The notes under the pieces: model-generated
The model's input: only the letters and a program-made list of their open reading frames with translations
What the model was told of the DNA's origin: nothing
The model's database searches: none
Shown here: positions 1 to 64,000 of the stretch, one piece after another
Layout: every line of letters starts with the position of its first letter
Position numbering within the stretch: the stretch's first letter is position 1
Translations under genes and position numbers: made by a program
Origin: Alloalcanivorax gelatiniphagus
GTDB lineage: Bacteria > Pseudomonadota > Gammaproteobacteria > Pseudomonadales > Alcanivoracaceae
Direction of reading: 5' to 3'
DNA length: 64,000 nucleotides
Assembly: GCF_005938655.1 (NCBI RefSeq)
Contig: NZ_VCQT01000022.1
Location: forward strand, 186,001 to 250,000

Positions 1-747
1 GGATTCACGTAATAGCCTCACCATCCCAGCGATGGCGAGATGGGGCGAAACTGATTGTCCAATATTCAGCCTTTGCGACTGCCCGGCACCTATCGGTTCA
101 TTTGACTCGAGTTCCTCCCTCGCTGTAGCTGGCAAGGCGCGAACTGAGCAAATCTCGATATACTTATCCCTAAGGATTTGAGACCGCCCATGGACCAAAG
201 CCCTTGATATACAGCCCTCTTCATGGTCTGGCCAGCATGATTCATCGTTCGTGATTTCAGCCAACGAGTGAACATCTTTCGGAGATACAACGATTTCCAA
301 AAAGTCGACATCATATGGGCCGAAGGACCATAACTCGTTGGCTCCCTGCTTCCACAAAAACCAATGTATCTGGTCCCCATCCTCCGTTGGCGTGGTGCAC
401 GTGATTCCGTCAAGGACAGGCTGAAAGAGCGGAAAAGGAAGCTCACTTTCGATAAATTCTGGAACGAAAATGCGCCCGCCTAATGGTATGAGGCACCGCA
501 ATGAGCTATCTGTTATGGGCGTGGTTTTACCCACTTCAGCCTGATACTGCTCCTCGGTCATGCCCACGAAACTGGCAATTCCGCTGGCTTGCCGAGGCTC
601 CATGTAGAAAGGGATTCGCCCATAAGCTAGCCTCTCAAAGGCATCAATGTCCGTAGGGAATCCCACCAAATCAGAAAAGTACTCAGCCGCCACATCAAGC
701 CCAATACGGCGTTCAAACTTAACCAGCTTCTTGCCTTGGTACACCAT
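1..747 (-). CDS. hypothetical protein, 3' end outside the window
   Basis: An open frame runs without a stop from an ATG at 747 to base 1, giving 249 residues starting MVYQGKKLVKFERRIG. A weak ribosome site (AGGGG) precedes the ATG. The protein is soluble-looking, with no signal peptide or membrane segment, and is rich in aromatic and acidic residues (for example HWFLWKQ and WSFGPYDVDFLEIV near residues 130-155). I do not recognise a family. It lies in the integrase-bearing island left of tRNA-Arg, in the same orientation as the two small ORFs and the integrase, so it is probably island cargo. Codon use is less GC-biased than in the core genes to the right, as expected for transferred DNA. Confidence 0.6.
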   Translation of the reverse strand, partial: MVYQGKKLVKFERRIGLDVAAEYFSDLVGFPTDIDAFERLAYGRIPFYMEPRQASGIASFVGMTEEQYQAEVGKTTPITDSSLRCLIPLGGRIFVPEFIESELPFPLFQPVLDGITCTTPTEDGDQIHWFLWKQGANELWSFGPYDVDFLEIVVSPKDVHSLAEITNDESCWPDHEEGCISRALVHGRSQILRDKYIEICSVRALPATAREELESNEPIGAGQSQRLNIGQSVSPHLAIAGMVRLLRES

Positions 748-786
748 GTCATACCCCTATGACATCCCCAGTTGATTCACCAGTCA

Positions 787-805
787 GGCCGGCGGGTATC
801 CGGCC
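787..805. terminator. short GC-rich hairpin between island genes
   Basis: GGCCGG (787-792) and CCGGCC (800-805) form a perfect 6-bp stem with a 7-base loop between the 105-residue ORF and the partial gene. There is no clear T-run, so a terminator or attenuator role is only a guess. Confidence 0.3.
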
Positions 806-838
806 GTTCGGGGGCGACCCTAGGCTGGCGAGACCTTG

Positions 839-1156
839 CTAATCAACGTAGATAACAGCGTTTTTCTTGCCGTACTTGGCCTGCATCATAGCGAGGCCTT
901 TCCTGGCATTGCTTTCATCGTACAACCAGGCACTTTGGCGCTCCTTGCCTTCAACAAGGTAGAATATTCGATACCGTGGAGCAGAGATCGGAGCCAAAGG
1001 CATAGGTTTAGGCTCTATCGCTTTCCTCACCTTCGCTTTCTGCTCTTCACAGATAGCCGGATTGCTCAGAAAGCACTCAATAGCTATCTCTTGATTTCCC
1101 CATTGAATGAACTTTGCTCCATCATCCATTCTGGTAATGATCCCATTAGCTTCCAT
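839..1156 (-). CDS. small hypothetical protein (105 aa)
   Basis: ATG at 1156 has a GAGAGG ribosome site about 7 bases upstream. The product starts MEANGIITRMDDGAKF and is a charged soluble protein without signal or membrane segments. I do not recognise it. It sits downstream of the 69-residue ORF and the integrase on the same strand, as island cargo. The overlapping frame at 1084-1344 has no good ribosome site and a less protein-like composition, so I chose this one. Confidence 0.5.
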   Translation of the reverse strand: MEANGIITRMDDGAKFIQWGNQEIAIECFLSNPAICEEQKAKVRKAIEPKPMPLAPISAPRYRIFYLVEGKERQSAWLYDESNARKGLAMMQAKYGKKNAVIYVD

Positions 1157-1207
1157 GTCAAACCTCTCTTCACTCTGCGTTTAAGCATGATCCATTCCGG
1201 GTCTTCT

Positions 1208-1417
1208 TCAGAGGCAAGCGGCCCGGCAGACGCCCCGCTCGTTGCCATCATCAGGAATTTTATCCAATGCTTCTTCAGCTTCCTCCCGGGTGGAAAATTC
1301 ATCACAGAGAAACCGGGTGACCAGGTACGTTGACCCATCCTCACTTTGATGGTGGCTTTTGATCCAGGCCGCGTAATAGGGCCTACCGAGAGGCGATTTT
1401 GACAAATCGATTTTCAT
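1208..1417 (-). CDS. small hypothetical protein (69 aa)
   Basis: This ORF starts 24 bases after the integrase stop with a strong ribosome site (AAAAGGAGCAC) and encodes MKIDLSKSPLGRPYYAAWIK followed by a helix-rich segment containing FSTREEAEEALDKIPDD. That segment resembles the short DUF-type modules common in phage and island proteins, but no specific family can be named. It is probably cotranscribed with the integrase. Confidence 0.5.
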   Translation of the reverse strand: MKIDLSKSPLGRPYYAAWIKSHHQSEDGSTYLVTRFLCDEFSTREEAEEALDKIPDDGNERGVCRAACL

Positions 1418-1441
1418 TTTGTGCTCCTTTTCTGGTCACAT

Positions 1442-2662
1442 TCATGGGGCTTGCTGCCTTTTTTGATGGATGGGAACAACCTCCGCGCCCTCCCGCAAGG
1501 CATCGAGGTAATCCGCCCAGGCCTGCATCATCTTGCGCCGCTCTGCTAGGTACTCAGCCCGGTTATAGGCCGCTCGCACCTTGTTTCGCTCCGCATGAGC
1601 GAGCTGACGCTCGATAAGATCCGGGTTCCAGCCCATTTCATTGAGGCGAGTGGAAGCCATAGAGCGAAATCCGTGCCCAGTCATATCATCTTTGGTGTAT
1701 CCCATCCGGCGGAGAGCGGCGTTGACCGTGTTTTCCGACATTGGGCGGGACGAGGTCCGAACCCCGGGGAATACATATCGCCCGTTACCGGTAAACGGTT
1801 GGAGCTCTTCCAGAATTGACTTAGCTTGACGAGACAAAGGCACGATGTGCTCAGCTCGCATCTTCATGCGTCCCGCCGGTATACGCCATTCAGCCGCACC
1901 CAGATCAATCTCATCCCACTCGGCAGCACGGAGCTCACCTGGGCGGGTGAAAACCAGCGGCGCCAACCTAAGAGCGCAGAGCGTTGTGAACTGGCCCGTG
2001 TAGCCGTCAATGGCACGGAGCAACTCGCCCATTTGGGCTGGCCGCGTGATAGTTGCCCTGTGCTCACTCACTACGGGAGCGAGAGCACCCCTCAGGTCAG
2101 CGCTGGGGTCCCGCTCCGCCCTGCCGGTGGCAATGGCATATCGGAAAATACGACCGCATGTCTGTTTCACTCGGTGGGCTGTTTCGTGCTTGCCGCGTGC
2201 TTCCAACTTGCGCAGCTCCATCAGCAGCGTCGGCGCGGTGATCTCTTGGGCCTGCATCTTGCCCAGGGTCGGAAAGACGAAGGCTTCCAGCATCCAAAGC
2301 GTCTTGGTGTAGGTGCTTTCGGCCAGCTCACGCCGCCTCATTTCAAGCCATTCCCTGCCGATGGCCTCAAAGCGGTTCGCACCTGAGCGGCTCGCCTGCT
2401 CTGCCTTGCGCTGCTCCATAGGGTCGGTGCCACTCGCCAATATCGAGCGAGCACGGTCACGCTTATCCCGTGCGTCCTTCAAGGATACGTCTGGGTAGAC
2501 CCCCAGGGACATAAGCTTCTCTTTGCCGGCGAATCGATACTTGAGCCGCCATCGTTTGCTGCCTGTCGGCGTGACCTCAAGGTACAAACCCCGGCCATCA
2601 AAGAGTTTTCGCCTCTTGGCCTCTGGCTTGGCGGATCGGACGGCGGAATCGGTAAGGGCCAT
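1442..2662 (-). CDS. P4-type tyrosine integrase (tRNA-Arg island)
   Basis: A 406-residue site-specific recombinase that would integrate and excise island A. Residues 1-90 match the DUF4102/Arm-DNA-binding type (KLFDGRGLYLEVTPTGSKRW, MSLGVYPDVSL), then a SAM-like core-binding region (about 100-195) and a C-terminal catalytic domain. Catalytic signatures are visible: an Arg in TRPGELRAAEW, HGFR in GHGFRSMAS, the later His in RQLAHAE and a Tyr in AAYNRAEY. Full length is typical for the family and no frameshift is seen. It lies 165 bases from the CCA end of tRNA-Arg(CCU), in the same orientation, which is the classical arrangement for an island integrated in a tRNA 3' end. The partner attachment site must be left of the window. 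Confidence 0.93.
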   Translation of the reverse strand: MALTDSAVRSAKPEAKRRKLFDGRGLYLEVTPTGSKRWRLKYRFAGKEKLMSLGVYPDVSLKDARDKRDRARSILASGTDPMEQRKAEQASRSGANRFEAIGREWLEMRRRELAESTYTKTLWMLEAFVFPTLGKMQAQEITAPTLLMELRKLEARGKHETAHRVKQTCGRIFRYAIATGRAERDPSADLRGALAPVVSEHRATITRPAQMGELLRAIDGYTGQFTTLCALRLAPLVFTRPGELRAAEWDEIDLGAAEWRIPAGRMKMRAEHIVPLSRQAKSILEELQPFTGNGRYVFPGVRTSSRPMSENTVNAALRRMGYTKDDMTGHGFRSMASTRLNEMGWNPDLIERQLAHAERNKVRAAYNRAEYLAERRKMMQAWADYLDALREGAEVVPIHQKRQQAP

Positions 2663-2827
2663 TGGGGGGTAACTTTCCTGATGAAGGTTTTGATTACCCC
2701 CAAAGCTACCCCCTGTTACCCCCAGATTTCAATGGACCGTTTCGGACTGGCTTGGCCGCTCCATGGCCACACACGCCTTTATTTATAGGGCCTTACGGAT
2801 TAATTCGGATGGGGACGGATGGGAATT

Positions 2828-2904
2828 TGGCGCCCCGAGCAGGAATTGAACCTGCGACCTAGCGCTTAGGAGGCGCTTGCTCTATCCGACTGAGCTACCG
2901 GGGC
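2828..2904 (-). tRNA. tRNA-Arg (anticodon CCU)
   Basis: The minus strand reads GCCCCGGTAGCTCAG at the 5' end (2904) and ends in an encoded CCA (2828). The acceptor stem GCCCCGG pairs with UCGGGGC; the anticodon stem AGCGC/GCGCU encloses loop CUCCUAA with anticodon CCU; the T-arm has GCAGGTTCAATTCCTGC. Its 3' end is the probable attachment site of island A. Its 5' 16 bases are duplicated upstream (see the repeat at 2889-3201). Confidence 0.95.
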
Positions 2905-3201
2905 ATTTTGAAACCGTCATTGTTTGTGCGAGTTCGTCGCACTTGGGCTGGAGCAAGCCCTCTTTATGAGGCGCTTGCTCGCCCTCCGGGCTCCGGCCTC
3001 GCGGCGGTATCCGCGAGGCGTGAACACGGCCGGCGCTGTGCGCCGGAAGGCCCCGTGTTCACCCAACTGAGCTACCGGGGCATTTTGAAACCGTCATTGT
3101 TTGTGCGAGTTCGTCGCACTTGGGCTGGAGCAAGCCCTCTTTATGAGGCGCTTGCTCGCCCTCCGGGCTCCGGCCTCGCGGCGGTATCCGCGAGGTGTGA
3201 A
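2889..3201. repeat. 177-bp-period tandem duplication carrying the tRNA-Arg 5' end
   Basis: Bases 2889-3024 recur at 3066-3201 (136 bp, one mismatch at 3019/3196). Each copy begins with the first 16 bases of tRNA-Arg and continues through its 5' flank, so 3066-3081 is a tRNA 5' fragment without a body. The 41-bp spacer (3025-3065) belongs to a large hairpin. The rest of this gene-free stretch (2905-3368) shows only GC-rich inverted repeats. Confidence 0.9.
3021..3061. other. 41-nt two-part hairpin in the tRNA-Arg flank
   Basis: Outer arms TGAACACGG (3021-3029) and CCGTGTTCA (3053-3061) enclose inner arms CCGGCGC (3030-3036) and GCGCCGG (3040-3046) with a TGT loop. The structure spans the junction between the two tandem copies. 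Without a T-run it is not an obvious terminator. Confidence 0.6.
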
Positions 3202-3368
3202 TGGGCCTGGGCGTTGAGGCGGTCCATTGTAATGATTCGATGCGGGGACGCCAGTCCGGGGGGCTGTGCAGGGGGGCTTTACTGGCTTTTACCATGCAAT
3301 GCTGGACCCGCCGGCGGGGGCGGGATAGCGTCGGAGAGGAATTTCAACAACACCTAGGGAGTGGGACA

Positions 3369-3548
3369 ATGGGTAAGATTCTGAGTTTGATCATTCTGGT
3401 GCTGGATATTCTGGCCATCATCAAGATCGTGCAGTCCGGTGCCAGCACCGGCGAAAAAGTTCTGTGGGTTATCCTGGTTCTGGTATTGCCGGTGGTCGGC
3501 CTGATCCTGTGGGCGTTGCTGGGCCCGGGCGGGCCAGCCAAGAAGTAG
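3369..3548 (+). CDS. PLDc_N-type small membrane protein (59 aa)
   Basis: ATG at 3369 follows a GGAGTGGG ribosome site. The 59-residue product MGKILSLIILVLDILAIIKI...PAKK has two hydrophobic helices (about residues 4-20 and 30-50) separated by SGASTGEKV, the layout of stand-alone PLDc_N (phospholipase D N-terminal) membrane modules that also precede cardiolipin synthases. It lies convergent to the membrane protein and cls genes. Its role is unknown; a membrane-lipid connection is suggested only by neighbourhood and fold. Confidence 0.75.
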   Translation: MGKILSLIILVLDILAIIKIVQSGASTGEKVLWVILVLVLPVVGLILWALLGPGGPAKK

Positions 3549-3575
3549 CCGGCAGCGGTACGCCGCCGGCGGTGC

Positions 3576-4064
3576 TCAGCCGCCGGCGGCGTTCAGCAGG
3601 GCCCGGTTGTCCTGGCTGATCAGCCAGAACAGCACGCTGGCCAGGGACACCATCACGAACTGCATATGTTGTTTACGGCCGCGTAGCCAGGCCTCCGGCC
3701 AGTGCTCGCGGACCGCCCCCACCTTCTCCAATCCGAACAGCATCATTACCGCCACCGCCATCAACGGCGTCGACAGCCAGGCCGGCAGAAACGGCGTGGC
3801 CGCGCAGGCCGTGAGCAGCAGCGATGCGGCCGGGGCCAGGGTGCGGCCGCCACGGGCCAGTTCCGCACCAAAGTAGAGCCCGGTTTGCAGCAGCAGGTAG
3901 AGGGCCGCCAGCACCGGCACGATGTCCAGCCAGGGTCGGGCGGTGACCGGGTCGGGGAGCCAGATGGCGGTGGCCACCGCCACCACCACGAAGCCGTGCA
4001 GAAATTGCAGGCGGGAGAGCGTCACCAGGGCATCCGGCAGTTCCGGGGCACGGGGCAGGCGCAT
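3576..4064 (-). CDS. hypothetical inner-membrane protein (162 aa)
   Basis: A 162-residue protein with about four predicted membrane segments: near residues 23-40 (FVVVAVATAIWL), 48-68 (VPVLAALYLLLQTGLYFG), 78-110 and 135-148. It has no soluble domain. It starts 15 bases after the cls stop on the same strand and is probably cotranscribed with it. I do not recognise the family; a membrane-linked role is inferred only from context. Confidence 0.7.
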   Translation of the reverse strand: MRLPRAPELPDALVTLSRLQFLHGFVVVAVATAIWLPDPVTARPWLDIVPVLAALYLLLQTGLYFGAELARGGRTLAPAASLLLTACAATPFLPAWLSTPLMAVAVMMLFGLEKVGAVREHWPEAWLRGRKQHMQFVMVSLASVLFWLISQDNRALLNAAGG

Positions 4065-4078
4065 AGGGTCGCGAGTCC

Positions 4079-5530
4079 TTACAGGTAGGGTTCGAGCATG
4101 TGTGCCAGGGCGTTGCGCACCAGACGCCAGCGCGGCATGGCACGGAAGTCCGCGTCGGCCAGCGGCCGGGCCCGGGCCAGTTTACGGTCGATCAGGGCGT
4201 TGGCGTCGGCGGCCAGCGGGTCATCATAACATTCCAGATCGAATTCGAAGTTCAGTCGCAGGCTGCGGGCGTCCCAGTTGCCGGAGCCAAGCTGCACCCA
4301 GTGGCCGTCCACGGTGAGCAGCTTGGTGTGGTCGAAGGGCGGCGCCGAGGCGTGGATTTCCGCGCCCTCCTTGGCCAGCCATTTCAGCGCATGCAGGCTG
4401 GCCCATTGCACCAGCCGCAGGTTGTTTTTCTCCGGCACCAGGATCACCACCCGCACGCCGCGCAGAATCGCCAGTTGCAGGCTGGCCAGCAAGGTCTGGC
4501 CGGGCACGAAGTACGGCGTGACCAGGCGGATCTCGCGTTCGGCGGCGCCGATTGCCGCCTGCACCGTCAGCCGGCGCTTGTCGAAGTCGGCGTCCGGGCC
4601 GGTGTTGACGCCCCGCGCCTGCACGCTGCCCAGGTCCATGTCGCCGGCGTAGTGGTCGTTCAGTTCCTCCCGGCAGGTGAACGCCCAGTCGGCGGCGAAG
4701 CTGAGCAGCAGATGGGCCACCGCCGGGCCTTCCACCCGGGCGTGCAGGTCCTGGATGGTGGCCGGCTCGGAGATGTAGCCGGCGCGGATGTTCATGCCGC
4801 CGGTGAAGCCCAGGGCGCGGTCCACGACCATCAGTTTGCGGTGGTTGCGCAGGTTCATGTAGGGCATGCGCCAGGGGGCCATGGAGTACAGAAAACGCTG
4901 CACCGGCACGCCCTGGCGGCGCAGCCGGAAGGTGATCGGCGGCAGCGAGTAGAGGGCGCCAACCCCATCCAGCAGCACCCGCACCTTGACCCCGCGCCGG
5001 TGGGCGCGCACCAGGGCATCGGCCAGGGGCCGGCCGGCGGCGTCGTTGCCGAAGATGTAGGTGGCCAGGTAGACGCTCTCGCTGGCCTGGTCCACCGCCT
5101 CGATCATGGCGTCCAGCACCTGGGGGGATTCCAACAGAGTCACCCGGTTGCCGCCGGTGAGCGGCAGGCGGGTGAGCCGGCCCACCAGCCGGGCCAGCAC
5201 CTGCAGGCGGTCGGTTTGCAGCGGCGTGCCCTGCTCCTGGCCGGCGCGCAGGGCGGCGTCGATGCCACCGCCGGTGAGCTGCCGGGCACGGCGTTGAATG
5301 CGGTTGACGCCGAGCATCAGGTACAGGGCCGCGCCCAGGAAGGGCACCAGCCAGACCAGCCCGGTCCAGGCCGCGGCGGCGCGGGCGTCACGCTTGTGCT
5401 GGGCCACGTGCAGCGTGACCGCCACCGCCAGGGAAATACCGACCAGGCCGGCGATGGCCGGCCAGAAGTCATACAACCAGACCAGGCCGCTCTCCACCAG
5501 GGCGGCGGTTCTGACGATCGAGTCCTGCAT
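4079..5530 (-). CDS. cls: cardiolipin synthase (phospholipase D superfamily)
   Basis: Condenses two phosphatidylglycerol molecules, or a related pair, into cardiolipin at the inner membrane. The 483-residue product has two N-terminal membrane helices (about 23-45 and 54-76, PLDc_N) and two HKD phosphodiesterase motifs: H230-x-K232-x4-D237 in NHRKLMVVDRALGFTGGMN and H401-x-K403-x4-D408 in DHTKLLTVDGHWVQLGSGNW. Length and architecture are normal for bacterial Cls. I place the start at 5530 because GGAGGGA lies just upstream and the first membrane helix begins there; a longer frame to 5617 lacks a good ribosome site. It is divergent from the KamA-like gene across about 310 bases. Confidence 0.92.
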   Translation of the reverse strand: MQDSIVRTAALVESGLVWLYDFWPAIAGLVGISLAVAVTLHVAQHKRDARAAAAWTGLVWLVPFLGAALYLMLGVNRIQRRARQLTGGGIDAALRAGQEQGTPLQTDRLQVLARLVGRLTRLPLTGGNRVTLLESPQVLDAMIEAVDQASESVYLATYIFGNDAAGRPLADALVRAHRRGVKVRVLLDGVGALYSLPPITFRLRRQGVPVQRFLYSMAPWRMPYMNLRNHRKLMVVDRALGFTGGMNIRAGYISEPATIQDLHARVEGPAVAHLLLSFAADWAFTCREELNDHYAGDMDLGSVQARGVNTGPDADFDKRRLTVQAAIGAAEREIRLVTPYFVPGQTLLASLQLAILRGVRVVILVPEKNNLRLVQWASLHALKWLAKEGAEIHASAPPFDHTKLLTVDGHWVQLGSGNWDARSLRLNFEFDLECYDDPLAADANALIDRKLARARPLADADFRAMPRWRLVRNALAHMLEPYL

Positions 5531-5843
5531 GGATCCCTCCGTAACGAGAGGGGAAACATAACATGGATAATGGCGTGGCGGTTCCTGGCGATTTTGCGCT
5601 TTGTCCGGGCAGCGCATAGACTCCCCCGCCTCGAAGGCCGGCGCCGCCCTTCGATACCCGCCGCGTACCGTTTACGCGCTTGCCCCGGTCACCCATGCGC
5701 CGGGGTCATTTGGGCTCCCGTGGAGCCCGTTTCCAGCCGTTATCACCGGCTATCGCAGAAATGACACATTCATAACGCTGGTTAAGCGGCCAGTGTACCG
5801 GCGGCGTTTGTCGCACGCCGGCGCATGATGAGGAGCGAAAACC

Positions 5844-7199
5844 ATGTCAGAAGCCAATACGGTGATCCCGCTGCGTGAGCAGCCGGAAGCCGACTACTGG
5901 GAAGCTCGCCGGTTCAAGGTGTTCACCGCCCGCCAACTGGACAAGATCGAACCGCTGCGGCGCCTGGACGAGGACACCCGCTTCGCCATGCAGGTGGTGG
6001 CCAGTGTGCTGCCGTTCCGCGTCAACGAGTACGTCATCGAGGAACTGATCGACTGGGACCGGGTACCGGACGATCCGATCTACCAGCTCACTTTCCCGCA
6101 GAAGGAAATGCTGGCGCCGGAGCACTTCGAGCGGGTGGCGGCGGCCCTGCGCGGCGGCGACAAAGCGGAGATCGACGCCACCGTGGCGTCGGTGCGCGAG
6201 GCGCTCAATCCGCACCCGGCCGGCCAGATGGAACACAACATTCCGGAGGTGGATGGCGAGAAGATCGACGGCATCCAGCACAAATACAACGAGACCGTGC
6301 TGTTCTTCCCCAGCCAGGGCCAGGTGTGCCACAGCTACTGCACCTTTTGTTTCCGCTGGGCCCAGTTCATCGGCGACAACGATCTGAAAATCGCCACCAA
6401 GGAAGCCGGCCAGCTGAAACGCTATGTGCAGGCTCATCCGGAGATCACCGACATCCTGATCACCGGTGGCGACCCGCTGGTGATGAAGACCAAGAACCTG
6501 CGCGCCCATATCGAGCCGCTGCTGGAGCTGGAGCAGGTGCGCACCATCCGCATCGGTTCCAAGGCGCTGACCTTCTGGCCCCACCGTTTTGTGTCCGACG
6601 CGGACGCCGACGACCTGCTGGAGCTGTTCCGGGAAGTGCGCGCCGCCGGCAAGCATCTGGCGCTGATGGCCCACTACAACCACTGGCGGGAAATGGAGCC
6701 GGCCATCGCCCGGGAGGCGATCCGCCGGGTGCGCGAAACCGGCGCCCAGATCCGCGCCCAGGGCCCGCTGCTGGCGCACATCAACGACAACGCCGACGAC
6801 TGGGCGCGGCTGTGGCAGACCCAGGTGGAACTGGGCATCGTGCCCTACTACATGTTCGTGGAACGCGACACCGGCGCCCGGCATTACTTCGAAGTGCCCC
6901 TGGCCCGTGCCTGGGAAATCTATCGGGATGCCATGAAAAAGGTGTCCGGCCTGGCGCGCACCGCCCGGGGCCCGAGCATGTCCAGCCATCCGGGCAAGGT
7001 GGAAATCCAGGGCATCACCGAGATCCACGGCGAGAAGGTGTTCGTGCTGCGCATGATCCAGGGCCGCAACGCGGACTGGGTGCAGCGCCCGTTCTTCGCC
7101 AAGTACAACCCGGACGCCACCTGGCTCAACCATCTGGAGCCCGCCTTCGGCGAGGACCGGTTCTTCTTCGACGACGAACTGGCCGAGCTGGAAGGTTAG
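5844..7199 (+). CDS. KamA-family radical SAM protein (lysine 2,3-aminomutase-like)
   Basis: A 451-residue radical SAM enzyme related to lysine 2,3-aminomutase, which uses a 4Fe-4S cluster, S-adenosylmethionine and PLP to move amino groups. The cluster motif is C162-x3-C166-x2-C169 (VCHSYCTFCFRW). ITGGDPLVMK matches the SAM-binding GGDP loop, and the C-terminal SSHPGK segment offers a candidate PLP lysine. It is longer than EpmB (the EF-P modifier, roughly 340 residues) and has an extra N-terminal helical region, so a free-amino-acid aminomutase or another KamA-like role is more likely than EpmB. GAGGAG precedes the ATG. No aminomutase partner or acetyltransferase (AblB) gene is adjacent, so the substrate is open. 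Confidence 0.85.
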   Translation: MSEANTVIPLREQPEADYWEARRFKVFTARQLDKIEPLRRLDEDTRFAMQVVASVLPFRVNEYVIEELIDWDRVPDDPIYQLTFPQKEMLAPEHFERVAAALRGGDKAEIDATVASVREALNPHPAGQMEHNIPEVDGEKIDGIQHKYNETVLFFPSQGQVCHSYCTFCFRWAQFIGDNDLKIATKEAGQLKRYVQAHPEITDILITGGDPLVMKTKNLRAHIEPLLELEQVRTIRIGSKALTFWPHRFVSDADADDLLELFREVRAAGKHLALMAHYNHWREMEPAIAREAIRRVRETGAQIRAQGPLLAHINDNADDWARLWQTQVELGIVPYYMFVERDTGARHYFEVPLARAWEIYRDAMKKVSGLARTARGPSMSSHPGKVEIQGITEIHGEKVFVLRMIQGRNADWVQRPFFAKYNPDATWLNHLEPAFGEDRFFFDDELAELEG

Positions 7200-7207
7200 C
7201 CCAAGCT

Positions 7208-7281
7208 GTAGGAGCGGCTTCAGCCGCGATCAAGGTCGGGATTACAACCGAACCTTGGATCGCGGCTGAAGCCGCTCCTAC
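7208..7281. repeat. REP palindrome pair between convergent genes
   Basis: A 24-base arm at 7208-7231 beginning GTAGGAGCGGCTTCAGCCGC is perfectly inverted at 7258-7281, with a shorter paired arm inside. It sits between the convergent ends of the KamA-like gene (7199) and the MocR gene (7305) and may act as a bidirectional terminator. The same element recurs at 38133 and 41449. Confidence 0.9.
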
Positions 7282-7304
7282 GGCGTGTAGAGAAGTGTGT
7301 TGTC

Positions 7305-8714
7305 TTACAGCAATGCGGCCAGCCGCCCCAGGGCCCGTTCCACCCGGGCGTCCCAGCGCACCGCGCAGTTCAGCCGCAGGCAGTGGTTGAACTTGCCGGA
7401 GGCGGAGAACAGGGCCCCGGGGGCGAAGCTGACGCCGGCCTCCAGGGCACGCTCCGCCAGTTCCGTGGTGTCCACGTCGGCGGCCAGTTCCAACCACAGC
7501 ACAAAGCCGCCGGCGGGCCGGCTGACCCGGGTGTGCGCCGGAAACAGCTCGGTGACCCGGGCGGTCATGCGCGCCACCGCCCGGGCATGCAGGGCGCGTA
7601 CCGTGCGCAGGTGCCGGTCGTATTGGCCGTGGTCGAGAAAATGGGCCAGCGCCAGCTGCGATGGGGTGGCCACCGACACCGTGTTGATGAACTGCAGGTA
7701 CCAGGCCCGCTCCCGGTCGGCGCCGGGCACCAGCCAGCCCACCCGCAGACCGGCGGACAGGGTCTTGGAGCAGGACGCGCAGTAGTAAACCCGGCCGTCC
7801 CGGTCCCAAGCCTTGATCGGCAGCGGACGCGGCCCGTTGAGCGGCAAATCACCGTAGATATCGTCTTCCACCAGCGGCACGTCGTGGGCCGTTAACAGGC
7901 TCAGCAGCTGCTGCTTGCGGGCGTCCGGCATGCCGCTGCCCAGCGGGTTGGAGAAGTTGGGCACCACCACGCAGGCGGCCACCGGCCAGCGCTCCAGCGC
8001 CAGGGTCAGCGCTTCCAGGGACAGGCCTTGAATCGGGTCGGTGGGAATTTCCAGGGCCTTCAGGCCCAGGGAGTCGATCACCTGCAACAGCCCGTAGTAA
8101 GTGGGCGATTCGATGGCCACGGTGTCGCCGGGCTTGGTCAGCATGCGCAGCGCGATGGCCACGGATTCCTGGCAGCTGTTGGTGATCAGCACATTGTCCG
8201 GGGACACCGGGCAACGCAGCGCCGCCAGCCGCCGGGCCAGGCCGGCGCGCAGCTCCGGCGCACCGGGCGGGAACTCATAGCCCACGCAGCGCCGGCGCTG
8301 TTCGCGCAGCACGGTGCGAAAAGCCCGCTCCATCCCCGCCACCGGCTGGAAGTCCGGGTCCGCCACCGCCGCCCCCAGATTCACCAGGGCCGGGTCGTTG
8401 ACCGCCTGGACCATGCGCAGCAGGCGCTCCTGGCCGGTCACCGCCCGCGGCCTTCGGCCCACGCTGGGCAGGCTGGGGGCTTCCCGCCGGGCCGGCGGCG
8501 GACACACGAAAAAGCCGGAGCGCGGCCGCGCCTCCAGCACGCCGCGCTGTTCCAGCTCCCGGCAGGCGCTCACCACCGTGGCCACGCTGACACCGTGCTG
8601 TTCGCCCAGCTTGCGCACCCCGGGCAGGCGGCCGCCCACCGGATAGACCTGGTCCCGGATCAGCGTCTCAAGCTGGTCCGCCAGTTGTTCATAGCGTTTG
8701 TCCGCGTAGCTCAT
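7305..8714 (-). CDS. MocR/PdxR-type GntR regulator with aminotransferase domain
   Basis: A 469-residue transcription factor: GntR winged helix at residues 1-72 (VGGRLPGVRKLGEQHGVS, ELEQRGVLEARPRSGFFV) joined to a fold-type I aminotransferase domain (about 105-469) that binds PLP as effector. Visible cofactor residues are N256 (PNFSNPLG), D284/D285 (VEDDIYGDL) and Lys317 in ASCSKTLSAGLRVGWL. Start 8714 is chosen because the winged helix begins there; the frame extends to 8780 without domain content. It is divergent from a GlxA-like remnant and the lysE-type exporter. Operator-like half-sites lie in the divergent region, so it probably regulates that unit. Confidence 0.9.
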   Translation of the reverse strand: MSYADKRYEQLADQLETLIRDQVYPVGGRLPGVRKLGEQHGVSVATVVSACRELEQRGVLEARPRSGFFVCPPPARREAPSLPSVGRRPRAVTGQERLLRMVQAVNDPALVNLGAAVADPDFQPVAGMERAFRTVLREQRRRCVGYEFPPGAPELRAGLARRLAALRCPVSPDNVLITNSCQESVAIALRMLTKPGDTVAIESPTYYGLLQVIDSLGLKALEIPTDPIQGLSLEALTLALERWPVAACVVVPNFSNPLGSGMPDARKQQLLSLLTAHDVPLVEDDIYGDLPLNGPRPLPIKAWDRDGRVYYCASCSKTLSAGLRVGWLVPGADRERAWYLQFINTVSVATPSQLALAHFLDHGQYDRHLRTVRALHARAVARMTARVTELFPAHTRVSRPAGGFVLWLELAADVDTTELAERALEAGVSFAPGALFSASGKFNHCLRLNCAVRWDARVERALGRLAALL

Positions 8715-8742
8715 GGCCGCGCGCTCCCCGTCAATCCCGTCA

Positions 8743-8830
8743 CCGGTACAGTTGCCATCCAAAACGTCGATACAGTTCACGTCGACCCTTAACTGTACCG
8801 ATTCAATTTCGTCTTTTTATATCTGTATCG
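8743..8830. promoter_or_regulatory. operator-like array upstream of the MocR gene
   Basis: Four related half-sites occur between the divergent genes: CGGTACAGTT (about 8744-8753) and CGATACAGTT (8768-8777) in one orientation, then AACTGTACCG (8791-8800) and TCTGTATCG (8822-8830) in the other. MocR regulators typically bind paired repeats of this size. The last two flank an AT-rich segment that could hold the promoter of the rightward unit. Confidence 0.6.
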
Positions 8831-8885
8831 TTCGGCCACGTCCACCTAGGCTGTATCCCTCCACGCTCAGCCAAGAGACAGCACC

Positions 8886-8975
8886 ATGCACATCGCCATC
8901 CTCACCTTCGAGGGCTGCAATGAAATCGATTTCCAGGTCATGACCAGGGCCAGGGAGAAGTGCCATGCCCGTTGA
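8886..8975 (+). pseudogene. truncated GlxA/DJ-1-like gene remnant
   Basis: ATG at 8886 opens MHIAILTFEGCNEIDF, the typical first strand and turn of DJ-1/PfpI (GlxA-like) proteins, which are about 190-230 residues long. After residue 16 the sequence diverges and stops at 8975 (29 residues), overlapping the lysE-type start at 8965. It is best read as the 5' stub of a gene whose body was deleted, placing the exporter under the stub's expression signals. Another possibility is that the stub now works as a leader peptide coupling translation to the exporter. Confidence 0.6.
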
Positions 8976-9615
8976 ACAACTGGTGGCGCTGATCGGCTTC
9001 GTGGCGGTGATGACCGGCACCCCGGGGCCCAACAATCTGATGCTGATGGCCAGCGGCGCCAACGCCGGCTTCCGCCGGTCGTTGCCGCACATCTTCGGTA
9101 TCACCTTTGGCTGCCAGGTGATGCTGCTGGGGGTGGCGCTGGGGCTGGGCCCGTTGCTGAGCCGTTTTCCCCAGGCATTGACCGCGCTGCGGATCGGCGG
9201 CGCGTTGTATCTGCTGTACCTGGCCTGGCGGCTGGTACGCACCCGTCACCTGAGCGAGACGGATCGGGATGCCCGGCCCCTGACCTTTATCCAGGCGGCC
9301 CTGTTTCAGTGGGTGAACCCCAAGGCGTGGATGATGATTCTCACCGGCGTCGCCACCTTCAGCCAGCCGGGCCGCTTCACCGCCAGCGTAGCGCTGATCG
9401 CCGCCGCCTTTCTGGTGGTGGGATTACCGCTGATCAGCAGCTGGAACCTGTTCGGCGCGGCCCTGAAAAGCCGGCTGCACCAGGGGCGCCGGCTGGTGCT
9501 GTTCAACCGCGCCATGGCGTTGCTGCTGGTGGCGTCGCTCTACCCCACCTTCGGCATGGAGCCCGGCCCGGTGGAGGCGGTCTCCGCCAAGGCGCCGTCA
9601 CCGGCGGCCAGCTAA
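8965..9615 (+). CDS. LysE/RhtB-family amino-acid exporter
   Basis: A 216-residue inner-membrane exporter. The N-terminal signature GTPGPNNLMLMASGANAGFRRS (residues about 17-38) and six hydrophobic segments are typical of LysE/RhtB proteins, which expel amino acids or related metabolites. The ribosome site GGGAGAAG precedes the ATG inside the GlxA-like stub. It is divergent from the MocR regulator, a common pairing in which the regulator senses the exported compound or its PLP derivative. It is convergent with the M50 peptidase gene, 10 bases apart. The substrate cannot be read from sequence. Confidence 0.9.
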   Translation: MPVEQLVALIGFVAVMTGTPGPNNLMLMASGANAGFRRSLPHIFGITFGCQVMLLGVALGLGPLLSRFPQALTALRIGGALYLLYLAWRLVRTRHLSETDRDARPLTFIQAALFQWVNPKAWMMILTGVATFSQPGRFTASVALIAAAFLVVGLPLISSWNLFGAALKSRLHQGRRLVLFNRAMALLLVASLYPTFGMEPGPVEAVSAKAPSPAAS

Positions 9616-9625
9616 GGAGACCGGC

Positions 9626-11728
9626 TCAGAAGCCCGCTTCCCGGCGCCACACCGCCACCACATGGCGCCAGATCCGGCCCAGAAAGCTGCGCGCCTCGGT
9701 GTCGATGACCACCGCGCCGCGCCGGGCCGGCATCACCGGCGTCCAGTCGCCGTCCGGTTCCTGTACCCGCAGGCGCACCCGATACAGGCTGCCCTCCGGC
9801 ACCAGGGTACCGTCCCGGCGGGCCTCGGCGCGGATCGGTCCGCCGTTGAGGGTGGCCATCTGCGGCTGGCGCAGGCGTTCCACCGGTTGGCCTTCGATGC
9901 TCTCCACCCAAGCCTTCAGCGGCTTGCCCGCCGGCGCCAGCGGATAGAAGGTGGCTTCGCCGCCTTCCTTCAGGCGCAGCACGTCCGCCTCGCCGATCCA
10001 GGCCACCAGCTCCGGCGGCCGGCGCGGCATGTAGGTCAGCAGCCATTCGCCCTGCCCGACCCAGCCGCCGTTGAGCAGGTCCGGGTTGACGGTTTGCACA
10101 TAGCCGTCCGCCGGCGCCGTCAGTTCTCCCAGCCGCCGTTCGCTTTCCAGCAGCCGCACCCGTTCCCGCTGGGTGGCCAGCTCGGCGCCCACCAGCGGGC
10201 TGTCGAACAGCAGATCCCGGTTCAGCCCGCTGGCGTTCCATTGGTCGGTGAGCTGGGCCAGGCGCGTGCCGGCGGCGCTGAGCCGGTAATCGGTTTCCGG
10301 CACCCGCACCGCCGCCAGCGGCGCGCCGGCATCCCGCCATTGGCCGTTGCCGACGGCCAGTTCCAGCCGCCCGCCCAGGGGCGCTTCCACCCGTTGGGTG
10401 GGCTGCTGCAGGAAAGCGGGCAAATGCAGTTGCGAATGCCAGGGCCAGACCAGTAGCAACAGCGCCACGGTGAGCACCGCCAGGGTGCGTGCCAGGGCGC
10501 GGTTCCAGCGCGGCCGGCGGCCGCCGGTGAACCAGCGGCGGACTTCGTTGTAGACGGGACGCACGATGAAATATCCGATTTCCACGGCAAACAGGATGAT
10601 GCCGATCAGTTTGATGAAGAAGTGGTACACCACCAGGGCGATGCCCAGAAACAGAAAGAAGCGGTACACCCAGACGATAAAGGCGAACAGGATCATGCGT
10701 CGCTGGGGCGGTTCCGGCGGCGGCTCGCCGAAGGCGAACAGCAGCTCGCGCAGCTTCCAGCGCGCCAAAGCCTGGGAGCGCGGCTCCAGATTGGGGCGGC
10801 GCCACAGATCCGACAGCAGGTAGTAGCCGTCGAAACGCATCAGCGGGTTGCAGTTGATCACCACCGACATTACCCAGGTGGTGGTGGCCAGCCAGAAACA
10901 CACCAGCCGGGGGGCGCCGTCCGGCAGGATGTGCCAGGCCAGCAGCGCCACCACCGCGATGCCGATCTCCACCGCCATGCCGGCCAGGTCGATCTGCACC
11001 CGGTCCCGGGCGCGGGTCAGCCGCCAGGCGTCGCTGGTGTCGGTGTAGAGCACCGGCCAGCCGACGATAAAGGCCACCCCGATGGTCGGCACCCGGGCCC
11101 CTTTCGCCTTGCAGGTAAAGGCATGGCCAAGCTCGTGCAGGGCCTTTACCAGCACCAGGGCGATGCCCAGGGTGAGCCAGCCGCCGATGGCCTTGAGTGC
11201 GGTGAACTGGGCCCAGAAATTGTCCCATTGGCGCAGGGTCAGCCAGGCGCCCAGCATCAGCAACACCGCCAGGGCCACCCGGGTGCGCCGGTGCCCCAGC
11301 CAGGCCACCTTGCCCAGGTGCCGGCCCAGCCAGCGGTCCGGGTTGGCCAGCGGCACGCGGATAAACAGGTAGTGCTTGAGCAGCCACATGAAGCCCTTGG
11401 GCTTGGCCTGGCGCAGCCGCTGGAAGCGCCGTTGCTGCTCCATATCGGCCACCACCAGATGATGGCCACGCAGAAACTCCGCCAGAGTCATCAGCTGTTC
11501 GCCGCTGACCGGCCGCCCCAGGGTCCGTTGCGCCCGCGCCGCCGCCGGTTCGGCGGCGCCGCCGTCGATAAAGGGCAGCAGCTGCACGGTCTGCTCCCCA
11601 AGCCGGAAGAACCGCTGCGCCACAGGATCGTGGAGCAGCCAGCGGCGGCGCCCGTCCACGTCGCGCTCCACCGGGTGCAGCTTCAGGTCCTGGCGCAGAT
11701 GCGGCAGGTCCGGGGTCGCCGTGTTCAC
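9626..11728 (-). CDS. M50 (site-2-protease-type) zinc metalloprotease fused to a HlyD-like domain
   Basis: A 700-residue polytopic protein. Residues 1-100 are soluble. Several membrane helices follow, containing the zinc motif H198-E-L-G-H202 (KALHELGHAF) and the second M50 motif N294-P-L-M-R-F-D300-G, so the active site looks intact. After the last helix near 450, a periplasmic HlyD/biotinyl-lipoyl-like part runs to the C-terminus (RVEAPLGGRLELAVGNGQW; LTAPADGYVQTVNPDLLNGG). I choose the GTG at 11728 because it overlaps the upstream stop (GTGA); the longer frame to 11824 would run inside that gene. It is the last gene of the five-gene LEPR-x-LL locus. YydH-like peptide-processing proteins share this architecture. 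Inference: it clips or extracts the giant protein in the membrane and links it to the TolC conduit. Confidence 0.85.
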   Translation of the reverse strand: MNTATPDLPHLRQDLKLHPVERDVDGRRRWLLHDPVAQRFFRLGEQTVQLLPFIDGGAAEPAAARAQRTLGRPVSGEQLMTLAEFLRGHHLVVADMEQQRRFQRLRQAKPKGFMWLLKHYLFIRVPLANPDRWLGRHLGKVAWLGHRRTRVALAVLLMLGAWLTLRQWDNFWAQFTALKAIGGWLTLGIALVLVKALHELGHAFTCKAKGARVPTIGVAFIVGWPVLYTDTSDAWRLTRARDRVQIDLAGMAVEIGIAVVALLAWHILPDGAPRLVCFWLATTTWVMSVVINCNPLMRFDGYYLLSDLWRRPNLEPRSQALARWKLRELLFAFGEPPPEPPQRRMILFAFIVWVYRFFLFLGIALVVYHFFIKLIGIILFAVEIGYFIVRPVYNEVRRWFTGGRRPRWNRALARTLAVLTVALLLLVWPWHSQLHLPAFLQQPTQRVEAPLGGRLELAVGNGQWRDAGAPLAAVRVPETDYRLSAAGTRLAQLTDQWNASGLNRDLLFDSPLVGAELATQRERVRLLESERRLGELTAPADGYVQTVNPDLLNGGWVGQGEWLLTYMPRRPPELVAWIGEADVLRLKEGGEATFYPLAPAGKPLKAWVESIEGQPVERLRQPQMATLNGGPIRAEARRDGTLVPEGSLYRVRLRVQEPDGDWTPVMPARRGAVVIDTEARSFLGRIWRHVVAVWRREAGF

Positions 11729-13071
11729 CAGCCCAGCCAGCTCCGCACCGTGGCCCAGGGCCGGCGCAGCAGGTAATAAGCCAGCGTCACCTGCTCCCCT
11801 TCCACCCGGGCGGTGCCACGCCAACCCACCCGAGGCAGGGCTTCACCCTCCGCCAGACGCGCGTGGGCGCGGTAGGCGAGCACCCCGTTGGGGGCCTGCT
11901 CGGCGCGGTAGTTCACCTGGGTCAGGGTGGCGTGGCGCACGGCGGCCGGGTCCACGTTCAGGAACAGGCTGACCTCGGCGCCGTCGGCCAGCGGGATCAC
12001 GTCCGCCGCCGGCAGCCACAGTTCCACCTCGGAGCCGTGGGTGTCGGCCACTTCCATCAGTTTTTCGCCAAGCTGCACCGGCCGCCCGGCCCAGTCGTCC
12101 GGGTTCTGCACCAGCGCCACGCCGGCGCGGGGGGCGGTGACCCGCACCCGCTCCAGTTCGCCACTGTAGAAGGCCACGTCCTCCGCCGCCTGGTCCACCT
12201 GGGCGCTCAGCACCGGCAGTTCAGCGCTGGCCTTGGGGTCGGAGAAAGCGCTTTGCCGGGCCCGCTGATAGCGGGCCCGGGCCACCGCCAGGGCCTGTTC
12301 GGCGGCGGCCAGCCGACCGCGAATGCGGGCGTCGTCCATCTCCACCAGCAACTGGCCCTGCTCCACCGATTGGTTGGCGGACACCGCCAGTCGCGCCACC
12401 ACCCCTTCGATGGGCGCGCGCACGATGCTGCTGGCTTCCGGCACGATCTCCGCGTTGCCGAGCATCGACAGCGGCACCGGAATAATCGACACCAGCGCCA
12501 GGGTCACCAGCACCGCCGCGGCCACCGCCAGCTTCCGTTTGGAGGTCAGCGGCGGGCGCCGGGAGAGCCGCGCCAGCACCGGTTCGGCGGTGGCCAGCCA
12601 GTGGCCCAGCAGGCGCCCTTCCGCCTCGCTCCAGGCCCGCTCACGGAGCAGCAGCAACCCGCCCCGGGCGCGGCCGCCGGCGTTGATCGGCACCCACAGG
12701 CCCCGTGCCGGCCAGTACTCGTTCCACTGCTCGGCCAGCTCCGGCGAGCGTTCCGCCAGTGCCGCCTTGTCCACCTCCCGGGCCGGGCCGGCGTCGCCGT
12801 CCTGGTCCCATTGGAAGGCCCGCGCCACCCGGCGCACCCATTGCAGATAGGGGCTCTGGGCGTCCACCTCGGCGGCGCCGGAATGGGCCCGCAGGGTGCC
12901 GTGGCGGAACAGGATCAGTTGCCGGGCGGGAAACGGGTAGGCGGAATCATTGACCAGCACGTACTCCGCCTGGGCCAGATCCTCGGCGTCCAGCAGCCGC
13001 TGCTGCAGGGCGATGAGGCTGGCCAGGCGGTCGGTGGAAACACCGGCACCGGGTATCACCCGTTGATTCAT
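11725..13071 (-). CDS. HlyD-family adaptor with N-terminal GAF-like domain
   Basis: A 448-residue membrane-fusion protein. Residues 1-165 look like a GAF-type cytoplasmic sensor (LILFRHGTLRAHSG; GLWVPINAGGRARGGLLLL). One membrane helix lies at about 181-200, followed by a periplasmic lipoyl/hairpin/beta-barrel set (IVRAPIEGVVARLAVSANQS; coiled-coil 255-320; VTAPRAGVAL; the C-terminal segment). It would bridge an inner-membrane component to TolC. The start overlaps the previous stop (ATGA) and its own stop overlaps the M50 start (GTGA), so translation is coupled. The cytoplasmic GAF-like part is unusual for HlyD proteins and might sense a ligand or dock a partner. Confidence 0.85.
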   Translation of the reverse strand: MNQRVIPGAGVSTDRLASLIALQQRLLDAEDLAQAEYVLVNDSAYPFPARQLILFRHGTLRAHSGAAEVDAQSPYLQWVRRVARAFQWDQDGDAGPAREVDKAALAERSPELAEQWNEYWPARGLWVPINAGGRARGGLLLLRERAWSEAEGRLLGHWLATAEPVLARLSRRPPLTSKRKLAVAAAVLVTLALVSIIPVPLSMLGNAEIVPEASSIVRAPIEGVVARLAVSANQSVEQGQLLVEMDDARIRGRLAAAEQALAVARARYQRARQSAFSDPKASAELPVLSAQVDQAAEDVAFYSGELERVRVTAPRAGVALVQNPDDWAGRPVQLGEKLMEVADTHGSEVELWLPAADVIPLADGAEVSLFLNVDPAAVRHATLTQVNYRAEQAPNGVLAYRAHARLAEGEALPRVGWRGTARVEGEQVTLAYYLLRRPWATVRSWLGW

Positions 13072-13829
13072 GAATCCGCCCCGGCGCTAGCCGGGAAGCG
13101 CACCGCGCCGCTCATGCCCGGCCGCACGCCCACCGCCTCGCCGGTGGGCGTGGCGATCAAGCGCACCGTCTGGCTGACCGGGTCGATGCGGTCGACAATG
13201 CGCGCCACCTTGGCGGCCACGGTCTGGCCGGTGGCGTCGGCCACGAAGGTCAGCGCCGAGCCTTCCTTCACACGGGTCAGCCAGGCGGCCGGCACCACCA
13301 CCTCGATCTCGAAGCGCACCACGCTGCTCAGTTCCAGCATCGGCTCACCGGCGGACACCCATTGGTAGGGGTTCACGTTGCGGCCAACCACTTCACCGTC
13401 GAACGGCGCGTCCACCACGCAGTCGCCCAGCCGCACCTCGGCCACTTTCAGTTCGGCGGCGGCGCGCTCCACTTCCGCGCCGGACAGCTCCACTTCCAGG
13501 GCACTGATGTTCTGGTAGGCCTGCAGGTCCTTATTGACCTTGTGCTGGGCGCGGGCGGCGGACAGCCGGGCCCGGGCCACGTCCCGTTCCGCCTGGGGCG
13601 AGCGGCAGTCGAAGCGCACCAGGGCATTGCCCTTGGCCACCCGCTCGCCGAGGCGCGCCTTCACTTCCAGAATGCGGCCCTGGCGTGGCGCCGCCAGCAC
13701 GGTGTGCTCCACCGCGCTGATCTGGCCACGAATATCGCCGTCGCCACTGACCGTCTGAGCGCGGACCGCCGCCGGGGCGGCGACCATCAGCACCGCCGTG
13801 AATAATCCAATCAACCACCCTGCTCTCAT
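13068..13829 (-). CDS. periplasmic adaptor (RND/HlyD type)
   Basis: A 253-residue secreted adaptor with a Sec signal peptide (MRAGWLIGLFTAVLMVAAPA, cleavage near residue 25), a lipoyl half-motif (VLAAPRQGRILEVKARLGER), a short coiled hairpin (about 80-125), the second lipoyl half (VVDAPFDGEVVGRNVNPYQW) and a beta-barrel. It is shorter than AcrA-type adaptors, lacking much of the membrane-proximal domain. ATGA overlaps couple it to the TolC gene upstream and the GAF-HlyD gene downstream. Two different adaptors in one operon suggest a layered periplasmic assembly. Confidence 0.87.
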   Translation of the reverse strand: MRAGWLIGLFTAVLMVAAPAAVRAQTVSGDGDIRGQISAVEHTVLAAPRQGRILEVKARLGERVAKGNALVRFDCRSPQAERDVARARLSAARAQHKVNKDLQAYQNISALEVELSGAEVERAAAELKVAEVRLGDCVVDAPFDGEVVGRNVNPYQWVSAGEPMLELSSVVRFEIEVVVPAAWLTRVKEGSALTFVADATGQTVAAKVARIVDRIDPVSQTVRLIATPTGEAVGVRPGMSGAVRFPASAGADS

Positions 13830-15460
13830 TGCGCGGCGGCTTCCCGGTCATCGGCGCTGGCCAGCGGCTGGTTGCTGCCGGCCACGTTCTCGGTGAACCA
13901 GGGCGAGCCGGCTTCGATCGGCAGCGGGCCCCGGGTCCACTCGGCGAACGCCGCGTTGATGCGGTTGGACAGCGCCTGCACGTCGTAGCTCTGATAGTTC
14001 TCCGGCACCGGGTTGAAGCCCAGGCTGAACAGGAAGCCACCGTAGGCGTCCTGGGCTTTCACGTAATCCAGGGAGTTGGTCAGCACCGAGTTGAGCGCGC
14101 GGGCCTCGTTCATCAGCGTCTGGGTGCCGGACATGGCGTTGCTGGAACGGGCCTGGCCGCTGTAGTCGGCGATCTGCTCGTCGATGGTCAGGAACTCATT
14201 GGACAGGGTCAGATCGTTGAGCGCGTTGCGGTACTGCTGCCAGCCCAGGTTGACCCGTGCCACGGTGGCCATGTTGGCGGCCAGACGGCGGGCCTCCACC
14301 AGGTTGCCACGGGCCTCGTTCTGGGCGCGGATGTCGCCCAGGGCGAACAGGCGCAGCAGGTTCCAGCTCACCCGCACACCGGCTTCCGCCCAGGTGTCGT
14401 TGTACAGATAGCTGTTGGAGTCGTAGTGGCCGCCGTAGGAGAACTCCAGGCCCGGCAGCAGACGCAGCAGGCTTTTACGCGCTTCGCGCTGGGCGATGCG
14501 GGCATTGTAGATCTGGCCGGTATAGTCGCTGCTGTGCGCCAGCGCCACCTGCTCCAGGGTGTCCAGGTCCTCCACCGGCAGTTCCGGCAGCTCCGGCAGA
14601 TTGTCCACATCCGCCAGTTCGATATGCACCCCCGGCGGCTGGTTGATCAGTGCCGCCAGTTCGATCTGGGCGGCGTCCACGGTGCGGCGGAAACTGCGCA
14701 GGCTGCGCATCACCGCCAGCAGCTGGCGTTTTTCCTGCAGCACGTCCATGGGCGCGCGCAGGCGACGCTGCTGGATTTCGTTCATGCGCTTCAGCTCGGC
14801 GCCGGTTTCGTCCAGCAGCCCGTCGATGCGTTCCAGCAGGTGCTGGGTGACAGCGGCACGCCAGTAGGCGGTGCGGGTTTCCTGCAGCAGCTTGGCCATC
14901 ACATTGCGGCGGGCGTCGGCGGCGATCAGGTAGCGGTCCGCTTCCTGTTTCGCCTTCAGGTAACTGACGCCGAAGTCGAGCACGTTCCAGGACAGTTCCA
15001 GGTCGGCGTAGTGACGATCGTCGTCCACCGAGGTGGACGGTTCCAGGCTCTGGGTGCCGGTAAGCACGGATTCACTGCTGGAGGCGTTCACGTTGCTGCG
15101 GCTGTTGTAGCCGGCACGGGCCGCCAGTACCGGCAGCATGTCCATCTTGGCCAGCTCGAAGCCGCGCTCGGAGAGCGCTTCTTCCATCAGTTTGACCCGG
15201 TTGTCCAGGTTGTACTTGAGCGCTCTCGCCAGCGCCTGGTCGAGGGTCAGCGGGCCGCTGATCGGGTCCGCCATGGCGTCCATCATCGCCTGATCCTGCT
15301 CGATGGCTTCGTGGATCTGGTCACGATCCAGCGGCTGCGGGTTCACCGCGCAGCCGCTGGCCACCAGACCGGCGGCCAGGGCCACCGCCATCGCCAGCCC
15401 GGACACCGCCCGGCGCGGTGCTTGCTTGGAAGAAATAGTTATTGTGTTGAAAACCTGCAT
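13826..15460 (-). CDS. TolC-family outer-membrane lipoprotein channel
   Basis: A 544-residue outer-membrane efflux protein. A lipobox (LVASGCAVN, Cys37) indicates lipid anchoring as in OprM/NodT-type channels. Two OEP repeats of long coiled-coil helices follow (about 75-270 and 300-490), with the typical openings LTLDQALARALKYNLDNRV and VALAHSSDYTGQIYNARIAQ. It would form the exit duct of this locus. It starts 56 bases after the giant-protein stop, past a GC hairpin that may reduce read-through, and its stop overlaps the next start. Confidence 0.9.
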   Translation of the reverse strand: MQVFNTITISSKQAPRRAVSGLAMAVALAAGLVASGCAVNPQPLDRDQIHEAIEQDQAMMDAMADPISGPLTLDQALARALKYNLDNRVKLMEEALSERGFELAKMDMLPVLAARAGYNSRSNVNASSSESVLTGTQSLEPSTSVDDDRHYADLELSWNVLDFGVSYLKAKQEADRYLIAADARRNVMAKLLQETRTAYWRAAVTQHLLERIDGLLDETGAELKRMNEIQQRRLRAPMDVLQEKRQLLAVMRSLRSFRRTVDAAQIELAALINQPPGVHIELADVDNLPELPELPVEDLDTLEQVALAHSSDYTGQIYNARIAQREARKSLLRLLPGLEFSYGGHYDSNSYLYNDTWAEAGVRVSWNLLRLFALGDIRAQNEARGNLVEARRLAANMATVARVNLGWQQYRNALNDLTLSNEFLTIDEQIADYSGQARSSNAMSGTQTLMNEARALNSVLTNSLDYVKAQDAYGGFLFSLGFNPVPENYQSYDVQALSNRINAAFAEWTRGPLPIEAGSPWFTENVAGSNQPLASADDREAAAQ

Positions 15461-15488
15461 TGCCTGACCTCTGAATAAAATGGCGTCT

Positions 15489-15508
15489 GGCGGCCCGGAC
15501 GGGCCGCC
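15489..15508 (-). terminator. hairpin between the giant gene and the tolC-type gene (attenuator?)
   Basis: GGCGGCCC (15489-15496) and GGGCCGCC (15501-15508) form a perfect 8-bp stem with a GGAC loop. On the minus strand a TTTTATT run follows about 9 bases later. The distance makes it an imperfect terminator, consistent with partial read-through into the export genes. Confidence 0.55.
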
Positions 15509-15516
15509 ACCGGTTC

Positions 15517-18500
15517 CTAGAGCGCTTCCTCGGGATGCGCCAGCAGTGTCATCAAATCCTCCATCACCCGGGCCTGGTCGCCGGCGAAGCCGGAGTGACC
15601 GGCCACCGCCAGGGACTCCGCCAGGGACGGGGCGCCTTTCTCCGGCATCGGCCGGCCCGGCTCGCCCAGGGCCGAGGTGCGGCCGTCGGCGGGCGCCTCC
15701 GTCGGCGTCGCCTGCCCGTTATCCGGTACCGGGTGATCGTTCTGCTGCACCGATTGGTCGTTCCGCGGCAGCAGGTGGATCACGAAGGTATCGCTCGCTT
15801 CGTTGCCGGCCAGGTCGTGGCCGACCACCTTCACATCCACCCGCTCCACGCCCAGGGCCAGGGCCTGCGGGCGCTCCACCCGGAAGGTCCTGGAGTCCGT
15901 ATCGAAGGTGATGTAGGCCGGCAACGGGCTGCCGTCGGCCTGGGTCGCCTCCACGCTGATCGGCTGATCCGAATCGCTGTGGAAAGTGTTGGCGGGCAGC
16001 GCGAACAGGTAGATGTCCTCGTTGGCCACCACGTCGCGCAGGGCGATACGCAGCTCGATGGGCTGGATTTCCGGCAGCTCGAAGTAGGCGTCGTAGTCAC
16101 CGGCGAAGCGCAGCGGGTCATCGCCGCCTCCGGAGAACGGACCGCCGTCGCCATCAATGTCCTCGGTGCCACGGTCCGGCACGATCGGCGGCTGCGGATC
16201 GGTGGGCGTGGGCGTCGGATCGGTGGGCACGTAGGGGTCGTTGCGGCCATCCACGCGCACCGTCAGGGTGGCGGTGTCGAAGCCGCCCTCGCCGTCGCTG
16301 ACGCGGTACTGGATCGAGGTATCCCGGCTTTCCCGGGCATTAAGACCACGGAAGTCGCCGCGCGGGTCGAAGCGGAAACTGCCGTCCGCCTGCAACTGGA
16401 AGCGACCGCCCTGGTCACCGTTGACCCACTGCCCCACCGCCAGGGTGTCACCGTTGACCGCGTCCACGGTGAGCGGGTCGCCGTCCGGGTCCTGATCGTT
16501 GTCCAACACGTTGCCGCCGGTGCCGGTGAGTTCATCGGCCACCGCGCCATCGTCGCTGGCCACCGGCGCCGGGTTGGCGATGGTCCAGTTGAACTGCATC
16601 TGCACGCTGCCACCGTTGCCGTCGGAGGCGGTCACGGTGACGGTGTAGGTGCCGTCATTGCCGCCCTGGGAGGCGCTGCGCTGCGGGGTCCCGGTAATGA
16701 TGCCGGTGGCCGGGTCGATGCTGAGCCCCGGTGGCAAACCATTGGCGCTGTAGGTGAGGGTGTCGGTGCCGTCCACATCGGTGAAGGCGCCGGACACGTC
16801 CAGCGGGTCCACCGGAACGCTGTCCCGGCCGGCCTGATCAGACGGCGTGTTGCCGGTGACCACGGTGGGCGCGTCGTTGACGCCGGTGACGGTGATTTCC
16901 AGGGTGGCGGTGTCGAAGCCGCCCTCGCCGTCGCTGACCTGATACTCGATGGAGGTGGTGCGGGTCTCGCCCACCGCCAGGTCATCGAAGTCGCCGTTGG
17001 GGTCGAAGCTGTAGCTGCCGTCCTCGTTGATGGTGAACTGGCCGCCCTGGTCGCCATCCACCGCTTCACCCACCTTGGCGCCATCGCCGCCTACCTGGCT
17101 GACCGTCAGATCGTCGCCGTCCGGATCGCTGTCGTTGGTCAGCACGTTACCGGTGGTGGTGGTGTCCTCGTTGGTGGTGCCGGTGTCGTTGACCGCTTCC
17201 GGCGCCGGGTTGCTCACCGTCCAGTCGAAGCTCACGTCCACGGTGCCGCCGTTACCGTCATCGGCGGTAATGGTGACCGTGTAGGTGCCGTCGTTACCGC
17301 CCTGGGAGGCGTCCCGATCAATGGTGCCGCTGATCACCCCGGTGGCCGGATCGATGCTCAGCCCCGGCGGCAGGCCATCGGCGCTGTAGGTGAGCGTGTC
17401 GGTGCCGTCCACATCGGTGAAGGCGCCGGACACATCCAGCGGATCCACGGTGTCGCTGTCGTCGCTGGTCTGTGCCTCGGGCGCGCTGCCGGTGACCCCC
17501 GTGGGCGCGTCGTTGACGCCGGTGACGGTGATTTCCAGGGTGGCGGTGTCGAAGCCACCCTCGCCGTCGCTGACCTGGTACTGGATGGAGGTGGTGCGGG
17601 TCTCGCCCACCGCCAGGTCATCGAAGTCGCCGTTCGGGTCGAAGCTGTAGCTGCCGTCCTCGTTGATGGTGAACTGGCCACCCTGGTCGCCGTCCACCGC
17701 TTCGCCCACCTTGGCGCCATCGCCACCCACCTGGCTGACCGTCAGATCGTCGCCGTCCGGATCGCTGTCGTTGGTCAGCACGTTACCGGTGGTGGTGGTG
17801 TCCTCGTTGGTGGTGCCGGTGTCGTTGACCGCTTCCGGCGCCGGGTTGCTCACCGTCCAGTCGAACTGCGCCTGCACGGTGCCGCCATTGCCGTCGGAGG
17901 CGGTGACGGTCACCGTGTAAGTGCCGTCGGTGCCGCCCTGGGAGGCAGCCTTGTCGATGGTGCCGCTGATCACCCCGGTGGTTGCGTCAATGGTCAGCCC
18001 CGCCGGCAGGCCTGTGGCGCTGTAGGTCAGGGTGTCGGAGCCGTCCACATCGGTGAAGGCGCCGGACACGTCCAGCGGGTCCACCGTATCGCTGTCGTCG
18101 TTGCTTTGTGCCTCCGGCACATTGCCGGTGACCACCGTGGGAGCGTCGTTGACGCCGGTGACGGTGATTTTCAGCGTGGCGGTGTCGAAACCGCCTTCGC
18201 CGTCGCTGACCTGATAGTCGATGGAGGTGGTGCGGGTCTCGCCCACCGCCAGGTCATCGAAGTCACCGTCGGGGTCGAAGCTGTAGCTGCCGTCCTGGTT
18301 CAGGGTGAACCGGCCACCGTTGTCACCGTCCACCGCCTGGCCCACCTCCGTGGCCTCACCATTCACTTCGCTGACCGTGAGAGCGTCGCCGTCCGGGTCG
18401 CTGTCGTTGGTTAGCACATTACCGCTGGTGGTGCTGTTCTCGGTGGTGGCGCCGGAGTCATTGACCGCTTTCGGCTCCGGGTTGCTGACGGTCCAGTCGA

Positions 18501-21500
18501 AGCTCATGTTCGCCGAGGCGCTGCCATCGGAGGCGGTGACGGTCACGGTATAGGTGCCGTCGGTGCCGCCCTGGGAGGCAGCCTTGTCGATGGTGCCGCT
18601 GATCACCCCGGTGGCGGCGTCAATGGTCAGCCCCGCCGGCAGGCCGGTGGCGCTGTACGTCAGGGTGTCGGAGCTGTCCACATCGGTGAAGGCGCCGGAC
18701 ACATTCAACGGACTGATGGTGTCGTGGTCGGCGTTGTTCTGGTCGTTCGGCACGTCAGCCGTGATCACCGTCGGGGCGTCATTAACACCGGTCACGGTGA
18801 TTTTCAGCGTGGCGGTGTCGAAGCCGCCTTCGCCGTCGCTGACCTGGTACTCAATGGAGGTGGTGCGGGTCTCACCGTCCGCCAGGTCATCGAAGTCGCC
18901 ATTCGGGTCGAAGCTGTAGCTGCCGTCCTCGTTGATGGTGAACCGGCCACCGTTGTCACCGTCCACCGCCTGGCCCACTTCCGTGGCCTCGCCATTCACT
19001 TCGCTGACCGTGAGAGCGTCGCCGTCCGGGTCGCTGTCGTTGGTCAGCACATTGCCATTGGTGGTGCTGTTCTCGGTGGTGGCGCCGGTGTCATTGACCG
19101 CTTTCGGCTCCGGGTTGCTGACGGTCCAGTCGAAGCTCATGTTCGCCGAGGCGTTGCCGTCAGAGGCGGTGACGGTCACGGTATAGGTGCCGTCGGTGCC
19201 GCCCTGGGAGGCGGCCTTGTCGATGGTGCCGCTGATCACCCCGGTGGCGGCGTCAATGGTCAGCCCCGCCGGCAGGCCGGTGGCGCTGTAGGTCAGGGTG
19301 TCGGAGCTGTCCACATCGGTAAAGGCGCCGGACACATTCAACGGACTGATGGTGTCGTGGTCGGCGTTGTTCTGGTCGTTCGGTACGTCAGCCGTGACCA
19401 CCGTCGGGGCGTCGTTGACACCGGTAACGGTGATTTTCAGCGTGGCGGTGTCGAAGCCGCCTTCGCCGTCGCTGACCTGGTACTCAATAGAGGTGGTGCG
19501 GGTCTCACCGTCCGCCAGGTCATCGAAGTCGCCATTCGGGTCGAAGCTGTAGCTGCCGTCCTCATTGATGGTGAACTCACCGCCGTTGTCACCGTCCACC
19601 GCCTGGCCCACATCCGTGGCCTCACCATTCACTTCGCTGACCGTGAGAGCGTCGCCGTCCGGGTCGCTGTCGTTGGTCAGCACATTGCCATTGGTGGTGC
19701 TGTTCTCGGTGGTGGCGCCGGTGTCATTGGTCGCTTTCGGCTCCGGGTTGCTGACGGTCCAGTCGAAGCTCATGTTCACCGTGCCGCCATGGCCGTCCTT
19801 GGCGGTGACGGTCACGGTATAGGTGCCGTCGGTGCCGCCCTGGGAGGCGGCCTTGTCGATGGTGCCGCTGATCACCCCGGTGGTGGCGTCAATGGTCAGC
19901 CCCTGCGGCAGGCCGGTGGCGCTGTAGGTGAGCGTGTCGGAGCCGTCCACATCGGTAAAGGCGCCGGACACGTCCAGCGGGGTGATGGTGTCGTGGTCGT
20001 CGTTGCTCTGGTCGGCCGGTACCTCACCGGTGACCACCGTCGGGGCGTCGTTCACGCCGGTAACGGTGATGGTCAGCGTGGCGGTGTCGAAGCCGCCTTT
20101 ACCATCGCTGACCTGGTAGTCGATGGAGGTGGTGCGGGTCTCACCGTCCGCCAGGTCATCGAAGTCGCCATTCGGGTCGAAGCTGTAGCTGCCGTCCTCA
20201 TTGATGGTGAACTCACCGCCGTTGTCGCCGTCCACGGTCTCGCCCACATCCGTGGCCTCGCCGTTCACCGCGCTCACCGTCAGGTCGTCGCCTTCCACGT
20301 CAGTGTCGTTGGGCAGCACGTCGCCGGTGGTGCCGGTGTTCTGATCGGTGCCGCCGGTATCGTCCACGGCCACCGGCGCGTCGTTCACCCCGTTAACGGT
20401 GATGGTCAGCGTGGCGGTGTCGAAGCCACCTTCACCATCGCTGACCTGGTACTGGATGGAGGTGGTGCGGCTCTCGCCCACCCCCAGATCCTCGAAGTCG
20501 CCGTCCGGGTCGAAGCTGTAGCTGCCGTCCTCGTTGATGGTGAACTGGCCACCGTGGCTGCCGTCCACCGCCTCGCCCACCTCCGTGGCCTCACCATTCA
20601 CTTCGCTCACCGTCAGCTGATCGCCGTCCGGGTCGCTGTCGTTGGTCAGCACATTGCCATTGGTGGTGCTGTTCTCGGTGGTGGCGCCGGTGTCATTGAC
20701 CGCATCCGGTGCCGGGTTACTGATGGTCCAGTTGAAGTTCATGTCCACCGTGCCGCCATGGCCATCCTTGGCGGTCACGGTGACGCTGTAGGTACCGTCA
20801 GTACCGCCCTGGGAGGCGGCCTTGTCGATGGTGCCGGTGATCACGCCGGTGCTGGTGTTGATGCTCAACCCCGGCGGCAGGCCCTCGGCGCTGTAGGTCA
20901 GGGTGTCGGAGCCGTCCACATCGGTGAAGGCGCCGGACACGTCCATGGAATAGATGACATCGCTGTCGTCGTTGCTTTGTGCCTCCGGCACATTGCCGGT
21001 GACCACCGTGGGCGCGTCGTTGACGCCGTTGACGGTAATCGTCAGCGTGGCGGTGTCGGTGCCACCGTTGCCGTCGCTGACCTGGTACTGGATGGAGGTG
21101 GTGCGGCTTTCGCCGGTCGCCAGGTCGTCGAAGTCGCCGTCCGGGTCGAACGTATAGCTGCCGTCCTCGTTGATGGTGAACCGGCCGCCGTTGCCGCCGT
21201 CCACCGCCTCGCCCACGTTGTCCTCGTCACCACCGACCTGGCTGACCGTAAGGGTGTCACCATCCGGATCCGTGTCGTTGGTCAGCACGTTGCCGTTGGT
21301 GGTGCTGTTCTCCGTGGTGGTTTTCTGGTCGTTGACCGCCTGCGGCAGGTCGTTGGTGTTCACCGCCCGCAGACTGCCGGTGAGGGTGTTGCTGTTCAGT
21401 GCCTCGGGGCCGCCGGCCTCATCGTTGTTGTTGCCGTCGTTGACCACGATGCGGTAATCCCGGCTGCTGGTGTCCGGGGCGTCGCTGGTGTTTTCGTAGC

Positions 21501-24500
21501 GCAGCGATTCAATCAGCGCGGTGACCTGGGCGGCGGTGGCGCCCTCCGCCAGATGAATGGTGAGGCTGCCGTTGCCGCTGTCCACGGAGGCGATGCCCGC
21601 GGCTTCGTCGTCCACCAGGGAGAACACATCGGCGGCGGTGGCATCGTCCAGGGTGACGGTAATGGTACCGCCGCCGAAGTCGTTGCCGTCCACGTCACTC
21701 AGGGTCACGGTGCCAGCGTCCACCAGCGGTTTCTGTTCACTGCCGGTGTCCAGGCCCTCGTTCTCCACCACCACCACTTCGCCGGGCAGGTCGGCGCCCA
21801 GCACCGGCGCATCGTTGATCGGCTTGACCGTGATGCCCAGGGTCACCGCGTCGTCGCTGTCGGACCAGATGCCGGTGGCGTCGAAGGTCACGTCCGCGCG
21901 CTGGCCGGCGTTGGCGGCCTGGCTGTCGCCGCTGGCGTCAACCTCGGCCACCACGTAGGTCAGGCCGTCCGGGGTGCCGTGGTAGTCCGCCGCCGGCAGG
22001 AAGCGCACGCGGCTGTCCGGGCCCAGCACCAGGGCGTTGTCCACCGAAACATCCGAGGGTACGTCCACCCAGCCGCTGCCGGTGTTGTATTGCCAGCGGC
22101 CCTGATTGGCCTCCGACGGATTGTCGATGATGGCGATGCCGCCGAAATCGTCGGCGCTGCTGCCGCCGCTCTCCGCCACCTCGGTCTGGTCGTCGGTGCC
22201 GTCGTTGAAGTTGCCGCCGGCCAGGTTGGCGACGGTGTCGCCGTTGCCGGAAGAGTCCTCATTGATGTCCTGCAACGACACACCGCTGGTCGGCGTGGTG
22301 GGCGCGTCATTGATGGCGGTGATGCTCGCTTCCACGGCGGTGGCGGTGTCGGACCAGACACCGGTCTGTTCGCCCAGATCGCCGTTCTGGGTCAGGTTGA
22401 AGGTGTCGGCACCGTTGCTGCTGGTGGTCAGGCTGGGCTGGCTGTTGTCGCCCAGACGCACGGTGAGGCCGCCGGGCTGGCCGTTGAAATCCGAGGCCGG
22501 CTTGAAGCGCACCAGGGTGTCGGCGGTGACGATCAGTGCGCTGCTGTCGCTGAGCGCGGTGGACACGTCCACCCAGTCGCCGTCGATTTGAATCTGCCAG
22601 ACGCCCTGATCGGTGTTGGCGTCGTTGCCGGTGATGGCGATAAAGCTGAGCGCGGTTTCCTCGCTGGCGGCACTGCCGCCGTTTTCGTCGGTCTGGTCGT
22701 CGGTCTGGTCGCTGTATTGATCGCCGAGCAGATCGCCCAGGGTCTGGCCGCTGCCGCCGTTACCGTCTTCATCGGTGGGCGTCAGGGTGACCGTGTCACC
22801 GTCGGCCACCGGACGGTCGTTCACCGGCGTCACGTCCAGGTTCACCGTGATGCTGTCCTGCAGGGCGCCGCCGGTACCGGTGTTGCCGCCGTCATTGACG
22901 GTGATGGTGAGGGTGTCGGCACCGTAGTAGTTGCTGTCCGGCTGGTAACGGGCCTGGTCCAGCAGCGCGTTGAGCTGGGCTTTGGTGGCGCCGGTCAGCG
23001 TCAGGGTGCGACCGCCGTCGCTGAGCGTGCCCAGATCGGTGTCGAAGGTGCCGTGGGTGACGGTGAGCGTGATGCTCATGCCGGAGCCGCCGAAGTCGTC
23101 CGCATCGGCCACGCCGTAGCCAGACAGATTCAGGCTGCCGTCCTCGGGCACCGTCACGGAGTCGCCTGTGTCGCCGGGGCCGCTGACCACCGGCGCATCG
23201 TTGGTGCCGCTGATATTGACGCGCACCACCTTGGAGACGGTTTCGTTGTTGGCCGGGTCCTTGTTCTGATCACCGTTGCCCTTGTCGTCAAAGGTGATTT
23301 TCAGACGCGCGGTGCCGTCCGCGTTGCTGTCGCCCGGGGTGAAGGTCAGGTCGGCGAGCTGGGCGTTGATGTCCGCCAGGGTACCGGTCAGGGTCAGGGA
23401 GGTGGAGCCGGTGCCGCCACCGATGGACACCAGCCCGGCGGCGTCATTGGCACCGCTGAGGACTTCCACGGTCACCGACTGATAATCGTTGAAAACGTCC
23501 TGACCGCTGTCCGCGTTATCCGCCACGCTGACGCCGCCAATGGCAATGGAGCCGCTGCCGTCGTCGTCGAAGGTCTGGGTGCCGGGCACGGTCAGCGAGG
23601 GTTTGTCGTTGACCGCCTCGATGGTGAGGGTGGCGGACTTGCTGTCGCTGAGGGCGGTGCCGGTGCCGTGCAGGTCGCTGTCGGTGACCTGCATCGTCAG
23701 GGTGGTGGTGCCGTTGTCGTTGGCCGCCGGGGTGTAGGTGATGTTGTCCAGGGCGGTGCGCAGGGTGTCCAGACGACCGGTGAGGGTCAGTTGGCCGGTG
23801 CCGGCGCCGCTCACGGTGAGACCGCCGGCATTGGCCACGCCAAGGGCGCCGGCACCCACGTTGATCACCACCGTCAGGTCTTCGTCGAAGGCATCCACAT
23901 CACTGAGGTCGAGCCCCTGCAGCAGGCCGGGGGTGTCCTCGGTGAAGGTCTGATCCGGCAGCGTCCCCACCGGCGCGTCGTTGCTGGTGGACGCGATCAG
24001 TTCGATGCTGGCCCGGTCGGTGTTGTTGGCCTCGGAGATCGGCGTGCCGTCCTCGTTGGCCGGGCCGCCGTTGGCGCCACCGCCGGCGAGCCGGTCATCC
24101 ACCACCGCCTCCACGGTGAGCCGCTGGTTGAGGTCGCCGGTGATTTCCACGCTGAGCGTGGCAAGCGCCGCGCGTACCTCCGCCAGGGTGCCGCTAAGCT
24201 GCAGCTCGGCGCCGCTCAGCGTGGTGCCGTCCAGGGTGGCGCGCAGCAGCGCGTCGGCGCCGTCCACCGGATCGCCGCTGGCGTCCAGAATGCGCAGGTC
24301 CACGGTGATGTAGTCGGTCTCGCCATCGCCCAGGTCGGTGAGATCCGCGTCGCCGATGGTGAACACACCGCCCAGGTCCAGGGGCGAGCCGGACACCAGG
24401 TTGTCCGAGGGCGGCGTGGCCTCCACGGTGGGCGCGTCGTTGCGGGCATCGACCAGGATCTCGAAGGTGCCTTCGGCGGAGGTTTTCGGGCCGTCGCTGA

Positions 24501-27324
24501 CCACGAATTTGAAGCTGTCCGCGTGGTTTTCCGAGCCGTCGTGCTGATAGCTGACCCGGCCGGCGTCGATGTCGGCCTGGGTGAAGGTGCCACCCACGGA
24601 CAGCACCTTGCCATTGAGCATCAGCTTGCCGTTTTCCACGTTCTCGGTGACGCGGAAGGTATTCTGCCGGGTGCTGTTGTCGCTGTCGTAGGCGGACAGG
24701 CGATCATTGCCGATCACCGCCTCGCCGCCCTCGCCCACGTTCAGCACTTCGTTGGCCGGCGGGCCGGCCTCACCGCTGCCGGGCTGGGCATTGATGATCG
24801 GTGCGTCGTTGAGCGGCGCGATCTCGAAGCCCACGGTGCCGGCCTCGGAGACATGGCCGGCGGTGGGTGCGTCGGCACTGGTGTCCGGCTGCAGGGCGTC
24901 GGTGGGGGCGCCCAGGTCGTCACGGACCACGAACTGGAAGGCATCGCTGGTCTGTCCTTCGCCGCCGTCATTCACATAGCGCAGGCCGCTGCCGGTGCCA
25001 TCGGAGGCGGTGGTCAGCAGGTCCTGGGAATACCAGGCGCCGTCCAGGGTCACGTCCACCCATTCGGAGCCGGTCCAGCGCTGCAGGGTGCCGGCCTCCG
25101 GCAGTGAAGTGATCTGGAACCACAGCGGGTCCGCGCCGGCCTCATCGTTGGGGTCCTGGGCGCCGCCCGGGGTCACGTCGCTGGAGCCGTCCGGATCGGA
25201 CATGATCACATCGTTCGGGCCCAGGCTGACGATGCCGTCATTGGTGTCGGTGGCCTCGGAGATCAACCGCTCGCTGTCGCCGGCCACCGGCGGGTCATTG
25301 ATGGGGGTGGAATCCAGGGTGAAGCGGCCGGTGTCGCTGAAAGCGCCGCCATCGGTGACGATGAAGTTGAAGCCGCTCTGGTGATCCTCGCCGCCGTCGT
25401 GCTGGAAGGTGACCCGGCCCGCTTCCACGTCGGCCTGGGTAAAGCTGTCGTACATGCCCAGCACCACGCCATCCAGCATCAGCTGGCCGTTGGCCGGCGT
25501 CTGGGTCAGGGTGTAGGTGATGCGCTCGCCGGGAATCGTATAGTCACCGGCCTGCAGCAGGTAGTTGAGCTGGTCGCTGGTGAGGGTGGTGCTGCCGCCT
25601 TCGTCGAAGCCGGCGGCGCCGGTATTGTTGACCGCGTCAACGGTGACCGTGGGCAGCGGGTCCGCGCCCTCGCCCGGGCCGCCGCCCTCGCCATCGAACA
25701 CCGTATCCAGATCGAAGGTCAGGGTGCCGGTTTGCGGGTCACCGGCGCCGTCGCGCCACTGGCCCGGATCACCGGCATTGTCGAAGCCCTTGTACTCGGA
25801 ATCGCGCAGCTGGAAGCGCAGGCCGGTGTCCTGGCTCACCCCCTCCGCCGGGCGGCTGGTCTGAACGTAACGCACCAGCCCGGCGTTGATGTCCGCCTGG
25901 GAGAAGGTGCCGCCCAGGGTCAGCGCCACCCAGTGCGGGCTGCCCTCGCCGCCGATATTGACCTGAATCTGGCCGTAATCCGGCAGGCCGGTGAGCGAGT
26001 ACACCAGCTGGCCATCATTGCTGTCCGGGTCCTGGGCGTCGAGCATGCTGCTGTCGAACACCACCACATGGGTGTCGCTGGCGTCCAGCGGCGTGGTGGT
26101 GGGGGTCAGCGTCGGGTCGTCGTTGTTCTGGAGGATGTGGATGTCCACCTGACGTTCGCTGGTCAGCGCACCGTCCGGGCCTTCGCCGCCGCCGTTGTCG
26201 GTCACCCGCAGGGTGAAGCGCGGCGCCACCGCGCCGGGCTCGTTACCGTCGTGGGCGAACGACAACCACTGCAACTGGTCCGCGGTGAAGGTGTCACCAT
26301 CGCTGAGCGCTTCGCCCAGGTCGACCTGACCATTGTCGTTGAGGTCGAGGAACAACTGGCCGCGACCGTTAAGACCGGCGGTGTCGTCCACTTCGATGGT
26401 GACGTTGCCGGGGGCGTCGTCATGGCCGGATTCCCGGTCTTCGTAGGTGAGTCCAAGATCGGTGGTCTCGCCTTCGTACTGGCTCGGGTTGCCTTCAATG
26501 GAAGGCGCCTGGTTAACCGGGTCCAGGGTCACGGTCAGCGCTTTGGAAGTGGACGCGCCGGCACCGTCGAACACGGTGATGTTGAAGCCGTCCACGTCGC
26601 CGGGGGCCACGTCCACGCCATCGTGGGTGTAGACCAGATTGCCCAGTTGGGTGGCGTCGAAGGTGGAGCCTTCCGTCAGGATGGCGCCGTTGAGCCGCAG
26701 GGTGCCGTGCTCCGGCAGGGAATCGATCTGCAGGATCAACTGGTCCAGAGTCTGGTCACCACTGTCGATATCCGGGTCGCTGAGGCCCAGGTTCTCCAGG
26801 GTGAAGGTGAGACTGCCGCCCTCGTCGGCGTGCAGGTCGCCCACGTCAAAGGTGGGGGCATCGTTGACCGGCGAGATCGGCGCGTCGTAGGTGGCGGTAT
26901 CGCGCTGCACGCCGTTTTCGCTGAGCACCAGGGACACACTCAGGTCGCCGGTGTAGTTTTCGCCGGGCGTCACGGTGATGCCGGCCAGGGCGGCGTTGAT
27001 TTCCGCCTTGGTGCCGGTGAGCGTGATCGACTGCCGGTCCTGGCCGTCCTGGGTAAAGTAGGTACCGGCCTGCAGGGCGTCTTCGTTAAGCGTCAGATCA
27101 AGGCTGTAATGGTCCGGATCCGGCTCACCGTCGTTGTTCTGGTCGGTGCCGCCGCCGTCGGAAACGCTGACCCCGTCCAACGAAAAGCTGGTGTCTTCGG
27201 AAACCGGATGGCTGGCGCTCTGGCCGTCGGGGGAGGTGTCCACCTGGGCGCTGTCGAGGGTGATCGCCGCCGCCGCGTCCAGCAACAGGCGAGGTTCAAG
27301 CGCTTGAAAGTCGAGGTTATCCAT
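15517..27324 (-). CDS. giant LEPR-x-LL surface protein with Ig/cadherin-like tandem repeats (3,935 aa)
   Basis: One uninterrupted 3,935-residue frame. The N-terminus MDNLDFQALEPRLLLDAAAA contains the LEPR-x-LL motif (residues 9-15) found at the start of very large bacterial surface proteins; no classical Sec signal is present. Residues about 30-1,990 hold diverged Ig/cadherin/CSPG-like modules, many ending in a VNDAP linker. Residues about 1,995-3,695 are near-identical 212-residue units that alternate a VCBS/cadherin-like module (GNVLTNDSDPDGD; INEDGSYSFDPNGDFDDL; YQVSDGEGGFDTATL) with a putative Ig-like module (SGAFTDVDGSDTLTYS; GVISGTIDKAASQGGTDG). The abundant Asp residues suggest calcium binding. 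The last 240 residues are proline-rich, ending HPEEAL, without RTX nonapeptides or a type I signal. Probably an adhesin or cell-surface stalk exported by the four downstream genes. Confidence 0.9.
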   Translation of the reverse strand: MDNLDFQALEPRLLLDAAAAITLDSAQVDTSPDGQSASHPVSEDTSFSLDGVSVSDGGGTDQNNDGEPDPDHYSLDLTLNEDALQAGTYFTQDGQDRQSITLTGTKAEINAALAGITVTPGENYTGDLSVSLVLSENGVQRDTATYDAPISPVNDAPTFDVGDLHADEGGSLTFTLENLGLSDPDIDSGDQTLDQLILQIDSLPEHGTLRLNGAILTEGSTFDATQLGNLVYTHDGVDVAPGDVDGFNITVFDGAGASTSKALTVTLDPVNQAPSIEGNPSQYEGETTDLGLTYEDRESGHDDAPGNVTIEVDDTAGLNGRGQLFLDLNDNGQVDLGEALSDGDTFTADQLQWLSFAHDGNEPGAVAPRFTLRVTDNGGGEGPDGALTSERQVDIHILQNNDDPTLTPTTTPLDASDTHVVVFDSSMLDAQDPDSNDGQLVYSLTGLPDYGQIQVNIGGEGSPHWVALTLGGTFSQADINAGLVRYVQTSRPAEGVSQDTGLRFQLRDSEYKGFDNAGDPGQWRDGAGDPQTGTLTFDLDTVFDGEGGGPGEGADPLPTVTVDAVNNTGAAGFDEGGSTTLTSDQLNYLLQAGDYTIPGERITYTLTQTPANGQLMLDGVVLGMYDSFTQADVEAGRVTFQHDGGEDHQSGFNFIVTDGGAFSDTGRFTLDSTPINDPPVAGDSERLISEATDTNDGIVSLGPNDVIMSDPDGSSDVTPGGAQDPNDEAGADPLWFQITSLPEAGTLQRWTGSEWVDVTLDGAWYSQDLLTTASDGTGSGLRYVNDGGEGQTSDAFQFVVRDDLGAPTDALQPDTSADAPTAGHVSEAGTVGFEIAPLNDAPIINAQPGSGEAGPPANEVLNVGEGGEAVIGNDRLSAYDSDNSTRQNTFRVTENVENGKLMLNGKVLSVGGTFTQADIDAGRVSYQHDGSENHADSFKFVVSDGPKTSAEGTFEILVDARNDAPTVEATPPSDNLVSGSPLDLGGVFTIGDADLTDLGDGETDYITVDLRILDASGDPVDGADALLRATLDGTTLSGAELQLSGTLAEVRAALATLSVEITGDLNQRLTVEAVVDDRLAGGGANGGPANEDGTPISEANNTDRASIELIASTSNDAPVGTLPDQTFTEDTPGLLQGLDLSDVDAFDEDLTVVINVGAGALGVANAGGLTVSGAGTGQLTLTGRLDTLRTALDNITYTPAANDNGTTTLTMQVTDSDLHGTGTALSDSKSATLTIEAVNDKPSLTVPGTQTFDDDGSGSIAIGGVSVADNADSGQDVFNDYQSVTVEVLSGANDAAGLVSIGGGTGSTSLTLTGTLADINAQLADLTFTPGDSNADGTARLKITFDDKGNGDQNKDPANNETVSKVVRVNISGTNDAPVVSGPGDTGDSVTVPEDGSLNLSGYGVADADDFGGSGMSITLTVTHGTFDTDLGTLSDGGRTLTLTGATKAQLNALLDQARYQPDSNYYGADTLTITVNDGGNTGTGGALQDSITVNLDVTPVNDRPVADGDTVTLTPTDEDGNGGSGQTLGDLLGDQYSDQTDDQTDENGGSAASEETALSFIAITGNDANTDQGVWQIQIDGDWVDVSTALSDSSALIVTADTLVRFKPASDFNGQPGGLTVRLGDNSQPSLTTSSNGADTFNLTQNGDLGEQTGVWSDTATAVEASITAINDAPTTPTSGVSLQDINEDSSGNGDTVANLAGGNFNDGTDDQTEVAESGGSSADDFGGIAIIDNPSEANQGRWQYNTGSGWVDVPSDVSVDNALVLGPDSRVRFLPAADYHGTPDGLTYVVAEVDASGDSQAANAGQRADVTFDATGIWSDSDDAVTLGITVKPINDAPVLGADLPGEVVVVENEGLDTGSEQKPLVDAGTVTLSDVDGNDFGGGTITVTLDDATAADVFSLVDDEAAGIASVDSGNGSLTIHLAEGATAAQVTALIESLRYENTSDAPDTSSRDYRIVVNDGNNNDEAGGPEALNSNTLTGSLRAVNTNDLPQAVNDQKTTTENSTTNGNVLTNDTDPDGDTLTVSQVGGDEDNVGEAVDGGNGGRFTINEDGSYTFDPDGDFDDLATGESRTTSIQYQVSDGNGGTDTATLTITVNGVNDAPTVVTGNVPEAQSNDDSDVIYSMDVSGAFTDVDGSDTLTYSAEGLPPGLSINTSTGVITGTIDKAASQGGTDGTYSVTVTAKDGHGGTVDMNFNWTISNPAPDAVNDTGATTENSTTNGNVLTNDSDPDGDQLTVSEVNGEATEVGEAVDGSHGGQFTINEDGSYSFDPDGDFEDLGVGESRTTSIQYQVSDGEGGFDTATLTITVNGVNDAPVAVDDTGGTDQNTGTTGDVLPNDTDVEGDDLTVSAVNGEATDVGETVDGDNGGEFTINEDGSYSFDPNGDFDDLADGETRTTSIDYQVSDGKGGFDTATLTITVTGVNDAPTVVTGEVPADQSNDDHDTITPLDVSGAFTDVDGSDTLTYSATGLPQGLTIDATTGVISGTIDKAASQGGTDGTYTVTVTAKDGHGGTVNMSFDWTVSNPEPKATNDTGATTENSTTNGNVLTNDSDPDGDALTVSEVNGEATDVGQAVDGDNGGEFTINEDGSYSFDPNGDFDDLADGETRTTSIEYQVSDGEGGFDTATLKITVTGVNDAPTVVTADVPNDQNNADHDTISPLNVSGAFTDVDSSDTLTYSATGLPAGLTIDAATGVISGTIDKAASQGGTDGTYTVTVTASDGNASANMSFDWTVSNPEPKAVNDTGATTENSTTNGNVLTNDSDPDGDALTVSEVNGEATEVGQAVDGDNGGRFTINEDGSYSFDPNGDFDDLADGETRTTSIEYQVSDGEGGFDTATLKITVTGVNDAPTVITADVPNDQNNADHDTISPLNVSGAFTDVDSSDTLTYSATGLPAGLTIDAATGVISGTIDKAASQGGTDGTYTVTVTASDGSASANMSFDWTVSNPEPKAVNDSGATTENSTTSGNVLTNDSDPDGDALTVSEVNGEATEVGQAVDGDNGGRFTLNQDGSYSFDPDGDFDDLAVGETRTTSIDYQVSDGEGGFDTATLKITVTGVNDAPTVVTGNVPEAQSNDDSDTVDPLDVSGAFTDVDGSDTLTYSATGLPAGLTIDATTGVISGTIDKAASQGGTDGTYTVTVTASDGNGGTVQAQFDWTVSNPAPEAVNDTGTTNEDTTTTGNVLTNDSDPDGDDLTVSQVGGDGAKVGEAVDGDQGGQFTINEDGSYSFDPNGDFDDLAVGETRTTSIQYQVSDGEGGFDTATLEITVTGVNDAPTGVTGSAPEAQTSDDSDTVDPLDVSGAFTDVDGTDTLTYSADGLPPGLSIDPATGVISGTIDRDASQGGNDGTYTVTITADDGNGGTVDVSFDWTVSNPAPEAVNDTGTTNEDTTTTGNVLTNDSDPDGDDLTVSQVGGDGAKVGEAVDGDQGGQFTINEDGSYSFDPNGDFDDLAVGETRTTSIEYQVSDGEGGFDTATLEITVTGVNDAPTVVTGNTPSDQAGRDSVPVDPLDVSGAFTDVDGTDTLTYSANGLPPGLSIDPATGIITGTPQRSASQGGNDGTYTVTVTASDGNGGSVQMQFNWTIANPAPVASDDGAVADELTGTGGNVLDNDQDPDGDPLTVDAVNGDTLAVGQWVNGDQGGRFQLQADGSFRFDPRGDFRGLNARESRDTSIQYRVSDGEGGFDTATLTVRVDGRNDPYVPTDPTPTPTDPQPPIVPDRGTEDIDGDGGPFSGGGDDPLRFAGDYDAYFELPEIQPIELRIALRDVVANEDIYLFALPANTFHSDSDQPISVEATQADGSPLPAYITFDTDSRTFRVERPQALALGVERVDVKVVGHDLAGNEASDTFVIHLLPRNDQSVQQNDHPVPDNGQATPTEAPADGRTSALGEPGRPMPEKGAPSLAESLAVAGHSGFAGDQARVMEDLMTLLAHPEEAL
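16240..21345. repeat. 636-bp tandem repeat array inside the giant gene
   Basis: The anchor GCGTCGTTGACGCCGGT or a near variant recurs at about 16871, 17507, 18143, 18776, 19409, 20045, 20378 and 21014. The spacings are 636, 636, 633, 633, 636, 333 and 636. The 333-bp step is a unit lacking the Ig-like half. Adjacent units are nearly identical at DNA level, so unequal recombination and assembly collapse are both likely here. Confidence 0.92.
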
Positions 27325-27803
27325 AGCGGCATCCGGTCAGGATCGCGATGCCTGGCATACTGATACGAGGACGCCGTCGATGAGCGCGACACGCCACCGT
27401 TACCGTCCTGTTTCATTCAGTGAGAGAGTTGCCTGGCCAACGGGCTTGCCGCCCGCCTCCGCGATTCCGCGGTGCCCCCTAGGTGGCCGCCAACTACGCG
27501 CCTTACTCTGCCTGAAAACGTTTCCCGGAAAAAACCGGTCAATGCCATGCAGCGATTAGTAAAAGTTTTTTATTTCCCAAAATTGTGGAACAGCCCACAA
27601 CCACAAGGTGCCAAGCCTCTCACCAGATCGTTACGCAATCAACGCCTTCTATACTTTTTGCGTAACTTTATTTTTGTTTTTGTTCAAAAATCGCAAAACA
27701 CATATTTTTTCATCAAGCAAAGACTCATCCTTTATTCCTAGCCTCTACTTCGGCCCTGCGCGTGTAGAATGAGGGCCGCTCAATCATCCGTTCCGGGGGA
27801 ACA
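27325..27803. promoter_or_regulatory. AT-rich upstream region and structured leader of the giant gene
   Basis: This 479-base gene-free stretch separates the divergent giant gene and recC. Bases about 27540-27740 are strongly AT-rich, unlike the rest of the core, as expected for a promoter bound by H-NS-type silencers. Closer to the giant gene, two stem-loops (CGGGC/GCCCG at 27441-27455 and CCGCG/CGCGG at 27459-27472) indicate a structured 5' leader. recC has a GGGGG ribosome site just before 27804. Confidence 0.5.
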
Positions 27804-30800
27804 ATGCAAAACGGTTTCATGGTGCTGCACGGCAATCGGCTGGAAACACTTACCGAGGTGGTGGCCGGCTGGTTGCGACGCCATCCATTGCCGCCGCTGG
27901 CGGAGGAAACCGTACTGGTGCAATCCAACGGCATGGCCCAGTGGCTGAAGCTGAACCTGGCCGAACCGGACGCCCTGGGCATCGCCGCCGGCTTCAGTTT
28001 CCAGATGCCGGCCCGTTTTCTGTGGAGTGCCTATCGCGCCGTGCTGGGCGCGGAGCGGGTGCCCCGCACCTCGCCGTTCGACAAGTCGCGGCTGCTATGG
28101 CGGCTGTACCGGCTGCTGCCCACCTTGCTGGACCGGGACGCCTTCGAGCCGCTGCGCCACTTTCTTGACGACGACGGCGATAACCGCAAGCGCCATCAAC
28201 TGGCCGAGCGGCTGGCGGATCTGTTCGATGCCTACCAGGTGTACCGGGCGGACTGGCTGGCCGACTGGGAACAGGGCGACGACCGGCTGCGGCGCGCCCC
28301 GGACCGCCGCGACGCGCTTGCCATGCCACCGGGGCAACAGTGGCAGCCGGCCCTGTGGCGGGCGCTGCTGGAGGACCTGCCGGCGGACCGGCGGGGGCTC
28401 AGCCGGGCGGCGATTCATGAAGCCTTCCTGGCCGCCCTGGCGGACGGCCCGCCGCCGGAGGGGCTGCCGCAACGGTTGCTGGTGTTCGGCATCAGCGCCC
28501 TGCCCCAGCAGTCCCTGGAAGCACTGGCCGCCATCAGCCGGCACTGCCAGGTGCTGATGCTGGTGCAGAACCCCTGCGAAATGTACTGGGCCGACATCGT
28601 CGAGGACCGGGACCTGCTGCGCCGGCAACTGGACCACCGCCGCCGCCACCTGATCACGCCGCCGGACAACCCGGTGCACCCGCTGCTGGCCGCCTGGGGC
28701 AAGCAGGGCCGGGACTTTATCGGCCTGCTCTACGACCACGACGACCCGGCGGATTACCAGAGCGCCTTCGAGCAGATCGACCTGTTCGACAGCAACCCGC
28801 CCGCCGACACCCTGCTGCAAACATTGCAACGGGACATTCTGCAGCTGCGCCCGCCGCCGGCCACGCCGCCGGACGCCATACCGGACCGGTCCCTGAGCTT
28901 CGCCGTGGCCCACGGCCCGCAACGGGAGGTGGAGATTCTCCACGATGCCCTGCTGGCGCGCTTCGCCGCCGACCCCGGCCTGCGCCCCCGGGACGTGATC
29001 GTGATGGTGCCGGACATCGAGAGCTACGCGCCGCACATCGACGCGGTGTTCGGCCGCCTCGACCGCGACGACAAACGCTACCTGCCCTACACCCTCAGTG
29101 ACCGCAGCGCCGGCGCCGCCTCGCCCATGGCCCGGGCGGTGGAAGCCCTGCTGCACCTGCCGCAGTGGCGCTTCACCGCCGCCGATATTCTCGATCTGCT
29201 GGATGTGCCGGCGCTGCGCCGCCGCTTCGGCATCGCCGAGAGTGCCCTGCCGGCACTGAGCCGCTGGATCGAGCAGGCCAATATCCGCTGGGGCCTGCAC
29301 CAGCGCCAACGGGCCAGCCTGGACTTGCCCGGCTTCGAACAAAACAGCTGGGCGTTCGGTCTGCGCCGCATGTTGGCCGGCTACCTGATCGGCGACGGCC
29401 CGGCCTGGCGCCAGATCGAGCCGCTGGACGAAGTGGCCGGCCTGGGCGCCGAGCCGGCGGGCCGGCTGGCGCGGCTGTTGGATACCCTGGACCGGCACTG
29501 GCAGGCGTTACGCGAACCAGCGCCGCCGCCGGGCTGGCGGCAACGCTTCGGCGCGCTGCTGGATGACCTGTTCGACCCGGAGGACACCGAGGACCAGGCC
29601 CTGGACGCCGGTCTGCGCGACGCCCTCAACGACTGGCTGAACGCCTGCGAACAGGCCGTCTTCGACCAGTCCCTGCCGCTCACCGTGGCGCGCCGGCCGC
29701 TGCTCGACGCCCTCAACGCGGAAAGCCTGGCGCAACGCTTCATGGCCGGGCGCATCAACTTCTGCACCCTGATGCCGATGCGCGCCATTCCGTTCCGCCA
29801 CGTGTGCCTGCTGGGCATGAAGGACGGCGATTACCCCCGCCAGCAACAGCCCATGGACTTCGACCTGATGCGTCACTGGGGCGCCCCCGGCGACGACGGT
29901 CGCCGGCTCAGCCTGTACCGCCCCGGGGACCGCTCGCGCCGGGAGGACGACCGCTACCTGTTCCTGGAAGCCCTGCTCAGTGCCCGGGACAGCCTCTATA
30001 TCAGTTGGAGCGGCCGCCACGCCCGGGACAACAGCGAGCGGCCGCCGTCGGTGCTGGTGGCCCAGTTGCTCGACCACATCGACCAGCGCTGGACGGCGCC
30101 GGACCGGCGGCCGTTCTCCGACCACCTGACCGTGACCCATCCGCTGCAGCCGTTCAGTGGCCGCTATTTCCACCTGGACGAAGACGCTAACGGGGAACCG
30201 CCGGCGCACCCGGTGCCGCCCACCTACGCCGCCGAATGGGAACCGCTGCACCAGCCACGGCGGGCGCTCGATGATCCCTCCCCGGCGGCACCGCTGCCGC
30301 CGCCGGAGGCCGTGGAGCCGGTCAATGCGGAAGGGCTGGGCCGTTTTCTCAAACAGCCGGTGGCGCATTTTTTCCGCGAACGGCTCAAGGCCAATCTGGA
30401 GCGGAACGACCACGGGCTGGAAGACACCGAACCGTTCGTGCTGTCCGGCCTGCGCCGTTGGCAACTGCAGGACCAGCTTCTGGAAGCCGGACGCCGCGCC
30501 GGCGGCGACGGCTTTGACGACGCCCTGGCCGACACCCTGAACCACCTGGCCGGCGGCGGCGCCCTGCCGCTGGCGCCGTTCACCGACTTCAACCGGGACG
30601 CCCTGACCCTGCCGTTGAAACGGCCATTGCGCGCCTATTTCCAGGCCCTGGCCAGTTGCTCCGGCACCCTGCCCCAGCGGGAAGTGAGCCTGACCCTGGA
30701 CGGCCTGACGCTGGAAGACTGGCTCACCGATCTGCTCGACGACGCCCGCGGGCCGCGCCGGCTGCTGCTGGTGACCGGCGGTCTCCACCAGCGCTGGCGC

Positions 30801-31250
30801 AAACTGTGCACGCCCTGGGCGGTGCATCTGCTGGCCTGCGCCGACGGTCTGGCGCTGACCACCGAACTGATCGCCCAGGACGTGGCCGCGCGCCTGGCGC
30901 CGCTGGCGCCGGACACCGCCCGCGCCCACCTGGAAGCCCTGGCGCGGGGCTGGCGGGAGGGGCTGTGCCAACCGCTGCCGCTGGCCTGCGACACCGGCTT
31001 CGCCTGGCTCGGCGGCGAGCCCCGGGAGCAACAGGAACGGGACGCCCGCGCCGTCTTCGAATCCGGCTTCAACCGGCCCGGCGAAGTGGACCGCGACGCC
31101 GCCCTGGGCCGCGCCTGGCCGGATTTCGAAACACTGCTGGCGGTGGCCGACGACCCGCACGGCGGCCCGGCCCTGGCGGCCTGGGCCCACCGCCTTTACG
31201 GCCCGCTGTTCGAGCATGTGGAATGGCTGCGCCCGGGAGAAAGCTCATGA
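27804..31250 (+). CDS. recC: exodeoxyribonuclease V subunit gamma (RecC)
   Basis: The 1,148-residue RecC scaffold of the RecBCD helicase-nuclease, which scans for the Chi sequence during double-strand-break repair. It opens MVLHGNRLETLTEVVAGWL and contains VQSNGMAQWLKLNLAE, the conserved RecC N-terminal region, with an inactivated helicase fold; FCTLMPMRAIPFRHVCLLGM (about residue 650) is a conserved RecC segment. Length is normal (E. coli 1,122). It is first in a compact recC-recB-recD operon without the ptrA gene found between recC and recB in E. coli. Its stop overlaps the recB start (ATGA). Confidence 0.95.
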   Translation: MQNGFMVLHGNRLETLTEVVAGWLRRHPLPPLAEETVLVQSNGMAQWLKLNLAEPDALGIAAGFSFQMPARFLWSAYRAVLGAERVPRTSPFDKSRLLWRLYRLLPTLLDRDAFEPLRHFLDDDGDNRKRHQLAERLADLFDAYQVYRADWLADWEQGDDRLRRAPDRRDALAMPPGQQWQPALWRALLEDLPADRRGLSRAAIHEAFLAALADGPPPEGLPQRLLVFGISALPQQSLEALAAISRHCQVLMLVQNPCEMYWADIVEDRDLLRRQLDHRRRHLITPPDNPVHPLLAAWGKQGRDFIGLLYDHDDPADYQSAFEQIDLFDSNPPADTLLQTLQRDILQLRPPPATPPDAIPDRSLSFAVAHGPQREVEILHDALLARFAADPGLRPRDVIVMVPDIESYAPHIDAVFGRLDRDDKRYLPYTLSDRSAGAASPMARAVEALLHLPQWRFTAADILDLLDVPALRRRFGIAESALPALSRWIEQANIRWGLHQRQRASLDLPGFEQNSWAFGLRRMLAGYLIGDGPAWRQIEPLDEVAGLGAEPAGRLARLLDTLDRHWQALREPAPPPGWRQRFGALLDDLFDPEDTEDQALDAGLRDALNDWLNACEQAVFDQSLPLTVARRPLLDALNAESLAQRFMAGRINFCTLMPMRAIPFRHVCLLGMKDGDYPRQQQPMDFDLMRHWGAPGDDGRRLSLYRPGDRSRREDDRYLFLEALLSARDSLYISWSGRHARDNSERPPSVLVAQLLDHIDQRWTAPDRRPFSDHLTVTHPLQPFSGRYFHLDEDANGEPPAHPVPPTYAAEWEPLHQPRRALDDPSPAAPLPPPEAVEPVNAEGLGRFLKQPVAHFFRERLKANLERNDHGLEDTEPFVLSGLRRWQLQDQLLEAGRRAGGDGFDDALADTLNHLAGGGALPLAPFTDFNRDALTLPLKRPLRAYFQALASCSGTLPQREVSLTLDGLTLEDWLTDLLDDARGPRRLLLVTGGLHQRWRKLCTPWAVHLLACADGLALTTELIAQDVAARLAPLAPDTARAHLEALARGWREGLCQPLPLACDTGFAWLGGEPREQQERDARAVFESGFNRPGEVDRDAALGRAWPDFETLLAVADDPHGGPALAAWAHRLYGPLFEHVEWLRPGESS

Positions 31251-34200
31251 GCGATCTGCCTCTGCCCCTGGCGTTTCCACTGCACGGCACCCGGCTGATC
31301 GAGGCCAGCGCCGGCACCGGCAAGACCTACACCCTGGCGGCGCTCTACCTGCGGCTGGTGCTCGGCCACGGCGGCGCGGAGCGCGGCTTTCCCCGGCCGC
31401 TGCTGCCGCCGGAAATCCTGGTGGTGACCTTTACCGAGGCGGCCACCGAGGAGCTGCGCCAGCGTATCCGCGACCGGCTGGCCCAGGCGGCGCGGGTGTT
31501 CACCGACGGCACCACCGGCGGCGATGTGATTCTCGAAGGATTGCTGGCCGACTACCCGGACGACGGGGAACGCCGGGCCGCCGCCCAGCGCCTGGACGCC
31601 GCCGCCCAGTGGATGGACGAGGCCGCCATCCACACCATCCACGGTTTCTGCAACCGCATGCTCAAGCAGCACGCCTTCGACTCCGGCAGCCTGTTCAACC
31701 TGGAGCTCAACGAGGACGCCGGCGAGGAGCAGTTCCAGGCCGCCTGCGATTACTGGCGCACCGTGATCCGCCGGTTTCCGGCGGCCGCCGCCGACGGCTT
31801 GCGCGGCGCCGGGCTGGACGGCCCGGAGGCGTTACTGGCCGCCGCCCGGCCACTGATCGGCCATGTCCAGGCCGACCCGGCGCTGCCGGAAGCGGTGACC
31901 CTGTGGCTCGATACGGTGGGCCCCCAGCAGGCACTGGAGCAGCACGCCCGGGAGGCCCTGGCGGCGGAGCTGCCGGCGCTGCGCGCCTGGGTGGACGAGG
32001 CCCTGGAGCAGGGCTGGCTGCACGGCGGCACCTACAAAAAAGACAAGGTGCCGGCCATGCTCGACCAACTGGCGGCCTACGCGGACGGTTTCCCGGCCAC
32101 CGGCAAGGACGCGGTCAAAGCGCTTGGTAATTTTTCCAGCGGCGGGCTGCGGCTCAACAAGAAAGCCCTGGATCAGCGTCCGCCGCTGGCCTGCCTGGAC
32201 GCCCTGCAGCGGGTGCTGGAAAGCCGCGAGGACAACGCGCTACCGCGCACCGCCCTGCTGCGCCACGCCGCCGCCTGGATCGAGCGGCGGGTGGCGATGA
32301 TGCGCCGGCAGACCGCCACCATGGGCTTCGACGACATGCTGACCCGGCTGCGCGATGCCCTGGCCGATACCGCCAACGGGCCCCGGCTGGCGCGGGTGAT
32401 CCGCGAGCAGTTTCCGGTGGCGCTGATCGATGAGTTCCAGGACACCGACCCGGTGCAGTACGGCATCTTCGCCGCCCTCTACGCCGGCCAGCCGGACATC
32501 GGCTGGTTCATGATCGGCGACCCCAAACAGGCGATCTATGCGTTCCGGGGCGCCGACGTGCACACCTATCTGCGCGCCCGGGACGCCACCGAAAGCCAGC
32601 ACACCCTGGGCCGCAACTTCCGCTCCGCCAAGGCCATGGTGGCGGCGGTGAACCAGCTGTTCGAACACGGCGAGGCCTGGTCCGGGGATGTGTTCCTGAT
32701 GGACGGCGCGATCCGCTTTGAAGGGGTCACCGCCAAGGGGCGCCCGGACACCCTGGAAATCGACGGCCAGCCCAGCTCCGGCGCGGTGCTGTGGGTGGAG
32801 GACGAGCCGGCGCCGGTGAGCAGCGGCGCCTACCGCCAGCGCCAGGCGCAATACTGCGCCGGCGAAATCGCCCGGCTGCTCAACGGCGCCAGTGCCGGCC
32901 GCACCGGATTTCGCGCGGCGGCGGACTGGCGCCCGCTGCGTTCCGAACACATCGCCGTGCTGGTGCGCAACCGCACCGAGGCGGCGGCGATCCGCGACGC
33001 CCTCGCGCGGCGCAACGTGCGCAGTGTCTACCTGTCGGACCGGGACTCGGTGTACGCCACCGCCGAAGCCACCGACCTGCTGCGCCTGCTGGATGCCTGC
33101 GCCGCCCCGGAGGCGGACGCCCGGGTGCGCAGCGCCCTGGCCTGCGCCACCCTGGCGCTGCCCTATGCGGAACTGGATACGCTCAACCGGGACGAGCGCC
33201 GCTGGGAAGCCATGATCGAGCGCTTCCACGGCTACAAGCGGCAGTGGCAACTCCAAGGCGTGCTGCCCATGCTGCGCACCCTGCTGCTGGACTTCCAGGT
33301 GCCGGAACGTCTGAGCCGCAGCCTGCAGGGAGAGCGTTCGCTCACCAACCTGCTGCACCTGGCGGAGCTGCTGCAGCAGGCCGCCGGCCACCTGGACGGC
33401 GAGCAGGCGCTGCTGCGCCATCTCAGCGAGACCCTGGAAGACGGCGGCCAGGGCGACGAGGCGGTGCTGCGCCTGGAAAGCGACGACGACCGGGTGCGGG
33501 TGATCACCCTGCACAAATCCAAGGGCCTGGAATACCCGCTGGTGTTCCTGCCGTTCCCCTGCGCCTTCCAGCCGGTGGACGGCAACACCCCGCCGCTGCT
33601 CTACCACCGCGACGGCCAGCGTGTGATCGACCTGGAGCCGGACCGGGAGGCGGTGGCCCTGGCCGACCGGGAGCGGCTCGCCGAGGACATGCGGCTGCTG
33701 TACGTGGGCCTGACCCGCGCCCAGTACCAATGCTGGCTGGGCGTATCGCCGGTGAAGCGCGGCAACGGCAAGCGCAATCAATTGCCGGACAGCGCCCTGG
33801 GCCGCCTGCTGTTCGGCGCCGAGGGCGTGGCCGACGACGGCCTGAGTGCCGCCCTGGCGCCACTGGCCGGCGAGGCGATCCGCATCCAGCCACCGCCGGC
33901 GGACCATGGCGAAGTGCACCACCCGGACCAGCGCCCGCGCCACTGGCGCGGCGCCGCCGAGTTCCCCGGCCGCCAGGCGGAAAGCTGGTGGATCGCCAGC
34001 TACAGTGCCCTGAAACAGGTGGACGACCAGGCCCTGGCACCGTCCGACCCGCGCGGCGACCAGCTCACCGAACAGGACAGCGCCGGCCCCCTGGCCACCG
34101 CCGAGGACATCGAGCCGGAGGGCATCCACGCCTTTCCCCGGGGCGCCCTGCCCGGCCTGCTGCTCCACGACCTGCTGGAACAGGCCGGCCGCGACGGCTT

Positions 34201-34858
34201 CGCCCACACCCTGGCCCACCCGGACGAGCTGGACCAGCGCGTCAGCGAAACCCTGGCCGCCCGCCACTGGCAGGACCACGACGCCCTGCTGCGGGGCTGG
34301 TGGCGCCGGGCGCTGACCACCCCCTTCGACTTGGGGGGCACGGCGGTGGCCCTGGACGGCCTGGACACGGCGGTGCCGGAGCTGGAGTTTCTGTTCCCGG
34401 CCCGGCGGGTGTCGGTGGAGGCCCTGGACGCCTTGATCCGCGAACACATCGCCCCGGGGCGGCCACGGCCGCGGCTGGCGGCGGACACCCTCAACGGCAT
34501 GCTCAAGGGCTTTATCGATCTGGTGTTCGAACACCAGGGGCGCTATTACGTGCTCGACTACAAATCCAACTGGCTGGGCCCGGATCACAGGGCCTATACC
34601 GAGCAGGCCATGACCGAGGCGATTCTGGAAAGCCGCTACGAGGTGCAATACGCCCTCTATCTGCTTGCGCTGCACCGCCTGCTGGGTGCGCGGCTGGGCC
34701 AAAACTACCAGCCCGACCGGCACCTGGGCGGCGCCGTGTATGTGTTTCTGCGTGGCCTGGAGGGCCCCCGGGCCGGCGCGGTGTTCGACCGGCCCGCCAC
34801 CGAGCTGATCCTGGCCCTGGACCGCCTGTTCGTACCCGGAGACGGCGATGCAAACTGA
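31247..34858 (+). CDS. recB: exodeoxyribonuclease V subunit beta (RecB)
   Basis: A 1,203-residue 3'-5' SF1 helicase and nuclease. Walker A is EASAGTGKTYT (about residues 18-28), motif II is LIDEFQDTDPVQY, and later helicase motifs include GDPKQAIYAFRGAD and TLHKSKGLEYPLV. The C-terminal nuclease domain has VFEHQGRYYVLDYKSNWLG with the catalytic Asp-x-Lys. I place the start at 31247, where ATGA overlaps the recC stop; the frame runs further upstream only inside recC. It ends 11 bases inside recD. Confidence 0.95.
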   Translation: MSDLPLPLAFPLHGTRLIEASAGTGKTYTLAALYLRLVLGHGGAERGFPRPLLPPEILVVTFTEAATEELRQRIRDRLAQAARVFTDGTTGGDVILEGLLADYPDDGERRAAAQRLDAAAQWMDEAAIHTIHGFCNRMLKQHAFDSGSLFNLELNEDAGEEQFQAACDYWRTVIRRFPAAAADGLRGAGLDGPEALLAAARPLIGHVQADPALPEAVTLWLDTVGPQQALEQHAREALAAELPALRAWVDEALEQGWLHGGTYKKDKVPAMLDQLAAYADGFPATGKDAVKALGNFSSGGLRLNKKALDQRPPLACLDALQRVLESREDNALPRTALLRHAAAWIERRVAMMRRQTATMGFDDMLTRLRDALADTANGPRLARVIREQFPVALIDEFQDTDPVQYGIFAALYAGQPDIGWFMIGDPKQAIYAFRGADVHTYLRARDATESQHTLGRNFRSAKAMVAAVNQLFEHGEAWSGDVFLMDGAIRFEGVTAKGRPDTLEIDGQPSSGAVLWVEDEPAPVSSGAYRQRQAQYCAGEIARLLNGASAGRTGFRAAADWRPLRSEHIAVLVRNRTEAAAIRDALARRNVRSVYLSDRDSVYATAEATDLLRLLDACAAPEADARVRSALACATLALPYAELDTLNRDERRWEAMIERFHGYKRQWQLQGVLPMLRTLLLDFQVPERLSRSLQGERSLTNLLHLAELLQQAAGHLDGEQALLRHLSETLEDGGQGDEAVLRLESDDDRVRVITLHKSKGLEYPLVFLPFPCAFQPVDGNTPPLLYHRDGQRVIDLEPDREAVALADRERLAEDMRLLYVGLTRAQYQCWLGVSPVKRGNGKRNQLPDSALGRLLFGAEGVADDGLSAALAPLAGEAIRIQPPPADHGEVHHPDQRPRHWRGAAEFPGRQAESWWIASYSALKQVDDQALAPSDPRGDQLTEQDSAGPLATAEDIEPEGIHAFPRGALPGLLLHDLLEQAGRDGFAHTLAHPDELDQRVSETLAARHWQDHDALLRGWWRRALTTPFDLGGTAVALDGLDTAVPELEFLFPARRVSVEALDALIREHIAPGRPRPRLAADTLNGMLKGFIDLVFEHQGRYYVLDYKSNWLGPDHRAYTEQAMTEAILESRYEVQYALYLLALHRLLGARLGQNYQPDRHLGGAVYVFLRGLEGPRAGAVFDRPATELILALDRLFVPGDGDAN

Positions 34859-36788
34859 TCTGTTCACCGCGCCGGCCTGGCGCGATGCCCTGGCGGCCCT
34901 GCGCGAGCAGGGCCTGCTCCGCGACCTGGACGTGGCGGTGGCGGAATTTCTGCACCGCCAGGCGCCGGAGGCGGAACCGGCGGCGCTGCTGCTGGCGGCG
35001 CTCACCAGCGGCCAGTTGGCCGCCGGCCATCTGTGCCTGGACCTGGAGGAACCGGAACTGGAAGCGCGGCTGTGGCCCGCCGGCCGCCCGGCGGCCCTGG
35101 ACGGCCTGCTGCCCGACGCGGTGGCGGACTGGCCGGCGCGGCTCGCCGGCAGCCCGCTGACCGGCGATGACAACGCGCCCCTGGTGTTCGATGGCCGGCG
35201 CCTGTACCTGCGCCGGCACTGGGCCCAGGAAAAAGCGGTGGCGGAACGGGTACGGGGGCGGCTGGCGCCCACGGCCGCGCCGGACCCGGAGCGGCTGGCG
35301 GCGCACCTGGCCGCCCTGTTCCCCGGCGCCGACGACCAGGACCCGATCGACTGGCAGAAGGTGGCCTGCGCGCTGGCCGCCCGGGCCGCGCTGACGCTGA
35401 TCACCGGCGGCCCGGGCACCGGCAAGACCACCACCGTGGTGCGGGTGCTGGGGCTGCTGCAGACCCTGGCCCTGAACGACCCGGCGGCGCCCCGTCGGCT
35501 GCGCATCCGGCTGGCGGCGCCCACCGGCAAGGCCGCCGCCCGGCTCACCGAATCCATTGGCCACCAGGTGGCCGCCCTGCCGGTGGATGACGCCGTGCGG
35601 GCCGCCATTCCCACCGAGGTCAGCACCCTGCACCGCCTGCTCGGCAGCCGGCCGGACAGCCGTCATTTCCGCCACCATCGCCATAATCCGCTGCACGCCG
35701 ACGTGGTGGTGGTGGACGAGGCCAGCATGATCGACATGGACATGATGGCCAGCCTGCTGGACGCCCTGCCGCCCCACTGCCGGCTGATCTTGCTCGGCGA
35801 CAAGGACCAGCTGGCCAGCGTGGAGGCCGGCGCGGTGATGGGCGACCTGTGCCGGGAAGCGGATGCCGGCCGCTACCGGCCGGATACCTTGGAATACCTG
35901 CGCGCCACCTGCGGCGCCGACCTGAGCCCCTGGGCCGGCGACGGCGGCGGGCTGGCCCAGCAAACCGCCATGCTGCGCCGCAACTGGCGCTTCAAGGACG
36001 CCCCCGGCATCGGCGATCTGGCCGCCGCCATCAACGCCGGTGACCCGGAGGCGGTGCGGCGGGCGTTCGAGGCCGGCCATGCCGGGCTCACCCGGGTGGC
36101 CGGCGAGGAGCCCGAGGAGTTGGCCACCCGGCTGCTCAACGGCGCCGGCGATCCGCACCAGGGCCTGCGCGCCCTGGTCACCGAGGCCGCCGTCCGGCCC
36201 GCCGGCGACGCCGACCAGCATGCCCGGGAACTGCTGCGCCGGTTCACCGGCCAGCAACTGCTCAGCGGCCTGCGCGGCGGCCCCTTCGGCGTGGACCGGC
36301 TGAACCGGCTGATCACCGACCGGCTGCGCCGGGACGGCCTAGCCGGCGAGCACGACTGGTATCCGGGCCGACCGGTGATGATGACCCGCAACGACTATCA
36401 ACTGGGGCTGATGAACGGCGACGTGGGCCTTACCCTGCCCCACCCGGAACGGCCGGAGGATGGCCTGCGGGTGGCGTTCCAGTTGCCGGACGGCCGGGTG
36501 CGATGGGTGCCCCCGGGCCGGCTGGATACGGTGGAAACGGTGTTCGCCATGACCGTGCACAAATCCCAGGGGTCGGAGTTCGGCCATGTGCTGCTGGTGC
36601 TGCCGGACCGGCCCCAGCCACTGCTCACCCGGGAACTGATCTACACCGCCGTGACCCGGGCGCGGGGCGCTTTCACCCTGCTGGAATACGGCCCACCATC
36701 GGTGCTCGCCCAGGCCATCCGCCGCCGCACCTGGCGCGCCTCCGGGCTGGCGCAAAGGCTCACCGACACCCCACCCTCGCCGAGCTAA
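34848..36788 (+). CDS. recD: exodeoxyribonuclease V subunit alpha (RecD)
   Basis: A 646-residue 5'-3' SF1B helicase, the fast motor of RecBCD. Walker A is ITGGPGTGKTTTVVRVLGLL (about residue 185); motif II is VVVDEASMIDMDMM; the Q-loop region has LLGDKDQLASVEAG; the C-terminal UvrD-like signature is FAMTVHKSQGSEF and YTAVTRARG. Slightly longer than E. coli RecD (608), with the extra length mostly in the N-terminal and mid linkers. It overlaps recB by 11 bases. Confidence 0.95.
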   Translation: MQTDLFTAPAWRDALAALREQGLLRDLDVAVAEFLHRQAPEAEPAALLLAALTSGQLAAGHLCLDLEEPELEARLWPAGRPAALDGLLPDAVADWPARLAGSPLTGDDNAPLVFDGRRLYLRRHWAQEKAVAERVRGRLAPTAAPDPERLAAHLAALFPGADDQDPIDWQKVACALAARAALTLITGGPGTGKTTTVVRVLGLLQTLALNDPAAPRRLRIRLAAPTGKAAARLTESIGHQVAALPVDDAVRAAIPTEVSTLHRLLGSRPDSRHFRHHRHNPLHADVVVVDEASMIDMDMMASLLDALPPHCRLILLGDKDQLASVEAGAVMGDLCREADAGRYRPDTLEYLRATCGADLSPWAGDGGGLAQQTAMLRRNWRFKDAPGIGDLAAAINAGDPEAVRRAFEAGHAGLTRVAGEEPEELATRLLNGAGDPHQGLRALVTEAAVRPAGDADQHARELLRRFTGQQLLSGLRGGPFGVDRLNRLITDRLRRDGLAGEHDWYPGRPVMMTRNDYQLGLMNGDVGLTLPHPERPEDGLRVAFQLPDGRVRWVPPGRLDTVETVFAMTVHKSQGSEFGHVLLVLPDRPQPLLTRELIYTAVTRARGAFTLLEYGPPSVLAQAIRRRTWRASGLAQRLTDTPPSPS

Positions 36789-36910
36789 GAACCCGCCCTG
36801 AAAACGGCGGCTTTGGTATCGGTATGTAAGGTTTTTGTGGCGATACGTAACCCGGCGCGCCGCTTTTCCGTTTGTTTACGTTTGTACCGTGGGAAAGCGC
36901 TCATAATGGC

Positions 36911-36930
36911 CGTGAAGAAAAGACTTCACG
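36911..36930 (+). promoter_or_regulatory. 5'-leader stem-loop of the ompA-family gene
   Basis: CGTGAAG (36911-36917) and CTTCACG (36924-36930) form a perfect 7-bp stem with an AAAAGA loop, 27 bases before the start codon and just upstream of AAAGGAG. CATAAT at about 36902 could be a -10 box. Such 5' hairpins can stabilise abundant porin mRNAs. Confidence 0.5.
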
Positions 36931-36957
36931 ACGCTATTTTTTGCAAAGGAGCTTGCC

Positions 36958-38034
36958 ATGAAAAAGTCCATCATGACCGCCGCCGTGGTCTCGCCGTTGC
37001 TGTTCGCGGTGTCCGCCCAGGCGGCGGAAAACGTGCCGGATCGTTACGGCTACATCGGTGGCCATGCGAGCGGCTATTTCTTTTACGACAACGAAGTCAC
37101 CGGCGATGTGGATGGCCTGGATGATTCCGCCCTGTACGGCGGCCAGCTTGGCTGGCGGTTCAGCCCCAAGTGGTCGATTCAGGCCTGGTACGACAAAAAC
37201 GATTCGGTGGATCATAAGTACACCGATCTGGAATCCGACGTGGAAACCTACTACGCCAGCCTGCGCCGGCACTTCGATGGCACCAGTTTCCTCGGCTTCG
37301 AACCCTACATGGGTCTGAACGCCGGTGAGCAGAAAATCGACGACGACGATGAGACCATGGCCGGCGTCGAATTCGGTATTCAGCGCGCCTTCTTCAAGCA
37401 TGTGCTACTCGACCTGGGCACCCGGCACGCCTACAGCACCGACCGGGAATACTGGGAAGGTCAGGTGTACGCCGGCCTTAACCTGATGTTCGCGGTCAGC
37501 GGCCGGGAAACCGAAGACCACCGGCGCACCGCCACCACCGAACCGGAGCAGGTAATCTCCGTCGCCGACAGTGACAACGACGGCGTGCCGGATAACCGCG
37601 ATGCGTGCCCGGACACCCCGCCCAATGCGCGGGTGGATGAGCGCGGCTGCCAGATTTACAAAAACGTGAACGAGCAGACCGTTAAAACCATCTACTTCGA
37701 GTTCGACAAGAGCGACGTGCGCGGGCAGTTCAGCAATGAAGTGCGCGATGCCGCCGAAAACGCCCGCGATGGCAAGGGCAGTATCCGGGTGGAAGGCCAT
37801 ACCGACAGCATCGGCTCCGAGTCCTACAACCAGGGTCTGTCCGAGCGCCGCGCCGACTCGGTCAAGCAACAGTTGATCCAGGAGTACAAGGTGGACCAGA
37901 GCCGGGTAACCACCAAGGGCTACGGTGAAACCCGTCCGGTGGCGCCCAACGACACCGCCGAGGGCCGCCAGAAAAACCGCCGCGCCGACATCATCGTGGA
38001 AGGCGAACGGAAGGAACCGCAGTTCAAGAACTGA
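36958..38034 (+). CDS. OmpA/OprF-family outer-membrane protein
   Basis: A 358-residue porin-like envelope protein. It has a Sec signal peptide (residues 1-22, ending AQA), an eight-strand beta-barrel (about 25-180: GYIGGHASGYFFYDNE, LGWRFSPKWSIQAWYD), a short thrombospondin-3-type calcium segment (DSDNDGVPDNRDACPDTP, about 203-220) and a C-terminal OmpA peptidoglycan-binding domain (IYFEFDKSDVRGQF; VEGHTDSIGSESYNQGLSER; GYGETRPVAPNDTAEGRQKN). It anchors the outer membrane to peptidoglycan. A strong AAAGGAG ribosome site and the perfect downstream terminator point to high expression as a single gene. Confidence 0.93.
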   Translation: MKKSIMTAAVVSPLLFAVSAQAAENVPDRYGYIGGHASGYFFYDNEVTGDVDGLDDSALYGGQLGWRFSPKWSIQAWYDKNDSVDHKYTDLESDVETYYASLRRHFDGTSFLGFEPYMGLNAGEQKIDDDDETMAGVEFGIQRAFFKHVLLDLGTRHAYSTDREYWEGQVYAGLNLMFAVSGRETEDHRRTATTEPEQVISVADSDNDGVPDNRDACPDTPPNARVDERGCQIYKNVNEQTVKTIYFEFDKSDVRGQFSNEVRDAAENARDGKGSIRVEGHTDSIGSESYNQGLSERRADSVKQQLIQEYKVDQSRVTTKGYGETRPVAPNDTAEGRQKNRRADIIVEGERKEPQFKN

Positions 38035-38062
38035 TCCGCATCCCTACAGAAGCCATCAAGAA

Positions 38063-38094
38063 AAAAGAAAGGGCCCCTCGGGGCCCTTTCTTTT
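38063..38094 (+). terminator. intrinsic terminator after the ompA-family gene
   Basis: A perfect 15-bp inverted repeat (38063-38077 and 38080-38094) with core AAAGGGCCCC/GGGGCCCTTT ends in CTTTT, 29 bases after the stop codon. Because both flanks are A- or T-rich it may work in both directions. Confidence 0.93.
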
Positions 38095-38132
38095 GGTTCG
38101 TCGCCCGTTGGCGGGAAATCCGTGCGGGCCTC

Positions 38133-38207
38133 GTAGGAGCGGCTTCAGCCGCGATCAACCCCCGGTGCCATTGTCATCGCGACTATCGCGACTGAAGTCG
38201 CTCCTAC
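38133..38207. repeat. REP palindrome pair, second copy
   Basis: The arm beginning GTAGGAGCGGCTTCAGCCGC (38133) is matched by an inverted, slightly diverged arm (ACTGAAGTCGCTCCTAC, ending 38207). It lies between the convergent ompA-family and ydbL genes. Confidence 0.88.
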
Positions 38208-38224
38208 ATCGGGGCACGCCTTTT

Positions 38225-38548
38225 TTACTTCTCCACCCACTGGCCGGTGGGGGTTTTCACATATTCACCGCCGGGGGTTTTCTCGATGGCTTTCTGGCCC
38301 GCCAGGTTGGCCACCTGCTCCAGGGTGATGCCGTTCTGTTTGGCGATGCGCTCGTAGGCGGCGCGGCGCTTGTCGTTGATGTCCGACACCAGCTCCACCG
38401 CTTCCGGCGTGGCTTTGACCACACCCAGATAACCGTTGGGCTGTTCGCCCACCAGCCCCTGGCTCTTGGCCTGGTTCAGATCCAGCGCGAACACCGTGCC
38501 GGAGAACAGCAAGGCGGCGGCGAGCAACAGATAACGCAGCTTTGTCAT
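38225..38548 (-). CDS. ydbL: YdbL-family (DUF1318) periplasmic protein
   Basis: A 107-residue periplasmic protein with a signal peptide (MTKLRYLLLAAALLFSGTVFA) and the DUF1318 body (LDLNQAKSQGLVGEQPNGYL; INDKRRAAYERIAKQNGIT; VANLAGQKAIEKTPGGEYV). In E. coli, YdbL modulates the YdbH-YnbE bridge in phospholipid transport to the outer membrane. I choose 38548 because GGAGAA lies at ideal distance and the signal peptide starts there; an upstream ATG at 38572 overlaps the ynbE stop. Last gene of ydbH-ynbE-ydbL. Confidence 0.9.
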   Translation of the reverse strand: MTKLRYLLLAAALLFSGTVFALDLNQAKSQGLVGEQPNGYLGVVKATPEAVELVSDINDKRRAAYERIAKQNGITLEQVANLAGQKAIEKTPGGEYVKTPTGQWVEK

Positions 38549-38571
38549 GGGTTTTCTCCGCAAATTCCTCA

Positions 38572-38757
38572 TCAGAACAACTCGCTGTCTTCGCTGAACA
38601 GCTGGTCGATGTCCTTTTCCACCTTGAGGCGGATTTCATGATCGATCTTTACATTGAGGTTGATGGTGATCGGCTCCTTGGGCGCCTCCAGCGCCACCCG
38701 CGGGGTGCAGGCGGCAAGGGGCAGGAGCGACAACAGCAGCCACACTGATTTCATCAT
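38572..38757 (-). CDS. ynbE: YnbE-family outer-membrane lipoprotein
   Basis: A 61-residue lipoprotein with lipobox LLPLAACTP (Cys17), then a short conserved strand EPITINLNVKIDHEIRLKVE. In E. coli, YnbE stacks beta-strands onto the C-terminus of YdbH to complete an intermembrane bridge. It overlaps the ydbH stop (ATGA). Length matches the E. coli protein. Confidence 0.9.
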   Translation of the reverse strand: MMKSVWLLLSLLPLAACTPRVALEAPKEPITINLNVKIDHEIRLKVEKDIDQLFSEDSELF

Positions 38758-41363
38758 TTCGACTCCGTCATGACCTGATCGGTGATCTGATCACCGATGC
38801 GCAGACTGCGCAACAGCTCCAGCACATTCTCCCGGTGTGTGTAATTAAAGACCACCGGAAGGTCGTTTCGTTGCGGATTTTCACCGCGAATGGTGACCCG
38901 GGCATCCAACCAGCCATCGGCGGCCATATCCACCGTGGCCTGGAAGGTGTCGATGCGCAAAGGATTAAGCGCGTCCAGGGCGATGGACACCGCCTGGTTG
39001 GATTTTGCCATGGCCTGGGCGCCGCTGGACGGCAGGATCACCAGCGACAGGGGCGTCTCGTTGGCGAGCCGGCCCTGGTTCACGGCGATGCTGTCGGCCA
39101 GCAACCGCAGGGGAATGTAGCCCCCCACCCGGCCGGACAGGCCCACCGCCGGGTCGCCCTGCAGGGCGGCCAGCTGTTCCAGCTCGATGCGCGTCAGCAC
39201 CACCGGCTGCCAGGCCGGCGACGGCCAGGTCAGTCGCGGCGCGCGAATCTCGCCGCCCAGGGTGTTGGCCTGCACCCGGCGCACGGTCCAGGTGGACAGA
39301 TCGCTGTCCAGGTCCATGCGGATATCGGTGATCGGCACGCCCACGTCCAGCCGGGCCAGGGTCAGCGGCGTCACCGTGGCCAGGCTGGGGCGCTGGCCGT
39401 CCCAGCCCAGGGCCAGTTCCAGATCCAGGTCGCGGGCCTGCACGCTGCCCCAGTCCAGAGCCAGGTCCTGGCCGCGCAGACGCCCGTCCAGGGTCAGGGT
39501 ATTGGCCCAGCGCCAGTTGCCGTCCAGGGATAGCTCGCCGCCCTGCAGGCTCATCGGCAGCCCCCGGCTCATCACCGGTCGCAGCGGCGTGGCGCCGCTC
39601 AGGGTGCCGGCGTAACCGGTGCCCCGGGCCCGGCCGGCCAGGCTCAGGGTGGTGTCCCACTGGGGCACCCGCAGGTTGGCGCCGAAGCGGGCGCCGTCCA
39701 GGCGCGCCTCGCCGGTCACCGGCGGCAGCGTCCAGCGCTCCGCCACCAGGCCCTCGGCATCCAGCGACAGGCGGCCATGGAGGCCGTCTTCCGCCAACAC
39801 CAGCGGCGTGGTCAGGCGGGCGGTGACCGGCCGGATCAGCAGGCGTTCGCGCACCGCCCGGGACAGGGCCACGGTGGCACCGGCCAGCAGCCGGGGCTGC
39901 CCGGCGTAGTCCCAGCGCCCGTTCAGGGTCAACACGCCGCCGTCCAGTTCCGGCAGCGGCCCGCCACGGCCGGACAGGTTGCCGGCCCAGGTATCGCCGT
40001 CCCGGCGGGCGTCGGCTTTGGCGCTGAAGGGAATCGACTGGTAGCGGCCTTCCAGGCTGGCGGTCACCGGCCAGTGCGGCGGCGTCACCCCGGCCACCGG
40101 CACCCTGGCGGTAACATCCAGGTCAGCGTCGCGCAGGCGCACCCGGGCCGGCTCGCCGTGCACGCCGGTGGGGCCGGCATCGCCGCGCCAACCGCCGCTG
40201 AGCCGGTAGCCCTGCCAGCGGCCGCCCAGCTCCACGGCCCCCCGCCACTGCATGTCATTGGGCCGCCAATAGACCCGGCTGTCGGTGGTGGTCAGGGTGG
40301 CGTCCTGGTAGGCCGCGGTCAGCGGCAGCGCCACCTCGCCCTCCCCGGCCAGGGGCACCTCCACCGGCTCGCGCAGACGCACGGTCAGCCCCGGGTCCGC
40401 CACGCGGACCTGGAACGGCGCCACCGCCACCCGGTCCTCGAACCACTGGAAGCGCACCTCGCCGTCCAGGCCCTCGCCCAGCACCAGCCGGCCTTCGCCG
40501 TGGCCCAGCCTTTCCGCGTCGCTGCCCAGCGTGAGCGCGGCCCGGCCCTGGGGCCCGTGCGCTTCCAGCGCCGCGTCCGCCCGCCGCAGGGCCGCCCCCT
40601 GCCCTTCGGCGGTCAGCTCCCGGCCGGGCACCAGCACCCAGCCGGCGCCCAGCGCCAGGGGCTCGTCCAGGGCCGCGCGCAGCCGCCAGTCCAGACCGGT
40701 CCAGCGGGCGCGCACCGTCAGGTCCCCTCGCGGGCCCTGGCTTTCCTCATTATCCTGGCTTTCCAGGCCCAGCCCCTGGCCGAGCAGGGTCAATTCCCCC
40801 TGGAAGCGGTCGCTGTCGAAGGCCGTGCCGGAAGGCCACTGACCGTCGCCCTGAAGGCGCGCCGTGCCGGTGAACCCCTGACGCAGCGGCGCCGCCCGCA
40901 GGGTGCCGGTGACACGCCAGCGGCCGTTGCTCTTGCGGTATTCGCCGTTCAACTCGCTGTCACGGAACTCCGCCCGCGCCCGCCAAAGGCCACCGGCCTG
41001 GGTCAGATGAGCCAGAAACGGCGGGTAGTCCTGGTACTGCAGCGCCCAAACGGTCACGTCCAGGCCCGGCAGATCCGGCAGCGACAGCGGACCATCGTCG
41101 CCCTGGGAGGGGCAGTCGTTGATGCCCAGGCTGTCCACCGACAGGGTCAGCGGCCGAAGCCCGCCAAGACGCACCCCATGGGCCTCCGCCAGCCGGCAGC
41201 CGCCGCTTTCATACCAGAAGGTGTCCAGGGTCGGCCCCTGCCGCCAGCCCGGGCCCTGCCAGTGCAGGCCGAACAACGGCAGCGACAACAGCGCCACCAG
41301 CGGTAGCAACAGCAGGCAAAGGGGGATCAGCCAGAGGAGATTCTTGTTGCGGAATGACACCAA
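38754..41363 (-). CDS. ydbH: YdbH-family AsmA-like intermembrane phospholipid transport protein
   Basis: An 869-residue protein with one N-terminal inner-membrane helix (about 8-28, LLWLIPLCLLLLPLVALLSL) and a long periplasmic body of repeated beta-strands, the AsmA-like groove that carries phospholipids to the outer membrane redundantly with TamB and YhdP. The conserved C-terminal YdbH part includes GRVGGYIPLRLLADSIAVNQ and FNYTHRENVLELLRSLRIG. Length matches E. coli YdbH (879). First gene of the ydbH-ynbE-ydbL operon. REP elements and the tRNA-Pro repeats lie upstream. Confidence 0.92.
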   Translation of the reverse strand: MVSFRNKNLLWLIPLCLLLLPLVALLSLPLFGLHWQGPGWRQGPTLDTFWYESGGCRLAEAHGVRLGGLRPLTLSVDSLGINDCPSQGDDGPLSLPDLPGLDVTVWALQYQDYPPFLAHLTQAGGLWRARAEFRDSELNGEYRKSNGRWRVTGTLRAAPLRQGFTGTARLQGDGQWPSGTAFDSDRFQGELTLLGQGLGLESQDNEESQGPRGDLTVRARWTGLDWRLRAALDEPLALGAGWVLVPGRELTAEGQGAALRRADAALEAHGPQGRAALTLGSDAERLGHGEGRLVLGEGLDGEVRFQWFEDRVAVAPFQVRVADPGLTVRLREPVEVPLAGEGEVALPLTAAYQDATLTTTDSRVYWRPNDMQWRGAVELGGRWQGYRLSGGWRGDAGPTGVHGEPARVRLRDADLDVTARVPVAGVTPPHWPVTASLEGRYQSIPFSAKADARRDGDTWAGNLSGRGGPLPELDGGVLTLNGRWDYAGQPRLLAGATVALSRAVRERLLIRPVTARLTTPLVLAEDGLHGRLSLDAEGLVAERWTLPPVTGEARLDGARFGANLRVPQWDTTLSLAGRARGTGYAGTLSGATPLRPVMSRGLPMSLQGGELSLDGNWRWANTLTLDGRLRGQDLALDWGSVQARDLDLELALGWDGQRPSLATVTPLTLARLDVGVPITDIRMDLDSDLSTWTVRRVQANTLGGEIRAPRLTWPSPAWQPVVLTRIELEQLAALQGDPAVGLSGRVGGYIPLRLLADSIAVNQGRLANETPLSLVILPSSGAQAMAKSNQAVSIALDALNPLRIDTFQATVDMAADGWLDARVTIRGENPQRNDLPVVFNYTHRENVLELLRSLRIGDQITDQVMTESK

Positions 41364-41448
41364 ACCTTAGTCCTTGGTCGGAGTTACCGAAGCATGGCGG
41401 TTTCTGTCACAAGAATACAGTCTTGAAGCGGTTCGGGGGACCGTGCTT

Positions 41449-41509
41449 TCGCGGCTGAAGCCGCTCCTACACCCCTCCCCACCCGGTAGGAGCGGCTTCA
41501 GCCGCGATC
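41449..41509. repeat. REP palindrome pair, third copy (opposite arrangement)
   Basis: An inverted arm (41449-41470) precedes a forward arm (41486-41509) starting GTAGGAGCGGCTTCAGCCGC, the reverse of the order at 7208 and 38133. It lies upstream of ydbH. Confidence 0.88.
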
Positions 41510-41520
41510 AGCGCCGAAAA

Positions 41521-41890
41521 CGAAAAAGGCCCGGCATAAAGCCGAGCCTTTTTGTTTCGATTTGGTCGGGACGGAAGGGTCCGACAGGTTCCCGGTGCAA
41601 GCACTGCTTGCACCCTGGCGGACGCCCGAGGCCGGCAGGCCGAGGGCCGGCAATCCGCCCCATGCTTGCGCCAGAACGAAAAAGGCCCGGCATAAAGCCG
41701 AGCCTTTTTGTTTCGATTTGGTCGGGACGGAAGGGTCCGACAGGTTCCCGGTGCAAGCACTGCTTGCACCCTGGCGGACGCCCGAGGCCGGCAGGCCGAG
41801 GGCCGGCAATCCGCCCCATGCCTGCGCCAGAACGAAAAAGGCCCGGCATAAAGCCGAGCCTTTTTGTTTCGATTTGGTCGGGACGGAAGG
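41521..41890. repeat. 156-bp tandem repeats, each with the tRNA-Pro tail and a terminator
   Basis: Units start at 41521, 41677 and 41833 (period exactly 156; the third is partial). Each contains, on the minus strand, the last 16 bases of tRNA-Pro (CCTTCCGTCCCGACCA; 41563, 41719 and 41875 mark the CCA ends) followed by a terminator hairpin. Only the third copy extends further into the tRNA. This fills most of the gene-free stretch 41364-42107; the rest is REP and attachment-site sequence. Confidence 0.93.
41835..41865 (-). terminator. intrinsic terminator downstream of tRNA-Pro (also in the two repeats)
   Basis: AAAAAGGC-CCGGC and GCCGAGCCTTTTT form a long stem around ATAAA, ending in T5 in the direction of tRNA-Pro. 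The same structure repeats 156 and 312 bases to the left. Confidence 0.85.
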
Positions 41891-41923
41891 ATTCGAACCT
41901 TCGACCCCTTGCACCCCATGCAA
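41875..41923 (-). other. truncated tRNA-Pro(GGG) 3' half: island attachment site
   Basis: The minus strand holds the anticodon loop ATGGGGT (GGG), the stem GCAAG, a T-arm GAAGGTTCGAATCCTTC, the acceptor CGTCCCG and ACCA. No D-arm or 5' acceptor follows on the other side; sequence right of 41923 is unrelated. Together with the integrase at 42108 this indicates an attachment core of about 45-49 bases, with the complete tRNA expected at the far end of island B. Confidence 0.82.
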
Positions 41924-42107
41924 TTTCCGCACGGATACGCACGGACCCTGGCGAACCTCCTAAGAGGGCTCTATCATAGCAAACACGCGGCTTTCAGGCC
42001 GCTTTTCTGTTTACACCAATCCGCTGGCATCCGCCGACAGCCAGCCGATCTGGTGGGGCAAAAGTGGGGCAAAATTATCAAACCTCAGATCCTGCAGGGG
42101 GTAGGAC

Positions 42108-43484
42108 ATGACCAAGCTGACGGCTAAGCAACTGGAAGCCCTCACCGCAACGGATGACGGCAGGACACTACGCGAGGATAACGGCCTGGTCGCCAAGGTC
42201 CGCGCCGGCGTTCGTGGCGTCACGGCACTGTTTCGCTATGAGTTCAAGCTGGATGGGGTCAAGCGCGATTACCGCCTCGGCAGCTGGCCCAAGAACACAC
42301 TCGCTCAGATTCGGGCCAAGCGTGACGAAGCCAAAGCCTCAGTCGCTAAAGGTATCAACCCCAACGCCGCCCAGAAGGCAGCCAGGATTGAAGCCCAAGC
42401 CGCCATTGCCTCAACCATCGCCGAAGCCGAGCGCCAAGCGTCGGAAAACAGGACGGTGAACGAGCTATTTGAAGCCTGGCTCGACGATGGGGTATCACGG
42501 CAAGATGGCAACGCCGAACTCCGCAGAAGTTTTGGCAAAGACGTGCTCCCCTTGATTGGCAAGACGCCGCTGCGTGCCTTGACCGATAAGGACCTTCTCT
42601 CCGTGCTCAGAACAGTAAAGGCTCGCGGCCTGAACCGCTCCGTCGTCATTCTGAACAACGACATGGGTCAAATGCTGCGTTGGGCGGAGAAGCGGCAACC
42701 CTGGCGCACCTTGATGGCTGACGGGAACCCCGCCGACCTGGTGGATGTCACCACCCTGCTGGATAGCGACTATCAGGAAGAACGGGAGCGGGTGCTCTCC
42801 GCCGAAGAGATCCGAGAGCTGCATGACATCTTCGAGAAGCTGGAAGCGGATTACGCTGCCCTGCCGGCGGGCCAGAAATACAGCGGCATCCGCCCGGTAA
42901 ACCCCCGCGTGCAAAGCGCCATCTGGATATGCCTGGCAACCCTATGCCGCATCGGCGAGCTGCTTCAAGCGGAGTGGAAGCATGTCGACTTTGACACCGG
43001 TCTCTGGTTCATTCCCGCGAAGAACACCAAAGGACATCGCGGAAAGCGGCAGGATCATCATGTCTTTCTGTCGCCTTTTGCATTGTCACAGTTCAAACGG
43101 CTACACCAGGAAACCGGCCACACTGCCTTCCTATTTCCCAACAGAGCCGGAGATAGCCACGTCAACACCAAAAATGTCAGCAAACTGATCGGTGACCGGC
43201 AATGCCGCTTCAAGAATCGCAGCAAACCTCTGGCCGGCCGGCATCATGATGACAGTCTAGTCTTGGCAAATGGCCAAAATGGCGCATGGACGCCGCACGA
43301 CATGCGCCGCACTGGCGCGACAATGATGCAAGCGATCGGCGTACCGCTCGACATCATTGATCGCTGTCAAAACCATCTTCTGGGCGGCTCGAAAGTCCGG
43401 CGGCACTACCTGCGCCATGACTACGCCAAAGAGAAAACTGAGGCATGGAAACTGCTAGGGGAGCACATAGAAGCGTTACTGTAA
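42108..43484 (+). CDS. tyrosine integrase (tRNA-Pro island)
   Basis: A 458-residue integrase with DUF4102-like N-terminal arm-binding domain (LVAKVRAGVRGVTALFRYEF; RLGSWPKNTLAQIRAKRDEA), core-binding region (about 115-200) and catalytic domain. Catalytic residues: Arg in CRIGELLQAEW, H-x-x-R in PHDMRRTGAT, His in DRCQNHLLG and Tyr in HYLRHDYAKEK. It shows little similarity to the island A integrase beyond the family layout, fitting a different tRNA target. GGGGG plus AGGACATG precedes the start. It lies 184 bases from the tRNA-Pro half. The 184 bases between them hold only an imperfect hairpin (GCGGCTTTCAGGCCGC). Confidence 0.92.
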   Translation: MTKLTAKQLEALTATDDGRTLREDNGLVAKVRAGVRGVTALFRYEFKLDGVKRDYRLGSWPKNTLAQIRAKRDEAKASVAKGINPNAAQKAARIEAQAAIASTIAEAERQASENRTVNELFEAWLDDGVSRQDGNAELRRSFGKDVLPLIGKTPLRALTDKDLLSVLRTVKARGLNRSVVILNNDMGQMLRWAEKRQPWRTLMADGNPADLVDVTTLLDSDYQEERERVLSAEEIRELHDIFEKLEADYAALPAGQKYSGIRPVNPRVQSAIWICLATLCRIGELLQAEWKHVDFDTGLWFIPAKNTKGHRGKRQDHHVFLSPFALSQFKRLHQETGHTAFLFPNRAGDSHVNTKNVSKLIGDRQCRFKNRSKPLAGRHHDDSLVLANGQNGAWTPHDMRRTGATMMQAIGVPLDIIDRCQNHLLGGSKVRRHYLRHDYAKEKTEAWKLLGEHIEALL

Positions 43485-43526
43485 GCGTTGGCCCGCCCCA
43501 TGTTGAGCGAGCAGCAGGGGCCATCC

Positions 43527-44018
43527 CTACTCGAACAGGGCGGCGACTTCCTGCAAGATCTCTACAGCCGAATCAAAATCCACACTTTCATCATCGTCAG
43601 CGTACGACATCGCATCCACAAACTGCCTGTACTCTTCGCGATACTCCTCATCGTTGTCCAGGCACTCGATGGCCTCCTGAATCGACTCTGTAAACGGGGC
43701 CTGAGTATCTCGCTTTCCTGTCTGCCGATCGCCTTCGAATGAGGAGTCTGCGACATCCACAAACAGCTCTTCATCTTCCCTAATCACAGAGATCAGCGGA
43801 GCAATATCGTGAAGATGGCGAACCATCTCAGGATCCTCACCATGAGCTGATCGATTACTCTTCAGCACACGCCATGTCAACGCACTCAACTTGTCGGCTG
43901 CAGTCTCAATCGGCGGCAGGCGCAAGATTTCGACTTCAGGCTCAGTCTCTGTGTAGTACGAAATGAAAGACTGAATATAGTGGCATAGTGGCTTTGGTGA
44001 TTTTGAGTGTATGATCAC
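43527..44018 (-). pseudogene. AbiEii/AbiGii-type nucleotidyltransferase toxin, C-terminal fragment
   Basis: A 163-residue frame whose first seven residues (from 44018) come from the adjacent IS end. The rest resembles the C-terminal part of AbiEii-type toxins: LRLPPIETAADKLSALTWRV followed by MVRHLHDIAPLI and an acidic helical tail. Family members are about 280-340 residues, and the N-terminal catalytic GSxxD half is absent here and not found beyond the IS. The cognate antitoxin AbiEi is also missing. So an abortive-infection toxin was cut by the IS and is probably inactive. The family call rests on two short motifs. Confidence 0.6.
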
Positions 44019-45286
44019 TCAGATAGAAAGTCCGGTAACGATAATGACAAAGAAGAGAACGTTCAGTCCGGAATTCCGCTTGGCGGAGGCCTAGCTCGGT
44101 CGACCAGGGCTATTCACTGAAAGCGGCCTGTGATGCCATGGGGGTTGGCGAGTTCACCATGGAGTACTGGGTTCGCAAGCTCCCTTCCGAATGAGCAGGC
44201 AACGTACCGAAAGGCGAAGCCCTGACCCCGGAACAGCGTGAGATTCAGGAACAGAAACGCAAGCTGCGGCGGGTGGAGGAAGAAAAGGAAATCTTAAAAT
44301 AAGGCTACTGCTCTCTTGATGTCGGACTCCCTGAACAATTCTCGATAATTGAGCGACTTGAACGGTGCAACGCCTATGTCAGGTATTTGGGGTTCATCGC
44401 AGCAGCTACCGGCCGGCGTGACCGGGACAAAGAGCGCTGTGAGGCTGAGAAAACGCTGCTGGATCAGGTTGTCGAGGCGCATGCTGCCAGTAACGGCTCT
44501 GCGGGGCTCGCAGCATTGCCAAGATCGCCACCCAGGCTGGAACGACACTGAGCCGGTACCGTGCCGGCAGACGGATGAAGCAGTTAGGGCTGGTCAGCAC
44601 GCGGCCGCCAGGGCACTCCTACAAGAAGGCGGATCAGCCACACCTGGACATCCCGAACCGTCTTGATCAGGAGTTCGATGTAAAGGAGCCCAATCAGGCT
44701 TGGACCGGAGATACTACCTATATCTGGACAGGAGTGCGCTGGGCTTACCTGGCGGTGGTTATCGACTTTTTCCTGTAAACCCGTGGACTGGGCGCTGTCC
44801 CTGCCCCCCAATACGGAACTGGTAAAGAAGCCCCTAACCATTGCCTATAGGTCGTGGGGCGAGCCACAGGGCGTCATGTTTCATTCAGATCAGGAGTGCC
44901 AGTACACCAGCCTGGGATTCCGAGAGTTGCTCTGGCGCCATCACATGAAGCAGAGTCTCAGCCGGCGAGGAAGTTGCTGGGATAACGCCCCGACAGAGCG
45001 GTTCTTCAGGATTTTGAAAACGGAGTGGGTACCGGAAATCGGGTATCCGTGCTGTATCTCGGCGAAGCAGTCGATCACGGACTATATGATCGGCTATTAC
45101 AGCGTTCTGCGACCGCACAAGCACAACGGCGAGCTGCCGCGCAATGTCGCAGCAGGCTTACTGGAAAACTCAAAAGACGGCGGCCTGAAATACTTGGCCA
45201 CTACACTTGGAGTTAATCACAGTCAGTTGAATTCAAACAGAACGGTCTGGGCAAACTCCGTGTAGCTTGATCACAGTCAAAAATCA
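43998..45286 (+). mobile_element. IS3-family element, decayed
   Basis: Imperfect terminal repeats: TGATTTTGAGTGTATGATCA at 43998 and the inverse of TGATCACAGTCAAAAATCA ending at 45286. Between them are orfA- and orfB-like transposase fragments. No matching target duplication is visible, consistent with flanking deletion. Confidence 0.7.
44044..45265 (+). pseudogene. IS3-family transposase OrfA/OrfB, frameshifted
   Basis: OrfA starts MTKKRTFSPEFRLAEA but meets a TAG after 16 codons and more stops later. The orfB part is split over three frames (44349-44666, 44575-44778, 44783-45265). The last carries the DDE core: MFHSDQECQYTS with the second Asp and SRRGSCWDNAPTERFF before the final Glu. Several frameshifts and stops make it inactive. 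Confidence 0.82.
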
Positions 45287-45324
45287 CTATCTCAACCAAC
45301 TGATGGCGCGGCTTCAGACGCCTA

Positions 45325-45699
45325 CTATACCTCGGACAGTGCCTCCCTGACCTTGCCGGCAACCTGTTTCAGTTCGTTGTTTTCAATCGCCGTCATTGAA
45401 GCTACGGGATCTATCGCGCTGACTTCGATACCTTCAGACGTTTCCCGCAGAATGACATTGCACGGCAACATGGCCCCTACCCGGGGCTCTACACCAATGG
45501 CTTCCCACGCCATAGCAGGATTACACGCCCCAAGGATCCGGTACGCGGGCATTTCCTTGTCAAGCTTCTCCTTCATCGTGGCTTTGACATCAATTTCTGT
45601 CAGCACCCCAAAACCGTGATCTGTGAGGGACTGACGAGTTCGCTTGTCAACTTCCTCAAAATTGGCATCTTCTATAATTCGATCAATCGTGTACGGCAT
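45325..45699 (-). CDS. DUF302-domain protein
   Basis: A 124-residue cytoplasmic DUF302 protein (residues about 25-90: GFGVLTEIDVKATMKEKLDK; YRILGACNPAMAWEAI; GAMLPCNVILRE). DUF302 proteins often neighbour metal-resistance genes; their function is unsettled. I place the start at 45699 because GGAG lies 7 bases upstream; an in-frame ATG at 45714 overlaps that site. It follows the P-type ATPase gene on the same strand and probably belongs to its transcript. Confidence 0.88.
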   Translation of the reverse strand: MPYTIDRIIEDANFEEVDKRTRQSLTDHGFGVLTEIDVKATMKEKLDKEMPAYRILGACNPAMAWEAIGVEPRVGAMLPCNVILRETSEGIEVSAIDPVASMTAIENNELKQVAGKVREALSEV

Positions 45700-45726
45700 A
45701 GGTATCTCCAACAAATCCGACGTATA

Positions 45727-48084
45727 TCACTTTGGTCCGAGCTTGACCAGTCGCAGGCGCAGCGCATTCACGATCACGCTGACCGAAGACAGCGACATAG
45801 CCGCCGCCGCAAAAATCGGTGACAGCAGGATGCCGAAAAACGGGTATAGAACGCCGGCCGCTATCGGCACACCCGCAGAGTTATAGACAAAGGCAAAAAA
45901 CAAGTTCTGCCGGATATTGCGCATGGTTGCCAGCGACAATCGACGTGCTTCCACAATGCCCATGAGATCGCCGCGCAACAGGGTAATGCCGGCGCTTTCG
46001 ATGGCCACATCAGTGCCCGTGCCCATGGCTACGCCTACATCGGCGGTTGCCAGAGCCGGAGCGTCGTTCACCCCGTCACCAGCCATCACCACAACACGGC
46101 CCTCATCTTTCAGGCGCTGAACGATCTTGCCCTTATCCTCCGGAAGCACTTCCGCTTCCACTTCATCGATGTGCAATTTACGGGCAACCGCCTCGGCCGA
46201 CGTCCGGTTGTCGCCGGTGAGCATGACGACTCGGATGCCGTCTTTCTGCAGTGCAGAAATAGCCGCTTCAGTGGTTTCTTTCACCGGATCGGCGATGGCA
46301 AGCAAACCGGCCACTTTGCCGTCTACGGCCGCGAAAATAACAGTCGCCCCATCCTGGCGGAGCTGGTCGGCTTCGCTTTCAAAGTCCGCGGTGTCCACAT
46401 TTTCCGCTTCCATCAACAGCCGGTTTCCGAGCAATACCCGTCGTCCATCAATCCTACCGGTGACGCCCTTCCCATTGGGTGAATCAAAATCTTCCGCGTC
46501 CGGTAGTTTCAAGCCCATGGTCTTTGCTTTATCGAGAATGGCGTGGGCCAGCGGATGCTCACTGCCCTTTTCCAGGCCGCCGGCGAATCGCATGAGCTCA
46601 TCCTCGCTGCCCCCGGCAGCTGGCACCAGTTTGGTCACCTGAGGTTTGCCTTCAGTCAGTGTGCCCGTCTTATCCACCACCACGGTGTCCACTTTCTCCA
46701 TACGCTCAAGTGCTTCGGCATCGCGGATCAGCACACCGCTCTGAGCACCCCGCCCAACGCCGACCATAATCGACATGGGCGTTGCCAGCCCCAAAGCACA
46801 GGGGCAAGCAATAATCAGCACGCTCACCGCAGCAATCAGACCGAATGCCATCGGGGGCGTCGGCCCGAACAACGACCAGGCTATAAAGGCGATAATGGCG
46901 ATCACGATCACCGCAGGCACAAAATAGCCCGCGACCCTGTCGGCCAGGCCCTGAATGGGCGCGCGGCTGCGTTGGGCGCTGGCCACCATCTGCACAATCT
47001 GGGACAGCATGGTGTCCCGGCCCACCTTGTCCGCACGCATGATGAAACTGCCCTGCTGGTTGATGCTGCCGCCGATCACCTGGTCTCCTGACTTTTTGCT
47101 GACCGCCAACGGCTCACCGGTCACCATGGACTCATCCACGTTGGAGCTGCCTTCGAGCACCTCGCCGTCTAGCGGAACCTTGTCGCCCGGACGCACCCGC
47201 AGGCGGTCGCCGACCTTGACCTGATCCAGCGATACATCGGACTCACCGCCATCATCGTCCAGTTTCCTGGCCGTTGCCGGCGCCAGATCTAACAGAGCCT
47301 TGATGGCCCCGGAGGTTTTCTCCCGGGCGCGCAATTCCAGCACCTGTCCAAGCAGCACCAGCACCACAATGACCGCTGCCGCCTCAAAGTACACTGCCAC
47401 TGAGCCGTCGGCCTGCCGGAAAGCGCCCGGGAATACCTGGGGCGCAAGTGTGGCGACCAGGCTGTAGATCAGGGCCACGCCGGTACCAATGGCTATCAGC
47501 GTGAACATGTTCAGGTTACGGCTAACCACGGATCTCCAACCCCGGACGAAGAAGGGCCAGCCGCACCAGAGCACCACGGGCGTTGCCAGCACCAACTGAA
47601 TCCAGTTGGACATCTGTGGAGCAATCATATGGTCAAGCCCGGTCAGATGCCCGCCCATTTCCAGGACCAGTACAGGCAAGGTCAGCACCAGCCCGATCCA
47701 AAACCGGCGGGTCATGTCCGTAAGTTCTGCAGAGGGGCCATCATCCAGGCTCACCTGCTCGGGCTCCAGAGCCATACCACAGATGGGGCAGTCCCCTGGC
47801 CCTTGCTGTCGAATTTCCGGGTGCATGGGGCACGTATACATCGTACCTGGCGCAACCGGCTCTTGCGGCTTGTCTTCCTCACCGAGGTACTGCTCAGGGT
47901 CCTCGTCGAATTTGGACTGGCAGCGCGAGGAGCAGAAGTACCAGGTTTTACCGCCATGCTGGCTGCGGTGTTCCGCGGTATGCGGATCGACTGCCATGCC
48001 GCAAACCGGATCCTTGGCGGTGTGCCCGCCAGGTTCTTTATCGGCGTGGTGATCGTGGTCATGGGCGTGATGGTGCTCAGCCAT
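45727..48084 (-). CDS. copper-type P1B ATPase with His-rich, YHS and HMBD N-terminus
   Basis: A 785-residue heavy-metal efflux pump. The N-terminus has a His-rich stretch ([10 protein letters not shown], residues 4-13), a YHS domain ([12 protein letters not shown] ... [12 protein letters not shown]) and a metal-binding domain (YTCPMHPEI ... [10 protein letters not shown]). The pump core has CPC in [15 protein letters not shown], the phosphorylation site [17 protein letters not shown] and the hinge [19 protein letters not shown] plus MSIMVG in the following helix indicate Cu(I)/Ag(I) transport. No classical CxxC HMA domain is present. I place the start at 48084 because AGGAGATCAGA precedes it. 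It overlaps the 75-residue membrane-protein gene by 8 bases. Confidence 0.92.
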
Positions 48085-48304
48085 TCTGATCTCCTGTTTT
48101 ATCGGCGGGCCAGTCTGCAAATGCAATGAAATACAGCAGAACCAGATTGACGATAGGGATCAGTATCAGTACACCCATCCACCCCGGATACCCCGTGCGC
48201 TGGCAAATACGCCAGGCCGGAATGACGACCACAATGGCAATCACCAGCATCCACAGCCAGTGGCCTGCCCACATGGTGTTCCCGAACATGTTATCTCCCA
48301 TCAT
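48077..48304 (-). CDS. small two-helix membrane protein (75 aa)
   Basis: A 75-residue protein with two hydrophobic helices ([40 protein letters not shown]) and a charged C-terminus. [17 protein letters not shown] core like this is seen in small membrane proteins next to copper genes, but I cannot name a family. It overlaps the ATPase start by 8 bases, so translation is coupled; it could be an accessory subunit. ATGATGGG lies at the start, with AGAGAGG upstream. Confidence 0.7.
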
Positions 48305-48331
48305 GGCAATAGCCTCTCTTCCTGATTCAGA

Positions 48332-49684
48332 TTAATGATGATGCGCATGACTCTCTTCCTGTTTCGCTTGCGCCGATTCCGGTGATCTTTTAAGGAAAAT
48401 CTGCTCGGATACTGCAATCACGATCATGGTCACGACTGCCACGCTGATGACGAACGGGTCCGTATTAAGCTTTACCCAGACGAAGCCGCCCAGCGCCAAA
48501 AGATCCAACAAGATGGCTGTTGCTGGCACCCAGGTGTTGGCCTTGATGTCTTTGCGAAGATAGCGCAGTACACCCCAGTGAATGGCAATGTCCATAATCA
48601 GGTAAAACACGATACCCAGCGCGGCAATTCGTGACAGATCAAAGAAGGCGGTGAGGATCAGCCCCAGGACAACGGTATACACCAGTGTGTGTTTCTGGAT
48701 GCTGCCGGGCATGCCAAAATGCCGATGTGGTACGAGCTTCATCTCCGTCAGCATCGCCAGCATGCGGGATACCGCGAAGACGCTGGCGAGAATACCGCCC
48801 GCCGTGGCCATCATGGCAATAGCGACAGTAAACCAGACACCGTAATCGCCGAGAGCGGGACGCGCAGCGGCCGCCAGAGAGTAGTCCTGCGTTTTGATGA
48901 TTTCCGCCAGGGACAGGTTACTGGCAACGGCGAAACCGACCAGGGTGTAGATCACCACGCAGGCTGCGATGGAAATAATAATCGCTCGCCCCACGTTTCT
49001 CTTGGGGTCTATGACTTCCGAGCCGCTGTTGGTGATGGTGGTAAAACCTTTGAAGGCCAGAATGCCAAGGGCCGTTGCCCCCAGGAAATTGCCAAAGGTT
49101 CCAGCCTCACCGGGGCTAGAGAAATCAACAGAAACACTGTCGGCAATCCAGATACCCACCAGCCCGAAAACCAGAATGCCTCCGATCTTCAGGATACCTA
49201 TAAAGGAAGCCACGCCCTGAATCATTCGGTTGCCCAACAGATTGATCAGAAACGCGGCCAGAATTAGTGAGACGCCAAGAATGGGCACCATGCGGCCACT
49301 TTCATCGCCATCGAACAGTTGCATGGTGTAAGAACCGAAGGTTCGCGCAAGAAAGCTCTGGGCAATCACCATCGAGAAATACATCAGCAAAGCATTGAAA
49401 GCCGTCGGTAACCGATTGCCATAGGCTTTGTGCAGGTACATGCCTATGCCCCCGGCTGACGGGTAGGCATTGGAAATTTTGATGTAGGAATAGGCACTGA
49501 AGCTTACGATTACCGCCGCGGCCAGAAACGCCAACGGGAAAAGAACGCCAGTCATCTGCGCCATCTGCCCGGTAAGGGCGAAGATACCGGCGCCAATCAT
49601 GACACCGGTGCCCAGCATAACAGTTCCCGGAAGTGTAAGACTGCCTTTCTGATAGCGCGTGGTTCTGTCGTGCGTGCTGCTCAT
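48332..49684 (-). CDS. APC-superfamily permease with His-rich C-terminus
   Basis: A 450-residue transporter with about 12 membrane helices. The N-terminal signature LPGTVMLGTGVMIGAGIFAL and the central FKGFTTITNSGSEVIDPKRN are typical of amino-acid/polyamine permeases. Unusually, the C-terminus ends AKQEESHAHHH, a possible metal-binding tail. It lies inside the copper operon between CopB and the small membrane protein, same strand. It may import or export an amino acid used as a copper ligand, or be a passenger; sequence alone does not decide. Confidence 0.85.
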   Translation of the reverse strand: MSSTHDRTTRYQKGSLTLPGTVMLGTGVMIGAGIFALTGQMAQMTGVLFPLAFLAAAVIVSFSAYSYIKISNAYPSAGGIGMYLHKAYGNRLPTAFNALLMYFSMVIAQSFLARTFGSYTMQLFDGDESGRMVPILGVSLILAAFLINLLGNRMIQGVASFIGILKIGGILVFGLVGIWIADSVSVDFSSPGEAGTFGNFLGATALGILAFKGFTTITNSGSEVIDPKRNVGRAIIISIAACVVIYTLVGFAVASNLSLAEIIKTQDYSLAAAARPALGDYGVWFTVAIAMMATAGGILASVFAVSRMLAMLTEMKLVPHRHFGMPGSIQKHTLVYTVVLGLILTAFFDLSRIAALGIVFYLIMDIAIHWGVLRYLRKDIKANTWVPATAILLDLLALGGFVWVKLNTDPFVISVAVVTMIVIAVSEQIFLKRSPESAQAKQEESHAHHH

Positions 49685-49710
49685 ACAACCTCCTGTTGTT
49701 TTGAACGGCG

Positions 49711-49722
49711 TTTGATACTCAA
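49711..49722. promoter_or_regulatory. shared 12-mer upstream of the permease gene
   Basis: TTTGATACTCAA at 49711-49722 is repeated exactly at 53107-53118, just before the response-regulator gene. Both are within about 35 bases of a start codon in the copper region. A candidate regulator site, unproven. Confidence 0.35.
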
Positions 49723-49813
49723 TAAATAGCCAATGCTGGCTTGGGTAGATCTCACTTGCATCAATGTCGAGAAAAACGGGCCAAAGAAATATCTTTAGCC
49801 CCTAAGTACCTGA

Positions 49814-50563
49814 TCAGAGTGCGATGCGCGCTCCAATCACAGCAAACCAATCTGCTGTACTGCCGCCGTCCGCTTCGGCAAAGTCGGCACTATCGCCGTA
49901 TTTGCGCTCATGCACCACGCCCACATAAGGCGAGAACGCACGGTCTATCAGGTCGTAGCGGAGCCGGAGGCCGGTTTCGGTGGAAACCAATCCTTTGCCG
50001 ATGCCAATTTCCCTGTCTTCACTGAACGCTACCGTCGCATCCAGCGTTGCGGAAAGGATCCAATAGTTAGTGAGCAGCAGCTCGTACTCTGCGTCAAGTT
50101 CGGCTGAGGTATCTCCATCCTTGCTGACATACAAGTTTGCATCGATCTCAAACCATTGGGGTGCCAGCCCGGCTACACCGAGAACAGCATACGTACGATC
50201 CGGTCCCTCGGGGGTGTCGAAGCGAACACCCGCTTTGGCGTCGAAGAACTTGGAAATGGGGATCTGGCCGACCAGCTGGTTTTCCAGTGATTCGTAGGCC
50301 CGCTCCTCCAGGCTGTACTCACCTTTTGAAATCCACCGGAGTTTCAGCTCGTCGGTGCCGTAGAAGGCATCCGCATCCCAGACGCCCAGCTCCTCGTCAT
50401 CGTCGCTGTAGCGGTACTCAAATTCCTCGAATTGAACGCCCCAGGTTGTGAGCGGCTGTTTACGAGCCGTGGTGTCGGAAATCATTTCCTGAGCTGTCAC
50501 CGCCGTTGAGACACCAATAGAGGCAAGAAAACTGACGGCGACAAGTGATCGAATACAACTCAT
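49814..50563 (-). CDS. copB: copper resistance protein B (CopB), outer membrane
   Basis: A 249-residue protein with a signal peptide (about residues 1-24, ending VTAQ) and the CopB beta-barrel signatures: WGVQFEEFEYRYSDDDEELG near the N-terminus, LKLRWISKGEYSLEERAYES and LRLRYDLIDRAFSPYVGVVH. It would bind or sequester copper at the outer membrane. It is shorter than many CopB proteins because the usual Met/His-rich N-terminal extension is absent; that feature sits in the oxidase instead. Its ATG overlaps the copA stop. Confidence 0.9.
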   Translation of the reverse strand: MSCIRSLVAVSFLASIGVSTAVTAQEMISDTTARKQPLTTWGVQFEEFEYRYSDDDEELGVWDADAFYGTDELKLRWISKGEYSLEERAYESLENQLVGQIPISKFFDAKAGVRFDTPEGPDRTYAVLGVAGLAPQWFEIDANLYVSKDGDTSAELDAEYELLLTNYWILSATLDATVAFSEDREIGIGKGLVSTETGLRLRYDLIDRAFSPYVGVVHERKYGDSADFAEADGGSTADWFAVIGARIAL

Positions 50564-52317
50564 GCCTCACCTCCATCTTCAGCAATCACGTCTGTTTTGG
50601 CCTGCGTTGAATCTGGCCCACCTTCAACAATGACCTTGCGGAACATACCAGCGGCCGCGTGATAGGACAGGTGACAGTGGAACGCCCACTGGCCGGGCGC
50701 GTCGACCTCGGTTTCCATGTAAACCGTGGTGCCTGGCTGCACACTGACCGTGTGCTTGATCGGGTTCCATTGGTCTGCACCAACATCGAGAATGGACCAC
50801 ATGCCGTGCAGGTGCATAGGGTGAGTCATCATGGTCTCGTTCACGAATTTGAAGCGAACTCGCTCACCGTATTTGAGACGAATTGGGTCTGCGTCTTCGT
50901 ACTTGACGCCATTAATGCTCCAGATATAACGCTCCATATTGCCGGTCAAACGAAGCTCAATTTCCCGGGTCGGTTCGCGGTCTTCATACAGTGGATCTTG
51001 GGCCTTCAGGTCAGCATAGGACAGGAACTTGCCGCCATTGGCTGCCGTGGGTACAAGGCCACTTCCCTTGGCGTAAAAGGGGTCGCTTTGGCCGCCTTTT
51101 CCCATCGCCATGGAACCATGATCCATGCCTTCCATGTTGGAATGATCCATGCTGTCCATGTTGGAGTGGTCCATTCCCTCCATTGAGGAGTGATCCATCC
51201 CGGACATATCTTCTGAGCTGTCCATATCCATGTTCCCATGATCCATGCCCGCCATGCTGCCATGGTCCATACCAGGCATACCGCCCATATCAGCCATTGT
51301 CAGGCGGGCAGGTTCACGCAGTTGCGGCACGGCCGCTTCCATACCCTTTTCAGGGGCCAGTGTTGCCCTGGCATAGCCGGAACGCCCCATGGATTCAGCG
51401 AAAATGGTGTAGGCCTGCTCATCTTTCGGGTGGACGATCACATCATAGGTTTCCGCCACACCGATCCGGAACTCGTCCACGTTAACGGGCTGAACGTTGT
51501 TGCCATCGGCCTGTACAACCGTCATGTCCAGACCGGGAATCCGTATGTCGAAGTAGGTCGTGGCCGAGGAGTTGATGAACCGCAGCCGGATGCGTTCTCC
51601 GGGCTCAAAAAGGCCAGTCCAGTTCTGCTCGGGACCTTTGCCGTTGATCAGGCCCGTAAAGCCCTGCAAGTCCTCAACGTCCGCTTTCATCATCCGCATG
51701 TCACCCCAGGCCATGCGGTCCCGAATGGTGTTCATCAGACCGTTTTTGGACGCGTCCGAAAAAAACTCCCCCACGGTTTGCTGCTCACGGTTGTAGTAAT
51801 CCGGCATCATTTTCAGGTTGCGCATGATGCGGTCACCGGAATGGGGGTGCTTGTCAGTCAGCTGCACCACGTATTCACGATCGTAGCGGAATGGCTCACG
51901 GCCCTCGGGCTCAATGACAATGGCACCATAGGCCCCGTCTGGCTCCTGAAAACCAGAGTGGCTATGAAACCAGTAGGTGCCTGCTTGCTGGATAGGGAAT
52001 TCATAGGTGAACGTTTCACCCGGCTTGATGCCAGGGAAACTGATACCTGGCACACCGTCCTGATTGAAAGGCAGGATCAGACCGTGCCAGTGAATGGACG
52101 TCATCTCATCCAGGTTGTTGGTCACGTTGATCCGGACGTTCTCGCCTTCCTTGAAACGCATTACCGGTCCCGGAGATGCGCCGTTGTATCCAATGCCTTC
52201 CTTCACAAAATCGCCGGTATCAATTTTTACCCGGTCGACCGTAAGGTCGTATTCGCCGGCCAGAACCATGGCTGGCATCAGCAGGCTCAAAAGCCCTGTC
52301 AAAAAGCGTGGTTTCAT
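50560..52317 (-). CDS. copA: copper-resistance multicopper oxidase (CopA/PcoA type)
   Basis: A 585-residue periplasmic oxidase that converts Cu(I) to less toxic Cu(II). The four copper-ligand motifs are present: HWHGLI, WFHSHS, HPMHLHGMW and HCHLSYHAAAGM. A Met/His-rich insert of repeated MDHSNM-type units lies at about residues 345-405. The N-terminus MKPRFLTGLLSLLMPAMVLA looks like a Sec signal and lacks the twin-arginine motif usual for CopA, which is notable because these enzymes are normally exported folded. ATGA overlap joins it to copB. Confidence 0.93.
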   Translation of the reverse strand: MKPRFLTGLLSLLMPAMVLAGEYDLTVDRVKIDTGDFVKEGIGYNGASPGPVMRFKEGENVRINVTNNLDEMTSIHWHGLILPFNQDGVPGISFPGIKPGETFTYEFPIQQAGTYWFHSHSGFQEPDGAYGAIVIEPEGREPFRYDREYVVQLTDKHPHSGDRIMRNLKMMPDYYNREQQTVGEFFSDASKNGLMNTIRDRMAWGDMRMMKADVEDLQGFTGLINGKGPEQNWTGLFEPGERIRLRFINSSATTYFDIRIPGLDMTVVQADGNNVQPVNVDEFRIGVAETYDVIVHPKDEQAYTIFAESMGRSGYARATLAPEKGMEAAVPQLREPARLTMADMGGMPGMDHGSMAGMDHGNMDMDSSEDMSGMDHSSMEGMDHSNMDSMDHSNMEGMDHGSMAMGKGGQSDPFYAKGSGLVPTAANGGKFLSYADLKAQDPLYEDREPTREIELRLTGNMERYIWSINGVKYEDADPIRLKYGERVRFKFVNETMMTHPMHLHGMWSILDVGADQWNPIKHTVSVQPGTTVYMETEVDAPGQWAFHCHLSYHAAAGMFRKVIVEGGPDSTQAKTDVIAEDGGEA

Positions 52318-52401
52318 CTGTGTTGCTCCGAACTACACGTCATTGAAGCCGGGCCGAGAAACGTGTCTCAGCCCCGCGCTCGCGGACCTCAGTTAAGCGA
52401 G

Positions 52402-52935
52402 TTACTCGAAATTGACCTTACCGTACATCCCGGCCTGATAGTGGCCCGGCACGTTGCAGGCAAATTCGATATTGCCTTTATCAGAGAACTTCCATACCAC
52501 TTCTTTACTTTGGCCCGGTTCCAGCAACACGCTGTTCGGGTCGTCATGCTTCATGGAATGGCCATTCCCCATATCCATATTCATCATGTCGTGGTTCAGC
52601 TTGCCGCCCTGGATGACGCCATGCTCAACCATCATCATCATTTCCTCCTGATGGCCCTCGTGCATCTCTGGGGTGCCGATGTTGAATTCGTGAACGAGGT
52701 TCCCTTTGTTCTCCACCATGAACCGCACCGTTTCCCCGGGGCTTACGGTGATTGATTCCGGTTCATAGTAGTTGTCGTACATTTCGACTGTTATGGTTCG
52801 GCTGACCTCTGAGGCTTTACCAGGTTCACCACTCGCAGCGCCGTGACCGTGGCCTCCGCCATGGGTTCCAGCGGCAAAGGCGGTCGCCGACAATGAGATT
52901 GTTGCGGCAGCAACAAGGAATTTTGATACGATCAT
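52402..52935 (-). CDS. periplasmic cupredoxin (blue-copper-like) protein
   Basis: A 177-residue protein with signal peptide (1-22), a His/Gly-rich segment (GTHGGGHGHG) and one cupredoxin domain (about 45-177). Likely copper ligands are His in NLVHEFN, Cys and His in FACNVPGHYQAGM and the final Met. A Met/His-rich loop (EMMMMVEHG; MNMDMGNGHSMKH) is inserted. It probably carries copper to or from the oxidase encoded next on the same strand. ATG 52935 follows AGGGAG. Confidence 0.9.
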   Translation of the reverse strand: MIVSKFLVAAATISLSATAFAAGTHGGGHGHGAASGEPGKASEVSRTITVEMYDNYYEPESITVSPGETVRFMVENKGNLVHEFNIGTPEMHEGHQEEMMMMVEHGVIQGGKLNHDMMNMDMGNGHSMKHDDPNSVLLEPGQSKEVVWKFSDKGNIEFACNVPGHYQAGMYGKVNFE

Positions 52936-53138
52936 ATAACTTCTCCCTTGAACGGATCTGGCCCAGAAGGCCGGTTTGTTTTACTCAAAACTTGAGCAAT
53001 ATCCAGAAACGGTTGCTATCATCGCTCAGCAACCTGAATCCATGCTGAAAATCGGAATTATTTTTCGTTCAGGCACAATTCAGCTTGGGCAGCAACACTG
53101 ACGGGCTTTGATACTCAAATTGGGAAGGCAGATCAGGA
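52936..53138. promoter_or_regulatory. divergent promoter region of the copper genes
   Basis: The 203-base space between the cupredoxin and response-regulator genes contains an inverted repeat CTCAA-AAC-TTGAG (about 52984-52996), a direct repeat-like TTCAGGCACAATTCAGC (about 53069-53085) and TTTGATACTCAA (53107-53118). These are candidate binding sites for the adjacent regulator. Confidence 0.45.
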
Positions 53139-53807
53139 ATGCGATTACTTCTGGTGGAAGATGATCCCCTGCTGGCGAACGGGCTAAGCGCCCAGCTGGA
53201 AAAGGCCGGCTTCAGCGTGGATACCGCCCGTACAGCACGGGACGCCCGGCAACTCGGGCAGCAGGAAAGCTACCGGGCCGGTATTCTTGACCTGGGCCTG
53301 CCCGACGGTAACGGTCTGGACGTACTGAGGCAGTGGCGGGCGCATAAGGTCAGCTTCCCGGTGCTGATCCTGACCGCCAGAGGAGACTGGCAGGACAAGG
53401 TCAATGGACTGAAGGCCGGCGCCGATGATTACCTCGCGAAACCTTTCCAGACGGAAGAACTGATTGCCCGGCTTCACGCCATCGTGCGGCGAAGCGAAGG
53501 CCGAATAATGGATACCCTGACAGCGGGCCGATTCGAGCTGGACGAAAATCGCCAGACGTTAAGAGCCGGTGACCAGACCGAACATAGCCTGACCGGTACG
53601 GAGTTCCGCTTGCTCCGTTGTCTGATGAGTCGACCCGGGCAGGTTTTCTCGAAAGAACAGCTTCTGGACCAGCTATACAGCCTCGACGACACACCCAGCG
53701 AAAACGTTATCGAGGCCTATGTGCGGCGGCTCAGGAAGCTGGTGGGTCCGGACACCATAAAGACCCGACGCGGTCAGGGGTACCTGTTCGATGCCGATAG
53801 CCGCTAG
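53139..53807 (+). CDS. OmpR/PhoP-family response regulator
   Basis: A 222-residue DNA-binding regulator: receiver domain 1-115 with acidic pocket (VEDDP), phospho-acceptor Asp51 (ILDLGLPDGNG) and the conserved Lys in LAKPF; then a winged-helix domain (about 125-220: LTGTEFRLLRCLMSRPGQVF; ENVIEAYVRRLRKLVG; TRRGQGYLF). It overlaps the histidine-kinase start and is divergent from the copper genes, so it probably controls them as CopR would, although its sequence class is PhoP/QseB-like. Confidence 0.92.
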   Translation: MRLLLVEDDPLLANGLSAQLEKAGFSVDTARTARDARQLGQQESYRAGILDLGLPDGNGLDVLRQWRAHKVSFPVLILTARGDWQDKVNGLKAGADDYLAKPFQTEELIARLHAIVRRSEGRIMDTLTAGRFELDENRQTLRAGDQTEHSLTGTEFRLLRCLMSRPGQVFSKEQLLDQLYSLDDTPSENVIEAYVRRLRKLVGPDTIKTRRGQGYLFDADSR

Positions 53808-55131
53808 ACCTCACTCAGTCAGGGCGATGCTCCTGATTCTGCTGCTTCCGGCCGGTATTGGCCTGATGGCGCTAGCCTGGATCATCCATGGGGCCTTGCT
53901 GGAGAGGATGTCCACGGACTTTGTAGAAAGCCGCCTGAAAGACGAGGTGGCTTTTCTGGAACACCAGATCCGCCAGTCCGGCGGCCGAACTGACACACTC
54001 CAGACCGGCGACTACTTTCAGGAAGTGTTCCACCACGCCTTCGCCATTGCCTCTCCGTCCGGGCAGTCCATTTCACCGAAAACCTGGACACCGCTGCTGA
54101 GGCCGTTGCTCTCGTCCGAACAGGAAGGAGCCGTGAGAGTCCGGGATGCTGAGGTGCCCGCTGCGCCTTCCGAAATGCTGGGGTATCGCCGTGCCTTCAC
54201 GGTCGACGGAAATTCCTTCGTGGTCATTGTTGCTGAGGATATGGAGGCACTGCAGCAAAGTCAGGCCGAACTCCACACCTGGACCGCCGTCGTTTCGGTT
54301 TTACTGGTCATTCTGATGATCGGGAGCATATGGGTGGGCATCAGTCTGGCCCTGCGGCCAGTAGTGGGCCTTCAGGCGAGCCTGAAAAGACTTCAGTCAG
54401 GCGATATTTCCCGTATTAACGCAAATGGCCCGGAAGAATTCCGGCCCCTCGTCCGGCAACTCAATCAGCTGCTGGATTCACTGGATGACCGGTTGGAACG
54501 CTCCCGTGACGCCCTTGCCAACCTTTCCCACAGTGTGAAAACGCCCATAGCGGCTGTCAGACAGATCCTGGAAGACACGAGCCGCCCGCTCGATAAGAAC
54601 CTGAGACGGGAAATGGCGTCGCGCCTCGACGACATAGATGCTCAGCTTGAGTCAGAAATGCGGCGAAGCCGGTTTGCAGGCCCACAGGTCGGCCAAAGTG
54701 CCTGCCCGGTCAAACAGGCCCGGGACCTGCTGTGGATGGTCGGCCGCCTCTACCCCGATAAATCTTTTGAACTATCAACATATCTGCCTGAACACCGTCG
54801 CTGGCCTGTCGAGGAGCATGATCTGAACGAAATCCTTGGCAACTTGCTGGATAACGCGGGCAAATGGTCGTTCCGCTGGGTGGAGCTCACCCTGGGTGAA
54901 GATCAAGGCCAGTTAAAAATTATCATCAGCGACGATGGGGCCGGCGTCTTAGAGACAGCCCGCTCAAAATTGGGCACGCGGGGATTAAGACTGGACGAGC
55001 AAAAACCCGGTCATGGCCTGGGACTGGCTATTGTCCACGCGATAGTTGAGCGTTATCAGGGGCTGGTTCATTACACGTCGAGTAAAGCGGGAGGTTTTGC
55101 TGCAGTTGTTGAGATTCCTGGTTCAGATTGA
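53791..55131 (+). CDS. PhoQ-like sensor histidine kinase
   Basis: A 446-residue sensor with a first membrane helix at about 13-32, a periplasmic sensor region (about 35-162), a second helix (165-187), HAMP-like linker, and a kinase core. The phospho-His is His247 in ANLSHSVKTPIAAV, the PhoQ-type H-box rather than HELRTP. ATP-binding motifs: NEILGNLLDNAGKWS, ISDDGAGV and GHGLGLAIVHAI. The periplasmic region has no obvious Met/His cluster, so copper sensing is inferred from context. It overlaps the regulator gene by 17 bases. Confidence 0.9.
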   Translation: MPIAARPHSVRAMLLILLLPAGIGLMALAWIIHGALLERMSTDFVESRLKDEVAFLEHQIRQSGGRTDTLQTGDYFQEVFHHAFAIASPSGQSISPKTWTPLLRPLLSSEQEGAVRVRDAEVPAAPSEMLGYRRAFTVDGNSFVVIVAEDMEALQQSQAELHTWTAVVSVLLVILMIGSIWVGISLALRPVVGLQASLKRLQSGDISRINANGPEEFRPLVRQLNQLLDSLDDRLERSRDALANLSHSVKTPIAAVRQILEDTSRPLDKNLRREMASRLDDIDAQLESEMRRSRFAGPQVGQSACPVKQARDLLWMVGRLYPDKSFELSTYLPEHRRWPVEEHDLNEILGNLLDNAGKWSFRWVELTLGEDQGQLKIIISDDGAGVLETARSKLGTRGLRLDEQKPGHGLGLAIVHAIVERYQGLVHYTSSKAGGFAAVVEIPGSD

Positions 55132-55260
55132 TTCGGCGTCACGGTCTTCCCAGGATCAAGTGATACTTCCCTCCAAAATAACCCTAACGCTGTAGTGACA
55201 TTGTGAATCTGACCACCTGATCACTGAAGTCTTCTTTTGGGTCTGTCAGTAAAATGACTG

Positions 55261-55281
55261 CGGGCCAGGAGACCTGGCCCG
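55261..55281. terminator. perfect hairpin after the two-component genes
   Basis: CGGGCCAGG (55261-55269) and CCTGGCCCG (55273-55281) with an AGA loop, 130 bases after the kinase stop. No T-run on the plus strand; a partial one (TTTTA) on the minus side. Confidence 0.45.
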
Positions 55282-55312
55282 AACAAAGCTCACTGCCCTG
55301 CTAGAATGCCGC

Positions 55313-55726
55313 CTAATTCCAGTAGTACGTGTGGCCCGCCTTAGCGCCATCGACAAAAACATCAACGTACCGGTAGGTCATTACGCAGCCCTCCGGGTTG
55401 CTGCCCCTCCAGACATTGGACCCCACTGACACATTCTCCCTTTTACGGGGAGCGGTTTGGCAGACCCTCGTTTTGTTCCAGCCTGCCAGCCCATCCCCGT
55501 AATCGCTGTTTTCAACCCGCTCGTACACTTACCGCTCCTCGACATAGACCCCAAAACCATAGGTGCTGGACATGTTGCTTCCCCCACTGCTGCCGTCAGC
55601 ACTAACAGCACGCGAAGAAAACGGCGGCAAAGGCGGTTTGATGTCTTCCAGGCGGTCCTTCATCGCGGATTTCGCCGCACCGCACCCGAATGGGAACCTC
55701 CGGGCAGACACAGCCAAATGGCACAT
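55313..55726 (-). pseudogene. unrecognised ORF interrupted by one in-frame stop
   Basis: A minus-strand frame from 55726 (MCHLAVSARRFPFGCG) continues to 55313 (ending HTYYWN) with a single TAA at about 55529-55531. Neither half has a strong ribosome site except an AGGAG before the stop. The C-terminal half (SVGSNVWRGSNPEGCVMTYR) looks like part of a folded secreted domain, but I do not recognise it. It is the only ORF-like content of the 55132-55775 stretch before the IS21 element. Confidence 0.35.
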
Positions 55727-56914
55727 TCATCCTAGGATACTGAACTGGATACCGCAGGCTGCGTATTCCAAACCAAGGTTGCCACTGATTCCAGACGAAG
55801 CCTGCCACCCATTCCACGCGAAAGCTGCCACTGATTCCACGGCAAAGCTACCACCCCGGCAGGCTGCCTGAACCGTTATCAAAATCGTCCGGCTCGGGAT
55901 AACTTAACGGTACTCTGACCCTTTTCATCCGGAGATGGGCCAGATGCCAGCGAAGAGGTTATCCGTGCGTAAGATCAAAGAAGTTCTTCGCCTCAAGTGG
56001 GAGCGAGAGCTGAGTAACCGCGAGATGGCAGCGGCCTGTGGCGTCAGCCGCCCCACCGTAAGCGAATACCTGCGCCGTACGGTTGAGGCGGGTCTGAGCT
56101 GGCCGTTGCCAGCGGATCTGGAGGAGGTCCATCTGGAGCAACTGCTGTTCTCGCAACCACCGGATCTTCCGACACAGGCCCGATGCATCCCGACTGGCAA
56201 CACATCCGCGACGAACTCACGTGCAAGAATGTCACCCTGTTCCTGCTCTGGCAGGAGTACCGGCAAGCCACCCCCTACGGTTATCAGTACAGCTGGTTCT
56301 GCGAGCACTACCGCGTCTGGCGGGGCAAGCTGGACCTGATGATGCGCCAGGACCATTGGGCCGGAGAGAAGCTGTTCGTGGACTATGCCGGCCAGACCGT
56401 GCCCGTCATTGACCGCACCACCAGAGATATCCACGAGGCACAGGTCTTCGTGGCGGTGATGGGCGCGTCCAATTACACTTACGCCGAAGCCTCCTGGAGC
56501 CAGGCATTGCCGGACTGGATCGGCTCTCACACCCGGGCCTTCCAGTACCTGGATGGAGTTCCGGGATTAGTGACTCCCGACAATTTGAAATCGGGCGTTT
56601 ACCAAGGCTCACCGGTAAGAGCCGGACCTCAATCCAACTTACCAGGATATGGCTGCCCATTATGGGGCCGCCATCGTTCCTACCCACGCCCGCGAGCCCA
56701 GGGTCAAGGCCAAGGTGGAAGGGGGTGTGTTGATCGTCGAGCGCTGGATCCTGGCGGCGTTGCGCCATCGCCAGCACTTCTCGCTCATCGACGGTCACTA
56801 CTACTCAGTGCCCTACACCGTGATCAAAAAAAAGGTGGAGGTTCACATCATCCATAATAACATCGAATACTTTTACCGGGGCAACCGTGTCGCCAGTTAC
56901 CGCACCCTATCAGC

Positions 56915-58543
56915 CTATTTGTCCAGTAGGCGAATTAACCTGAATTCAATAGTCCCGGGGCGGCATAGGAGTATTCATGCCACGTTATTCCGAAGATCGT
57001 AAAGCCGACGTGCTGAAGAAACTGCTGCCTCCGCAGAACCGCAGTGACTTGTCGGTGTCGGCATCGGAAGGCATATCCGATGTGACTCTGTATAGTTGGT
57101 TAAAACAGTGTCGACAACAACGAATGCCCGTGCCAGGTAATCGTAATACCGGGGAAGACTGGTCCCCCGAAGCCAAGCTGCCTGTTGCGATTGAAACAGC
57201 CTTGATGTCTGAAGCTGAACTCAGCGCCTATTGCCGCGAGAAAGGCCTGTATGCGGAGCAAATGCAGCGCAGGAAATAAGCCTGCCTGCAGGGCTCTGGC
57301 ATGCAGGAAGACCGGAATAAAGCGGCTCAGAAGCAGAAACGAGTGTCCCGAAAAACCATCAAAAAGCTGAAGGCGGAAGTTCGCCGCAAAGACAAGGCCC
57401 TCGCTGAGACTACCTCGCTGCTGGTGCTATCAAAAAGCTCGAAGCCTTGTACGGCGAAGATCCGGACAGCAGCGAGGATGACTGACGCCGCTGGACGGAC
57501 TTGCAAGGCTTCTGGAGCTTTTTGATGAAGCTGTTGCCGGTGGCGCAGCCCGATGCAGGCCCGCAGAGCTGATGGATATCAGCGAGCGCACATTGAAGCG
57601 CTGGCGCACTGTCGACGGTCGGGTGGCTGAAGACCACCGTGCCGATGCAGAACGGGCTAAACAGCCCCATAAACTCACCCAGGCCGAGGAGTTGGCCATT
57701 CTGGGTGCATGTAATCAACCTCAGTACCGGAATTCACCACCGTCGCAGATCGTGCCGTCACTGGCTAATAAAAGCGTCTATCTGGTCTCTGAATCGTCGT
57801 TTTAACGGGTGCTGAAGAAACACCGGCAACAGAATTATCGGGGACGGATGAAGCAGCCCCGGAAGGTGCCTGAGCCGACTAGCTTTACCGTGACAAGCCC
57901 GAACCAGGTATGGAGTTGGGACATCAGTTATTGTCCGTCAGCGGTACGAGGCCAGCATTGGTATCTGTACCTGATCATGGACATCTACAGTCGCAGGATC
58001 ATTGCCTGGTATATCCATGGCAGAGTTCCGGCGGGTTGGCCAAGAAGCTCATTAAACGCGCTCTATTGCCAGAGGGCTGTTGGCACAATCCGCCGGTGTT
58101 GCACTCTGACAATGGAGCACCGATGACGTCTTACACTCTCAAAGCCAGACTGGCTGACCTGGGCATATTTGATGTCCCACAGCCGGCCGAGGGTCAGTAA
58201 CGATAATCTTATTCGGAGTCGTTGTTCCGGACGGTCAAATACTCCCCGGAATGGCCGTCAAAGGGCTATGCATCGCTCACGGCCGTGCGCGAATGGATGC
58301 TGGCGTTCGAGGAGGCCTACAACGAGAAGAATCTGCACAGTGGGTCCGGTTCGTGACACCGGCAGATCGCCATCTAGGTATTGATCATGAGCGCCTGGCA
58401 CATCGGAAAATGGTTTATGGAAGAGCAAAGCGCCGGAATCCACGGCGCCGGTCTGGCCCCACCCGAAACGGGGAAGTAGCCGGACCGTTCTCGCTCAATT
58501 CTGGCAAATTGAAGGAAATTGAGCGTAATAAGTTGGCCCCTTA
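56915..58543 (+). mobile_element. IS3-like element nested in istA (ends approximate)
   Basis: The region between the two istA parts encodes an IS3-type transposase pair. I could not define matching terminal repeats, so both ends are estimated from where istA similarity stops and resumes. Confidence 0.65.
56977..58480 (+). pseudogene. IS3-like transposase (OrfA intact-looking, OrfB broken)
   Basis: OrfA (56977-57279) starts [20 protein letters not shown] with an HTH (EGISDVTLYSWLKQ). A coiled coil follows in a second frame (KTIKKLKAEVRRKDKALAET). OrfB is broken into at least four frames: WSWDISYCPSAVRG near 57900, VLHSDNGAPM near 58100, and, from 58190, a frame with SESLF-like and AYNEKNLHSG-like DDE residues. 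Inactive. Confidence 0.78.
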
Positions 58544-58707
58544 AACGCGCCCTGATGCTGGGTAGTTGCCGGTACAAGAGCATCGAATCCATCCTCAAAC
58601 ACCGTCTGGATCAGCAGCCCCTGGAAGAGCAACAGGAACTGGCCTTGCCCGACACCCACGACAACATCCGTGGCCCGGCCTACTACTACTGAAGGATCTC
58701 TGACATA

Positions 58708-59450
58708 TTGAAACACCCCACATTGGATAAGCTCCACGCTCTCAAACTGACCGGCACGGCTGCCGCCCTGGCGGATCAGTCGGCCACCCCCGACATCACC
58801 GACCTGAGCTTCGAGGAGCGCCTCGGGCTACTCGTGGATCGGGAAATGACCGAGCGGGACAACCGGCGCATGAGTAGCCAGCTGCGCCGGGCCAAGCTGC
58901 TGCACACGGCCATCCTCCAAGACATCGATTACCGGAACTCACGGGGCCTAGATAAAGGGCTGGTGCAATCACTGGCCGGCTACCAATGGGTGAAAGAGCA
59001 CCTGAACGTGCTCATTACCGGGCCCACCGGCGTTGGCAAAACCTGGCTGGCCTACGCCCTGGCGCATAAGGCCTGCCGGGAATGCTACACCGCACAGTAC
59101 GTGAGCCTGACCCGACTGATGCGGGAGCTGACCATTGCCAAGGGCTACGGCCAGTACGCCAAACTCCTGACCAGCCTCGCCAAGGTCGACGTGCTGACCC
59201 TGGATGACTGGAGGCTGATGAAACTGAGTGCGGAGAACCGGCAAGACTTGCTGGACGTGCTGGAAGACCGACATGGCCGAGCTCCACCATCGCCACTAGC
59301 CAATTACCCATCGAGGAATGGCATGACGTAATCGGTGACGCCAATCTGGACCAGCTCGTTCATAACGCCTACAAGATCAATGTCCGGGGTGAATCCATGC
59401 AAAAGCGAAAGGGAAAGGGAAAGTTGACGGACACTACGAGTTCGGAGTAA
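58708..59450 (+). pseudogene. istB: istB ATPase, 3' frameshift
   Basis: IstB, the AAA+ helper of IS21 transposition, starts MKHPTLDKLHALKLTGTAAA with Walker A LITGPTGVGKTW (about residue 108). The DEAD-like Walker B reads LTLDDW. Near 59285 the frame shifts: the expected C-terminus (LPIEEWHDVIGDANLDQLVH) continues in another frame to a TAA at 59450. It is probably inactive. Confidence 0.85.
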
Positions 59451-59516
59451 GAAGAGAAACCCCGCGTCCCTACGCTCCGATGGGTGGCAGCCTTGCTCAG
59501 GTCCGGGTGGCAGGTT

Positions 59517-59882
59517 TCACATGGAATGGGTGGCAACCTTCAGCGGTTTACGCAGCGTGTCGACCTTTGAGCGATATGTCCCTTCTTCCACCAACAAGCG
59601 GCTATAGCTGTGATGAAGCTCCGCCAGCACATTAATAATCACTTTCCGGGTATTCGGATCACTCAAATTTCTCTCTAGCCGTGTCTTAAAGGTTTCAACA
59701 GCGATATCAAAATTCTTTAGCAGTAGCCCTTCCTCATCTCGCAGCCTCTTGAGCAACCTCTGGAATTGTTTCTTTTCCAGCTCATCAACTCGGGGGTCAC
59801 GTTTAGCCGGGAGAATACCAAAGGCCTTAAAGAGGTAACTTACAACCTCTCCTTGAGTTGGAAAGCCGATTTTATCGTCCAT
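59517..59882 (-). CDS. hypothetical protein truncated by the IS21 insertion
   Basis: A 121-residue helical, charged protein (MDDKIGFPTQGEVVSYLFKA; DELEKKQFQRLLKRLRDEEG; VINVLAELHHSYSRLLVEEG). The last eight residues (KVATHSM and neighbours) are encoded by the IS21 terminal repeat, so the native C-terminus is lost at 59540. No signal or membrane segment. I do not recognise it; the coiled-coil character suggests a partner-binding role. Confidence 0.6.
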   Translation of the reverse strand: MDDKIGFPTQGEVVSYLFKAFGILPAKRDPRVDELEKKQFQRLLKRLRDEEGLLLKNFDIAVETFKTRLERNLSDPNTRKVIINVLAELHHSYSRLLVEEGTYRSKVDTLRKPLKVATHSM

Positions 59883-59898
59883 AGAGCGGCACCTTAGA

Positions 59899-59920
59899 CC
59901 GCCCCGCCTAAGCGGGGCGG
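59899..59920. terminator. perfect GC-rich hairpin between minus-strand genes
   Basis: CCGCCCCGC (59899-59907) and GCGGGGCGG (59912-59920) with a CTAA loop lie between the 46-residue ORF and the truncated ORF. There is no T-run, so this may be an attenuator or mRNA-end stabiliser. Confidence 0.5.
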
Positions 59921-59926
59921 CACCTG

Positions 59927-60067
59927 TTATTTCTTCCGGTTAGGATTTAGCTGAGCACCACGATTGCCATGTACATGGCTATTCACGGGGTTCGTTCCAT
60001 TGCTGCCGCGATTCGTATTGGCTTGATCGGAACGATGATTTGCTCTTTGCCTCTTTGAATTGGTCAT
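59927..60067 (-). CDS. 46-residue basic Asn/Gly-rich small protein
   Basis: ATG at 60067 opens a 46-residue frame (MTNSKRQRANHRSDQANTNR ... AQLNPNRKK) ending in TAA at 59927, with an AGGAGT ribosome site at good spacing. The composition is basic and Asn-rich, with NPVNSHVHGNRGAQLNPN as a repeated-asparagine core. Very similar short asparagine-rich proteins occur as orphan island or phage genes, which argues that this is real. Function unknown; nucleic-acid binding would suit the charge. Confidence 0.6.
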   Translation of the reverse strand: MTNSKRQRANHRSDQANTNRGSNGTNPVNSHVHGNRGAQLNPNRKK

Positions 60068-60289
60068 TTCGTGACTCCTATTGGTGATTCTGATGTTGCG
60101 GATTCACCGTACTAGCTCATGAGCACATCTGGCTGCTGGAAACTTGGCGACGTACTTTCGCGCCTCAACCTACCTCCATACTTCCGATCATGAGGATTCT
60201 ATCGATTTTCAGATATATACCACTGACCGGATAGCACCAGGAATGTGGGCTGATCCAGCCGCAATAAACCGTACAGAAAAGGAGACACC

Positions 60290-60622
60290 GTGAACCCTGA
60301 CTGCCCTCGTTGTCGCTCTACCCGTGTCGTTACCCTCCATGTTGGCCGCAAAACCTGCGGCGCCCTCGGCACGGCGGCAGGTGCCGCCACTGGATTTTCA
60401 ACTGCCGTGTCCGGTGCCCGTGTTGGAGCCGCTGCCGGGCTCATCGCCGGCCCCGCCGGCCCTACCCTGGGAGGTATTGCCGGCGCTATAGTCGGCGGTC
60501 TCGTTGGCGGCTTTGCGGGCGGCTCCGCCGGCGCGGCCGTTGGCGAGATGCTCGATGAGACCGTTCTAGATAGCTTCGAATGTCTGGAGTGCGACTACCG
60601 ATTCAGCGCGGAACTGGAATAA
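60290..60622 (+). CDS. zinc-ribbon / glycine-zipper protein (110 aa)
   Basis: A 110-residue protein with an N-terminal CPRC pair (residues 5-8), a long Gly/Ala-rich hydrophobic centre (about 24-88, AAGLIAGPAGPTLGGIAGAI) with glycine-zipper spacing, and a C-terminal CLEC pair (about 97-100). The two Cys pairs could close one zinc ribbon around a membrane-inserting hairpin. GGAGACACC precedes the ATG. The 222 bases upstream (60068-60289) hold no gene and presumably its promoter. I do not recognise a named family. Confidence 0.7.
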   Translation: MNPDCPRCRSTRVVTLHVGRKTCGALGTAAGAATGFSTAVSGARVGAAAGLIAGPAGPTLGGIAGAIVGGLVGGFAGGSAGAAVGEMLDETVLDSFECLECDYRFSAELE

Positions 60623-60648
60623 GCCTGCCCTACCCCTCTAACCCGCAC

Positions 60649-60673
60649 AAAGCCCGCCCATGCGGGCTTTTTT
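60649..60673 (+). terminator. intrinsic terminator
   Basis: AAAGCCCGC and GCGGGCTTTTTT around a CCAT loop, 27 bases after the zinc-ribbon gene stop and just before the radC-like gene. Confidence 0.92.
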
Positions 60674-60688
60674 CTTCTGGAGATCGCT

Positions 60689-61189
60689 ATGTGCGACTAC
60701 GATACAACATTCGTAAAGAGCGAGAAGGGCCTCTATCACGCCTCCGGCCCAATAACCTCGGATGACATCATCCGCACAGCCGCCGCCATCCTTCAGGAGA
60801 ACCTGACGCGCGGCGACACCCTGTCCCACCCGGAGGAGGCCGCGCGTTTCCTGCAGATGACTTTGGCCAACGAGAAGAACGAGCACTTTGCGGTGCTGTT
60901 CATGAACAACAAAAATCAGGTGCTGAGCTTCGAGCGACTGTTCTCTGGCACCGTCGACGGCGCCACCGTCCACCCCCGGATCGTGGTGCAGAAGGCCCTG
61001 GAGTGGAACGCAGCCTCGGTAATCCTGGCCCACAATCATCCCTCAGGGCACAGCGAGCCGTCCCAAGCGGACCGCGACGTTACCCAGCTACTGGTGAAAG
61101 CTCTTGGCCTCATTGACGTCCGCGTCCTTGATCACTTGGTGGTATCCCAATCTGGCTGGGAAAGCCTCTCCCGGCGTGGCTGGGTCTGA
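60689..61189 (+). CDS. RadC-like JAB/MPN-domain protein
   Basis: A 166-residue protein with the RadC/DUF2466 JAB core: the metal motif HNHPSGHSEPSQAD (about residues 113-126) preceded by VLFMNNKNQVLSFERLFSGT and GATVHPRIVVQKAL. It lacks the N-terminal helix-hairpin-helix part of chromosomal RadC and so resembles the short YeeS/YfjY-type versions carried by islands and plasmids near DUF932 genes. GGAG precedes the ATG. Role unknown; it may help island maintenance or anti-restriction. Confidence 0.88.
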   Translation: MCDYDTTFVKSEKGLYHASGPITSDDIIRTAAAILQENLTRGDTLSHPEEAARFLQMTLANEKNEHFAVLFMNNKNQVLSFERLFSGTVDGATVHPRIVVQKALEWNAASVILAHNHPSGHSEPSQADRDVTQLLVKALGLIDVRVLDHLVVSQSGWESLSRRGWV

Positions 61190-61280
61190 TCCGCCTCCTT
61201 TTCGTTCCCACCCCGTACTACCCGATCACGGCCCCGCCTGATGGCGAGGGGCGCTTTTATGCCGTTCACGAGGAGCAAAC

Positions 61281-61697
61281 ATGACTCACCTCGTAGACGA
61301 GATGGCCTATACCGACCGGACCCCGTGGCATGGCCTGGGCAACGCGCTGTCGCCCGGCCAGTCCATCGAGACCTGGGCTCGCCAGGCGGGTATGGAGTAG
61401 CCGGAGATCGAGAAGTTTCTGATCGGGCTCTTCCAAGAGCGCCCGCTGTCGAAGCGCACTACGGCCAATGAACGGGCCATGGCGAAAGTCCACGCTCTGT
61501 TCCACGGCGCGGGCCGGGGTGCGGATCTGCCTTCCGCCAAGGGTACTGTCTATGGCCTGCTCAATGCCGTTACCGAGTTCGTTGACCACGAACGGCGGGC
61601 ACGGAGCTTCTATCACAGGCTGGACTCCGCGTAGTTCGACCAGGGCGCGAGTTTGAAGCAGAGGGCGCTGGATCAAGCGGTGTTGTTGGCTGATTGA
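61281..61697 (+). pseudogene. DUF932-type gene, internally deleted, two in-frame TAG codons
   Basis: ATG at 61281 (MTHLVDEMAYTDRTPWHGLG) is the canonical start of DUF932 (YfjQ/YubP-like) proteins. After 39 codons there is a TAG (61398), and the same frame continues with the family's C-terminal part (KGTVYGLLNAVTEFVDHERR). A second TAG (61632) replaces the Trp expected in SAWFDQGASLKQRALDQA. The frame ends in TGA at 61695. The middle (about 150-200 residues) is gone. GGAG precedes the start. Next to radC-like genes this is typical ICE/plasmid cargo. Confidence 0.8.
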
Positions 61698-61780
61698 TGC
61701 CTTTAACACACCGCAAGCATTACGGGCCGGTATCCCCGCCCCACCGGCTCAACATCTATCTTTTTCACCGGAGAAACGCC

Positions 61781-62200
61781 ATGCCTCCCAACGACCCCTC
61801 TCCCTATCGCCGGTTCGCCCTGGCGTCGGACCTGCAAAGCGAGACGCTGCCTCAGGCCGTGGCGCCGGTCTGGGGGGCCTTTCTGTTCGAAGGCCTGATG
61901 ACGTCCAAAAGAGACCCTCACCGAAGTGAGCGCCTACTAAATTTCTGGCACGCGGGCCGCATGAAGCTGGTGACGGAGAGCTGTCGCTATCTGGACCGGA
62001 TTTGGGCGTACAGTCGGCGCCACTGGCGGCACCTGAGCCCCAAACACGGGACGTTCGAGTTTGAGGTCATCTCTGCCTTCGGGGATTTGCTGGGCTTCCA
62101 CCTGATCCTGAATCACGGCGAGCTGCCGTCCGACGAGGAGGCCGACCTGGTCATCCAGGGCTTGGTCGATGCGTTCTTTACCCGTGAAGACGCTCTCTGA
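61781..62200 (+). CDS. hypothetical island protein (139 aa)
   Basis: A 139-residue soluble protein starting MPPNDPSPYRRFALASDLQS, chosen because GGAGAAACGCC precedes ATG 61781; the frame runs back to 61694 with no ribosome site. It contains a basic helix (LNFWHAGRMKLVTESCRYLD) and an acidic C-terminus (GELPSDEEADLVIQGLVDAF). I do not recognise the family. It is convergent with the XRE regulator 31 bases away. Confidence 0.6.
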   Translation: MPPNDPSPYRRFALASDLQSETLPQAVAPVWGAFLFEGLMTSKRDPHRSERLLNFWHAGRMKLVTESCRYLDRIWAYSRRHWRHLSPKHGTFEFEVISAFGDLLGFHLILNHGELPSDEEADLVIQGLVDAFFTREDAL

Positions 62201-62231
62201 GCACGGAGGCCCCGCCACCAACCTGAGCAAA

Positions 62232-62561
62232 CTACTCCTCGATCAGCCCCAGCAGTGCCTTGCGGCGCTTGATCGTTAGACGACGGTACGCCTTGATCAG
62301 CGCTACCTCGCCGTCATCACTGGTGGTGATGGTTTGCGCCTCTCGCAAATCGGCGTCGTGCCCATAGACCAATTCATCCAGAGACACATCCAAAACCCGC
62401 TTCAGCTCAAGCAGATAGCTGAATCTCGGGGGATCGTTCCCCAGTTCCCACGACGAGACGGTCGTCTTGCTGACGCCCAGCTCCATACCCAACCGCTCCT
62501 GCGTCAGGTTTGACCGCTCGCGGGCGGCTCTCAACCGCTTTCCAAACTCTTTGGTCTGCAT
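62232..62561 (-). CDS. XRE-family (Cro/CI-type) transcriptional regulator
   Basis: A 109-residue repressor-like protein. The HTH occupies residues about 5-60 (FGKRLRAARERSNLTQERLG; VSKTTVSSWELGNDPPR), followed by a short dimerisation tail (DGEVALIKAYRRLTIKRRKA). I place the start at 62561; an in-frame ATG at 62579 would add six residues. The size fits island or plasmid regulators that control integration or transfer genes. A palindromic operator candidate lies about 65 bases upstream. Confidence 0.88.
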   Translation of the reverse strand: MQTKEFGKRLRAARERSNLTQERLGMELGVSKTTVSSWELGNDPPRFSYLLELKRVLDVSLDELVYGHDADLREAQTITTSDDGEVALIKAYRRLTIKRRKALLGLIEE

Positions 62562-62625
62562 GGGAAGTCTCGATAGCAATCAGCCTCATAAGCTACGCAA
62601 TTGGCCTTATGCTGTCGTACGGCCA

Positions 62626-62646
62626 GGCTTTACTTTTGGTAAGGCC
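62626..62646. promoter_or_regulatory. palindromic operator candidate for the XRE regulator
   Basis: GGCTTTAC-TTTTG-GTAAGGCC is an 8-5-8 inverted repeat with one mismatch. A weaker palindrome (TACTT...AAGTA) follows at about 62653. Both lie in the AT-richer space between the divergent XRE gene and the rightward small ORF. Confidence 0.5.
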
Positions 62647-62685
62647 ATGCCATACTTTTTCGATATAAGTAAGGAAGCTTTGTCT

Positions 62686-62856
62686 ATGAATAAGGACAAC
62701 GGAGCCCGGCCCGGAGGCACCACCCCCGGTTTTCGGTCTCCCATCGCGAACGCTTGGCGGAGATCAAGCGACTTGACCAACCCCTCGAAGCAGCGGCGGG
62801 CGAGCCATCCCGTGGCCCGCTCCTCCGTCGTGCTTTTCAAAGCGAAAAACAAATGA
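62686..62856 (+). CDS. doubtful small ORF (56 aa) divergent from the XRE gene
   Basis: ATG 62686 follows AAGGAAG and encodes MNKDNGARPGGTTPGFRSPI and a basic, low-complexity tail ending AKNK. Another frame across the same bases (HRERLAEIKRLDQPLEAAAG ... EKQMI) looks more protein-like but has no start, so this may be a decayed or frameshifted gene. Confidence 0.3.
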   Translation: MNKDNGARPGGTTPGFRSPIANAWRRSSDLTNPSKQRRASHPVARSSVVLFKAKNK

Positions 62857-62873
62857 TCTAGGGAGTAACAATA

Positions 62874-64000
62874 ATGATTCGATGGATCGGCTATGGCCTG
62901 ATCATGGCCTGCTTGATATTAGCTGGGTGCGGCGGAGGGGGTTCCTCCGGCGGTGAGGAAGAGACGTCCGACCCCAGCCCTGGCGCCACCAACACCGCGC
63001 CGCTCGCGGACGCGGGCAAGGCCCAAAGCGTCAAAGTGGGCGATACCGTCACCCTCAATGCCTCTGAAAGCCACGACGAGGACGGCGACACCCTCACCTA
63101 CGCTTGGTCGTTGAGCGCCCAACCTGACGGCAGCGGCGCGGTCCTCGCGGACAGCGACACCGTCAAACCCACCTTCGTGGCTGACAGCGAGGGCGAGTAC
63201 ACCGCCGAGCTGATCGTAAATGACGGCCAGGTCGACAGTGAGCCCGCAACGGTCACCATCACAGCCACAATCGCCAACAGCCCACCCGTCGCCGATGCCG
63301 GCGCGGATCAATCCGTGAAGACCGGCGAGCCGGTGAACCTCGACGGATCCGCCAGCACGGACGCCGACGGCGACCTGCTCACCTACCAGTGGGCGCTCAC
63401 CGAGCAGCCAGGTGGCAGCGTGGCGTCCCTGTCGGACGCGAACACCGTCGATCCGTCATTCACGCCCGATGCGGACGGGGAGTACGTTCTCACGCTGACG
63501 GTTAGCGATGGCGAAGCAACAGGCGTGGCTGACGAGGTGACCATAACAGCGGCAACACCGAACAGCGCGCCGACGGCGGACGCCGGCGAAGACCAGAGCG
63601 TCCTTGTAAGCGACGTAGTGACGCTGAACGGGTCGGCAAGCGCCGATCCCGATGGCGACGCGCTGCTCTACTCCTGGCGCTTTGTGAGCCGCCCAGCGGG
63701 CAGCAGCGCGACCCTGCAGGATGCCGAAACGGTCAATCCCACGTTCACTGCCGACGTCGAAGGCGACTTCGTGATCGAGCTGCTCGTTGGCGACGGCGAA
63801 GTTGATAGCAATACCGACAACGTCACGGTGAGCGCCACGAAAGCCAATGTAAGGCCCGTGGCCGACGCAGGGGCGGATCAGTCTGTAGTGGAAGGCGATG
63901 TCGTCACTCTGGATGCGAGCGGCAGCTCAGACCCGGACGGCGGCACCCTCAGCTATCACTGGCGTTTCGTCTCCAAACCGTTCCAGGCCACGTCCGAGCT
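62874..64000 (+). CDS. PKD-repeat lipoprotein, 3' end outside the window
   Basis: Open from ATG 62874 (GGGAG upstream) to the window end, 375 codons. A type II signal with lipobox CLILAGCGG (Cys17) is followed by a Gly/Ser/Glu linker and at least four PKD (polycystic-kidney-disease-type beta-sandwich) repeats of about 93 residues, each opening ADAGxDQSV and containing SxDPDGDxLTYxW and a VSDGE-type strand. It is a surface or periplasmic lipoprotein, probably adhesive or carbohydrate-associated. Repeats differ at DNA level, unlike those of the giant protein. The C-terminal effector domain, if any, lies outside. Confidence 0.88.
   Translation, partial: MIRWIGYGLIMACLILAGCGGGGSSGGEEETSDPSPGATNTAPLADAGKAQSVKVGDTVTLNASESHDEDGDTLTYAWSLSAQPDGSGAVLADSDTVKPTFVADSEGEYTAELIVNDGQVDSEPATVTITATIANSPPVADAGADQSVKTGEPVNLDGSASTDADGDLLTYQWALTEQPGGSVASLSDANTVDPSFTPDADGEYVLTLTVSDGEATGVADEVTITAATPNSAPTADAGEDQSVLVSDVVTLNGSASADPDGDALLYSWRFVSRPAGSSATLQDAETVNPTFTADVEGDFVIELLVGDGEVDSNTDNVTVSATKANVRPVADAGADQSVVEGDVVTLDASGSSDPDGGTLSYHWRFVSKPFQATSE

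Follow-up and report, generated by a model that had tools for sequence, protein, structure and literature searches.

An M50 protease fused to a periplasmic adaptor in a gene run with LEPR-XLL giant proteins: a candidate leader peptidase for TolC-linked export

Gene content of the locus

We analysed a window of 64,000 nucleotides from Alloalcanivorax gelatiniphagus (contig NZ_VCQT01000022.1, positions 186,001 to 250,000), in which five genes follow one another on the minus strand and encode a LEPR giant, a TolC-family channel, two adaptors (AD1 and AD2) and, last, a protease chain. From TolC through AD1 and AD2 to the protease, each gene shares 4 bases with the next, and a gap of 56 bases separates the giant from TolC; we take the run to be an operon. 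The flanking genes are unrelated: on one side lie recC and recD, presumably with recB between them, and on the opposite side other genes that we take to be LysE-type and aminomutase-like.

The protease gene (9626–11728, minus strand) begins with a GTG overlapping the stop codon of the preceding gene and encodes 700 amino acids, in which a putative RRE-like domain, an M50 (site-2 protease) core and a membrane-fusion-protein half succeed one another; a TTG farther upstream in the frame would give an alternative open reading frame of 732 amino acids. AD2 (11725–13071, minus strand) comprises, by Pfam and hydropathy, an N-terminal region of about 180 amino acids, one hydrophobic segment and a HlyD half. 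AD1 (13068–13829, minus strand; 253 amino acids) is an RND-type periplasmic adaptor (TIGR01730, 121.7 bits, cut-off 94.9), and the outer-membrane channel (13826–15460, minus strand; 544 amino acids) matches OEP (PF02321, E = 4e-25); AD1 and TolC both start with hydrophobic segments (hydropathy 2.0). A first-pass annotation of this DNA had described one chain combining a membrane protease with a conduit adaptor. The chain does join the two, and the run links it to TolC, two further adaptors and the LEPR giant.

The giant (15517–27324, minus strand) is an Ig/cadherin-repeat protein of 3935 amino acids, identified by its repeat domains, with 688 acidic (D+E) against 120 basic (K+R) residues and no cysteine; a regular-expression search found no RTX nonapeptides in it. 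Its N terminus reads MDNLDFQALEPRLLLDAAAA, and a leader motif visible by eye, LEPRLLLDAAAA, occupies residues 9–20 (27265–27300, minus strand). The LEPR-XLL model NF012209 gave the giant 23.8 bits (cut-off 17), the only match over cut-off in the genome search, and a scan of the whole giant gave 12.5 bits, which falls below the cut-off and conflicts with the first score. No Sec-type signal is present in the first 400 residues of the giant, where 19-residue hydropathy peaks at 0.95, and this counts against the export reading proposed below.

The protease core

The first-pass annotation had claimed an intact active site, and both of its motifs are preserved at the positions given when read in the 700-residue frame and in a 35-row alignment: the zinc motif HELGH at residues 198–202 (11123–11137, minus strand) and the second motif, NPLMRFDG, at residues 294–301 (10826–10849, minus strand). 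They fall within an M50 core at residues 147–427 (10448–11290, minus strand), delimited by AlphaFold2 helices and the bias of basic residues, and its seven helices are taken as membrane spans. The HExxH and N/P..DG motifs lie in membrane helices, as is characteristic of site-2 proteases.

Pfam Peptidase_M50 matches the window protein at residues 189–264 under the cut-off (20.8 bits, cut-off 27.2) and matches all seven members of our set A1 (best E = 8.6e-11). The main alignment (A2) consists of the window protein and 34 homologues from 32 genomes, for which 34 of 40 relatives' frames were used (two duplicates, three truncated frames and the short L010 were dropped); as a profile against solved sequences, its 35 rows matched the site-2 protease MJ0392 (3b4r, E = 2e-4) and RseP (7w6x, E = 0.0099). 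The best NCBIfam match of the window protein is the daptide leader protease NF041824 (E = 8e-45, residues 21–387), at 153.5 bits, with the equivalog cut-off of 300 bits not reached.

Only 14 columns are invariant in the 35 rows. Six of these (K195, H198, E199, H202, N292 and D300), in or flanking the protease centre, are kept in 35 of 35 rows, the window included; the others are G217, P225, G250, E254, W265, Y302, D307 and G630. A single row (L040) has Gly in place of P295 in the second motif. We also scanned species genomes with the second active-site motif as query, which gave at least 565 relatives among 592 stretches, and kept the best 80 as named loci. Among these best 80 of at least 565, HE..H is present in every locus and 76 pass a strict motif test; HEFGH and NLNPFMRFDG are still visible in the four failures. 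The second motif does not count as independent evidence here, having been the means by which the scan found the loci. Judged from the alignment, the conservation of the protease motifs is not chance, and the M50 site is predicted to be proteolytically active. We considered a vestigial protease and rejected it because few positions are invariant and the catalytic residues belong to them.

The adaptor half and topology

AlphaFold2 on the 35-row alignment (mean pLDDT 87.7, pTM 0.71) laid out a small mixed domain at residues 7–88, then long helices, then a half with lipoyl, hairpin and barrel parts. This membrane-fusion-protein half (residues 433–681; 9686–10432, minus strand), predicted to be periplasmic, holds a match to Pfam HlyD_3 at residues 536–620 (29.6 bits, over the cut-off of 22.2), and the 35-row profile matched MacA (4dk1, E = 8e-19). 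Residues 409–683 superpose on MacA 9qgy (Z 15.9, r.m.s.d. 4.0, 235 residues), and the half also aligns to MexA, EmrA and AcrA; the VIA-align structure matches all come from this half and carry nothing on the other domains. The suspicion that the C-terminal half is an adaptor is thus borne out, and the protein predicted alone does fold there as a lipoyl/HlyD-like domain, with the lipoyl, helical hairpin and barrel features of a membrane fusion protein. By its sequence and fold features, the window protein is a site-2 protease joined to a membrane fusion protein.

If the seven AlphaFold2 helices are the membrane spans, the 109 loop residues on the N-terminal side include 17 K+R, against 2 among the 43 on the other side; basic residues are commoner on the N-terminal side in 35 of 35 rows. 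This bias and the model fit an N-in, C-out topology, with the N-terminal domain predicted to be cytoplasmic and the adaptor half predicted to be periplasmic.

The N-terminal domain

Residues 7–88 (11465–11710, minus strand) look like a PqqD/RRE-type domain according to profile hits and the Pfam PqqD matches of relatives, and the fold comparison, though weak, is consistent with this. A 35-row profile of this domain, searched against 177,635 PDB sequences, returned five matches at E ≤ 10, led by TbiB1 (8.8e-4), TfuB1 (0.0036) and PqqD (0.0044) and followed by a MarR-type regulator (0.092) and a PqqC/D fusion (1.5). We take TbiB1 and TfuB1 to be RREs, and all of the first three to bind leader peptides in peptide maturation. 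Pfam PqqD occurs in 8 of the 35 rows at E ≤ 1 (best 5.7e-7) and has no match in the window protein itself; of the NCBIfam PqqD models, the two best represented hit 5 and 4 of the 35 rows, and NF041824 aligns the domain alone weakly (E = 0.006). In a relative on a Pseudohalocynthiibacter plasmid, PqqD reaches 27.3 bits, over the cut-off of 23.4, in a chain that also carries M50 (below cut-off) and HlyD_3 and is adjoined by a SecA-like gene. The record of this relative is named 'PqqD family protein'.

Modelled alone, the domain has a pLDDT of 90.6. Foldseek returned nothing for it at E ≤ 0.001 (best E 0.29), and structures of RiPP enzymes stand at ranks 1, 2, 3, 5, 7, 8 and 14 among unrelated rows; CteB and SuiB, we assume, hold an RRE. 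In the Foldseek listing, PDB 5v1u carries the title of a leader-peptide complex. The RRE-like assignment of residues 7–88 is well supported for the family and indirectly supported for the window protein itself. Likewise, there is indirect support for the suggestion that this PqqD/RRE-like domain, predicted to be cytoplasmic, could bind a leader.

Distribution and association with LEPR proteins

A contig search with the window protein alone gave 21 stretches and no relative among them. No match was seen in the 12 same-genus or the 23 same-family genomes, and 8 of 21 genomes from other families of the order have one; the distribution is therefore patchy. Relatives of the protease chain are known from Pseudomonas, Pectobacterium, Azospirillum and Pelagibacteraceae and also from plasmids of Escherichia and Citrobacter; relatives go under the public names 'HlyD family efflux transporter periplasmic adaptor subunit', 'biotin/lipoyl-binding protein' and 'site-2 protease family protein'.

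The gene order recurs in annotated replicons. Plasmid ABSP7_p2 of Azospirillum brasilense Sp7 encodes a DUF4347 giant, TolC, an RND adaptor, HlyD and a protease homologue in that order, and the giant starts MALEPRFMFDAAG, with the LEPR motif from residue 3. Escherichia coli pABWA45_1 has an Ig-like giant, which bears the leader variant FALESRQLFDGAA, followed by TolC, an RND adaptor, HlyD and a protease homologue. Around the best 80 of at least 565 relatives, AD2 lies near 78 loci, AD1 near 64 and TolC near 49, and a LEPR or large repeat frame near 58, with LEPR itself visible in 20. The positive counts are lower bounds and the absences are local because the flanks extend at most 10 kb and are often cut by contig ends. 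Composition was the basis for calling 'big repeat' frames at these 80 loci, and some of those that lie on the opposite strand are shadow frames. Scans of longest non-overlapping frames undercount neighbours because real genes are hidden in them, even TolC, AD1 and AD2 of the window; in such a scan G045 has AD2 and the protease and no TolC or LEPR frame in 38 kb, an exception that counts against the export reading. Histidine kinase, OmpA-like and TctC genes lie downstream of single clade A proteases and are not common to the others.

Across 369 sampled genomes of the class, 57 were protein-positive (an A1 match of at least 160 bits, in some cases a fragment, as in G240, G150, G209, G112 and G271) and 35 had LEPR over the cut-off. 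Both were present in 31 genomes, the protein only in 26, LEPR only in 4 and neither in 308, an odds ratio of 92 with P = 4e-25, a value that shared ancestry makes too good. By regular expression, LEPR is also seen in at least four of the 26 protein-only genomes (G055, G378, G361 and G168). The four genomes with LEPR and no protein, and the 26 with the protein and no LEPR match, count against the export reading. The longest open frame of a LEPR-XLL giant in the sampled genomes has 14,112 codons.

These data bear on whether the giant is the substrate at all. The named NCBIfam relatives of the chain are RiPP proteases (daptide, YydH/LiaK), and the site might instead act on a small RiPP-like peptide or an adaptor, the link to the giant being operon history only; given the co-occurrence with LEPR over 369 genomes and the recurrent five-gene order, we think this very improbable.

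Two clades and their leaders

In a tree of 49 rows, a split with support of 100/100 sets clade B (11 rows) apart from clade A (38 rows, the window included); proteins outside the tree were assigned to a clade by score. For 30 rows, leaders were found by regular expression and start codons by a simple ribosome-site score; the comparison excluded two rows from protein-less genomes and two from G358, where both clades occur. D[GA]A after hydrophobic residues is read in 9 of 9 clade-A-only leader rows and 0 of 17 clade-B-only rows, and SAD in 14 of the 17 clade-B-only rows (Fisher P = 3e-7 for leader type against clade, a value that is too good, shared ancestry being the obvious alternative reason). 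Leader type tracks protease clade in these rows, which lends indirect support to the first-pass suggestion of substrate cutting.

Candidate energy sources

TolC conduits are described with energised ABC, RND or MFS transporters in the available part of PMC8277102. The five genes of the run include no ABC, RND or MFS transporter, and there is no ABC transporter in the scanned neighbours. We surveyed ABC transporters in 25 protein-positive genomes chosen for completeness, with thresholds of our own (360 bits for LssB, 270 bits for PrtD). LssB-type ABCs exceeded the cut-off of the model in 5 of the 25 and PrtD-type in 2, one being the genome of the window, whose single PrtD-type T1SS ABC is unlinked (C20:73776, 730 bits). 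G279 was borderline, with 351 bits in a 767-amino-acid frame.

An unlinked ABC could drive ordinary type I secretion of the giant, with the M50 chain as an accessory adaptor. TolC, the HlyD/RND-type adaptors and the PrtD-type ABC in the genome itself suit this explanation, as do T1SS-grade ABCs in 12 of the 25 genomes; the other 13 hold nothing above 360 (LssB) or 270 bits (PrtD), an ABC-like frame of at least 480 amino acids lies near 2 of 80 loci (by regular expression, best 80 of at least 565), and a regular expression finds no RTX nonapeptides in the giant. We regard it as unlikely. The ABC-like frame beside the G168 cassette was considered as a pump and set aside: the 479 amino acids scanned show two ABC_tran stretches and ABC_tran_Xtn, and we presume it to be of the soluble type.

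A SecA-like ATPase, a candidate motor, adjoins proteases of clade B. These neighbours, of 658–670 amino acids, have SecA DEAD, cross-linking and P-loop domains in five of five scanned (SecA_DEAD E = 7.5e-82 to 5e-104 in four; the fifth neighbour is 668 amino acids long). GEGK[ST] (Walker A-type) and DEAD motifs are intact in four of four sequences. None of four scanned reaches the SecA or SecA2 cut-offs, and they have no Pfam match beyond the P-loop domain, so none to the C-terminal scaffold/wing. We counted SecA matches below 360 bits as a second kind, of which there are 22 in 51 genomes; 17, from 16 genomes, lie downstream of a protease match on the same strand within 452 bp. The remaining five are some 16 kb away (G365), on another contig (G137), on a contig with a LEPR frame (G409), one fragment (G398) and one weak match (G376).

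Two or more SecA matches are found in 24 of 57 protein-positive genomes versus 4 of 312 protein-less genomes (P = 3e-18, too good owing to shared ancestry, and G156 may be a split gene). Exactly one match is present in 19 of 19 clade-A-only genomes searched, and one only in eight clade B genomes (G339, G405, G345, G261, G232, G245, G350 and G051). No SecA-like gene lies within the flanks of clade A loci (0 of 80, best 80 of at least 565). That clade A cassettes are without a SecA-like gene counts against a SecA-driven export reading, as do the eight clade B genomes with a single SecA match.

In the main rival to our interpretation, the giant is exported C terminus first by some transporter while the RRE-like domain anchors its LEPR N terminus; the M50 site would cut on a signal, perhaps sensed by a GAF-like end of AD2, and so control shedding and not entry. 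Retention followed by cleavage is the logic of LapA-type adhesins, as set out in the available part of PMC7730722. Movement N terminus first is a property of Sec, and the SecA-like motors next door in clade B would favour that direction. The position of the LEPR motif at the extreme N terminus (residue 3 in A. brasilense, residue 9 in the window giant) agrees with an anchor, as does a clear GAF in one clade B AD2 relative; in clade A, GAF_2 is weak and seen in one of three AD2 relatives scanned, and GAF is not among the Pfam matches of the window AD2. We consider release of a tethered giant rather unlikely, and it nevertheless stands ahead of the unlinked ABC as the main rival.

Proposed mechanism

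We propose that the window protein acts as an intramembrane leader peptidase guided by an RRE, and as an inner-membrane gate for TolC-linked export of LEPR giants, with binding, cleavage and secretion all predicted, and we put the probability of this at about 0.5. The cytoplasmic PqqD-like domain would bind the N-terminal LEPR leader of the giant; we infer this from the domain type, the leader position and the matching of clade and leader. The giant would then cross the inner membrane at a ring formed by the protease chain and AD2, driven by SecA or, in clade B, possibly by the dedicated SecA-like motor encoded next door. The M50 site would cut the leader, its presumed substrate, at the cytoplasmic side of the membrane, and the fused adaptor half, AD1 and AD2 would seal to TolC, so that the chain could pass the outer membrane through the predicted assembly. 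The protein looks like a RiPP leader protease (RRE and M50) that has gained an export adaptor by fusion.

A stricter version holds that giants are secreted with no ABC, RND or MFS pump at all: the RRE would read the leader, the push would come from a SecA-type motor, a dedicated one in clade B and the housekeeping one in clade A, M50 would trim, and the fused adaptor would lead to TolC. We offer this combination as a whole only tentatively. The first-pass annotation had suggested that a substrate is cut while it enters the TolC path; the protease motifs, the adaptor fold and the linkage to TolC and the giant support that suggestion in part, and cleavage and export stay predictions. It lacked the RRE-like domain, the pump-free gene run and the SecA-like motor of the sister clade.

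The gene run ties LEPR-XLL giants to one protein that is mutable at one residue (E199), and the proposal is testable in tractable organisms because relatives exist in Pseudomonas, Pectobacterium, Azospirillum and on Escherichia/Citrobacter plasmids. It suggests that giant surface proteins have co-opted the leader recognition of peptide natural products, and points to a TolC conduit that may be fed by a SecA-type motor.

Comparison with known systems

We found no description of the gene run in the PMC library, a scope that excludes subscription papers and preprints, and it is absent from the available parts of PMC10868602, PMC7730722, PMC12322963, PMC7923509 and PMC8277102. An exit route for LEPR-XLL giants is likewise not described in the available text of the literature searched.

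The daptide protease MpaP (NF041824) and YydH/LiaK (NF058609) have the M50 core in common with the window protein. Their models, of 379 and 246 positions, are too short to include an adaptor half, and these proteases act on small peptides, unlike the window protease, whose operon partner is a protein of 3935 amino acids. The fold of residues 409–683 is that of the periplasmic adaptors MacA, MexA and EmrA; unlike them, the adaptor is fused behind an M50 protease, and there is no MacB, RND or MFS partner gene. The SecA-like neighbours of clade B share the DEAD, cross-linking and P-loop domains of SecA but measure 658–670 amino acids, and they are not in the clade of the window.

Type I secretion systems are exemplified by HlyB/HlyD/TolC and LapB/C/E. 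The window run resembles them in its TolC-family channel, its HlyD-like adaptors and the giant repeat protein next to them; it differs in having no ABC transporter, no RTX repeats (by regular expression) and a putative N-terminal signal, and in a third adaptor, which is joined to a protease and adds to the two separate ones. Membership of type I secretion was rejected because the cassette has no ABC transporter. In Vibrio parahaemolyticus MfpABC, a calcium-binding protein stands beside a HlyD homologue, and MfpB is presented as a potential ABC-type transporter, for which reason we rejected MfpABC as the same system; unlike the window run, it comes with no mention of an M50 protein (all from the available part of PMC7923509). 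TolC-linked export of giant proteins is a known kind, and we rate the window run as a variant of it; if the pump-free route is true, it would be a new kind of export for giant proteins.

Mobile elements near the gene run, and copper genes in the window

Mobile elements occur in the vicinity of the window's five-gene run (LEPR giant protein, TolC, two adaptors and the M50 protease), with none immediately adjoining it. A tyrosine integrase gene (window 1442-2662, minus strand) lies beside a tRNA-Arg gene (2828-2904, minus strand), and a second integrase (42108-43484) and a short rve-type integrase-core frame (44783-45265) are both on the plus strand. Copper-handling genes occupy window 45727-55131, where we found a P-type ATPase that carries YHS and heavy-metal domains, along with CopB, a multicopper oxidase, and a response regulator together with a histidine-kinase-like gene.

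Relatives on plasmids and in other genomes

Protease relatives are also found in plasmid records, 18 from Escherichia and 8 from Citrobacter. An IncF-type E. coli plasmid (NZ_CP022155.1; loci L235 and L237) carries the five-gene run, flanked on both sides by IS-element transposases. Among the best 80 of at least 565 relatives, the protease and one or two adaptors occur on four Pelagibacteraceae contigs (L192, L205, L215 and L222), and L205 also has a LEPR frame of 2,372 codons. Three sampled genomes have LEPR matches in open frames of 14,112 codons (G295:C84:83224), 13,848 codons (G109:C1:429854) and 12,249 codons (G163:C1:2506229). One genome, G053, has two separate runs of the protease clade that includes the window protein (clade A), on contigs C41 and C101, and their proteases are strongly divergent. 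In G376, a weak SecA match (95.7 bits; C1:2166885-2168012) falls within a 3,151-codon open frame approximately 20 kb from the protease.

Protease variants

At L022:14461-16338 (minus strand) in G049, a histidine kinase gene shares 4 bases with the end of the protease gene. Genome G050 encodes a 408-amino-acid M50 protein that lacks the adaptor half (C14:80260-81486) and has an N-domain that appears similar by eye; its gene is followed by one encoding 415 amino acids. This arrangement perhaps represents the unfused state of the protease-adaptor chain.
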